From a virus: DNA of 26,261 bases. A program made the translations under genes and the position numbers. Below the pieces are notes generated by a model, which worked only from the letters and a program-made list of their open reading frames with translations, searched no databases and had not been told where the DNA came from. The stretch is from the IMG/VR virus record IMGVR_UViG_3300048556_000557, positions 1 through 26,261 of that record; one strand, 5' to 3'. Positions 1 to 26,261 of the stretch are shown here, piece after piece (the stretch's first letter is position 1; the number at the start of each line of letters is the position of its first letter).

Positions 1-387
1 CAAGGCGGTACTAAGTACTTGGTTATGTCCAAGTCTGCACGTCGTGCTTTGACAACTAAGGCCCGTGCCTCCGCTCAGATCGACATTGCTCGTAACGAGT
101 TTGGCTATCAGCAGATGGTTTACGCCGGTCTGCCTGTCATCGAGCTTGATCGTGACCACCAGAACGCTGCAATCCTTGATTCCACCCCTGCTGATCAATC
201 GATCTATGTGGTGACCTTCGGCAATGACTTGCTGACTGGTATCCAGAACGGCGGCATTCAGGTTCGTGACTTGGGCGAAAGCACTGCTTCTCCTCAAATC
301 ATCGTTCGTGTTGAGTGGTATTGCGGACTGGCTATGGTTAATGGCCGTGCTGCTGCTCGCCTGACTAACGTTAACGCAACTGTCTGA
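1..387 (+). CDS. Major capsid protein, C-terminal part (5' end outside the window)
   Basis: The reading frame is open from base 1 and stops at TGA 385-387, leaving about 128 C-terminal residues. The segment RVEWYCGLAMVNGRAAARL near the end, and QNGGIQVRDLGE before it, match from memory the C-terminal pattern of major capsid proteins in many siphoviruses (an IQNGGIxVRDLGE block, then a VEWYxGLA block and a run of Arg/Ala). The protein would form the icosahedral shell. A perfect terminator follows 28 bases downstream, as expected for a very highly expressed late gene. A TTG at 19 could be read as a start, but the frame continues upstream of it, so this is a fragment of a longer gene. Family assignment is from memory; the HK97-type fold is inferred. 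Confidence 0.72.
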   Translation, partial: QGGTKYLVMSKSARRALTTKARASAQIDIARNEFGYQQMVYAGLPVIELDRDHQNAAILDSTPADQSIYVVTFGNDLLTGIQNGGIQVRDLGESTASPQIIVRVEWYCGLAMVNGRAAARLTNVNATV

Positions 388-414
388 TTTTTCCTTCTTA
401 CAATCAGCGACACT

Positions 415-437
415 GAGGGGCTTCGGCCCCTTTTTTT
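415..437 (+). terminator. Rho-independent terminator after the capsid gene
   Basis: Bases 417-421 (GGGGC) pair perfectly with 426-430 (GCCCC) around a TTCG tetraloop at 422-425, followed by seven T at 431-437. A UUCG-type loop closed by C-G is exceptionally stable. It ends transcription from the capsid gene. Confidence 0.95.
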
Positions 438-513
438 ATGTAATTGGGAACCTATTACAGACCAAGTTGCTAACAGTTGAGCACTAGGTTTTTAAAATTT
501 TTAGGTATTTATT

Positions 514-864
514 ATGGCTGCACGTTCTACGGGAATGTTCCCCCGCGAAAAGTTTGACATTGACGCTAACTTTCTTGTCACTGCAAGTGACACGACCCCT
601 GGCGTAACTCTTGCTAATATCAAGACCATCCGCGTTGGTCTTGTTAACACGACGATCACTGGCGACGCTACTGTTGTTTTCAACATTGGCGGCCAAGACG
701 TTACTTTCACTGCTAACGATTTCGACAAAAATGGTACTGCTATTGCTCACCTCCGTGGTGCTTTGTGTGATGCGGACAACCTCGTCAAGTACACAGCCAC
801 TGCTGGTTCCGGTACGGTCTCGGTAGGCACTGCTTTCCTCGATACAGTCGATAACGTCGGTTGA
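514..864 (+). CDS. Small structural-type protein, possible capsid decoration protein
   Basis: 116 residues starting MAARSTGMFPREKFDIDANF. The sequence is rich in Thr, Val, Ala and Gly with alternating hydrophobic residues, suggesting a beta-rich fold, and has no signal peptide or membrane segment. It lies directly after the capsid gene and has its own terminator at 886-912, so it sits between two terminators and probably has its own promoter or lives on readthrough. Codon use resembles the capsid gene (many C-ending codons), as in an abundant virion protein. I do not recognise the family. A head decoration or stabilising role is inferred only from position, size and composition. ATG 514 has no clear Shine-Dalgarno sequence; the upstream 75 bases are AT-rich, with a weak TAAAAT at 493-498. 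Confidence 0.7.
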   Translation: MAARSTGMFPREKFDIDANFLVTASDTTPGVTLANIKTIRVGLVNTTITGDATVVFNIGGQDVTFTANDFDKNGTAIAHLRGALCDADNLVKYTATAGSGTVSVGTAFLDTVDNVG

Positions 865-885
865 TTTAACAACATACGGAATAAT

Positions 886-912
886 AAGGGTGGCTAAGGT
901 CACCCTTTTTTT
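886..912 (+). terminator. Rho-independent terminator abutting the next start codon
   Basis: AAGGGTG at 886-892 pairs perfectly with CACCCTT at 901-907 around an 8-base loop, and the T run continues to 912. The ATG of the next gene is at 916, three bases beyond the T run, so any transcript entering from upstream carries this hairpin over the ribosome landing site. Confidence 0.9.
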
Positions 913-915
913 GTT

Positions 916-1155
916 ATGCATTTATCAAAGCTTCCCACAATCTTCGTTAAGGGTGGCGAAGAGCGCAAAGCGTTTTTTACTATCCAAGCAAAAGAGCTTA
1001 TTGCTGCCGGATGGGTAGAGAAAGGAACTGAAGAAAAAGTTGCTGAGCCTGTTGCTGAAGTAAAAGAAGAACCAAAAGTTGTTGTTGAAAAGCCTAAAGC
1101 TGAAGAGAAGCCTAAAGCACGTCGCGTTACAAAAAAGAAAGTTGAAGAATCATGA
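916..1155 (+). CDS. Small Lys/Glu/Pro-rich protein, unknown function
   Basis: 79 residues. The first 35 or so (MHLSKLPTIFVKGGEERKAF and following) look folded; from about residue 40 to the end the protein is a low-complexity tail of alternating Val, Glu, Lys, Pro and Ala ending in a basic RRVTKKK patch. Such a tail suggests an extended linker, perhaps binding nucleic acid or another virion protein. The gene begins three bases after a terminator T run and overlaps the next gene by four bases (ATGA), so the two are probably translationally coupled. Small proteins with an FVxGxERKxFxT N-terminus next to head genes occur in cyanophages, but I know no assigned role. Confidence 0.7.
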   Translation: MHLSKLPTIFVKGGEERKAFFTIQAKELIAAGWVEKGTEEKVAEPVAEVKEEPKVVVEKPKAEEKPKARRVTKKKVEES

Positions 1156-1337
1156 ACGATGAAGTTCTTTATGTGAAAGGCCCAAGATATCTTGACGGTG
1201 TTAATCTTGACGCCGACATTATTTCAGCTGAACCAAAGATCATTCGCCGGCAGGTAAGTGATCCTGTAAATGACGGAAGTCTTGGTAAACCTACATATGT
1301 TCCAGGTTCAAAGAACCTAGACGGCACACCTCTTTAA
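1152..1337 (+). CDS. Small hypothetical protein
   Basis: 61 residues, starting at an ATG that overlaps the previous stop in an ATGA junction. It contains two related pieces: GPRYLDGVNLD near residues 10-20 and GSKNLDGTPL at the C-terminus, an approximate G-x-x-x-LDG-x-x-L repeat. No domain, membrane segment or metal motif is visible. Its stop TAA (1335-1337) overlaps an ATA that opens the next frame. Position in the small-gene cluster after the head genes suggests a minor virion or assembly role, but nothing in the sequence shows it. Confidence 0.65.
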   Translation: MNDEVLYVKGPRYLDGVNLDADIISAEPKIIRRQVSDPVNDGSLGKPTYVPGSKNLDGTPL

Positions 1338-1375
1338 TAAAAGCGGAAGACTACAAAGAACTGCGTGGGCAAGTA

Positions 1376-1531
1376 ATGGCAATGCCTCTTTCTATTGCCA
1401 AAAGTCTTGGCAAGTCTAAAGCTAAGAAGAGCAAAGTAATTAGTGAATATGGCGGCAAGGCATCGCCTATCAAGAAAAAACCTTTCAATGGTGCAACCAA
1501 TCGCTTAAGGAGGAAAAAGAGTGGCCGCTAA
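1376..1531 (+). CDS. Small basic protein, unknown function; start uncertain
   Basis: 51 residues from ATG 1376, starting MAMPLSIAKSLGKSKAKKSK and ending with an Arg/Lys cluster. The frame is open upstream to 1289 and reads KAEDYKELRGQV just before the ATG, which looks like real protein. The ATA at 1337-1339 overlaps the preceding stop as TAATA, one base from the TAATG junctions used elsewhere here, so the true or ancestral start may be there (64 residues). The gene overlaps the next one by 11 bases, and its 3' end supplies that gene's AGGAGG ribosome binding site. Highly basic composition suggests contact with DNA or RNA; function unknown. Confidence 0.5.
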   Translation: MAMPLSIAKSLGKSKAKKSKVISEYGGKASPIKKKPFNGATNRLRRKKSGR

Positions 1532-1814
1532 AGGACGCACCGCCAAATTTTACGCTAGTAATCCTGAAGCGTATAAGAAGAAACTTGCTTATGATAAAAA
1601 ACGGAATGAGAAGCCAGCACAAAAGAAATATCGGGCGGAACTAGCTAGAGAGCGTAGAGCTAGAGGTGTTATGGGTAAAGGTGGTAAGGACGTAAGTCAT
1701 ACTGCCGACGGCAAATTTAAGATGGAAAACCCAAAAAGCAATAGGGCAAGAAATGGTCACGGCAAAAACGGTAGACTTGCTCCAGGTAAAGGTACTAAGA
1801 AATCTAAGCGGTAG
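1521..1814 (+). CDS. Small basic protein of a cyanophage-type family, unknown function
   Basis: 97 residues from GTG 1521, chosen because AGGAGG at 1508-1513 lies at good spacing upstream. About a third of the residues are Lys or Arg. It begins MAAKGRTAKFYASNPEAYKK, has a middle KKYRAELARERR helix and a VSHTADGKFKMENP segment, then an Asn/Gly/Lys-rich tail. From memory, proteins with the same order (KGRTAKFYxxNPEA, ELNxERR, DxSHTxDG) are widespread in cyanophages and usually annotated hypothetical. Its start lies inside the 3' end of the preceding small gene, implying coupling. A nucleic-acid-binding or structural role is only an inference. Confidence 0.8.
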   Translation: MAAKGRTAKFYASNPEAYKKKLAYDKKRNEKPAQKKYRAELARERRARGVMGKGGKDVSHTADGKFKMENPKSNRARNGHGKNGRLAPGKGTKKSKR

Positions 1815-1818
1815 GCAG

Positions 1819-1834
1819 ACTAGCCTAGTCATTT
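1819..1834 (+). repeat. Intergenic motif copy 1 upstream of the collagen-like gene
   Basis: ACTAGCCTAGTCATTT lies seven bases before the ATG at 1841. Including G1818 it contains a perfect inverted repeat, GACTAG and CTAGTC separated by one C. A close copy precedes the next fibre gene (2605-2619). Confidence 0.5.
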
Positions 1835-1840
1835 AGTGCA

Positions 1841-2599
1841 ATGGCGGTAAGGATAACCTCTGCAGAATCAATCAAGCAGGCTATTCTTGCTGATGTTTTA
1901 CTGCGTGAAATATTTGTCAAAGTACAGGTCAACCAAACAGGACTAGCACCAATTGCTTTAGGACCAAGTGTTGGTATTCTTGGTATTCCTTCAATTAGTG
2001 ATTTTGAAGCTACTTGGAAGCTTGCAATCATTGGTTTAACTAGTCTAGAATCTAAGCAAGTAGCAGATTCGCTTGAGAGAATATTTATTGGAGCGTCGTT
2101 CAAATTTTCTAATAACGACATCCAGGTTAGTATCTTTTCGCTGGCAACACGAGAAGTTTTAGAATCTGCAGAAGAACAGCAAAAATTAAAGAAAGATGCC
2201 CAGCGGTCAAAGAATCTTGAGAAGGCGATTGAATATGCTGAGAATTTAAAAAGCGGCATCGATGGCCAAAGAGGTATTCAAGGTATTGCAGGAGCAAAAG
2301 GCGAACCTGGACTACAAGGGCCACCGGGAAGAGATGGACAAGATCTTGTTGCTACTGAAGCCGAGCTTCATGACTTAAAGGATGTTTTTATTCCTGATCC
2401 AAGAGTTGGCCAGGTATTAACATGGGATGGAGCTAGTTGGGTTTCATTGTTTGTGCCACAAACGTACAGATATGCTGGAAGCGGTATAGAGGAAGCACCT
2501 AATGACGGTAATTATTATGTACGCCAAAACAAAGTTTGGATTCTGCTTTCTGAGGCATTAGGCAATACAGGTATCGAATCAGGAGACTTTGACCCGTAA
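1841..2599 (+). CDS. Collagen-like tail fibre or tail-associated protein
   Basis: 252 residues. Residues 1-105 form an N-terminal domain of unknown family, perhaps for attachment to the virion. Residues about 108-138 are a charged helical, probably coiled-coil, segment (EEQQKLKKDAQRSKNLEKAI). Residues 139-168 are ten uninterrupted Gly-X-Y triplets including GEP and GPP, a short collagen-like triple helix. The remainder has DPRVGQVLTWDGASWV, a motif common in phage fibre proteins, and a YYVRQNKVWILLSE segment. A coiled coil next to a collagen stretch implies a trimeric fibre. ATG 1841 follows the inverted repeat and has no clear Shine-Dalgarno sequence. Confidence 0.8.
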   Translation: MAVRITSAESIKQAILADVLLREIFVKVQVNQTGLAPIALGPSVGILGIPSISDFEATWKLAIIGLTSLESKQVADSLERIFIGASFKFSNNDIQVSIFSLATREVLESAEEQQKLKKDAQRSKNLEKAIEYAENLKSGIDGQRGIQGIAGAKGEPGLQGPPGRDGQDLVATEAELHDLKDVFIPDPRVGQVLTWDGASWVSLFVPQTYRYAGSGIEEAPNDGNYYVRQNKVWILLSEALGNTGIESGDFDP

Positions 2600-2604
2600 G
2601 GAAT

Positions 2605-2619
2605 ACTAGTCTAGCATTT
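2605..2619 (+). repeat. Intergenic motif copy 2 upstream of the second fibre gene
   Basis: ACTAGTCTAGCATTT matches copy 1 at 1819-1834 except for one substitution and one missing base. It ends eight bases before the ATG at 2628. The repeat occupies the same place before two consecutive fibre genes. Confidence 0.5.
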
Positions 2620-2627
2620 TTACGTCG

Positions 2628-3761
2628 ATGCCAACCCCCGCTAATCGTGCAAAGATACAGGTAGCAAGGGGTTCCTTTACGAATATTTCTGCTAGCCTTT
2701 CCGATCTGCTTGATGGAGAGCTTTGTTACGCAAAAGACGAGAATAGACTTTATGTGGTTGAGGGTACAACCCTTACACCAGTAACGGCAGAAGACGATGA
2801 TGTTTTAGTCGAAGTACATAATCAATCTGGTTCAGATATTGTAAAAGGCAAGCCTGTCTATGTCAGCGGGACTCATAGTTCAGGTAAGCCAATTGTTGAA
2901 TTAGCTGATAATAATGGATCAGGAACTTATCCGGCGATTGGCCTTGTCCATGAAACAATTACGAATGGTGCTGATGGCAAAGTAATCATCAGTGGCTTGC
3001 TCACAAATATAGCTACAAGTACTTTAGGTAGCGCCGGAGATGCTCTTTATATTGATTCTACTGCCGGTGGTTTAACTACAACAAGACCTACTGCTGCAAC
3101 AGAAAAAGTACAAAAAGTTGGATTAATTACAAGGTCACATGCTTCAAATGGCAGTATTATAATTATTGGTGCTGGACGTACAAATGATATTAACAATGAA
3201 CTTGTTGCATTAACAGGTGTTAGTTTAAACGCTACTAATTTAGGAACGTTTACTGGATTAACAATTCCAGATAATCAAGACATTAAAAATGCACTGCAAG
3301 CATTAGAAACTAAAGCAGAAACGGCTATTGTTGATGCTGATATTTCCGCAACAGCTGAAATTGCGGTAAGCAAACTAGCAAATGGCACCGTTAACCAAGT
3401 ACTGGTTACTGACGGCACAGATGTTAGCTGGTCCGATAATTTAACGATTGCCGGCAATCTCACAGTTTCCGGCACAACTACTACTATTGATTCACAGACT
3501 CTTACTATTGAAGATAAAAATATTGAACTTGCAAAAGTCACGACCCCAACAGACGTTACTGCCGACGGCGGTGGTATTACATTAAAAGGCACGACCGACA
3601 AAACAATTAATTGGATTGACGCAACTGATGCATGGACATTTAGTGAGCATATTAATATTGCAGATACAAAAGAATATAGAATGAATGGCACAGCCGTTTT
3701 AGCTTATTCTGGATCAGACAAGATTCTTGATAACGTTATTGTTGACGGTGGCACGTACTAA
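2628..3761 (+). CDS. Tail fibre or virion structural protein of cyanophage type
   Basis: 377 residues. The N-terminus (MPTPANRAKIQVARGSFTNI, then LLDGELCYAKDENRLYVVEG) is a variant of the short attachment module of phage fibres (x-GEL-x-Y-x-x-x-x-x-RLYV). Residues about 50-180 are a beta-rich domain containing VKGKPVYVSG. The C-terminal half has the segments LTVSGTTTTIDSQTLTIEDK and GGITLKGTTDKTINW, which I recall as recurrent in cyanophage structural proteins. No enzymatic motif is visible. It probably forms a fibre shaft or adaptor. The C-terminus reads naturally to VDGGTY, so the gene appears intact. Confidence 0.82.
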   Translation: MPTPANRAKIQVARGSFTNISASLSDLLDGELCYAKDENRLYVVEGTTLTPVTAEDDDVLVEVHNQSGSDIVKGKPVYVSGTHSSGKPIVELADNNGSGTYPAIGLVHETITNGADGKVIISGLLTNIATSTLGSAGDALYIDSTAGGLTTTRPTAATEKVQKVGLITRSHASNGSIIIIGAGRTNDINNELVALTGVSLNATNLGTFTGLTIPDNQDIKNALQALETKAETAIVDADISATAEIAVSKLANGTVNQVLVTDGTDVSWSDNLTIAGNLTVSGTTTTIDSQTLTIEDKNIELAKVTTPTDVTADGGGITLKGTTDKTINWIDATDAWTFSEHINIADTKEYRMNGTAVLAYSGSDKILDNVIVDGGTY

Positions 3762-3777
3762 TCGGTAACCTAGTTCG

Positions 3778-3791
3778 CCGTTATATAACGG
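3778..3791. promoter_or_regulatory. Perfect 14-base palindrome in a fibre-gene spacer
   Basis: CCGTTATATAACGG is its own reverse complement and sits in the 64-base gap between two fibre genes. No T run follows, so it is not a standard terminator. It could be an operator, a processing hairpin or a recombination linker; nothing visible decides between these. The downstream gene at 3826 has an AAGGGAG ribosome binding site. Confidence 0.35.
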
Positions 3792-3825
3792 TGTACCGGC
3801 CTACATAGGCACAAAAGGGAGCCAC

Positions 3826-4290
3826 ATGGCTAACACTATCAAACTAAGGCGTTCCGCAACGTCTGGGGCGGTTCCTACGGCTAGTCAGCTTGCCTTAGGC
3901 GAGTTAGCGATGAATACTTTCGATGGAAAGTTATTCATTAAAACAGATCAAAGTGGTACAGAGTCAATCGCTGAGATTGGCGCAGGTGGTAGCACAGTTA
4001 CGATTGCAAGCACGCCTCCAGGAAGTCCTAATGTAGGAGATATCTATTGGGATGATGTTGATGGTTCAGCATACATCTATTACGATGACAGCGACACTCA
4101 GCAATGGGTATCATTAAGTGCTGCAGCTTCAGCAGTTGATTCTGCATTTATTGAAACTCCGCAATCTATTTCAACTGATAAAACAATTGCTGCTAGTACA
4201 AATGCAGGAATGATGGGACCGACAGTTGCCATCAATTCAGGTATATCTATTACTGTCGGAGCTAATTCTCAACTTACTGTGCTTAACTAA
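3826..4290 (+). CDS. Tail fibre-type protein with N-terminal attachment module
   Basis: 154 residues starting MANTIKLRRSATSGAVPTAS, continuing LALGELAMNTFDGKLFIKTD. This IKLRRS...GELA-N-x-x-DGKLFIK module is very common at the N-terminus of phage tail fibres and is thought to anchor them to the virion. Residues about 60-90 (TPPGSPNVGDIYWDDVDG, then YIYYDDSDTQQWVSL) match a second common fibre motif (PxxPxxGDxWxD ... WV). The C-terminal 50 residues are Ser/Thr/Ala-rich and beta-like. It is short for a fibre and may be an adaptor for a longer neighbour. AAGGGAG just upstream of ATG 3826 is a good Shine-Dalgarno sequence, one of the few in the tail region. Confidence 0.8.
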   Translation: MANTIKLRRSATSGAVPTASQLALGELAMNTFDGKLFIKTDQSGTESIAEIGAGGSTVTIASTPPGSPNVGDIYWDDVDGSAYIYYDDSDTQQWVSLSAAASAVDSAFIETPQSISTDKTIAASTNAGMMGPTVAINSGISITVGANSQLTVLN

Positions 4291-4292
4291 TC

Positions 4293-4826
4293 ATGGCATA
4301 CGGAAAAATTAAAGCAGATTCACTCGTTTATGACAACAGTGGCTCTGATGTAGAAGTAACTCTGCAAAGTCTAACGACTAAACTTGGATCATCAGATATT
4401 GGATCAACTGTTCAAGCCTTTGATGCTGATACTGCGAAAACAGATGTAGCTCAAACATTTACATCTTTGCAAACACTGAATGCAGGACTAAGTGTTGATG
4501 GCCCTTACAAGCAAACAGCAGAAGCAGTGAGTGCTCTTGATATTGATCTTGCTACTGGCAACTATTTTACAAAAGCGATTAGCACCTCCTCCACAGTTAC
4601 TTTCAGCAACCCACCAGCCTCTGGCACTGTTGGTTCCTTTACTTTAGAACTCGTTTTGACTGGTGCATCTACAGTTATTACGTGGCCAGGTAGTGTTTAT
4701 TGGAATAATGATGCCGGTCAAACGGCACCAACCCTTGTTGATGCACGCACTCACCTCTTTATGTTTGTTACCACCGATGGTGGTACTAAATATCGCGGTG
4801 CTGTCCTAAGTAATTACACGGCTTGA
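4293..4826 (+). CDS. Tail fibre-type structural protein
   Basis: 177 residues, two bases after the previous stop. Residues about 80-177 contain ALDIDLATGNYFTKAI, TVTFSNPPASGTVGSFTLEL, ITWPGSVYWNNDAG and HLFMFVTTDGGTKYRG. This is a well-known phage module seen at the C-terminus of many cyanophage fibre proteins (LDxxxGNYFTKTI...FTLE...ITWPxSVxWxxxxAP...FxTxDGG-x-x-RG). It is a beta-rich domain, presumably in a trimeric fibre. The N-terminal 70 residues resemble the coiled shaft linkers of such proteins. No catalytic residues are visible. Confidence 0.82.
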   Translation: MAYGKIKADSLVYDNSGSDVEVTLQSLTTKLGSSDIGSTVQAFDADTAKTDVAQTFTSLQTLNAGLSVDGPYKQTAEAVSALDIDLATGNYFTKAISTSSTVTFSNPPASGTVGSFTLELVLTGASTVITWPGSVYWNNDAGQTAPTLVDARTHLFMFVTTDGGTKYRGAVLSNYTA

Positions 4827-4827
4827 T

Positions 4828-6825
4828 ATGGATCCTATTACACAACAAACAGTATTAGCTGCAGCAGGTGCAGCAGGTGCAGGTCCGCTTTATGTTGATG
4901 ATGTTTTTAGTACTTATGTATATGAGGGTACAGGGCTATCCAAGCAAATTACAAATGGACTTGATTTAGCTGGTGAAAAGGGGTTAGTTTGGTTTAAAGC
5001 TAGAGAGTCCTTATCTTCACCTTACACTAATCTTGAATTGCACTGTTTATTTGATAATGTTAGAACAGGAGCTACTGGTGGAAGCGCAGGTGGAGGTGGT
5101 AGATTACGAACGGACTCGAGCCAAGGGGCTCAGCCAGATACTTATTTAGACTCATATAATTCTAATGGATTCACAATTACACCAAATTCTACGGAGAGTG
5201 CTGCAAATCTTATTAACCAGAGTGGAAAAGAATTCGTCTCTTGGTCATTCCGCAAAGCGCCTGGTTTCTTTGATGTAGTTACATATAACGGTGACCCAAA
5301 TGGCAACCCTCAAAGCATTTCTCATAATTTAGGCAGTGTGCCTGGGATGATACTGGTTAAAAGAACTGACACTACTGAAAATTGGCATGTTTATCATAGG
5401 TCTACTGGTGCTACTAAGTATTTAATTTTAGATGCTAATAATTATGAAGCTAGCGGATCTAGCATCTGGAACAACACAACACCTACGTCCACTAATTTTA
5501 CTGTTGGTACTAATGGTGCCGTAAATGGCTCTGGCGGCACCTACGTTGCCTACATCTTTGCCCATGACGACGCACAATTTGGCACGGATGGTGATGAAAG
5601 CATTATTAAATGTGGCAATTATACGGGAAACTACACAAGCACTTCTCCTATTAATCTAGGGTTTGAGCCGAGCTTTGTAATTATCAAGGGTACATCCGAG
5701 AACACCGATTTTGACTGGAGAATGTTTGACAATATGCGGGGTGTAAACACTGGAAGTAATGATATATCACTCTGTGCTAACACAGCGTCCGTAGAATTAG
5801 CCGGTACTAACTATGACCGCGACTATATTAGTTTTACTCCGACAGGCTTTGAGGTAAAGTCTAACGACAATTCGGTTGCTCAATCAGGTAAAAACTTCAT
5901 CTACATGGCAATCCGCCGTCCGAATAAGCCGCCTGAAGCTGCAACGGAAGTGTTTGCTATTGATACAGGAAATGGATCTTCATCTATCCCAACATGGGAC
6001 AGCGGGTTTCCTGTTGACATGGCGCTTGCCAAAAGCACCAGCAATGGTGACAGCTTTATGCCAGCAAGACTTATCGGGTCTAAACAATTAAAACCTACTG
6101 GACATGCTATCGAAAGTAGTGACGGTTCTTTAACTTGGGACTCAAATGCAGGATGGGCTAAGGACTACAACAGTGCTTATATTTCTTACATGTTCAAACG
6201 TGCCCCAGGTTTCTTTGATGTAGTTGCTTATCCGGGTGAAGGAGGAAGTAACAGGTCTGTAGCACACAATTTAACCGTAACGCCAACGTTGTGGATTACT
6301 AGAAATAGATTGTCAATTGGAGGTTGGTATGCCAACTACACAGTAGTTGATGGCAGTTGGGATTATCTAAGACTTGATAACGACGGATCAGTAACTGGTG
6401 TAGGAGGTGGCCTTACATTACCTACGTCAACAGCATTTTTTGTAGATTCAAGTGGTGGGAGTGATATCAGTGGTGACACTTATATCGCTTACCTATTTGC
6501 AACCCTACCCGGCATCAGTAAAGTAGGTACTTATTCTGGTGATACTGGAAATGCAGTTAACGTTGACTGCGGGTTTACGAATGGTGCCAGGTTTGTATTA
6601 ATCAAAAGAACCGATAGCTCTGGCCATTGGTATCTTTGGGATACAACTCGTGGTTACAATGGAACCACTGATAACTTCTTACTGGTAAATAGTCCCTCAG
6701 GGGAAAACGCTAATATAGCCAATATTGATGATCATCTTGACGCATTACCTGCAGGATTTACCGTAAGAGCTTCGTCAGGAGTTAATACTTCTGGTGCAAC
6801 CTACATCTTCCTTGCAATCGCTTAA
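4828..6825 (+). CDS. Large adhesin or tail protein with repeated DUF7483-like domains
   Basis: 665 residues, starting one base after the previous stop. It contains repeated units with a similar order: a Gly-x-Tyr-x-Gly strand, HNLG or a CGF equivalent, then a hydrophobic strand such as MILVKR or VLIKR, an aromatic W-x-x-x-D segment, and finally SGGTYVAYIFA or a variant. Units begin near residues 144 (APGFFDVV), 256 (ESIIKCGNYTG), 458 (APGFFDVVAYPG) and 561 (LPGISKVGTYSG). The N-terminal unit includes GFTITPN and FVSWSFRKAPGFF. From memory this is the DUF7483 type of phage and metagenomic virion proteins. A role in host recognition is inferred from its place among fibre genes. Its last residues, TYIFLAIA, reappear in the scar just downstream. 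Confidence 0.78.
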   Translation: MDPITQQTVLAAAGAAGAGPLYVDDVFSTYVYEGTGLSKQITNGLDLAGEKGLVWFKARESLSSPYTNLELHCLFDNVRTGATGGSAGGGGRLRTDSSQGAQPDTYLDSYNSNGFTITPNSTESAANLINQSGKEFVSWSFRKAPGFFDVVTYNGDPNGNPQSISHNLGSVPGMILVKRTDTTENWHVYHRSTGATKYLILDANNYEASGSSIWNNTTPTSTNFTVGTNGAVNGSGGTYVAYIFAHDDAQFGTDGDESIIKCGNYTGNYTSTSPINLGFEPSFVIIKGTSENTDFDWRMFDNMRGVNTGSNDISLCANTASVELAGTNYDRDYISFTPTGFEVKSNDNSVAQSGKNFIYMAIRRPNKPPEAATEVFAIDTGNGSSSIPTWDSGFPVDMALAKSTSNGDSFMPARLIGSKQLKPTGHAIESSDGSLTWDSNAGWAKDYNSAYISYMFKRAPGFFDVVAYPGEGGSNRSVAHNLTVTPTLWITRNRLSIGGWYANYTVVDGSWDYLRLDNDGSVTGVGGGLTLPTSTAFFVDSSGGSDISGDTYIAYLFATLPGISKVGTYSGDTGNAVNVDCGFTNGARFVLIKRTDSSGHWYLWDTTRGYNGTTDNFLLVNSPSGENANIANIDDHLDALPAGFTVRASSGVNTSGATYIFLAIA

Positions 6826-6837
6826 ACATAACTAACT

Positions 6838-6921
6838 ATGGAAATTAGAAATCGATCAAATTTAGCCTCCGCTACCCTTCATGCTAGTGGCGGCACCTAC
6901 TTATTCCTCGCCATTGCTTAA
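6838..6921 (+). pseudogene. 27-codon recombination scar joining the start of the chaperone gene to the end of the DUF7483-like gene
   Basis: The frame begins ATGGAAATTAGAAATCG (MEIRNR), the same first six residues as the gene at 6924, and ends SGGTYLFLAIA followed by TAA, closely matching the last residues of the upstream gene (SGATYIFLAIA). Between them are about ten residues. The simplest reading is that this segment held another copy of each gene and lost everything between the start of one chaperone-type gene and the end of a second DUF7483-type gene. It is therefore a remnant, although a 27-residue peptide could still be made. Confidence 0.6.
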
Positions 6922-6923
6922 TC

Positions 6924-7430
6924 ATGGAAATCCGCAACCGTTTAGATGGTGAATTGACTACCGTTAGTCAGTTCAAAGCAACACAACCGAATACTAGCTT
7001 CCCTAAGCAAATTACAGCTGACATCCTTAATAGTTATGGGTATGATCCTGTACTAAATGGTCCAGCAGCTACTGTCACTGCTCCTTATGGCGTCAGCATC
7101 CGTGATGGCGTTGAAGAGATTGATGGGCAATGGTTTACTAAGTTTATCGCTGGCCCGGTTTTCACTGACACAACCGATGACGACGGCAACGTAACGACAG
7201 CAGCCGACAATGAAATTGCGTACAAAGCACGTATTGATGCAGAGGCTGCTAAATCAGTTCGTGCAAAGCGTGACAAGCTCATTGCTGAAACCGACTGGGT
7301 TATTGTTATGGCAAAAGAGACTGGAACAAACATTCCATCTGCAGTAAAAACTTATAGACAAGCTCTTCGCGATCTGCCTAGTGCTGATGGTTTTCCACAT
7401 ACGATGACCTGGCCGGCACCACTGGAATAA
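6924..7430 (+). CDS. Tail-fibre assembly chaperone-like protein
   Basis: 168 residues. The C-terminal 60 or so (RAKRDKLIAETDWVIVMAKE, then YRQALRDLP and GFPHTMTWPAPLE) show the hallmark of the phage tail assembly chaperone family (Phage_tail_APC): R-x-x-RD-x-L-x-x-TDW ... W/Y-x-x-YRQALRDLP ... P-W-P. Proteins of this kind often follow fibre genes and help fold or attach them. The N-terminal 100 residues form a separate domain with a DGQWFTKF strand. The gene starts two bases after the scar, whose first codons copy its own start. ATG 6924 is supported by that duplication; no Shine-Dalgarno sequence is evident. Confidence 0.78.
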   Translation: MEIRNRLDGELTTVSQFKATQPNTSFPKQITADILNSYGYDPVLNGPAATVTAPYGVSIRDGVEEIDGQWFTKFIAGPVFTDTTDDDGNVTTAADNEIAYKARIDAEAAKSVRAKRDKLIAETDWVIVMAKETGTNIPSAVKTYRQALRDLPSADGFPHTMTWPAPLE

Positions 7431-7452
7431 TATATATAGCACAAGGCATTAA

Positions 7453-8115
7453 ATGGCCCTTGATTTTCCAACGCCAACAACAGTTGGTCAAATATTTACG
7501 CAAGGGTCATTAACGTATATTTGGGATGGAAACAAATGGGTTGGTCAAGCACCAGCAGCAGCAGTTCAAAGTAAAATTGAGAAAGGCAATACATCTGCTG
7601 AAGTTGTTGACACCGGCTCTGACGGCCAGTTTAAAGTAACAACTGAAGGTACTGAGCACCTACGAATCGACAGCTCGGGAAATGTTGGGATTGGAGATTC
7701 AAGTCCGTCAGGTAAGTTAGAAATCAGAGGGGCAAGCACAGTTGGCACAAATACAGGACATATCGTTTTATCTGGTGATAGTGCAACTGTTGGGCAAGGT
7801 CCACAAATTACATTTAGCGAGTCTGGCAGTGGGTCTTCTACAGCTGGTGCGTATATCGGACACGGCAGGGAAGGTTCAAACAGTATTGGATTTTTATCTT
7901 TTGGCACTCGCTCAAGCTCAGATGCGAATGTTGTACCAGCCGAGCGGATGCGAATCGTAAGTAATGGAAATGTGGGCATGGGTACCACTTCTCCATCATC
8001 AAAATTACAAGTTAGTGGCACGGTAACTGCCAACGCCTTCAGCGGTGATGGATCCGCCTTGACTAACTTACCTGCGGCTGGCGTTAGTTTAGGTTTGGCT
8101 ATCGCCCTAGGATAA
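7453..8115 (+). CDS. Tail fibre protein with GNVGIG-type repeats
   Basis: 220 residues. It starts with DFPTPTTVGQIFTQGSLTYI and WDGNKWVGQAPA, a short fibre attachment motif (P-x-x-x-G-x-x-x-...YxWDGxxWV) common in marine phages. It contains two copies of the motif RI-(D/V)-SSGNVGIG or NGNVGMG followed by SPSGKLEI or SPSSKLQV, with FSGDGSALTNLPA near the end. These repeats, typical of phage fibre and tailspike-type proteins, usually build a beta-helical or beta-prism trimer. There is no intramolecular chaperone or peptidase domain at the C-terminus, and the protein ends in a short hydrophobic segment (VSLGLAIALG). It probably contributes to host recognition. Confidence 0.8.
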   Translation: MALDFPTPTTVGQIFTQGSLTYIWDGNKWVGQAPAAAVQSKIEKGNTSAEVVDTGSDGQFKVTTEGTEHLRIDSSGNVGIGDSSPSGKLEIRGASTVGTNTGHIVLSGDSATVGQGPQITFSESGSGSSTAGAYIGHGREGSNSIGFLSFGTRSSSDANVVPAERMRIVSNGNVGMGTTSPSSKLQVSGTVTANAFSGDGSALTNLPAAGVSLGLAIALG

Positions 8116-8148
8116 TACTATGAAAACTATTACTTACAAACTAAACTA

Positions 8149-8487
8149 ATGGCTGAAACTTTTAACAACGCATCCGTCAAGCTAACGACGACAAATGCGA
8201 CAGATTTATATCAAGCACCAACTGGTGCGGCAACGGATCGGGCGATTGTGCTGAGTTGTTTGGTTGCCAACGTTGATGGCAATAACGCTGCTGAAATTAC
8301 AATCGCTTTAACAGATGGAAGCGATGCTGTTTTAAGCACTTTGGCTAGCACAATTGCTGTTCCTTCTGATGCGTCTATCGAAATTATTGCGAACAAAGTA
8401 ATTATGAAGCAATCGCAAAAGTTGCGGGCAACTGCTGGAACTGCGAACGACATTGAAATAACAGTTAGTGCATTGGAGATTACGTGA
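8149..8487 (+). CDS. Small beta-rich virion protein, tail-associated
   Basis: 112 residues with alternating hydrophobic pattern and the order AIVLSCLVANVDGNNAAEIT ... VPSDASIEIIANKVIMKQSQ ... LRATAGTANDIEITVSALEI. This matches, from memory, a common class of small phage structural proteins of about 110 residues that end in a VSxLEIT strand. Location among fibre genes suggests a tail or baseplate component. The start overlaps the end of a 9-codon frame (TAATG) and its TGA overlaps the next ATG (TGATG), so it is packed into the tail operon. Exact function unknown. Confidence 0.7.
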   Translation: MAETFNNASVKLTTTNATDLYQAPTGAATDRAIVLSCLVANVDGNNAAEITIALTDGSDAVLSTLASTIAVPSDASIEIIANKVIMKQSQKLRATAGTANDIEITVSALEIT

Positions 8488-9305
8488 TGGGAGAAGGTGG
8501 AATTATTGGAAAACAGAATCCTACAACGGTTGATTCTGCTTCAGGAGTGTGGCCACTAAATCAAGTTTTTCTGCGAAATACTGTTGGAGCTGAATGGCCT
8601 AGTTTTAATGCGCCTGATACTGTCAGCTATAACCTTCTAGGTGGTGGTGGTGCTGCTGCTACTGTTGCCTCTGGAAGCTACACAGGAGGTGGTGCTGGAG
8701 CTGCTTTGTTTCAGGGTACTTTTGCCCCAGCAGGCGGAACGACTTATACCGTGACAGTGGGCGCGGGGGCAAGCACTTCTGCCGACGGAGGAACAAGTTC
8801 AATTGTGGGTGTTGTGAATGCAGCCGGCGGCGGCTCAAGTTCTGCAAGAACAGGTGGAAGCAATACTAGTTTTACTGGCGGTTCTAGCACTTACAGTCTT
8901 GCTGCAGGTGGAGGCGCAGGTGCTAGTGAGAATGGCGGGCCAAATGTAAATACTTACTACGGTGGTGCAGGTGGTGATGGTGTGGCGGTGCCTTTGCACC
9001 CAACGGGCTTAACTGCTGGCGGTGGCGGCGGTGGCGCTGGGCTCTTTGATGTTGGACAGCCAGGGACTGGCGGCGGTGGGGCGCATGGCGGTGGTAGTGG
9101 CACTGTAAATACAGGCGGCGGCGGTACCGGCAACATTTCCAATAACAATCCAAATCAAGGCGGCAATGGAGGGTCTGGCCGCGTTATTTTGCGTTATGCA
9201 GACGGATTCCCTGCCGCGACAACAGTAACTGGAAACCCTACAGTTACAGTTTCAGGTGGATATAGGTACTACGATTTCACTAGCTCAGGGAGTATCATGT
9301 TCTAA
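8487..9305 (+). CDS. Glycine-rich tail adhesin-like protein
   Basis: 272 residues from ATG 8487; a GTG one codon earlier (8484) is in frame, but the ATG makes the TGATG junction with the previous gene. The N-terminal 40 residues are an attachment-type segment. Residues about 45-235 are extremely rich in Gly, with runs such as GGGGAAAT, AAGGGSSS, GGGGGGAG and TGGGGTGN, and then GSGRVILRY. This pattern is known from phage glycine-rich domains, and stacked glycine-rich helices form the tip adhesins of some T-even-like phages. The C-terminus (YRYYDFTSSGSIMF) is the usual ending of such proteins. A tip adhesin contacting the host surface is the likely role. Confidence 0.78.
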   Translation: MGEGGIIGKQNPTTVDSASGVWPLNQVFLRNTVGAEWPSFNAPDTVSYNLLGGGGAAATVASGSYTGGGAGAALFQGTFAPAGGTTYTVTVGAGASTSADGGTSSIVGVVNAAGGGSSSARTGGSNTSFTGGSSTYSLAAGGGAGASENGGPNVNTYYGGAGGDGVAVPLHPTGLTAGGGGGGAGLFDVGQPGTGGGGAHGGGSGTVNTGGGGTGNISNNNPNQGGNGGSGRVILRYADGFPAATTVTGNPTVTVSGGYRYYDFTSSGSIMF

Positions 9306-9676
9306 TGGCACATTTTGCATTGATTAAAAACAATATAGTTAAACAGGTTATTATCATTGATAATGCCAGTTTGATAAACACCGAGGGAAACGAGCAAGAG
9401 GCTTTAGGGGTTGCATTCTGCCATTCACTGTTTGGTGCGGGTGGTACCTGGATGCAAACTTCTTACAACGGCAACATACGCAAAAACTTTGCAGGGATTG
9501 GATACACATACGATTCAGCGCGTGATGCGTTTATCGCACCACAGCCTTATGCAAGCTGGGTATTGAACGAAACGACTTGCCGTTGGGAAGCACCTACGCC
9601 ATACCCAGATGATGGCAATGTGTATAGCTGGGACGAGTCAACGACTTCATGGGTTCAGGTTGAAGTGCCGGAATAG
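9305..9676 (+). CDS. Conserved cyanophage tail-region protein
   Basis: 123 residues, starting at an ATG that shares a base with the previous stop (TAATG). Segments MAHFALIKNNIVKQVIII, RKNFAGIGYTYDSARDAFI, PQPYASWVLNETTCRWEAP and YPDDGNVYSWDESTTSWVQV match strongly, from memory, a protein common in marine cyanophages (MAHFAxIxNxxV...RKNYAGIGYTYDxxRDAFIPPxPYxSWxLxExTCxWxAPxPxPxDG...YxWDExTxxWxEV). The aromatic repeats suggest a surface-exposed virion domain. It closes the run of fibre genes before the lysis region. The role is not established; tail or virion association is inferred from context. Confidence 0.8.
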   Translation: MAHFALIKNNIVKQVIIIDNASLINTEGNEQEALGVAFCHSLFGAGGTWMQTSYNGNIRKNFAGIGYTYDSARDAFIAPQPYASWVLNETTCRWEAPTPYPDDGNVYSWDESTTSWVQVEVPE

Positions 9677-9803
9677 ACCCATTAAGGATCAATTTTCTGA
9701 GGATGGACGTGCTCAGATGGGGCTAAATTAGTTTTAGTTATTGTTTTTAACATTATTTTAGGAAGCATTGTTAGATGATTTAATTTATTAAAACTGTGCA
9801 GTC

Positions 9804-9968
9804 ATGATTGCTCTTATCCGTCCAGTCTTGTTTACTTTCCTGCAATCTCCTAAGGTCAAACGATTAATTGTTGATCTTTTAAGGAAGTTAGCATCTACAA
9901 CAGATAATACTGTTGATGATACCGCTGTTGATTTTATCGAACGTGGTTTATTTGGTGCTAATCAGTAA
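9804..9968 (+). CDS. Small hypothetical protein before the lysis genes
   Basis: 54 residues starting MIALIRPVLFTFLQSPKVKR, then IVDLLRKLASTTDNTVDD and FIERGLFGANQ. The N-terminal 15 residues are hydrophobic with one Arg and the rest is an amphipathic helix pattern with an acidic middle. It could be a small membrane-associated protein, but the hydrophobic part is short for a transmembrane helix. Position directly upstream of a membrane plus coiled-coil protein and the cell-wall enzymes suggests a lysis-related role such as holin or holin partner. That is context only. A 127-base AT-rich spacer with a weak 6-bp inverted repeat (9696-9701 with 9712-9717) separates it from the tail genes. Confidence 0.65.
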   Translation: MIALIRPVLFTFLQSPKVKRLIVDLLRKLASTTDNTVDDTAVDFIERGLFGANQ

Positions 9969-10008
9969 CAGCTACGGCAGCCTAAATGGGTGAATCTAAC
10001 ACTTAAAA

Positions 10009-10284
10009 GTGATTGAGCTTATTGCTGCTGTTGCTGGCGGCCTTATCACGGTAAGTGGTATTGCCGCCGGATCTGCTATTAGAAAAAGTGGTGAAAGTCG
10101 CGATGTAATCGTAAAACTTTCTGCTGGGTTTGAAAATATTGGGCGTGAAATCCAAGCCTTGCGGCAAGACATGAAAGATGATCGACATGAGATCTATGGC
10201 CGTCTAAGCAATATTGAGCAACGCATCAGCTCTTTAGAAGCATTTAATAAAACAGGCTGCTACGACAAGCCAAGACAAGACTGA
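10009..10284 (+). CDS. Membrane-anchored coiled-coil protein, candidate holin or lysis accessory
   Basis: 91 residues from GTG 10009. Residues 3-25 (ELIAAVAGGLITVSGIAAGS) form one strongly hydrophobic small-residue-rich segment, followed by a basic RKSGESR stretch. Residues about 33-82 are helical with heptad-like hydrophobics (FENIGREIQALRQDMKDDRH, then YGRLSNIEQRISSLEAF), probably a coiled coil. The arrangement, a transmembrane helix next to a coiled coil and just before cell-wall hydrolases, resembles small phage lysis membrane proteins such as XhlA-type holin partners, with the segments in a different order. I infer a holin or lysis-regulating role. A tail-associated membrane protein is possible. 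Confidence 0.7.
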   Translation: MIELIAAVAGGLITVSGIAAGSAIRKSGESRDVIVKLSAGFENIGREIQALRQDMKDDRHEIYGRLSNIEQRISSLEAFNKTGCYDKPRQD

Positions 10285-10304
10285 CTCAAGTGTTAGTTTT
10301 AATT

Positions 10305-10313
10305 TGTTATAAT
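10305..10313 (+). promoter_or_regulatory. Extended -10 promoter for the lysis enzymes
   Basis: TGTTATAAT holds a perfect TATAAT (10308-10313) with the TG extension one base upstream, as read by host sigma-70-type RNA polymerase. No good -35 is seen, as is usual for extended -10 promoters. The expected start is near 10320, about 14 bases before the ATG at 10334. Confidence 0.6.
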
Positions 10314-10333
10314 AGATGTAAATTGATCTTACA

Positions 10334-10492
10334 ATGATATTTCTAGACAAGCAAGCAAAGCGGGACCGTTTAGATATTTGCAAAGCTTGTGAGCACTTTC
10401 AGCAAAAATATAGGCGTTGCAAGAAATGTGGATGCATCATGGAAGCAAAGGCTGGTTTATATCATGCAAGATGCCCTATAGGTAAGTGGTGA
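10334..10492 (+). CDS. Small zinc-binding protein (DUF6171-like)
   Basis: 52 residues starting MIFLDKQAKRDRLDICKACE. Cysteines form C16-x2-C19 and C29-x2-C32-G-C34, followed by MEAKAGLYHARCPIGKW with C47. The order C-x2-C ... C-x2-CGC-x-M-x-x-KA-x-L-x-x-x-CP-x-GKW matches the small DUF6171-type family found in many phages, often near tail or lysis genes. The cysteines probably bind zinc. Function is unknown. It is first in the unit driven by the extended -10 promoter, and its stop lies one base before the ATG of the glucosaminidase gene. Confidence 0.8.
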   Translation: MIFLDKQAKRDRLDICKACEHFQQKYRRCKKCGCIMEAKAGLYHARCPIGKW

Positions 10493-10493
10493 G

Positions 10494-10958
10494 ATGATTG
10501 CTACCTGCTGGCAGAGCATTGTTTTAATTGCAGCATTGGCTGGGGCTAAATACCCTAATCTTGTTAGCGCACAATGGGCTTTGGAGTCAGGATGGGGTCA
10601 AGAGACTTCAGGTGTGCATAATTATTTCGGGCAGAAAGGTGTTGGCACGGTAAAAATGACAAAGGAATGGATTGATGGCCAATATTTAGATGTAAAAGAT
10701 GAATTTAAAGATTACAAATCGCCTGAAGCGTCAGTACAGGATCTGGTAGATAAATGGCATAAAAATTATAGAGGATATAAAGGTGTTAATAATGCAAAAT
10801 CAAGAGAGGAAGCTGCTTTAATGCTTGGTAGACAAGGCTATGCTACTAGCCCAACATATTCGGATAAGTTAATAAAACTAATGAATAGGTATTCTGTCCC
10901 AGTGCCGTCCTTAAAACCGGGCAATGACAAGATTAGTCAACCTTATAGATGCAGCTAA
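10494..10958 (+). CDS. Endolysin: GH73-type N-acetylglucosaminidase
   Basis: 154 residues. PNLVSAQWALESGWGQETSG carries the catalytic-region motif of the FlgJ/GH73 glucosaminidase fold (A-Q-x-x-LESGWG), with Glu31 the expected general acid. NYFGQKG at 43-49 and the later EEAALMLGRQGYATSPTYSD, with a Y-A-T-x-x-x-Y-x-x-K-L pattern, are also typical. The enzyme would cleave glycan bonds in host peptidoglycan during lysis. There is no signal peptide, since the hydrophobic N-terminus is part of the enzyme fold, so export would need a holin. At about 150 residues it is a bare catalytic domain. Its last 35 bases overlap the following peptidase gene in another frame. Confidence 0.86.
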   Translation: MIATCWQSIVLIAALAGAKYPNLVSAQWALESGWGQETSGVHNYFGQKGVGTVKMTKEWIDGQYLDVKDEFKDYKSPEASVQDLVDKWHKNYRGYKGVNNAKSREEAALMLGRQGYATSPTYSDKLIKLMNRYSVPVPSLKPGNDKISQPYRCS

Positions 10959-11634
10959 ATACCATAGAGGCGAAGTCCATCAGAATGACGCCTGGTTGGC
11001 CTTAGATGATACTTTAACACAAGCGCAGCGAGAACTGTTTACAAGGCTCTACAGGCGCTCACAGGTGCGTCCTAGACGCAATACAACTGATTTTCCGCTA
11101 GATGTTGAATACTTTTACCAAAGGGATAGCTTGACCGGGCATGGAGAACGTTCTTGCCAGTCTTCAGCAATTGCAATGGCAATCGATTACATGTCTCCTG
11201 GATTTATTTACGATGATGATGAATATTTAAATACCGTTTTACAATTTGGCGATACTGTATCTCAACTAGCACATAAATCTGCTTTAGATAGCATTGGCAT
11301 TAAGAATCAATTTAGAATGAATGGAAAGGAATCAGACCTTTTAGACCTACTAATTCGTGGCTATCCTGTTCCGATTGGTGTACTGCATAAAGGCACTTAT
11401 AACAAGCCTTCTGGCGGCGGTCACTGGATCACGTTAATTGGGGTTGACGACGACAATTTTACGGTGCATGACCCATTTGGCAAAATGGATGTGATTAATG
11501 GAGGCTATAAGAAGGCAGGGCCGACGGATGGGAAGAATGTTCAATACAGCAAGGATCTTTTGATGTCAAGGTGGCTAATCACAAGCGATTGTGACGGCTG
11601 GTTATGGGACTTATCAATGAATCCGTTGAGGTAA
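10924..11634 (+). CDS. C39-type cysteine peptidase, putative second lysis enzyme
   Basis: 236 residues. After an N-terminal segment of about 55 residues, SCQSSAIAMAIDYM places a nucleophile-like Cys78 in a C-x-x-x-A-x-x-M helix. GGGHWITLIGVDDDNFTVHD supplies His167 and Asp183, followed by PFG. This Cys-His-Asp order is that of the Peptidase_C39-like family. In a lysis region it probably cuts peptide cross-links of the wall, complementing the glucosaminidase. Virion maturation cannot be excluded. ATG 10924 lies inside the 3' end of the glucosaminidase gene (35-base overlap). No signal peptide is visible. Confidence 0.78.
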   Translation: MTRLVNLIDAAKYHRGEVHQNDAWLALDDTLTQAQRELFTRLYRRSQVRPRRNTTDFPLDVEYFYQRDSLTGHGERSCQSSAIAMAIDYMSPGFIYDDDEYLNTVLQFGDTVSQLAHKSALDSIGIKNQFRMNGKESDLLDLLIRGYPVPIGVLHKGTYNKPSGGGHWITLIGVDDDNFTVHDPFGKMDVINGGYKKAGPTDGKNVQYSKDLLMSRWLITSDCDGWLWDLSMNPLR

Positions 11635-11635
11635 A

Positions 11636-11845
11636 ATGACACAGCAAATTATTCTAGATTTTCTTCCAGGCTATTACTGGGATGGCTTTACAGTCAAAAG
11701 TACTGGTTCTGCATTGCCTCCTACTCAGCACATAAGTCCTAAAAATGGCGAGTTACAATATTATGTCAAACCAATTGGCTGGGGTCATTCAGCCTATATT
11801 AGGCATAAAGGCTTACTTGAATATATTCAATCAGTAACTGATTAA
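11636..11845 (+). CDS. Small hypothetical protein after the peptidase
   Basis: 69 residues beginning MTQQIILDFLPGYYWDGFTV and ending HKGLLEYIQSVTD. It is rich in aromatic residues (Tyr, Trp), with no membrane segment or metal motif. The start lies one base after the peptidase stop, so it is the last gene of the rightward lysis operon. Its stop codon overlaps that of the oppositely oriented gene at 11842, so two transcripts converge here with no terminator between them. I do not recognise the family. Confidence 0.65.
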   Translation: MTQQIILDFLPGYYWDGFTVKSTGSALPPTQHISPKNGELQYYVKPIGWGHSAYIRHKGLLEYIQSVTD

Positions 11846-12222
11846 TCCTTAGCCATTTTAGAATCAGCCTGTTCAATTACTTCTAGCAAGTAGCGATGAA
11901 CTTCATCAACGTCCCAGTGATATTCGTTATGAAGAATGCTGCCAAAAGAGTTTAATTCAACTTCATGCTCTTCATTCCATCCGCCAACGTCGATTGCATT
12001 ATTTTTAATTTTATCAATAGAACTTACTACATCAAGCTCATCAATTAAATCTTGTTGCTCAAGAATAGATTTTAAATATTCTACACGACTTTTATCGATT
12101 AAAAAATAGATTGAATGAGAAGAGTATACAGTCATCAATGTAAGGTTTTCAGTAAAATTATTTATCTTTTGCATAAGCCAATTATTTATAGTAGCAAAGA
12201 AAATAAATAAAACTTCTTTCAT
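11842..12222 (-). CDS. Hypothetical protein, last gene of the leftward replication operon
   Basis: 126 residues on the minus strand. The start overlaps the helicase stop at 12222 (one shared base), so it is coupled to it. The N-terminal 16 residues (MKEVLFIFFATINNWL) are hydrophobic. The rest is soluble and acidic, with a VSSIDKIKNNAIDVGGWNEE segment and a helical C-terminus (YHWDVDEVHRYLLEVIEQAD). The N-terminus could be a short membrane anchor, or the real start may be an internal Met (residue 17 or 30). A role in replication is suggested only by being the third gene after initiator and helicase. Not recognised. Confidence 0.65.
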   Translation of the reverse strand: MKEVLFIFFATINNWLMQKINNFTENLTLMTVYSSHSIYFLIDKSRVEYLKSILEQQDLIDELDVVSSIDKIKNNAIDVGGWNEEHEVELNSFGSILHNEYHWDVDEVHRYLLEVIEQADSKMAKD

Positions 12223-13958
12223 TAGCCTAGCCCCTGACGTTCTTTGATAAGATCTTTAGTAGTGTCGCCTTCAACGAAAGAAGTTTCATATTGCATCCTT
12301 ACGATGCTCTTCTCAATGAAACCTTTAATACTATCAAGGACTTCTTTGCCTTCTTTCCACACGGCTTGCCGGCCTCTGACTTTAGAATGCCATACTTCTA
12401 AATCTTTATTAAGTTTATCTCCGTCTAACTTAACTTTACGAACAAGCCATGTTGCGTGTGAGACATGAGCTAAAGCATCTGTTCCTCGTATCTCATTTAA
12501 CTGTGGTTCTGGATTGGAATTTGTATCCATACCGATCCTGTTTAGTTGTGCCAAGGTAAATAGATCAATATCAAGCTCCTTTGCTGCTGTCATGAGCCTG
12601 TAGGCTCTATCTTCTAGCATTGCCGCCGGATTGTTAGTAGAAGCACCTTTATGCCTTGCAAGGGCATGAAAATGATCAATTACTACTGCGCGTAACTCAG
12701 GATGCTTCGCTTTCATTGATCGCATTGTATTAATGCAGGTTTCTACGTCTGCACCCCATGGAGACTCAACGAGAATTTTGCCTTGCTTTTCTTCGAGGAT
12801 CATGCTTGTTTGGGCTACAATCTCTGCGATTCTTTGTTGGTTTTGTGTTGCTCCAGGCAGTTCTAGCTCACCAACAGTCACATAGCCATAGTCGTCGCCG
12901 GCATTTCGCCACCAGCGATTACCAAAGAATTGACGACTAAGGTTTGCAATGATCCTTGCTTCTATCGACCTAGAGTCAAGTTCTGCTGAAACAAAGCCGA
13001 CGGTTAGTCCACCCTTGGCTAAGGACGCTGCAACTTGTACACCTAAGGCAGTTTTACCAACACCAGTTCGAGCACCAATGACGAGCAAGCGTCCTGCTCT
13101 TGGCATATTCGGTCTTGGTGGTGAAACTCCGCCATCAATATCAATATCAAAAGCATTGACGCCAGTGGAAACCGGACGGTCTTGTGATTCTGCTTTGATG
13201 ATGTAATCAGTCCAGTTAAGGCGGCCAGAACCTGGATCACCAATGATTGATTGGGTTAAATCAGTGACTTGGCCTTGGTTACCAATTGAGCCACTGAGCA
13301 TACTGATGCCATCCATTGTTCTCTGGTGGATGAATTCAAGTGCCTTTTCTAATTTCGGGTCTGTCTTAAGGGATTGGCCGGCGAGGTATATAGTTTCTTT
13401 GTAAAGCGATAACGCTCTTTTTTGCTTCAAGATATCAAGAGCAGTTGACCACTCTGTCGATTGATCGCCGTATGCATTCATCGTCTCTTCGGATGTTAAC
13501 TCTGATATTGTTGTGCAAAAATCAGAGAATAAAACATCACGGTTCGTGGGATTCATCTGCTCATAGCCAGTGATAAGACTATTTTTTGAAATTGTGCTAC
13601 CGGTGCGCTCACCGATGAACGTCATGTCAATCTCTTTGCCGATGGCACGGAAGCAAGGATTACTCCATAAGTGAGCAGGCAATTCTTGACCATGGCCAAC
13701 GCCAAAGGCAATACGAAATTTTGACCAAAGGTCTCTTGATATACCACTAGGTGAAATTAGAATCCGGCAAAGGATGATTGCTTCTTGGTCAGTTGTATCT
13801 TCTCTGTCGGCAATTGTTGTTGGCTGAAGCTTTTCAACTAATCGAGCAGTACCAACAGTAGTCTCAATAGCTTCTTTGTTGACTTCAATGATTTTGCCAT
13901 CTTCGATCTTTAACAAACCAAGATCAACGGCTTTTTGTACATAGAAAGGTAGTTCCAT
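12222..13958 (-). CDS. dnaB: DnaB-type replicative DNA helicase
   Basis: 578 residues from ATG 13958 on the minus strand. This start is preferred over the ATG at 13973 because GGGAGG lies at good spacing upstream and the ATG makes a TAATG junction with the initiator gene. The N-terminal 220 residues replace the usual DnaB N-domain and are not clearly recognisable. The RecA-type core has Walker A GARTGVGKT near residues 295-303, then FVSAELDSRSIEARI, a Walker B-like VVIDHFHAL near 425, LAQLNR near 470 and EIRGTDALAHVSHATWLVRK, the DnaB pattern around the nucleotide sensor and arginine finger. His follows the Walker B Asp where Tyr is usual. It unwinds the fork as a hexamer, presumably with the primase at 23541. 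Confidence 0.9.
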   Translation of the reverse strand: MELPFYVQKAVDLGLLKIEDGKIIEVNKEAIETTVGTARLVEKLQPTTIADREDTTDQEAIILCRILISPSGISRDLWSKFRIAFGVGHGQELPAHLWSNPCFRAIGKEIDMTFIGERTGSTISKNSLITGYEQMNPTNRDVLFSDFCTTISELTSEETMNAYGDQSTEWSTALDILKQKRALSLYKETIYLAGQSLKTDPKLEKALEFIHQRTMDGISMLSGSIGNQGQVTDLTQSIIGDPGSGRLNWTDYIIKAESQDRPVSTGVNAFDIDIDGGVSPPRPNMPRAGRLLVIGARTGVGKTALGVQVAASLAKGGLTVGFVSAELDSRSIEARIIANLSRQFFGNRWWRNAGDDYGYVTVGELELPGATQNQQRIAEIVAQTSMILEEKQGKILVESPWGADVETCINTMRSMKAKHPELRAVVIDHFHALARHKGASTNNPAAMLEDRAYRLMTAAKELDIDLFTLAQLNRIGMDTNSNPEPQLNEIRGTDALAHVSHATWLVRKVKLDGDKLNKDLEVWHSKVRGRQAVWKEGKEVLDSIKGFIEKSIVRMQYETSFVEGDTTKDLIKERQGLG

Positions 13959-14905
13959 TAGATGTCCTCCCATTTAATGCCAGTTTCTTCAAGCGACTTG
14001 ATATCTTCAGCTTTTAATCTAATAAATCTTTTTGTGCAATCGTCATTTGGATCATTCATTCTAATTTGATAATCCAATGCTTTGATGCTATCAATAAGTG
14101 CCTGTTGTTTATCATCATATTGTACAGGTTTTTCTTCTGCAGGCTTATCGTCATAAGACTCACCATCTAAATATAAATTTTCAACATTTTTCATTTTAGT
14201 GTCATTTGGACTTCCATAGCCAAAAACAGCATTGAAGTTTCTAGATGACTTGTCAACAGTTCTAGTCCAAAAATTACTTGCTTTTAAACCTCTGCAGACA
14301 GCACAGATAAATTCAGCCAACTCTTTCTTTTCCAGGCCAAGGTTTTTTAGATGCTTATTGGCGCATTCTTTTTGCTTGGTCGATAGCACTCTAATTTTTG
14401 AGAAGGTTTCAGGCTTGCAGGCATTCCAAGCTTCAATGATGATTGTCTTTTCATTAATAATTTCTTTTGGCTTTATTGTATCTTTTGTTACAGTTTTGAC
14501 CAGTTCTATCTTTTCTACAGGCTCTCCTCTGAGCTTATTGCATTCTTGGCAGATTTCGTCAGTAACAAAACGCCGAGATGTCTCATAAGCAGTCACAGGA
14601 TCATGCATTGTCACCGTTTTGCCGTCGGAACTGATTGAAATAAATCCCTCTTCTTCTAGTTGCGCCAAGCATTCACGACGATTTTTTGTACCACAGCCCA
14701 TCTTTAGCTCGCATGAATGCCAAGAAATCTGCCTGGAATTGCGTTCAGTTGAAGCCAGCCAGCACCAAAGAAGTCTTGCTTGTCCGCTTAGGCGTGAGTT
14801 GAACAATATTTCGTCAATAGGTGCCTTTATCCAGCCGGACTGAAGTTGAAAGTCAAGATCTATTTGTGCCAGTCGGCCAATTGGTGGCTTATGCCGTGGA
14901 TTCAT
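13958..14905 (-). CDS. Putative replication initiator / helicase loader with N-terminal winged-helix domain
   Basis: 315 residues on the minus strand. Residues about 20-120 look like a winged-helix DNA-binding domain: SGQARLLWCWLAS, then a recognition-helix region (GTKNRRECLAQLEEEGFISI) and a wing (SSDGKTVTM), as in RepA/O-type initiators and replisome organisers. A Cys-x2-Cys (CQEC, residues about 139-142) follows. The middle (IEAWNACKPETFSKIRVLST) and FWTRTVDKSSRNFNAVFGYG resemble the C-terminal helper domain of phage replication proteins (W-N ... F-L/W ... A-x-F-G). It is translationally coupled to the helicase and starts next to the iteron array, as expected for an initiator that binds the array and loads the helicase. 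Function is inferred from domain layout and context. Confidence 0.72.
   Translation of the reverse strand: MNPRHKPPIGRLAQIDLDFQLQSGWIKAPIDEILFNSRLSGQARLLWCWLASTERNSRQISWHSCELKMGCGTKNRRECLAQLEEEGFISISSDGKTVTMHDPVTAYETSRRFVTDEICQECNKLRGEPVEKIELVKTVTKDTIKPKEIINEKTIIIEAWNACKPETFSKIRVLSTKQKECANKHLKNLGLEKKELAEFICAVCRGLKASNFWTRTVDKSSRNFNAVFGYGSPNDTKMKNVENLYLDGESYDDKPAEEKPVQYDDKQQALIDSIKALDYQIRMNDPNDDCTKRFIRLKAEDIKSLEETGIKWEDI
13966..13971 (-). promoter_or_regulatory. Shine-Dalgarno site that fixes the helicase start
   Basis: On the minus strand GGGAGG lies seven bases before the ATG at 13958. The alternative ATG at 13973 would place this site inside the coding sequence, so the protein should begin MELPFYVQK. 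Confidence 0.75.
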
Positions 14906-14931
14906 GAAATTTTATCGATGCCTGAACGTTA

Positions 14932-15069
14932 GGGGGGTTGTCAACAGGGGGGTATCCAAGAAGGGGGGTGTCTTCAGGACAGGGTGTCCTCAGGTAACCC
15001 TAAAGGTATCCTCAGGTAACCCTAAAGGTGTCCTCAGGTAACCTTTGGGGGTGTCCTCAGGAAACCCCC
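14932..15069 (+). repeat. Iteron and G-run array, candidate replication origin
   Basis: Seven units begin with a G run followed by T-x-TC. Three have six G (14932, 14947 and 14963, every 15-16 bases). Four continue as GG(G)TGTCCTCAGG or GGTATCCTCAGG with cores starting at 14984, 15006, 15028 and 15051, spaced 22, 22 and 23 bases; the first two are followed by TAACCCTAAA, the third by TAACC. The last unit can fold as a hairpin, TGGGGGT (15046-15052) with ACCCCCA (15064-15070). The array lies between the leftward initiator gene and the rightward genes and is followed by a 50-base AT-rich stretch. Iterons next to an initiator gene and an AT-rich element are the classical layout of an initiator-dependent origin. 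That it is the origin, rather than an operator array, is inference. Confidence 0.65.
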
Positions 15070-15081
15070 ATCTATATAGAT
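15070..15081. promoter_or_regulatory. Perfect palindrome touching the -35 element, possible operator
   Basis: ATCTATATAGAT is its own reverse complement. Its last T is the first base of the -35 hexamer at 15081. A dimeric regulator bound here would block the promoter. It also forms the start of the AT-rich stretch that could melt at an origin. Confidence 0.4.
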
Positions 15082-15109
15082 TGATTTAGAAGAATAAAAG
15101 AAATAGAAT
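15081..15109 (+). promoter_or_regulatory. Sigma-70-type promoter for the rightward recombination operon
   Basis: TTGATT at 15081-15086 and TAGAAT at 15104-15109 are separated by exactly 17 bases; the -10 matches TATAAT at five of six positions. The predicted start near 15116 gives a short leader before the ATG at 15130. It reads away from the initiator gene and resembles a host-type early promoter. Confidence 0.6.
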
Positions 15110-15129
15110 TAATACAACGCGCGAGGGGA

Positions 15130-15537
15130 ATGAAAAAAGACGGCCACCGGAACAAAAAAGGAGAAACTTGGCAAGAAGCCAAGAGGAGATACAACCGGAA
15201 GTACTACAAGAAAAACCAAGACCAGCTCAAAGAGGCCCAGAAGGCCCGTGAAGCGGCCAAAAGACGCGCTCAGGTACTACGACAAGAAAAAGCGAAGAAA
15301 GCTCGCCTACAGGGCCTTGCAAAGGGCAGAGAGGTGCAAAAGAAAAAACAAGAAAAATGGGATGAGCTAGGCGTTATCGTCGCAAGAATGAACTTGCACG
15401 CCGGATTAAGCCAAAAAGAGATCTTCAGGATCCTGCAAGGATTGGCCAGTAGTCGTCAGATTTCTCAATGGATTGCAAGAGGCAAAAAGACTGTTAGGTT
15501 GAAAAGACCAACAGACAATTCTTCAAAAAATGGCTGA
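15130..15537 (+). CDS. Very basic helical protein with C-terminal helix-turn-helix-like segment
   Basis: 135 residues starting MKKDGHRNKKGETWQEAKRR. Residues about 10-80 are almost entirely Lys, Arg, Glu, Gln and Ala, predicted as a long charged helix or coiled coil. Residues about 90-120 (NLHAGLSQKEIFRILQGLAS, then SRQISQWIARGK) look like a helix-turn-helix (LSQKEIFRIL-x(5)-SSRQISQWI), as in small terminase or regulator DNA-binding heads. It is first after the origin candidate and promoter, so a DNA-binding regulator or replication accessory is plausible. GAGGGG ends only one base before the ATG, too close for a normal Shine-Dalgarno site. No family recognised. Confidence 0.65.
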   Translation: MKKDGHRNKKGETWQEAKRRYNRKYYKKNQDQLKEAQKAREAAKRRAQVLRQEKAKKARLQGLAKGREVQKKKQEKWDELGVIVARMNLHAGLSQKEIFRILQGLASSRQISQWIARGKKTVRLKRPTDNSSKNG

Positions 15538-16201
15538 TCTACCGAATCTCAAAGGTGTTGCAACTCAAGATTTAGTTGAGACAATCGGGAGCGGTCGCTT
15601 TCAGGCCAGTTACATCAACTGGAGCCGGACGATGCAGCTGTTCCGCGAAAATGCCAGTGGATGGACCGTTGAAGCTGTATTTAATGTTGACGGCACACTT
15701 CTCCATCGCGCTCCAGTCGGTGGCTATTTATTGCTGCGACTTCGTCATTTAGATGGAACTAAGACTCCTGAAGTCCCTCAGGCAATCATGGACAACCGCA
15801 ACCAATCGATTGCGTATGACAAAATCACTGCGCGAGACATCACTGATACACATCGCCGGGGTTCCTGCTTAGTCCTTGCATTCCAGACAGGATTGGCCCA
15901 TGAGCTATGGGCGAAGATGCCTCTTGAGAATGGTTATCAAGTAGCGGATGACCAGGAGATTAAGCAGGTAAAGTCCCAGTCGACGACGACGAAGTCTGCT
16001 TCGGCCACTGCGGAGGTTGCCAAGGCGTCTAAGAAAGACTTTGTGGCTATCGCTGAAAAGATGGGTTTAGTGGAGCCTGCCATTAAGTCTTTGATGGCGA
16101 AAGTTGATGACAACTTCGATGTTGGTATCAAGACTCTTAAGTCAAAGGACAAAGATTTTGTTTTGAAACTGAACGAGTCCTTTCAAGCCAGTGGTTACTA
16201 A
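15530..16201 (+). CDS. Single-strand annealing recombinase, DUF1071 (Sak3)-like
   Basis: 223 residues, overlapping the upstream gene by eight bases. ASYINWSRTMQLFRENASGW, VGGYLLLRLRHLDG, EVPQAIMDNRNQSIAYDKIT and ARDITDTHRRGSCLVLAFQT follow the order of DUF1071/Sak3 proteins (an L-S/N-W motif early, strand pairs, a conserved M-D-x-x-N, then a D-x-x-x-x-x-R helix with a GLA or GLG end). The C-terminus (residues 140-223) is a low-complexity Ser/Thr/Ala/Lys linker plus a helical tail, as in other annealing proteins. It would anneal complementary single strands during phage recombination with SSB, the exonuclease at 19012 and RusA. The assignment rests on remembered motif order. Confidence 0.65.
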   Translation: MADLPNLKGVATQDLVETIGSGRFQASYINWSRTMQLFRENASGWTVEAVFNVDGTLLHRAPVGGYLLLRLRHLDGTKTPEVPQAIMDNRNQSIAYDKITARDITDTHRRGSCLVLAFQTGLAHELWAKMPLENGYQVADDQEIKQVKSQSTTTKSASATAEVAKASKKDFVAIAEKMGLVEPAIKSLMAKVDDNFDVGIKTLKSKDKDFVLKLNESFQASGY

Positions 16202-16271
16202 CCCTGACTGGGAAATTAATGACGCCGCGCAAAGTATTGCTTTGTTCTTTAGCGGTGTAATCGTTAAATAA
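16191..16271 (+). CDS. Possible 26-residue protein overlapping the recombinase gene
   Basis: A GTG at 16191, overlapping the recombinase stop by 11 bases, opens a 26-codon frame beginning MVTNPDWEINDAAQSIALFF and ending at TAA 16271. The peptide has plausible composition, with a hydrophobic end. It fills the space between the recombinase and the terminator at 16286. It is too short to judge by composition alone. Confidence 0.3.
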   Translation: MVTNPDWEINDAAQSIALFFSGVIVK

Positions 16272-16285
16272 ATTCACTAATAGAC

Positions 16286-16309
16286 AAAGGGGTTGACACC
16301 CCTTTTTTT
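16286..16309 (+). terminator. Rho-independent terminator abutting the sigma factor gene
   Basis: AAAGGGGT at 16286-16293 pairs perfectly with ACCCCTTT at 16298-16305 around a TGAC loop, and the T run extends to 16309. It ends the recombination operon. The best start of the next gene, TTG 16311, lies two bases downstream. Confidence 0.9.
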
Positions 16310-16310
16310 A

Positions 16311-17156
16311 TTGACTAAAATTTATGAAGTTAGTTATTTACCAGTGTCAAGCCAGAAGAATATAATTGACTTTTGGCTTGATCAAGCCGGTAGGTTCCCT
16401 TTGCTACCTAAGGCTGAAGTCTTGCGATTAGCCAAAATTATTCAAAACCCAAAATCATCGAAAGTAGCAAGGGAAAGAGCAATACAAAAATTGATTCGCC
16501 ATAATCTAAAGCTGGTTCCTGGCATTGCAAAACGCATGACTGGTTCTATGAGGAGCTTCCGCCATGGTGATCATTGCTTGGCTGACTTGTTCCAGGTAGG
16601 CGCGATTGGTCTAAGGAGAGCAGCAGAAAAATTTGATCCGCAAAGAGGTTATACGTTTAGCACCTATGCAGTTTCATGGATCAAGCAGGCAATTTATCGT
16701 GAGGCTTATGGCATGATTTCACCAATTCGTGTTCCAGAAAGCACGCTCCGAGATTACTACGATCACGAAAAAAGCAAGGAGTCTGGCGATGCTCCTGTCT
16801 TAACAGCAAGGAAAAGAGATCGTCTTGAGGATGCTTTCTTCGCTATGAATTGTATAAGTTTTGACGTTCCACACAATAATGACGAAGATAGTGATTTTCA
16901 CCAATTGATTGCGTCAAAAGTCTATAAAGTGGCCAAGCCACGGATGACTTTCGATCAAATCATATCTAAAGCTTTTCTTAGTGATTTCCAAAAGAAAATA
17001 CTGTATATGAAATATATGGAGAATTACTCTGCCTCGCAGATCGCAGAAGAGACTGGAGACAAGGTCAGCAAGGTTCGTGACCATTTGAAAAGATCATTGA
17101 AATTAATTAGGAGAGAAGGGATGTATAATGAGGAAGTAAATCCCCTTTTGGGTTAA
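16311..17156 (+). CDS. Sigma-70 family RNA polymerase sigma factor, RpoD-like (sigma 1)
   Basis: 281 residues if it starts at TTG 16311; an earlier TTG at 16293 falls inside the terminator stem and is unlikely, and a GTG at 16344 is another option. Residues 18-46 (DFWLDQAGRFPLLPKAEVLR) match region 1.2 of primary-type sigma factors. Residues about 59-144 are region 2: HNLKLVPGIAKRM, then DLFQVGAIGLRRAAEKFDPQ and YTFSTYAVSWIKQAIYREAY. In E. coli RpoD the equivalent is STYATWWIRQAITRA; the phage has SW for WW and Tyr at the RpoD T440 position, so -10 recognition may be altered. Region 3 is shortened. Residues about 223-269 are region 4, with the helix-turn-helix YSASQIAEETGDKVSKVRDH. It should redirect host RNA polymerase to phage promoters. 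SSB follows three bases later. Confidence 0.85.
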   Translation: MTKIYEVSYLPVSSQKNIIDFWLDQAGRFPLLPKAEVLRLAKIIQNPKSSKVARERAIQKLIRHNLKLVPGIAKRMTGSMRSFRHGDHCLADLFQVGAIGLRRAAEKFDPQRGYTFSTYAVSWIKQAIYREAYGMISPIRVPESTLRDYYDHEKSKESGDAPVLTARKRDRLEDAFFAMNCISFDVPHNNDEDSDFHQLIASKVYKVAKPRMTFDQIISKAFLSDFQKKILYMKYMENYSASQIAEETGDKVSKVRDHLKRSLKLIRREGMYNEEVNPLLG

Positions 17157-17159
17157 TCA

Positions 17160-17507
17160 ATGGCTTCTATCAGCCTCTCTGGCAAAATTACCGGCAAAAA
17201 GTCGGAGCCTGCAGTGACATTGCGTCAAGCAGGAGAAATTTCTATTGCTGAATTCTCAGTACTAGATTCTGATTATGCATACTTCAAAAACAGGGACGAC
17301 AATCCTGGTCAGTTCTACAAGGTGCAAGTCGTAGGTAAAAATACTGACTGGTTATCTGAGAACTTGACCCATGGAAGCAAGGTCACTGTTCATGGCCAGC
17401 CTGTCTGGCGTGAATACAACGGACAAAAGATTTTGGACGTTAAGAATGCTCGAGTAGTCTCTATGGACGATAGGAAGCCTGCAGCCGAAAGCAGCTCGCT
17501 GTTCTAA
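17160..17507 (+). CDS. ssb: Single-stranded DNA-binding protein
   Basis: 115 residues with an OB-fold pattern: MASISLSGKITGKKSEPAVT, ISIAEFSVLDSDYAYFKNRD, FYKVQVVGKNTDWLSENLTH, GSKVTVHGQPVWREYNGQKI and LDVKNARVV. The order, conserved aromatic and Gly positions and total length fit a bacterial-type SSB domain with almost no linker. The C-terminus (ESSSLF) keeps a terminal Phe but lacks the acidic DDDIPF tip that recruits host partners, so host interactions may be reduced. The gene lies three bases after sigma 1 and is followed by a terminator, so the pair seems to form one unit. Confidence 0.85.
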   Translation: MASISLSGKITGKKSEPAVTLRQAGEISIAEFSVLDSDYAYFKNRDDNPGQFYKVQVVGKNTDWLSENLTHGSKVTVHGQPVWREYNGQKILDVKNARVVSMDDRKPAAESSSLF

Positions 17508-17548
17508 TCCTTTATGGATTCTAACTACAATCCTTCTTGTCTCTGTTT

Positions 17549-17579
17549 GGGGGTTGTTATTGCAGCCTCCACTTTTTTT
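17549..17579 (+). terminator. Probable terminator after ssb
   Basis: GGGGGTTG at 17549-17556 pairs with CAGCCTCC at 17563-17570 around a six-base loop, with two G-U wobbles, and seven T follow at 17573-17579. It separates the sigma-SSB pair from the next genes and explains the 101-base gap. Confidence 0.65.
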
Positions 17580-17608
17580 GTCCCAATTTTTATGGTGATA
17601 GATAGGCC

Positions 17609-18064
17609 ATGGACCCAAAATACTACGTCAGCGGAGCTGTTGGACCTTTCATCGACGAAACACCAATTGTCTCTCACGCCAATATCAAGCCCTACATTAT
17701 TGCAATTCTTTTGCACAGGGGAGCTGTCACCTTCGGAGAAGTGCTTGCTTGTATAGCACCACACTGTGCAGACGTTGATACTAAGATTGGCTTATGGGAT
17801 GGTCTAGAGAATTATCACGTTCAAGATAGGAACAGGCTAGAGATTTTAATAGAAGAAGTTTTAGGTGAAATGGTCTCTGGTGGTGTTTTGAGGTATAATA
17901 ATGAGCAAGACCTTTGGGTTTTATCTGTAGGCGAAAACCACAGGAACGTCCCTACGATAATCAACTGGGTCTCGGCTACAGGAGCACAGATGCCTCATCA
18001 TGTCATCCTGGAAATGTCTCAAGATGAAATTATCCGGTCTAACAAAACACATGCACACCACTGA
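17609..18064 (+). CDS. Hypothetical protein, possible winged-helix domain
   Basis: 151 residues beginning MDPKYYVSGAVGPFIDETPI. Residues about 28-110 have an order suggesting a winged helix: a helix (IKPYIIAILLHRGAVTFGEV), a second helical region (RNRLEILIEEVLGEMVSGGV) and a wing-like strand pair (LRYNNEQDLWVLSVGE). The C-terminal 40 residues are less structured and His-rich. There is no metal or catalytic motif. It is first in the unit after the ssb terminator and could be a regulator, but that is inference; I do not recognise the family. The large upstream-overlapping frame at 17514 is rejected because it runs through the terminator. Confidence 0.65.
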   Translation: MDPKYYVSGAVGPFIDETPIVSHANIKPYIIAILLHRGAVTFGEVLACIAPHCADVDTKIGLWDGLENYHVQDRNRLEILIEEVLGEMVSGGVLRYNNEQDLWVLSVGENHRNVPTIINWVSATGAQMPHHVILEMSQDEIIRSNKTHAHH

Positions 18065-18290
18065 AATTACTAGCACCAAAAAAGCTGAACTTGAAGTGAT
18101 TGCTTGGATGAACAAGTCTCCTCATCCGATGCCTGTATTCAGTCATGATGAGATCGTTTATGTTTTAAGGAAGACTGCTTGGCATAAAGCGAGAGTAATT
18201 ACTAGTTCACAAAACGGTTGCCAGTTACAATTAGTAGAGAGTAAAGAAGCGTTCAATCTTTATGATGCAAGATGTATCCGGCCGGCTTGA
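18051..18290 (+). CDS. Small hypothetical protein, SH3-like pattern
   Basis: 79 residues from ATG 18051, preferred over the ATG at 18000 because it reduces the overlap with the previous gene from 65 to 14 bases. Residues about 28-79 (VFSHDEIVYVLRKTAWHKAR, then VITSSQNGCQLQLVESKEAF and NLYDARCIRP) form a five-strand pattern with the G-x-V-Y ... W-x-x-A-x-V-x ... Y/F spacing of small SH3- or Tudor-like barrels. Such domains bind proteins or nucleic acids. No partner is evident. It overlaps the following gene by 29 bases. Confidence 0.6.
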   Translation: MHTTEITSTKKAELEVIAWMNKSPHPMPVFSHDEIVYVLRKTAWHKARVITSSQNGCQLQLVESKEAFNLYDARCIRPA

Positions 18291-18630
18291 GATAGCAGCT
18301 GTTTGCGACGACATTAAAGAGTTGTTGCTTGAGAAAAATGCCAAGTACGGCAACAGTGCTTTGAATCCAGTAAGGATTTTTAGTGGAGATTCAACTATCA
18401 GCCAATTGCTAGTCAGAATTGATGACAAGCTAAGCAGGATTAAAAGAGGTGCTGGCTTACTGGCGGCAGACGAGGATGTCATCAATGACTTGATTGGCTA
18501 CTTGGTGCTTCTCAAAGTTGCAATGAAAAGAGAGAACACACTTCAAGTTGAATATGATCAAATACTTGACTTTGCTTTTTTAGATGAAGAGCCGATCCAA
18601 TGGCAGCAGTATCGCAACACTGACATATGA
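18262..18630 (+). CDS. DUF1599-like protein (nucleotide modification associated domain 1)
   Basis: 122 residues starting with two Met codons. LLLEKNAKYGNSALNPVRIF, LVRIDDKLSRIKRG and DEDVINDLIGYLVLLKVAMK match, from memory, the DUF1599/Nmad1 pattern (K-x-x-YG-x-x ... I-x-x-R-x-x-D-K-x-x-R-x ... E-D-x-x-x-D-L-I-G-Y). This all-helical family resembles MazG-type NTP pyrophosphohydrolases and is found in phages with nucleotide metabolism genes; its exact reaction is not firmly established. It overlaps RusA by four bases (ATGA). A role in the nucleotide pool or in modified nucleotides is inferred from family and from ThyX and the reductase downstream. Confidence 0.72.
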   Translation: MMQDVSGRLEIAAVCDDIKELLLEKNAKYGNSALNPVRIFSGDSTISQLLVRIDDKLSRIKRGAGLLAADEDVINDLIGYLVLLKVAMKRENTLQVEYDQILDFAFLDEEPIQWQQYRNTDI

Positions 18631-18980
18631 ATTATCCAGAAATCGTTCTGCCAATCAAGCTAATGTCAAAGGCACGTCCTAGAGTTACTAGGAATGGCAC
18701 ATATATGCCTAAGCCTTATCAAGATTGGCGTAAAGAATGCAGTAACCTACTAAAAAATGCTTGGGACTTAGAACCAATTGACCATCCTATTTCCGTTGAG
18801 ATTGAGTGTTATGGCACTGCTCGTGGCGACATCGACAACTACATGGGAGCATTGTTCGATACGGCCAACAAAATCTTGTGGGTCGACGACCGCGCTTCCA
18901 TCATCCAGAAGGCATCAATCTCGTACTTCAAGAGGCCAACAGCAGAGAGTTGCTGGAAGATCCGTATCTATGACTTATAG
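18627..18980 (+). CDS. rusA: RusA-like Holliday junction resolvase
   Basis: 117 residues, the usual RusA length. LPIKLMSKARPRVTRNGTYM at the N-terminus and ARGDIDNYMGALFDTANKIL, then WVDDRA, give the family signature: D68-x-D70-N, D78, and D87-D88 in the DDR motif. These acidic residues coordinate metal for cutting branched DNA. The enzyme would resolve recombination and replication intermediates before packaging. It is coupled to the preceding gene by an ATGA overlap and precedes the exonuclease gene. Confidence 0.88.
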   Translation: MNYPEIVLPIKLMSKARPRVTRNGTYMPKPYQDWRKECSNLLKNAWDLEPIDHPISVEIECYGTARGDIDNYMGALFDTANKILWVDDRASIIQKASISYFKRPTAESCWKIRIYDL

Positions 18981-19011
18981 CTAAGTTAGATTGAAGGTAG
19001 TAAGTTTTTTC

Positions 19012-19893
19012 ATGCAATCCTCTGACGTAGAGATTTGCTATCTGCAGGCTGACCCTGAATATAGAAAAGCAAGAGGGCAAAGTCAGTCACATTTAAAGAC
19101 TATTCTTAGGAGCCCTGCTCATTACGTTAGTGCTGGTAAGCACGGATTGATTCCGTCCCCTGCGATGATTATGGGCACAGCCGTGCATTGCAAGCTTTTA
19201 GAAGGAGAAGATACTTTTGCTGCACAATTCACGCAACGCCCTGAAGGCATTAAGTTCACTACAAAAGAGGGCAAAGATTGGAGAGCTGCTAATAGCAAGA
19301 AAAGGATTCTTACTAACGACGGTAGAGATCGCCAGTGGGACTCTGTAGTTGGCATGGTCGATGCCTTACGAGGCTTGGAATGGTTTGACACTAGTCTGCA
19401 AGACTATCGTAAGTACAACGAAGTTTCCATCTACTGGAACGACGATAATATTGCCTGCAAGGCAAGGCTTGACCGTGTTATTCCATTAGAAAACGAAACA
19501 TTGGTCCTTGACCTTAAAACTACTGATAACATTTCGCCGGCAAAGTTTCAATCAAAGCTAGTCGATCTTGGTTACGACTTTCAGGCTGCTTGGTATTCTC
19601 ATGCGGCTGAAATTGCCTATGGCAAGCCAGTGCGGTTTATCTTTGTTGCAATTGAAAGAAGTGCTCCATACACTATTGACTTTTTTGAGGCTCCAAGGTA
19701 CATGATCAATGAAGCACGATACAAGAATCAAAAAGCACTAAGAATCCTTAAGGAGTGCAAGGAGAAGAATGAGTGGCCCACTCGACAGCCAAGCTTGAAA
19801 CTAGTAGATTATCCGAAGTGGTACACACCTGTCCCCCGCGATGATCAGCCCCTTGTCACCAACAAAAAAGATGGATTCGTACCGCTCTTCTGA
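19012..19893 (+). CDS. PD-(D/E)XK exonuclease, RecE / DUF3799-like
   Basis: 293 residues from ATG 19012; a TTG at 18991 would add seven residues, but the ATG start gives the usual N-terminus. QSHLKTILRSPAHYVSAG and MIMGTAVHCKLLEG (with its conserved His) match the N-terminal half of RecE-like phage exonucleases. Asp154 (ARLDRVI) and Asp167-Leu-Lys169 (LVLDLKTTD) form the PD-(D/E)XK site, and LGYDFQAAWY follows as the typical Q-x-x-x-Y helix. It would resect double-stranded ends to give single strands for the annealing protein at 15530. It overlaps thyX by 23 bases. Confidence 0.82.
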   Translation: MQSSDVEICYLQADPEYRKARGQSQSHLKTILRSPAHYVSAGKHGLIPSPAMIMGTAVHCKLLEGEDTFAAQFTQRPEGIKFTTKEGKDWRAANSKKRILTNDGRDRQWDSVVGMVDALRGLEWFDTSLQDYRKYNEVSIYWNDDNIACKARLDRVIPLENETLVLDLKTTDNISPAKFQSKLVDLGYDFQAAWYSHAAEIAYGKPVRFIFVAIERSAPYTIDFFEAPRYMINEARYKNQKALRILKECKEKNEWPTRQPSLKLVDYPKWYTPVPRDDQPLVTNKKDGFVPLF

Positions 19894-20521
19894 TTGCAGG
19901 CTTGTATGGATCACTCCAGACGCCGAGGAAATGATTGCCTATCTGGCAAGAGTTTCTAATCCCACTAATCAAAACAGTAAAGAAACAGCGCCTAAGTTAA
20001 TTCGCTATTTGATTAAGCATAGCCATTGGTCGCCATTTGAAATGGCTACAATGTGCGTAGAAATTAATACAACCCGTGCTATCGCACAGCAAATTATACG
20101 CCATCGAAGCTTTTCGTTCCAGGAATTTTCTCAAAGATATTCTGATGTAGGGCAGCTTGGTGATTCAATTATTCCTCATCTTCGCCGGCAAGACAAAAGC
20201 AATAGGCAAAATTCAATTAATGATTTAAGGCAGGAGGAAGTTGGTGGTTTTTATCGTAGAATTAGCGAGTTGTTTGAGGATTCTGAGCATCTTTACAAAG
20301 AGATGGTTAGTTCTGGTATTGCCAAAGAATGTGCAAGGGCTGTATTGCCTTTAAATACACGTACACGTTTATATATGAGTGGCACAGTTCGCTCATGGAT
20401 TCATTATTTAGATATCAGAGCTAGTCCTGAAACTCAACTAGAACATCGTCAAGTTGCTGAAGATGTTTTAACTATTTTTGAACAAGAGATGCCTGATGTT
20501 TACGAAGCTGCTTTTACCTAA
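19871..20521 (+). CDS. thyX: FAD-dependent thymidylate synthase
   Basis: 216 residues from ATG 19871 (MDSYRSSDCRLVWI); an earlier ATG at 19841 would increase the overlap with the exonuclease. The ThyX signature R-H-R-x(7)-S-x-R-Y is present as RHRSFSFQEFSQRY (residues 77-90), and HWSPFEMATM (residues 52-61) is the second conserved block. RSWIHYLDIR, followed by ASPETQLEHRQVAEDV, is the C-terminal dUMP/FAD-binding region. It makes dTMP from dUMP with methylenetetrahydrofolate and NADPH, supporting phage DNA synthesis when host pools are limiting. ThyX is common in cyanophages. Confidence 0.95.
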   Translation: MDSYRSSDCRLVWITPDAEEMIAYLARVSNPTNQNSKETAPKLIRYLIKHSHWSPFEMATMCVEINTTRAIAQQIIRHRSFSFQEFSQRYSDVGQLGDSIIPHLRRQDKSNRQNSINDLRQEEVGGFYRRISELFEDSEHLYKEMVSSGIAKECARAVLPLNTRTRLYMSGTVRSWIHYLDIRASPETQLEHRQVAEDVLTIFEQEMPDVYEAAFT

Positions 20522-20553
20522 AACGGTATCCTAGCCCGATTTAGAGTGTAAGA

Positions 20554-21138
20554 GTGGCCATCCATTGTTATGATTTTAGGCGTGGGTATGAAGTCAAGCC
20601 GCGTTACGGAAAGCATGAGTCTGCTGATCAGTACTCTGCATTTCAAAATTATTTGCATATGGGTGGCCAGCGGACCCATGACCCTGTAGCTAAAATCTTC
20701 AAGGTTGACCCGCAAACCATCAAGAATTGGGCAAAAAAATATAACTGGGAGAAGCGTGCAGCGCAGTGGGATAAAGAACAAATCGCTTTAACTTGGAAGG
20801 ATGCAGAAAAGATTCGAGAGCAAAAGCATAAAAGATCCATTGTTGAGTTCAGGGATGCGTCTGAACGGCAGGCAAGGATGATGATGGAAATCTCGGAGGA
20901 TCTTTTAGGAGTCTTAACTAAGCGAGTTAAGGACGCCCAGGACCAAGGGGAAGAAGTGCCATTACCACTTGTCTCAGGACTCTTGCGTGCTACTGCAAAC
21001 ATCACAGAGCAGTCCCGTCAGGCTTGGGCTTCAGCTCTAGGTGTTGAAGATATGCTCCAACTAGTTGAGCAAGAGCTTGATAGAGTACAGGTAGAGGAAC
21101 TTGATGAAGACGAGGATGAAATTATTATCGATGAATAA
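20554..21138 (+). CDS. terS: Terminase small subunit
   Basis: 194 residues from GTG 20554. HDPVAKIFKVDPQTIKNWAK, then KYNWEKRAAQWDKE, has the helix-turn-helix of terminase small subunits (VA-x-x-x-x-V-x-x-x-T-x-x-x-W-A-x-x-x-x-W-x-x-R). The remainder is helical, presumably for oligomerisation, and the last 20 residues are strongly acidic (EELDEDEDEIIIDE). The protein recognises the packaging site and regulates the large subunit, whose gene follows after one small gene. The order ThyX, terminase small, small gene, terminase large within a replication-type cluster is noted as a finding. Confidence 0.8.
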   Translation: MAIHCYDFRRGYEVKPRYGKHESADQYSAFQNYLHMGGQRTHDPVAKIFKVDPQTIKNWAKKYNWEKRAAQWDKEQIALTWKDAEKIREQKHKRSIVEFRDASERQARMMMEISEDLLGVLTKRVKDAQDQGEEVPLPLVSGLLRATANITEQSRQAWASALGVEDMLQLVEQELDRVQVEELDEDEDEIIIDE

Positions 21139-21283
21139 TGCCCCATTGATTATTGTGCAACAGCAAGACGACGGTACATTTGTTCTGGAATGGGACGAAA
21201 ATGATCCACGTTGTGAGGAATTTAAAGACTGGACTGAAGCGGACTGGATCGAAGCAATAGAAAATGGATTAGCAAAATTTTAA
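21131..21283 (+). CDS. Small acidic protein between the terminase subunits
   Basis: 50 residues from ATG 21131 (MNNAPLIIVQQQDDGTFVLE), overlapping the small terminase gene by eight bases. A longer start at 21101 would overlap by 38 bases and add residues of odd composition. The sequence is very acidic, with WDENDPRCEEFKDWTEADWI and then EAIENGL. The pattern strand, strand, WDxxDP, then helix is seen, from memory, in small proteins beside cyanophage terminases. Its stop touches the ATG of the large terminase. It may be a packaging partner; no function is shown. Confidence 0.65.
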   Translation: MNNAPLIIVQQQDDGTFVLEWDENDPRCEEFKDWTEADWIEAIENGLAKF

Positions 21284-22807
21284 ATGGCACAGAAACTAGG
21301 AAAAGATTATTTGCGTAAATCAGCGCAAAATCAAGCGATGCTTAAGGCATTGCGAGATAAGAAGCTGCAGTCAAAAGAGAAGGGAGATAGAATATTGCTC
21401 CATAAATTTATTAAAGAAGTTTATCCAAATTATAAATTTTATAAGTTTCACGCAACATTAATCAAGCAGCTACAGCGAATCATTGATGGAGATTGCAATC
21501 GATTGATCTTGCAAGTCCCTCCTCGAAGCGGAAAGAGTCTTTTGAGTTCAGTTTTATTGCCAGCGGCATATCTACAGGCGCATCCTGATCGTTTTGTAGG
21601 TATTTCTTCTTACTCAGCAGAGCTAAGTCAAGGTTTTTCTCGGAAGGCACGAGATTTTTACCGCGATGGCGGTGGTCAATTAGATCCCTCGCAGCAAGCA
21701 GTCAACGCTTGGGGCACGCAAGGCGGTGGTGGATTATGGGCAGCTGGTGTTGGAGGCGCAATCACTGGTCGTTCAGGTCACTTGCTGATCATCGATGACC
21801 CTGTTAAGAACAGAGAAGACGCTGAGAGCCAGCGGATGATGGACAAGCTTTGGGATTGGTATGCATCAACGCTATACACACGTCTTGAGCCAGAAGCAGG
21901 AGCAATCGTTGTAATTCAAACGCGATGGTCTGAAAATGACATGATTGGTCAGCTACTAGAGAACGAAAATAACGTATCTGAGAAGGGTCGAGAGAACTGG
22001 ACGATTGTTGACCTTCCGGCATTGTTTGAGGATGAAGGAAGTCGTCCAAAGCTTCCAGAGCACTGCGAAACGATCCTGGATTGGCGTACAGAGGAAGGGC
22101 AAGCATTATGCCCGCAAAGGTATGACGAAGACGATTACGAGCGCATCAGAGAGGCCATCGGGACTAGAGAATTTGCCTCTTTGTTTCAGCAGCGTCCTGC
22201 TCCAGAAGGGGGCAACATGTTCGATCCCACTTGGTGGCAATACTATTCGCATGATTCTGTAATTCCTGATTTCGACAGAGTGATCTTGTCGATTGACTGT
22301 ACGTTTACTGACGCGAAGAACAGTGACTATGTCGTGGGCCTAGTTGTTGGTCAATCTGGTCCATCGTTTTATGTGCTCGATTTGTTTAGAGAAAAAACTG
22401 ATGTTATTGGAACGATGAATATGATCGCCAGAATGTATAAGCGTCATCAGCTTGACGGAACAGTCATTGAGCTTGCAGCTAGTGGCTATGCGGTATATCA
22501 GATGGCAAGAAAGAAAGTTCCTGGCTTAATTGGCTTTAGACCAGAAAAAAGCAAGCAAGCTCGTGCTGCAGGCATCGTCCCAGTAGTTGAGGCTGGAAAT
22601 GTATACTTGCCGATTAGCACACCATGGCTTGATAATTTTGTAAGTGAATTTTCCTTGTTCCCTGCATCAAAAAATGACGACCAAGTCGATGCATTGACTA
22701 TGGCTATTAATTATTCACTGCAACGTGTACCTCCGCAAATGACAGAAGTTACGTGGGGACGTGGAGATAGAGTAATAGAAGGAGTAAAAAGTTTCAACAT
22801 CTGGTGA
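21284..22807 (+). CDS. terL: Terminase large subunit (ATPase and nuclease)
   Basis: 507 residues, starting immediately after the previous stop. ATPase domain: Walker A QVPPRSGKS (residues 77-85), Walker B LLIIDDP (167-173), and coupling motif IQTRWSENDM (211-220). Nuclease domain (RNase H fold): Asp338 in ILSIDCTF, a second acidic residue near Glu396 (TVIELAASG) and ASKNDDQVDALTMAI with Asp466/Asp469. It powers DNA packaging and cuts concatemers. Length and motif order match complete TerL proteins; no intein or frameshift is seen. It lies far from the capsid gene in this window and is followed directly by a second sigma factor. Confidence 0.95.
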   Translation: MAQKLGKDYLRKSAQNQAMLKALRDKKLQSKEKGDRILLHKFIKEVYPNYKFYKFHATLIKQLQRIIDGDCNRLILQVPPRSGKSLLSSVLLPAAYLQAHPDRFVGISSYSAELSQGFSRKARDFYRDGGGQLDPSQQAVNAWGTQGGGGLWAAGVGGAITGRSGHLLIIDDPVKNREDAESQRMMDKLWDWYASTLYTRLEPEAGAIVVIQTRWSENDMIGQLLENENNVSEKGRENWTIVDLPALFEDEGSRPKLPEHCETILDWRTEEGQALCPQRYDEDDYERIREAIGTREFASLFQQRPAPEGGNMFDPTWWQYYSHDSVIPDFDRVILSIDCTFTDAKNSDYVVGLVVGQSGPSFYVLDLFREKTDVIGTMNMIARMYKRHQLDGTVIELAASGYAVYQMARKKVPGLIGFRPEKSKQARAAGIVPVVEAGNVYLPISTPWLDNFVSEFSLFPASKNDDQVDALTMAINYSLQRVPPQMTEVTWGRGDRVIEGVKSFNIW

Positions 22808-22833
22808 TAAAATGTGTCATAAGAGTAATTATT

Positions 22834-23454
22834 ATGGCACGGAAAGCAAAGAAGTTCAAGTTAAGCAAGGAGCAGCAATTGCTTGCTACAGAGAATATAA
22901 ACCTTGCGCGAAGAGAGGCATGGAAGTTACAAAGAACCACAGACATTGATTACGACACCTTGGAAGGTGCAGCACTAGAAGGGTTGTGTAAAGCCGCTTA
23001 TCGCTACAACCCAGAATCTGGATTCAAATTCAGCAGCCTTGCGGTGCCAACAATACGAGGAGAACTACTTCACTGGATCCGCGATAGAACTTACGCAATG
23101 AGACTGACCCATAAGATGCGTGAAAAGTGGATTAAGGGTAGACGCCTCATGTATCGAGGCATGAATGATCTAGATGTAGCAAAAGAACTGGAAATTCCTA
23201 TCTCTGAATGGCAAGAGATTAAAAGCGTTTGCTCTGGTCCACCACTTGAGATTAATGACCACGCTAGTCCGACGGACAGCCTTGAGCCTGATGAGATCAA
23301 TTTTGCTGAGCAATTTAAGGTTCGCGCTGAACATTCATGGAATCTTTTGAATCCAAAGCACAAAAAGTTGATTTTGGATTATTTTTGTAGTAAAACGAAT
23401 AACTTGCCTGTCGAGTCAATAGACGAATTTTTATATAACTACACAAATGGCTAA
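22834..23454 (+). CDS. Second sigma-70 family factor, SigB/SigF-like, with short C-terminus (sigma 2)
   Basis: 206 residues from ATG 22834; an in-frame GTG at 22804 would add ten unusual residues overlapping terL. Residues about 20-86 are region 2: ALEGLCKAAYRYNPESGFKF and SSLAVPTIRGELLHWIRDRT, the order seen in group 3 factors such as SigF/SigB (FSSYAVPTIxGExxRxxRD). Residues about 87-131 resemble region 3 (KMREKWIKGRRLMYRGMNDL, DVAKELEIPISEWQEI). The last 38 residues start like region 4 (LLNPKHKKLILDYFCSKTNN), but the helix-turn-helix that would read the -35 element is missing. It differs clearly from sigma 1 and is probably used at another stage of infection. Confidence 0.82.
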   Translation: MARKAKKFKLSKEQQLLATENINLARREAWKLQRTTDIDYDTLEGAALEGLCKAAYRYNPESGFKFSSLAVPTIRGELLHWIRDRTYAMRLTHKMREKWIKGRRLMYRGMNDLDVAKELEIPISEWQEIKSVCSGPPLEINDHASPTDSLEPDEINFAEQFKVRAEHSWNLLNPKHKKLILDYFCSKTNNLPVESIDEFLYNYTNG

Positions 23455-23540
23455 ATATTAGCGCAAGTCTTAAAAGAATTGGTTGACCATCATCATAACA
23501 ACTACCGGTCTATAGCCTGTGCTCGATTTGGCGACCATTA
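23455..23540 (+). other. In-frame continuation of sigma 2 beyond its stop
   Basis: After TAA 23452-23454 the same frame stays open for 28 codons (including VLKELVDHHHNNYRSIACAR) and stops at TAG 23538-23540, the base before the primase GTG. No terminator and no convincing promoter were seen here: TTGACC at 23483 lacks a -10 at proper spacing. It may be the lost end of sigma 2, a readthrough tail or a spacer. Confidence 0.4.
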
Positions 23541-25112
23541 GTGTCAGTATCTCAAGAGACAATTAGAAAGCTTAAGTCTTTAGCTGTATCAGACGTACTG
23601 CAGAATGATGGCACCTACTTAAAAAGGGTTGGCAGGGAATTCGTAACCCAATGCTTATGGCATGAAGATCGAAATCCTTCTCTGACTGTCAGTGACGACA
23701 AAGGCTTTGTTTTTTGCCACGTTTGCCAGCATCATGACGATGCAATTGGATTCATAGCTCAAAAGCATGGAATTACATTCGCTGAAGCATGTGAAAAAAT
23801 TGGTACCGCAAGCAATATTACTGTTGAGCACACAAATGAGAACAAGGAAGAGGTATCAAAAAAGAAAAAAATTCGCCAAGAAGCTATTGATGCTGTCGCT
23901 GAAATGCAAAACCAGTATCGGCAAGACCTGCAAGTGCATAGCGAATCGACTGATTTTCTGAAAGAACGCGAGATATTGCCAGAAACATCAAGGTTTTTTG
24001 GTTTTGGATATGATTTGAAGCAAAAACGTATCACTCTTCCTATAAGTAATCATGTAGGAAATCATGTTGGCTTTGTTGCTAGAACTATTATTAAAGATGT
24101 AAAACCAAAGTATAAAAATACTGAAAATAATGCAATCTTTAATAAGTCAGACATTGTTTTTAACGAATATCGAGCTGCTGAACACATACGTTCTGCAGAT
24201 GAATGTATATTTGTTGAAGGCCACTTGGATGTTGTATCGCTTTGGCAGTCAGGCATAAAGAACGTTGTTGCATTGCAAGGTACTGCATCACCTTCTGAAA
24301 ATGTTTTAAGAAGGATGATCAGAAAAACAAAAAGATTTGTGCTTTGTATGGACTCTGATGCCGGCGGTGTAAAGGCTATTAGTAAGTTCCTCGACACTGT
24401 CAAGAGCTATACCTTGCAGGGCGAATTAGATGTACGCATTGCAGTACTGCCTGACGGCATGGATCCAGACGATTTTATAAAAAGTGGCGGGCAACTCTCT
24501 ACTTTAATATCAAACGCTCAGTCATGGCTTGACTGGATTTTAGATCAATGGCTAAACAGTCTTGACTTTAAGGATGAGCTAAAAATTCAAGAAGTAGAAA
24601 AGCATATTAAAGATTTATTTTCTCAAATCAGTAGTCCAGCTCTTCGATCACACTATTATGACAAGGCGTCTATTCGCTTAGCACAAAACAAGCAATCGTT
24701 AGCAGCAGAAATATCTAAGGGCTTTCATGATTTTAAAACTTCTTCTGTAAAAATAAAGACTTGGACCAAGCCTGATTTTGAACATACCAGGAAGATTGTT
24801 GAAAGAAGATTGCTCCGCCTTTATATTCATAATGTTGAATTTAGATGGATACTAGAGCCATTGATGCAACAGCTTTACTTCCCGCAAATGAAGTGGTTAT
24901 GGCGCAGGATAGAGGAGGTTCAAAAACATACAGATAATGATTTTAGTCACCATGCTTTGATGGCAATTTTATGCAGTGCAGAACCAGTGTATATGCAAAC
25001 ATTACGATCAATTGTTTGCCCTTCAATTTCTGTAGAAGACAGCGAACTTTCTATTGCTCATATTGAAACTGTAATGACAATTATTCCTGAAAATTATGCA
25101 TTACAATCGTAA
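23541..25112 (+). CDS. dnaG: DnaG-type DNA primase
   Basis: 523 residues from GTG 23541. CHC2 zinc finger: C38-L-W-H41 ... C59-H-V-C62, in REFVTQCLWHEDRNPSLTVS and FVFCHVCQHHDDAIGF. The catalytic core includes FGFGYD and ITLPISN, then Toprim E226 in CIFVEGHLDV, D271-x-D273 in VLCMDSDAGG and LPDGMDPDDFIKSGG. This is the usual order in DnaG. The C-terminal 200 residues are helical and would contact the helicase. It makes RNA primers for the lagging strand with the DnaB-type helicase at 12222. The two genes lie on opposite sides and strands of the origin candidate. Confidence 0.93.
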   Translation: MSVSQETIRKLKSLAVSDVLQNDGTYLKRVGREFVTQCLWHEDRNPSLTVSDDKGFVFCHVCQHHDDAIGFIAQKHGITFAEACEKIGTASNITVEHTNENKEEVSKKKKIRQEAIDAVAEMQNQYRQDLQVHSESTDFLKEREILPETSRFFGFGYDLKQKRITLPISNHVGNHVGFVARTIIKDVKPKYKNTENNAIFNKSDIVFNEYRAAEHIRSADECIFVEGHLDVVSLWQSGIKNVVALQGTASPSENVLRRMIRKTKRFVLCMDSDAGGVKAISKFLDTVKSYTLQGELDVRIAVLPDGMDPDDFIKSGGQLSTLISNAQSWLDWILDQWLNSLDFKDELKIQEVEKHIKDLFSQISSPALRSHYYDKASIRLAQNKQSLAAEISKGFHDFKTSSVKIKTWTKPDFEHTRKIVERRLLRLYIHNVEFRWILEPLMQQLYFPQMKWLWRRIEEVQKHTDNDFSHHALMAILCSAEPVYMQTLRSIVCPSISVEDSELSIAHIETVMTIIPENYALQS

Positions 25113-25135
25113 TATGAAGTGTAGCTTCTGTACCG

Positions 25136-25282
25136 ATGTTTTCAGCCAAAAAGACTACTTTTGAAAGTCACGCACCAAAGCGTACAAGGATTGGCGATGG
25201 TCGGCGTACCCGCACACGAATTAATCAAGGTCGCCTCAAGAGGAGCCCTAATCGGAAACCCTATAGAGGACAAGGGAAATAG
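25136..25282 (+). CDS. Small very basic protein of cyanophage type
   Basis: 48 residues starting MFSAKKTTFESHAPKRTRIG, followed by RTRTRINQGRLKR, and ending NRKPYRGQGK. About a third of residues are Arg or Lys. From memory, proteins with PKRTxIG-x-x-RTRTR ... YRGQGR are widespread small proteins of cyanophages. The C-terminal YRGQG(K/R) motif is the most telling part. Its charge suggests nucleic-acid or ribosome binding, which is inference. The longer frame at 25161 is a shadow of this one. Confidence 0.7.
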   Translation: MFSAKKTTFESHAPKRTRIGDGRRTRTRINQGRLKRSPNRKPYRGQGK

Positions 25283-25287
25283 GCAAA

Positions 25288-25554
25288 ATGCCGCAGGTTG
25301 TAGATGCTCTTTGGCAATTGATTCGTCAGCGCCAGATCGCTGAAGCGACTGCAGTACTTTTTTGTCATCACAAAAGTCGCCTTGGTTTTTGGGTCAGATT
25401 AAAATCGGACCTTTTACGCTCTTGCGATAATCATTTTGATCTTTTTTTGATCGCTACTCTGTTAGACGCTTCGACTAAAGATACCCTTGAAGAGTCCTGC
25501 CATTTTATTCCAGGACTTTATTCTTTGACTTGCAGGCACAACCATGACCTCTAA
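25288..25554 (+). CDS. Small hypothetical helical protein
   Basis: 88 residues starting MPQVVDALWQLIRQRQIAEA, with a hydrophobic helix in residues 1-25 and a second (LFLIATLLDA) near 52-61. Four Cys and several His residues are spread without a clear zinc pattern. The frame overlaps the next gene by 11 bases and begins five bases after the previous stop, so the three small genes appear to be an operon. No family recognised. Confidence 0.6.
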   Translation: MPQVVDALWQLIRQRQIAEATAVLFCHHKSRLGFWVRLKSDLLRSCDNHFDLFLIATLLDASTKDTLEESCHFIPGLYSLTCRHNHDL

Positions 25555-25696
25555 AGTTTTTAAAAAGACAGTCGTAGAGCAACCATCAAATCGTGCTGAT
25601 AAGCGCCCTACAAGTGAGACTCATCGACGAGAATATTGGGAACGCTTCTGCAGCGAAAACCCTTCTTATCATTCTTGCAAAATACACGACAATTGA
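25544..25696 (+). CDS. Small cyanophage-type protein with HREYWERFC motif
   Basis: 50 residues starting MTSKVFKKTVVEQPSNRADK and ending SYHSCKIHDN. The C-terminal half (RREYWERFCSENPSYHSCKI) fits a pattern I recall in small cyanophage proteins, E-Y/W-x-x-x-C-x-x-x-P-x-x-x-x-C-x-x-x-x-D, with two Cys ten residues apart. The basic N-terminus suggests a disordered tail. Its TGA overlaps a TTGACT that begins the spacer before the reductase. Function unknown; such proteins cluster near metabolic genes in cyanophages. Confidence 0.6.
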   Translation: MTSKVFKKTVVEQPSNRADKRPTSETHRREYWERFCSENPSYHSCKIHDN

Positions 25697-25724
25697 CTGA
25701 CAAACAGTAAGACTGCGGTAAACT
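25697..25724 (+). promoter_or_regulatory. Weak promoter candidate upstream of the reductase
   Basis: CTGACA at 25697-25702 and TAAACT at 25719-25724 are 16 bases apart and match the sigma-70 consensus partially. The reductase ATG is at 25748. CGGTAA (25716-25721) and TTACCG (25729-25734) form an inverted repeat overlapping the -10 region. Confidence 0.35.
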
Positions 25725-25747
25725 ATTCTTACCGTCACCAAGGCGAA

Positions 25748-26261
25748 ATGCCAGAATTTCAGTCAACAGCTCCTAGTGCAGAAGCCGTTTTTTATCGTAC
25801 ATATTCACGCAGAAAAGCGGACGGCCAGCGGGAGACTTTTAAAGAAGCCATGACTCGCTGTGTCAACTCTATTGCAGAAGTTGGCAAGTTTACTGCGGAG
25901 GAAAAAAGCCTTGTAATTGACCAGGCATTGAAGCAGCATTGCTTCCCTTCTGGAAGGGCGTTTTGGGTAGCAGGTACGGAGTGGGGAAGCCAGCAAAAGA
26001 ACTTTAGTGGCTGGTATAATTGCACCTCTACAAACGTAAATGAAATCAGTGCGTTTCGCCACATCATGGAATTAGCCATGATGGGTTCAGGTACTGGCGC
26101 AATGCTTGAACAGTCGAATATCAATTCACTGCCGGCAATTGTTACGCAAATCAATATTGTCAGTGTCGAAGACGCTGGTGACATCCTGCCACCTGACCGG
26201 CTGGAACAAACTGAGTTTTTAAACCTTGATAATGGCAACGTTGTTGTTTATGTCGGTGACA
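25748..26261 (+). CDS. nrdJ: Ribonucleotide reductase, class II (B12-dependent) type, N-terminal part (3' end outside the window)
   Basis: At least 171 residues, open to the end of the window. The start MPEFQSTAPSAEAVFYRTYS and RRKADGQRETFKEAMTRCVN resemble the N-terminus of monomeric adenosylcobalamin-dependent reductases of cyanobacteria and cyanophages. FPSGRAFWVAGTEWG and WYNCTSTNV place Cys92 where one of the redox pair is expected, and MELAMMGSGTGAMLE follows in usual order. The enzyme converts ribonucleotides to deoxynucleotides for phage DNA synthesis. AAGG upstream of ATG 25748 is a fair ribosome binding site. The radical and second redox Cys are beyond the window, so the class call rests on the N-terminal pattern. 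Confidence 0.8.
   Translation, partial: MPEFQSTAPSAEAVFYRTYSRRKADGQRETFKEAMTRCVNSIAEVGKFTAEEKSLVIDQALKQHCFPSGRAFWVAGTEWGSQQKNFSGWYNCTSTNVNEISAFRHIMELAMMGSGTGAMLEQSNINSLPAIVTQINIVSVEDAGDILPPDRLEQTEFLNLDNGNVVVYVGD

Follow-up and report, generated by a model that had tools for sequence, protein, structure and literature searches.

A palindromic repeat array beside a candidate winged-helix initiator gene as a likely replication origin in relatives of Synechococcus phages S-CRES1-3 and S-CBS2

Introduction

Phage SPP1 has two origins, oriL and oriR, in which repeats and AT-rich DNA are bound by G38P, and the complex at oriR is thought to stall forks and to start recombination-dependent replication (PMC6316719, PMC3485210). 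In phage lambda, the O protein is a dimeric initiator that binds iterons next to an AT-rich tract (PMC7466680); the iterons, four in number and semi-palindromic, stand at a spacing of 20-24 bp, and the AT-rich tract follows them (PMC7466680; NC_001416). The RepA_N initiators, such as pTZ2162/pSK41 RepA and PLE RepA, combine a DnaD-type winged-helix N-terminal domain with semi-palindromic iterons (PMC7145576). For cyanophages, a literature search on iterons and origins of replication returned another system only.

In this study, we describe a locus of this lambda-O / SPP1-G38P / RepA_N type in a 26,261-base virus record, IMGVR_UViG_3300048556_000557 (the window, meaning the whole stretch that was analysed); among named viruses, the Synechococcus phages S-CRES1-3 and S-CBS2 are its closest relatives. 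The system found there bears a resemblance to each of those just described. As in SPP1, the gene for the putative origin-binding protein lies beside that for a DnaB-type helicase, and an annealing protein, an SSB and a RusA-type resolvase are its companions; a remote locus in part of the relatives may correspond to one of the two distant SPP1 origins of repeats and AT-rich unwinding DNA, and oriR lies in a long intergenic region, as do the remote loci described below other than that of S-CRES1. G38P is likened here by description, not by protein sequence, and SPP1 oriL differs in lying inside gene 38 and in having sites described as direct repeats, whereas the array reported here is palindromic and occupies a divergent gap. 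The lambda origin also lies inside its initiator gene, O, whereas the window array is found between genes and has an additional zone of half-sites. A profile comparison detected no homology between lambda O and the candidate initiator (hhalign probability 0.7%), which together with the position of the array outside the initiator gene rules out membership of the lambda O family. With RepA_N systems the locus shares semi-palindromic iterons and possibly the DnaD-like winged-helix N terminus, and 5kbj and 4pta are among the structural matches of the protein; it differs in its spacer, TCA in the window as against an A-tract, and the Pfam hits of 18 initiator family members, taken up to E 0.5, do not include RepA_N (PF06970).

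Results

An array of palindromic repeats in a divergent gap

The array is situated between 14905 and 15130, outside the initiator gene and between two operons that read away from each other, with the following genes closest to it:

12222-13973, minus strand: DnaB-like replicative helicase, the gene that comes after the initiator in its operon
13958-14905, minus strand: candidate initiator gene, encoding a predicted N-terminal winged helix and a conserved C-terminal region
15130-15537, plus strand: orf135, first gene of the rightward operon, a small basic protein with an HTH-like C terminus (by eye)
15530-16201, plus strand: Sak/Rad52-type single-strand annealing protein

Rightward of the array, orf135 and Sak/Rad52 are followed by a sigma factor, SSB, RusA, an exonuclease, terminase and primase. 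A DNA search of 13700-15700 in phages found only a short match to S-CRES3 in the Sak gene, and a search of bacterial genome contigs found no relative. DnaA-box-like sites are fewer in the window than expected by chance. At the window end, an ORF (25748-26260) that runs off the record resembles, by eye, the beginning of a ribonucleotide reductase, an enzyme that is annotated in S-CRES1.

The gap contains seven repeat units, all given on the plus strand:

14936-14942, plus strand: half-site 1, GGTTGTC, overlapping the opposite-strand TTGACA
14951-14957, plus strand: half-site 2, GGTATCC
14967-14973, plus strand: half-site 3, GGTGTCT, with a degenerate right half (GGACAGG)
14983-14999, plus strand: iteron 4, GGTGTCC-TCA-GGTAACC
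15005-15021, plus strand: iteron 5, GGTATCC-TCA-GGTAACC
15027-15043, plus strand: iteron 6, GGTGTCC-TCA-GGTAACC
15050-15066, plus strand: iteron 7, GGTGTCC-TCA-GGAAACC, the copy closest to a perfect palindrome

Units 4-7 are 17-base imperfect palindromes of the form GGTNTCC-TCA-GGNAACC (7-3-7). An earlier note on this DNA had placed seven units at 14906-15129, where they are indeed found, and had described all of them as beginning with a G run. This is only partly right, since six-G runs mark units 1-3 (14932-14937, 14947-14952 and 14963-14968) and units 5 and 6 open with AAAGG instead of a long G run. The half-site starts listed above give spacings of 15, 16, 16, 22, 22 and 23 bases, so that the 15-16-base spacing noted for the six-G units extends through unit 4 before the reported 22-23-base spacing begins; TCCTCAGG is common to the later units (4-7), as the note had it. 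Its 7-bp hairpin at the last repeat exists as an inverted repeat and is longer than was thought, with nine of ten arm positions complementary in GGGGGTGTCC-TCA-GGAAACCCCC; units 4-6 are weaker palindromes. The start of the initiator ORF does lie 26 bases from the first G run.

The array is the top-ranked place in an unbiased scan of all 26 kb. Its palindromic-repeat score is 14, against a maximum of 8 among 1000 dinucleotide shuffles, none of which reaches 14. With up to three mismatches, GGTGTCCTCAGGNAACC matches the window five times, always within the array (0.09 matches expected).

Four further elements lie beside or within the array:

14939-14944, minus strand: TTGACA, -35-like element of the leftward operon
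15070-15081, no strand assigned: ATCTATATAGAT palindrome
15073-15112, no strand assigned: AT-rich DNA of 15% G+C, a candidate unwinding element
15081-15109, plus strand: promoter-like TTGATT-17-TAGAAT (9/12; about 0.5 expected by chance)

The AT-rich stretch that the note saw after the array is confirmed, and just 0.06% of window 40-mers are as low in G+C; judged by base composition alone, a candidate unwinding element adjoins the repeats. The palindrome also directly follows the array in the related loci L014-L017, and its TATATAGAT-like core is present in L018-L020. TGTCAA is found upstream of initiator genes in several relatives as well; no consensus -10 for the leftward TTGACA was found in the window.

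Position and geometry of the array in relatives

Relatives were gathered by searches with the annealing protein and with alignments of the initiator, and their divergent gaps were compared. Repeated 7-3-7 palindromes occupy this gap in 17 distinct genomes, including the window, S-CRES1, S-CRES3 and S-CBS2, and in each case the score is higher than in any of 60 shuffles of that gap. As a control, the same scoring recovers the four annotated iterons of the lambda origin as palindromes with a spacer of 3-5 (NC_001416). Spacer scores summed over sixteen regions are best for odd spacers of 1-3 (224 for a spacer of 3, 215 for 1, about 105 for even spacers). The earlier note had suggested looking for the same array in relatives and had named genes kept with the array lost as evidence against an origin; position and geometry are kept in all 17 genomes with a scorable array, while L022 and PSS2, two more distant loci, have no clear array in the gap.

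The half-sites themselves differ among the genomes: GGTNTCC in the window, GGTGTAC in L018, GGTNGCC in L020, GGTCTCA in L016, a TTCCA core in L017, CGTTGCA in L027, GTGGACA in S-CRES1, TACCCAA in S-CRES3 and TGCCCAC in S-CBS2. L018/L019 and L020 show the same shift as the window, from 15-16-base spacing to one of about 22 bases. All 17 genomes have a 40-base stretch of 12.5-27.5% G+C on the right of the array, away from the initiator. In S-CRES1, S-CRES3 and S-CBS2 the gene order matches that of the window and the array lies in the equivalent gap; it is absent from the annotated features shown for these regions.

Half-sites follow the predicted winged helix of the candidate initiator

The initiator belongs to a family without a convincing Pfam, NCBIfam or PHROG model match. 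Pfam and NCBIfam searches returned no family above cut-off, a PHROG search with the window protein at 0.001 gave no match, and at 0.01 a few family members weakly matched DnaD-like helicase loader PHROGs. An AlphaFold2 model built from 14 sequences (mean pLDDT 76, pTM 0.38) is interpretable for single domains alone. Because Foldseek against the PDB yielded no match with E < 0.001, the statement on the fold rests on a second look with VIA-align, which matched the winged helix (about residues 22-108, with helix 73-86 as the predicted recognition helix) to primosomal DnaB (5wtn, Z 10.4), a RepA_N-type Rep-DNA complex (5kbj, Z 7.3), 4pta (Z 7.0) and RctB domain 1 (5ubd, Z 6.3). Scores of Z < 8 are common among winged helices, and 5wtn alone stands clearly above them. 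The C-terminal region is conserved as AWNxxKP ... VFGxGxPxDxKxxNVExLY.

Half-site distance among the genomes correlates with winged-helix distance when the initiator C terminus is controlled for (partial Mantel r 0.69, P 0.0005) and when the helicase is controlled for (r 0.68, P 0.0005). The reverse tests, controlling for the winged helix, gave r 0.17 (P 0.06) for the C terminus and r -0.09 (P 0.75) for the helicase. These tests leave some effect of shared ancestry, and their distances come from one chosen site set per genome.

Independent evidence comes from the trio L015, L016 and L017. In L015 and L017, orf135 is 99.2% identical (132/133 residues) and the half-site cores are TCTCA versus TTCCA, so that orf135 is rejected as the specificity determinant. 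Between their initiators, the changes G70H, S73P and T74S (window numbering) fall where the predicted recognition helix begins; since the two proteins are 74% identical over the first 100 residues and so differ elsewhere too, the trio argues against orf135 and does not alone single out the helix residues. As half-sites track the winged helix rather than the helicase, and differ where orf135 is nearly unchanged, it is very probably the 13958-14905 product that reads the array.

A remote second site in six related genomes

Scanning whole relatives, each with the half-site motif of its own lineage, we found a second site or array with that half-site in six related genomes, far from the first and in non-coding, AT-rich DNA:

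S-CRES1, 31517-31663: remote array of seven sites
S-CRES3, 29696-29781: remote array of four sites
G007, G014 and G003: two remote sites each
G008: one remote site

In both S-CRES1 and S-CRES3, the two arrays take genome-wide ranks 1 and 2. The remote loci occupy long gaps, close to the most AT-rich DNA of their genomes; that of S-CRES1 lies in a stretch with two short annotated ORFs, which are doubtful as real genes. Scans of S-CBS2 and of the GTTGCA-type genomes G006, G009, G011 and G012 found no remote array, though some of these contigs may be incomplete. G014, a close relative of the window, has its remote site 21.8 kb rightward of the main array; a site of the window at an equal distance would lie past the window's end.

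The 16-mer TTACAGAGCCTTACAG (0-1 mismatch) occurs 210-396 bases from the remote site in four genomes (S-CRES1 31873, G007 27901, G008 20785 and G014 27943). It has no other match among the 15 sequences that were scanned. When pieces with remote loci were scanned for Rfam families and tRNAs, nothing fell over the remote arrays.

Discussion

We consider the array probably to be a set of sites for the 13958-14905 initiator that would serve as an origin, in helicase loading and probably also in operon control. The initiator-iteron origin proposed in the earlier note thereby stands in two parts of different strength. An initiator-iteron system made up of the array and this protein is well supported at the sequence level, by the conservation of its place and geometry, the covariation of half-sites with the winged helix, the predicted fold and the lambda control. 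That the window array is a replication origin in the strict sense is likely, with the second site of six related genomes as a rival.

The initiator would bind the array through its N-terminal winged helix, probably as a dimer, with one dimer per palindrome; the half-site centres are 10 bp, or one helical turn, apart, and the three leftmost units would be single half-sites. The filled array may then form a nucleoprotein complex that helps to melt the AT-rich stretch on its right, and the C-terminal region of the initiator is suggested to load the DnaB-like helicase encoded by the neighbouring gene. With divergent operons on either side of the sites, which touch TTGACA at the left and the promoter-like sequence at the right, binding probably also regulates transcription of the initiator/helicase and recombination genes. 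Where a remote site exists, it may act as a second origin or as a fork barrier for recombination-dependent replication, by analogy with SPP1 oriL/oriR.

In the main rival reading, the window array would be no more than an operator for the two divergent operons, and replication would start at the remote AT-rich locus. The main origin could then lie at that locus, leaving the window array mainly the role of an operator, because where both occur the remote site is the nearer to the most AT-rich DNA; it carries the same half-sites in S-CRES1, S-CRES3, G003, G007, G008 and G014, and the conserved 16-mer lies nearby in four of these. GC skew in S-CRES1 also turns past the remote array, by about 1.3 kb and among mostly plus-strand genes, although skew does not decide between the two readings. 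However, window-type arrays always come with an AT-rich stretch of their own, and no remote array was found in several relatives, some of them on contigs that may be incomplete, so we regard this reading as rather unlikely, if a serious contender. The cumulative skew of the window, which the earlier note had expected to have its minimum here, does dip locally beside the initiator, but neither supports nor refutes an origin because gene direction alone predicts such a dip.

A reading in which orf135 or some other repressor, and not the initiator, uses the repeats as operators would suit the position of orf135 next to the array and its HTH-like C terminus; given half-sites that change while orf135 stays nearly the same, and that follow the initiator winged helix, we find this very improbable. 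Least plausible of all is the G-quadruplex that the earlier note read from the G runs. Three six-G runs do occur in the window and in L013/L014, and L020 and L100 have runs of five or six G, yet the proposal fails as a conserved feature because L015-L019 lack such runs and keep the array, its half-site spacing and the genes; the runs can be accounted for as flanks of GGTNTCC half-sites.

Returning to the initiator-iteron reading, we tentatively put forward a wider possibility, namely that in this family winged-helix specificity and iteron sequence have repeatedly changed together at a fixed geometry while serving two distant loci, a start site and a second origin or fork barrier. If true, the family would offer a natural series of matched proteins and sites that might reveal a code by which DnaD/RepA_N-type winged helices recognise DNA. 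The matched initiator/half-site pairs, including the close pair L015/L017, would provide a test of how winged helices read DNA and of how initiator and site stay matched while both change. Phages of this group also gain a concrete, testable candidate start site and initiator, and the remote site may extend the SPP1 model, in which an origin is combined with a fork barrier, to a case outside the Firmicutes.

Additional features of the relatives

The most AT-rich place of the G007 contig (24841-25066; L113) carries palindromic repeats of the ATGTATT type, about 2.4 kb from the remote site. The Rfam and tRNA scans detected tRNA-Leu, tRNA-Ile and a glutamine riboswitch. The tRNA-Leu (taa) lies at L113:12712-12795 and L149:3318-3401, in two close relatives of the window, and the glutamine riboswitch match at L117:14590-14700, in G008.

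Follow-up and report, generated by a model that had tools for sequence, protein, structure and literature searches.

A sigma factor pair and a −35-less candidate late promoter motif in a lineage of cyanobacterial siphoviruses

A virus of cyanobacteria, analysed here as IMG/VR record IMGVR_UViG_3300048556_000557, positions 1–26,261 (26,261 nt; hereafter the window), encodes two sigma factors that we consider reasonably likely to form an ordered switch, in which sigma 2 is the late factor and reads a promoter consisting of a −10 element only. The initial annotation had described two different sigma-70 family factors, and both genes indeed match sigma-70 profiles, with Pfam region 2 in each. Their contexts also differ as described there, sigma 1 being placed with ssb between two terminator-like hairpins, and sigma 2 between terL and the primase gene.

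Counterparts of both factors are found in S-CBS2, S-CRES1, S-CRES3, and P-SS2, in the same places and gene order as in the window, sigma 1 adjoining ssb and sigma 2 lying just 3′ of terL; in S-CBS2 and S-CRES both genes were already annotated. Two region-2 matches per record are present in 43 of 50 records of the lineage, and each of the seven records with a single match ends within 9 kb on the upstream side of sigma 2. The two-sigma pair is a constant feature of this cyanosiphovirus lineage. The pair in P-SS2 was described in 2009 as a group 2 and a group 3 factor proposed to modulate the host polymerase, the former directing it to canonical sigma-70 promoters and the latter to a special promoter set (passages on P-SS2 in PMC2784084). 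Since both the pair and the idea of different promoters were published then, neither is new, and the view that two sigma factors in one phage are exceptional does not hold: the pair is typical of the lineage, and phages with as many as three, namely SPO1 and SP10, have already been published (PMC9429907, in part). What looks new is the anatomy of sigma 2, the −35-less late motif, and the clamp-pattern tail of a long-tailed branch; the passages on P-SS2 in PMC2784084 do not speak of an absent region 4, of a late motif lacking a −35 element, or of a tail that would bind the clamp.

Sigma 1 is an RpoD-like factor of 270 residues, read from a GTG codon (16344–17156, forward strand). It matches Pfam region 2 (PF04542, 3.2e-14) and region 4 (PF08281, 3.6e-6), both above cut-off, and among cellular subfamilies its top match is to cyanobacterial RpoD/SigA, with 87.7 bits and thus below the cut-off of 384.5. 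In a PDB sequence comparison, region 1.2 aligns with SigA from residue 19 and a region 3.2-like stretch is also seen; the Pfam region 1.2 model matches two of 38 members of the sigma 1 family, the protein of the window not among them. Across the same family, region 4 is detected at E ≤ 0.01 by PF04545 in 10/38 and by PF08281 in 6/38 members, and this region is thus being lost in the lineage as well. The paired tryptophans of region 2.3 (W433–W434, in the numbering of the E. coli RpoD reference sequence) are replaced by Ser-Trp in the window, where Q437 is also retained and Tyr occupies position 440. This agrees with the earlier observation of Tyr at T440 and of one missing Trp. Among 49 distinct sigma 1 sequences, including that of the window, W434 is present in all 49, W433 in one, and Q437 in 32, and position 440 is Thr in three and Tyr in five. 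Because many different residues occupy position 440 among the relatives, the change at T440 says little when taken alone.

The initial annotation placed the start of sigma 1 at TTG 16311. This is less likely, since the codon lies inside a strong promoter-like element, and GTG 16344 is preferred because the N-termini of the relatives fit it better. The element (16293–16321, forward strand) combines TTGACA at 16293–16298 with TAAAAT at 16316–16321 over a 17-nt spacer, with 11/12 matches, and it overlaps a terminator-like hairpin upstream of sigma 1 (16286–16306, forward strand). It is the best of 22 promoter-like sites between 14900 and 26261, where 20.5 sites are expected by chance overall. The arrangement is alike in the near-identical records L008 and L009, and among 44 relatives, only 16 reach at least 10/12 matches to a host-type promoter upstream of sigma 1 (mean after shuffling, 8.0). 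Downstream of sigma 1 follow ssb, encoding a single-strand DNA binding protein (17160–17507, forward strand; Pfam SSB, 4e-7), and a second terminator-like hairpin 3′ of ssb (17548–17571, forward strand); over the stretch covered, the scan that located both hairpins gave 19 terminator-like sites against 9.3 expected.

Sigma 2 (22834–23454, forward strand; 206 residues) is SigF-like; it keeps regions 2 and 3, and its C-terminal domain is reduced. The Pfam region 2 match is just above threshold (1.1e-5; 25.6 bits with a cut-off of 24), the NCBIfam SigF model PRK07408 covers residues 17–132 at 5.4e-22 (78.7 bits, below its cut-off of 261), and PHROG 36098 matches at 1.4e-72. The assignment of regions 2 and 3 follows this SigF coverage and the helices of the predicted model. 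No Pfam match to the region-4 helix-turn-helix is obtained for the protein of the window, and among 50 relatives a single one matches, at E 0.16; other helix-turn-helix families give weak matches in one relative each (GerE, 0.016; HTH_31, 0.018). The earlier description of a SigF-like factor with a reduced region 4 is borne out. The AlphaFold model has three confident C-terminal helices (157–205), with a whole-model pTM of only 0.43, and structural alignments that reach sigma region 4 have an rmsd near 16 Å; the C-terminus may keep some region-4 function. All of the 50 columns that are invariant among 50 relatives lie inside residues 15–154.

The gene is preceded on the same strand by terS (20554–21138; terminase small subunit, assigned by its position and the gene order, which agree with those of S-CBS2 and S-CRES, and by a weak NCBIfam TerS match) and terL (21284–22807; terminase large subunit, Pfam Terminase_6C at 2.4e-19, 76% identical to terL of S-CBS2), and is followed by the DNA primase gene (23541–25112, forward strand; Pfam DnaG zinc ribbon, DNAG_N, and Toprim). 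Relatives of sigma 2 fall into a short-tailed branch, to which the window belongs, and a long-tailed branch, in which 35 of 37 proteins end in Q-x-x-[L/V]-F (counted as Q..[LIVM]F), a bacterial beta-clamp-binding pattern. The pattern occurs neither in the protein of the window nor in any of the 26 short tails. The long tail, predicted with low confidence, is probably disordered. Since the bacterial clamp domain PF02768 is found in 0 of 15 records, the host clamp would serve as partner.

The candidate reading site of sigma 2 comes from an unsupervised search of 160 upstream stretches in three annotated relatives, which returned the motif TAGG[A/C/T]AN[A/C]CTA, here called the late motif, with a log-likelihood gain of 310 upstream compared with 124 in coding stretches. 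In the same three genomes, 74 sites were tabulated, sought 5–60 nt before start codons and chosen by score; they lie a median of 21.5 nt before the start codon (middle half 19–23.75). A-11 and T-7, the two most important positions in a −10 element, are fixed across these score-selected sites. No −35 signal accompanies the 74 candidates, all columns from −60 to −10 relative to the motif carrying at most 0.12 bits. The motif precedes virion genes, ribonucleotide reductase, and the terS–terL–sigma 2 cluster; a small number of genes that do not belong to the virion region also have sites upstream.

In the window, scored with the motif from the other genomes, a late-promoter-like site (ACGGTATCCTA, 20523–20533, 12.6 bits) is found 20 nt before terS. 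Further forward-strand sites are TAGGCAGACTA (1812–1822, 13.3 bits), 18 nt before the gene at 1841; AAGGAATACTA (2598–2608, 13.8 bits), 19 nt before the gene at 2628; TCGGTAACCTA (3762–3772, 13.0 bits), 53 nt before the gene at 3826; ACGGCAGCCTA (9974–9984, 11.1 bits), 24 nt before the gene at 10009; and GCGGTAAACTA (25715–25725, 9.9 bits), 22 nt before the ribonucleotide reductase gene. Two weaker ones, likewise on the forward strand, are TATGAAAACTA (8119–8129, 9.3 bits), 19 nt before the gene at 8149, and ACGGAATAATA (876–886, 8.4 bits), 29 nt before the gene at 916. The plain pattern GGMATMCTA with one mismatch is not in excess in the window (17 versus 16.2 expected), and at 8 bits the forward strand has 19 matches, compared with 14.3 by chance; the signal resides in the placement of the sites.

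This placement was evaluated in genomes held out from the motif search. In the window, a site lies 14–32 nt upstream of six of 82 ORF starts, whereas 200 column-permuted motifs gave 0.3 such starts on average and never more than 2. Applied to six further records, this test gives 6 to 17 starts with a site in each, a count reached by 0/200 permutations in five records and by 1/200 in one; among the held-out records, G001 is nearly identical to the window. When the motif search was run anew in the window and the six records, it recovered the late motif in six of the seven. Of 72 1-kb stretches upstream of terS, among them those of the training genomes and of near-copies, 53 have a best site of at least 10 bits, compared with 3.1% of 1257 reverse-strand stretches of 1 kb. 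Among phages with no sigma 2 match, the motif precedes 1/28 plus-strand genes in S-CBS3, 1/45 in KBS-S-2A, and 0/54 in S-CBS4; the distant P-SS2, which has sigma 2, carries it at 8/108. The motif stays constant while sigma 1 varies at Q437 and T440, P-SS2 included. In one branch, the terS site has AATA instead of CTA, and the sigma 1 of that branch has Ser for Q437; sigma 1 may have a part at these sites. In S-CBS2, a 10.1-bit match to the late motif overlaps TATACT, which is part of the sigma 1 promoter itself.

From these patterns we infer that the late motif acts as a candidate promoter, and that sigma 2 rather than sigma 1 is its probable reader. In the switch that we propose, both factors would retarget the host RNA polymerase in order. 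Sigma 1 would be produced from a host-type −35/−10 promoter and would belong to the early or middle phase, as the promoter-like element upstream of its gene suggests. Sigma 2 would be a SigF-like late factor whose regions 2 and 3 have stayed strongly conserved, with the −35-reading part gone or reduced, and that reads the late motif about 21 nt before the starts of virion, ribonucleotide reductase, and terS genes. It may also raise its own output, because its gene stands behind terS and terL in a cluster that carries a late-motif site. In the long-tailed branch, the tail would tie late transcription to replication via the host clamp, a coupling that the clamp pattern suggests by analogy with gp55 and gp45 of T4. 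The initial annotation had proposed a cascade with different promoter sets: the two contrasting promoter-like classes support different sets, and the reader of each class and the temporal order are our interpretation of the sequences.

The lack of a −35 element is not specific to sigma 2, since sigma 1 is also losing region 4, and it could be explained if sigma 1 with its decaying region 4 (PF04545 in only 10/38) reads the late motif, leaving sigma 2 as a helper or for other promoters. The −10 preference of sigma 1 has probably shifted, with W433 lost in 48/49 and T440 in 46/49 sequences, and the Q437 change in one branch accompanies a variant terS site. Even so, we regard this as unlikely: S-CBS3 and KBS-S-2A have a sigma 1-related factor and no sigma 2 match, and carry the motif at only 1/28 and 1/45 genes, the motif is unchanged among genomes that differ at Q437 and T440, P-SS2 among them, and the GG before its −10 part suits a SigF-type factor.

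Neither sigma factor need read the motif if it serves late genes as an operator, or in translation or RNA processing, with the sigma factors acting at other sites. Its unusually fixed distance to the start codon (middle half 19–23.75 nt, 74 sites) is what a translation-linked element would have, but its end, some 20 nt from the start, is too distant for a Shine–Dalgarno site, its fixed bases agree with those of a −10 element (A-11, T-7) and with the SigF GG signature, and it is nearly absent from the three cyanosiphoviruses without sigma 2, which makes such a role improbable. Very improbable in our view is that the factors chiefly redirect host genes in infection, with phage promoter choice secondary. 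Expression of the S-CBS2 RpoD in Synechococcus elongatus PCC 7942 altered growth and acetyl-CoA (Sawa 2019, as cited in a passage of PMC10452541), but the motif tracks the presence of sigma 2 in the compared genomes, and the lineage has the pair as a constant feature. The literature accessible to us, partly as excerpts, yielded no published account of late-gene timing in marine cyanobacterial siphoviruses; the analysis lists candidate promoters and proposes a reader for them and a link to replication, all of which can be tested with cultured S-CBS2 and S-CRES.

The sigma factors of the Bacillus phages SPO1 and SP10 use promoters with a −35 element, and we know of no clamp link for them. As in the window, several sigma factors are encoded by one phage, in their case with middle and late factors (PMC9429907, in part), but the hosts are other bacteria. 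Cyanobacterial SigF recognises GGTAA at −12 and stimulates transcription of its own gene (passages in PMC2758279). It is the best curated match of sigma 2, and the late motif shares a GG-type −12 element. Unlike SigF, sigma 2 has no recognisable region-4 helix-turn-helix and scores far under the family cut-off, and the late-motif sites lack a −32 element.

The closest likeness in working would be to gp55 of T4, which acts with the coactivator gp33 and the sliding clamp gp45, has sigma region 2 without a −35-reading domain, serves −35-less late promoters, and has a clamp-binding C-terminal end (passages on gp55 in PMC2988020). Sigma 2 likewise has sigma region 2 and, by sequence profiles, no recognisable −35-reading helix-turn-helix, its long-tailed relatives have a C-terminal clamp pattern behind a variable linker, and the candidate late sites (74 sites, three relatives) have no −35 signal. 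Sigma 2 is not a member of the gp55 family and differs in being SigF-like and in retaining region 3; the late motif is of GG type and not of T4 type; the sigma 2 of the window has no C-terminal clamp pattern; and in place of a phage clamp such as gp45 the host clamp would be used, a PF02768 bacterial-type clamp being present in none of the 15 records. It is possible, although somewhat less likely than not, that the lineage evolved a replication-coupled late system independently of T4, built from a SigF-derived sigma factor that lost its −35-reading domain, a GG-type −10-only promoter, and, in most long-tailed members, docking of the late polymerase on the DnaN clamp of the host, with the branch of the window keeping the promoter system untethered. 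If the clamp link is true, T4-like coupling of late transcription to replication would have arisen twice, from different sigma factors and the second time through the clamp of the host, and one could then ask what purpose such coupling serves.

In the window, a 26,261-base virus record, both factors match sigma-70 region 2 in Pfam profile searches, and the presence of two different sigma-70 family genes in one phage, as proposed in the initial annotation, is confirmed. As for sigma 1, the gene beside ssb (16344..17156, plus strand), regions 2 and 4 are present and RpoD/SigA is closest, in keeping with the RpoD type assigned to it, and it lies with ssb between terminator-like hairpins. Sigma 2 (22834..23454, plus strand, 206 aa) is placed between terL and the primase gene, and matches region 2 and, in SigF-type form, region 3, but not region 4, which agrees with its earlier description as regions 2 and 3 with a reduced region 4. 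The pair had also been regarded as unusual among phages. This view cannot be upheld, and the two factors are ruled out as a novelty, since a pair has been reported for P-SS2 and is annotated in S-CBS2 and S-CRES; passages of the P-SS2 report assign its sigma factors to groups 2 and 3 (PMC2784084). Thirteen phage records contain a sigma 2 relative by translated search, and in eight the match covers at least 80% of the protein (S-CRES1–3, S-CBS2 in two records, and P-SS2 in three). The gene order of the window is the same as in S-CBS2, S-CRES1, and S-CRES3, and in P-SS2 one factor adjoins ssb and the other adjoins terL. From IMG/VR, 80 of the 92 sigma 2 relatives found were taken into the analysis, and a census of 50 of these 80 fetched records gave two region-2 matches in 43 of the 50 whole records and one in 7. 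Both sigma factors are present in 55 of 86 fetched stretches, and wherever a stretch extends 9 kb or more upstream of sigma 2, it includes sigma 1. Within its lineage, the two-sigma pair is ordinary. No phage-record DNA close to window 16000–26261 was found, nor any RNA family (gathering threshold) or tRNA in the window.

In E. coli RpoD numbering, sigma 1 of the window keeps W434 and Q437, and has Tyr for T440 and Ser for W433, so that one of the paired Trp residues is missing, as observed earlier. Among 49 distinct sigma 1 sequences, W434 is kept in 49, Q437 in 32, T440 in three, and W433 in one. The counterparts are weakly conserved (24–31% identity to four reference phages), and the Pfam region 4 models PF04545 and PF08281 match 10 and 6, respectively, of the 38 sequences in the sigma 1 alignment (A5) at E ≤ 0.01, the window included. 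The start of sigma 1 should be moved from 16311 to the GTG at 16344, because 16311 falls between the TTGACA (16293) and TAAAAT (16316) of a promoter-like element, and relatives start later. The element, TTGACA-17-TAAAAT in the window, reads TTGACA-18-TATACT in S-CBS2 and TTGACA-17-CATAAT in S-CRES1. Promoter-like scores before sigma 1 reach at least 10 of 12 in 16 of 44 loci (shuffled mean 8.0) and at least 11 of 12 in five, three of these being the window and its near-copies; promoter-like sites in the scanned stretch are near chance (22 versus 20.5 expected). Sequence comparison thus lends moderate support to a putative host-type promoter for sigma 1. At 16286–16321, the −35 of this element is located inside the terminator hairpin of the preceding gene, and a similar overlap, judged by eye, is seen in S-CBS2. 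A second promoter motif, of sigma 1 type, was rejected: a search of 94 upstream stretches that lack the late motif described below yielded only weak TATACT-like signals, none assignable to sigma 1. Expression of the S-CBS2 RpoD in Synechococcus elongatus altered growth, as told in passages of a 2023 review (PMC10452541). At 14931–15071, a 22-nt unit (GGTGTCCTCAGGTAACCCTAAA and variants) is directly repeated in four copies spaced by 22–23 nt, accompanied by a 12-nt inverted repeat; the site separates minus-strand replication genes from plus-strand genes, and may represent an operator or an origin of replication.

The presumed late genes and the terS-terL-sigma 2 cluster are preceded by a motif of their own, here called the late motif. 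An expectation-maximisation search of 160 stretches upstream of plus-strand genes in S-CBS2, S-CRES1, and S-CRES3, with the window excluded, returned TAGG[A/C/T]AN[A/C]CTA in an estimated 62% of the stretches, and the log-likelihood gain was 310 versus 124 for coding stretches. Seventy-four sites of at least 9.5 bits, sought 5–60 nt before start codons, have a median distance of 21.5 nt. Upstream of these sites a −35 signal was not found, with no column from −60 to −10 above 0.12 bits; the motif-adjacent positions alone show a small signal (0.23 bits at −9; chance limit 0.14). Counted merely as a pattern, the motif occurs 17 times in the window versus 16.2 expected, and the signal there is the position of the sites, not an excess of the pattern: sites scoring 10 bits or more lie 14–32 nt upstream of 6 of the 82 ORF starts, and 200 column-permuted motifs average 0.3 starts with a maximum of 2. 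The strongest sites in the window stand before structural-region genes and terS, and the site before ribonucleotide reductase reaches 9.9 bits. Two structural-region genes elsewhere, S-CBS2 gp034 and P-SS2 gp085, have an RNA polymerase-like annotation.

Six other unseen records, the first of which (G001) is near-identical to the window, have 12, 13, 9, 9, 17, and 6 starts with a late-motif site, counts that were reached by permuted motifs in 0, 0, 0, 0, 0, and 1 of 200 trials, respectively. Among phages without a sigma 2 match, such starts number 0 in S-CBS3, 1 in KBS-S-2A, and 0 in S-CBS4 (outside 50001–69420), and in P-SS2, where sigma 2 is only 42% identical, the motif precedes 8 of 108 genes (outside 80000–89999, and without the row at the record's first gene, an indexing artefact); like the training, this P-SS2 count covers plus-strand genes only. 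When each genome was searched afresh by itself, the window and five of six other records again gave this motif; the relative's record G027 gave only a weak, different one. Of 72 stretches before terS, among which the training genomes and near-copies are counted, 53 have a best site scoring 10 bits or more, and 3.1% of 1257 1-kb stretches do so in a reverse-strand control. An AATA variant before terS prompted the idea that motif and sigma change together across branches, which was rejected because G016 and G028 of the same branch, to which G027 also belongs, returned the CTA form in the fresh search.

In sigma 2, 50 columns are invariant among 50 relatives, all in residues 15–154, and the remainder is divergent. 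Across the 50 distinct proteins of the alignment (A3) used for Pfam and modelling, region 2 is matched in all, a region 4 model in one (E 0.16), and two other helix-turn-helix families in one each (E 0.016 and 0.018). The AlphaFold model (mean pLDDT 82.5, pTM 0.43) shows helices for regions 2 and 3, along with a loose linker and, at 157–205, three confidently predicted helices. Structure comparison clearly places region 2 (e.g., rmsd 1.2–2.0 Å across 74–77 residues); alignments extending to region 4 have an rmsd near 16 Å, too high to speak for or against a region 4 fold in the C-terminus. With Foldseek and VIA-align, sigma chains are matched only over the whole chain, at a large rmsd, or over region 2 (and 3). 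We read the C-terminus as a reduced sigma 4 domain in which a complete helix-turn-helix is absent. A scan of genome contigs for a cellular origin of sigma 2, with short conserved patterns that would miss an ordinary SigF, gave a single relative of sigma 2, in a metagenome-assembled contig. This locus, L121 (contig DGOV01000074.1), is filed under a proteobacterial metagenome-assembled genome and is perhaps a misbinned phage.

Judged from sequence, sigma 2 is probably the factor that reads the late motif. The sigma 1 residues that read the −12 base are variable, and because they vary while the motif is constant, sigma 2 is favoured as reader. Against this weighs that region 4 is also lost in many sigma 1 relatives, that one branch pairs a change of sigma 1 Q437 with a variant terS site, and that a 10.1-bit motif match in S-CBS2 overlaps the sigma 1 promoter. 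Since sigma 2 shares a gene cluster with terS and terL, it may boost itself. The earlier interpretation that the two factors open different promoter sets is partly supported, by the −10-only motif of the late genes and the host-type element at sigma 1; the idea itself had already been put forward for P-SS2, for which passages of the report suggest canonical sigma-70 promoters for the group 2 factor and a special set for group 3 (PMC2784084). In a sharper form, sigma 1 would likely have a host-type promoter, and the late genes a GG-type −10-only motif read by sigma 2.

The sigma 2 family divides into branches by the length of the C-terminal tail, and the window has the short form. From 85 loci, 72 distinct proteins were obtained, or 69 without the cut-off L049, L079, and L087, and 37 of these 69 complete proteins end in Q..[LIVM]F. 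When tails were sorted blind to the motif, this ending was found in 35 of the 37 long forms and 2 of the 6 medium ones, but in none of the 26 short ones; among other distinct ORFs in the loci compared (at least 80 aa, stop to stop), it occurs in 7 of 4267. The last 22 residues of a long form have pLDDT mostly below 50. Three changes are needed to account for the ending on the sigma 2 tree, where the window falls within a supported branch of 14 rows that lacks it, so that a tether is unsupported for the window phage. A bacterial-type clamp gene was not found in the 15 records searched (15 of the 50-record census), and a host clamp would therefore be the partner. We hypothesize a link of late transcription to replication for the long-tailed relatives only.

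Five of the 7 ORFs are RusA resolvase-like by place and sequence (S-CBS2, L037, L040, L059, and L063; like L072:5233-5640), such proteins ending in QEPLF, QETLF, or QEDLF, one is primase-like (L028:1897-3567, ending QQALF), and the seventh (L007) is antisense to annotated replication genes. The RusA-like and primase-like ORFs are candidates for further clamp-binding proteins. The RusA-like protein of the window is without the ending, and none of the 7 ORFs provides a substitute in the window or L008–L023. The deposited S-CBS2 sigma 2 (L003:20833-21620) is shorter than its closest relatives, with the conserved long-form end in another frame just 3′, which may be genuine or stem from an error in sequencing.

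In the literature surveyed, to which the S-CBS2 and S-CRES genome papers did not belong, the late motif, the lack of region 4, and the clamp-like tail are unreported. The bacterial beta-clamp-binding consensus is given in passages of PMC9690074 as a C-terminal QL(S/D)LF. As described in parts of two papers on T4 (PMC2988020, PMC7892883), gp55 has a clamp-binding epitope at its end, preceded by a divergent linker, and the late promoters are without a −35 element. Cyanobacterial SigF, according to passages of PMC2758279, reads TAGGC (−32) and GGTAA (−12) and activates its own gene. Compared with these SigF sites, the phage late motif keeps the GG-H-A core, whereas the upstream element is absent.
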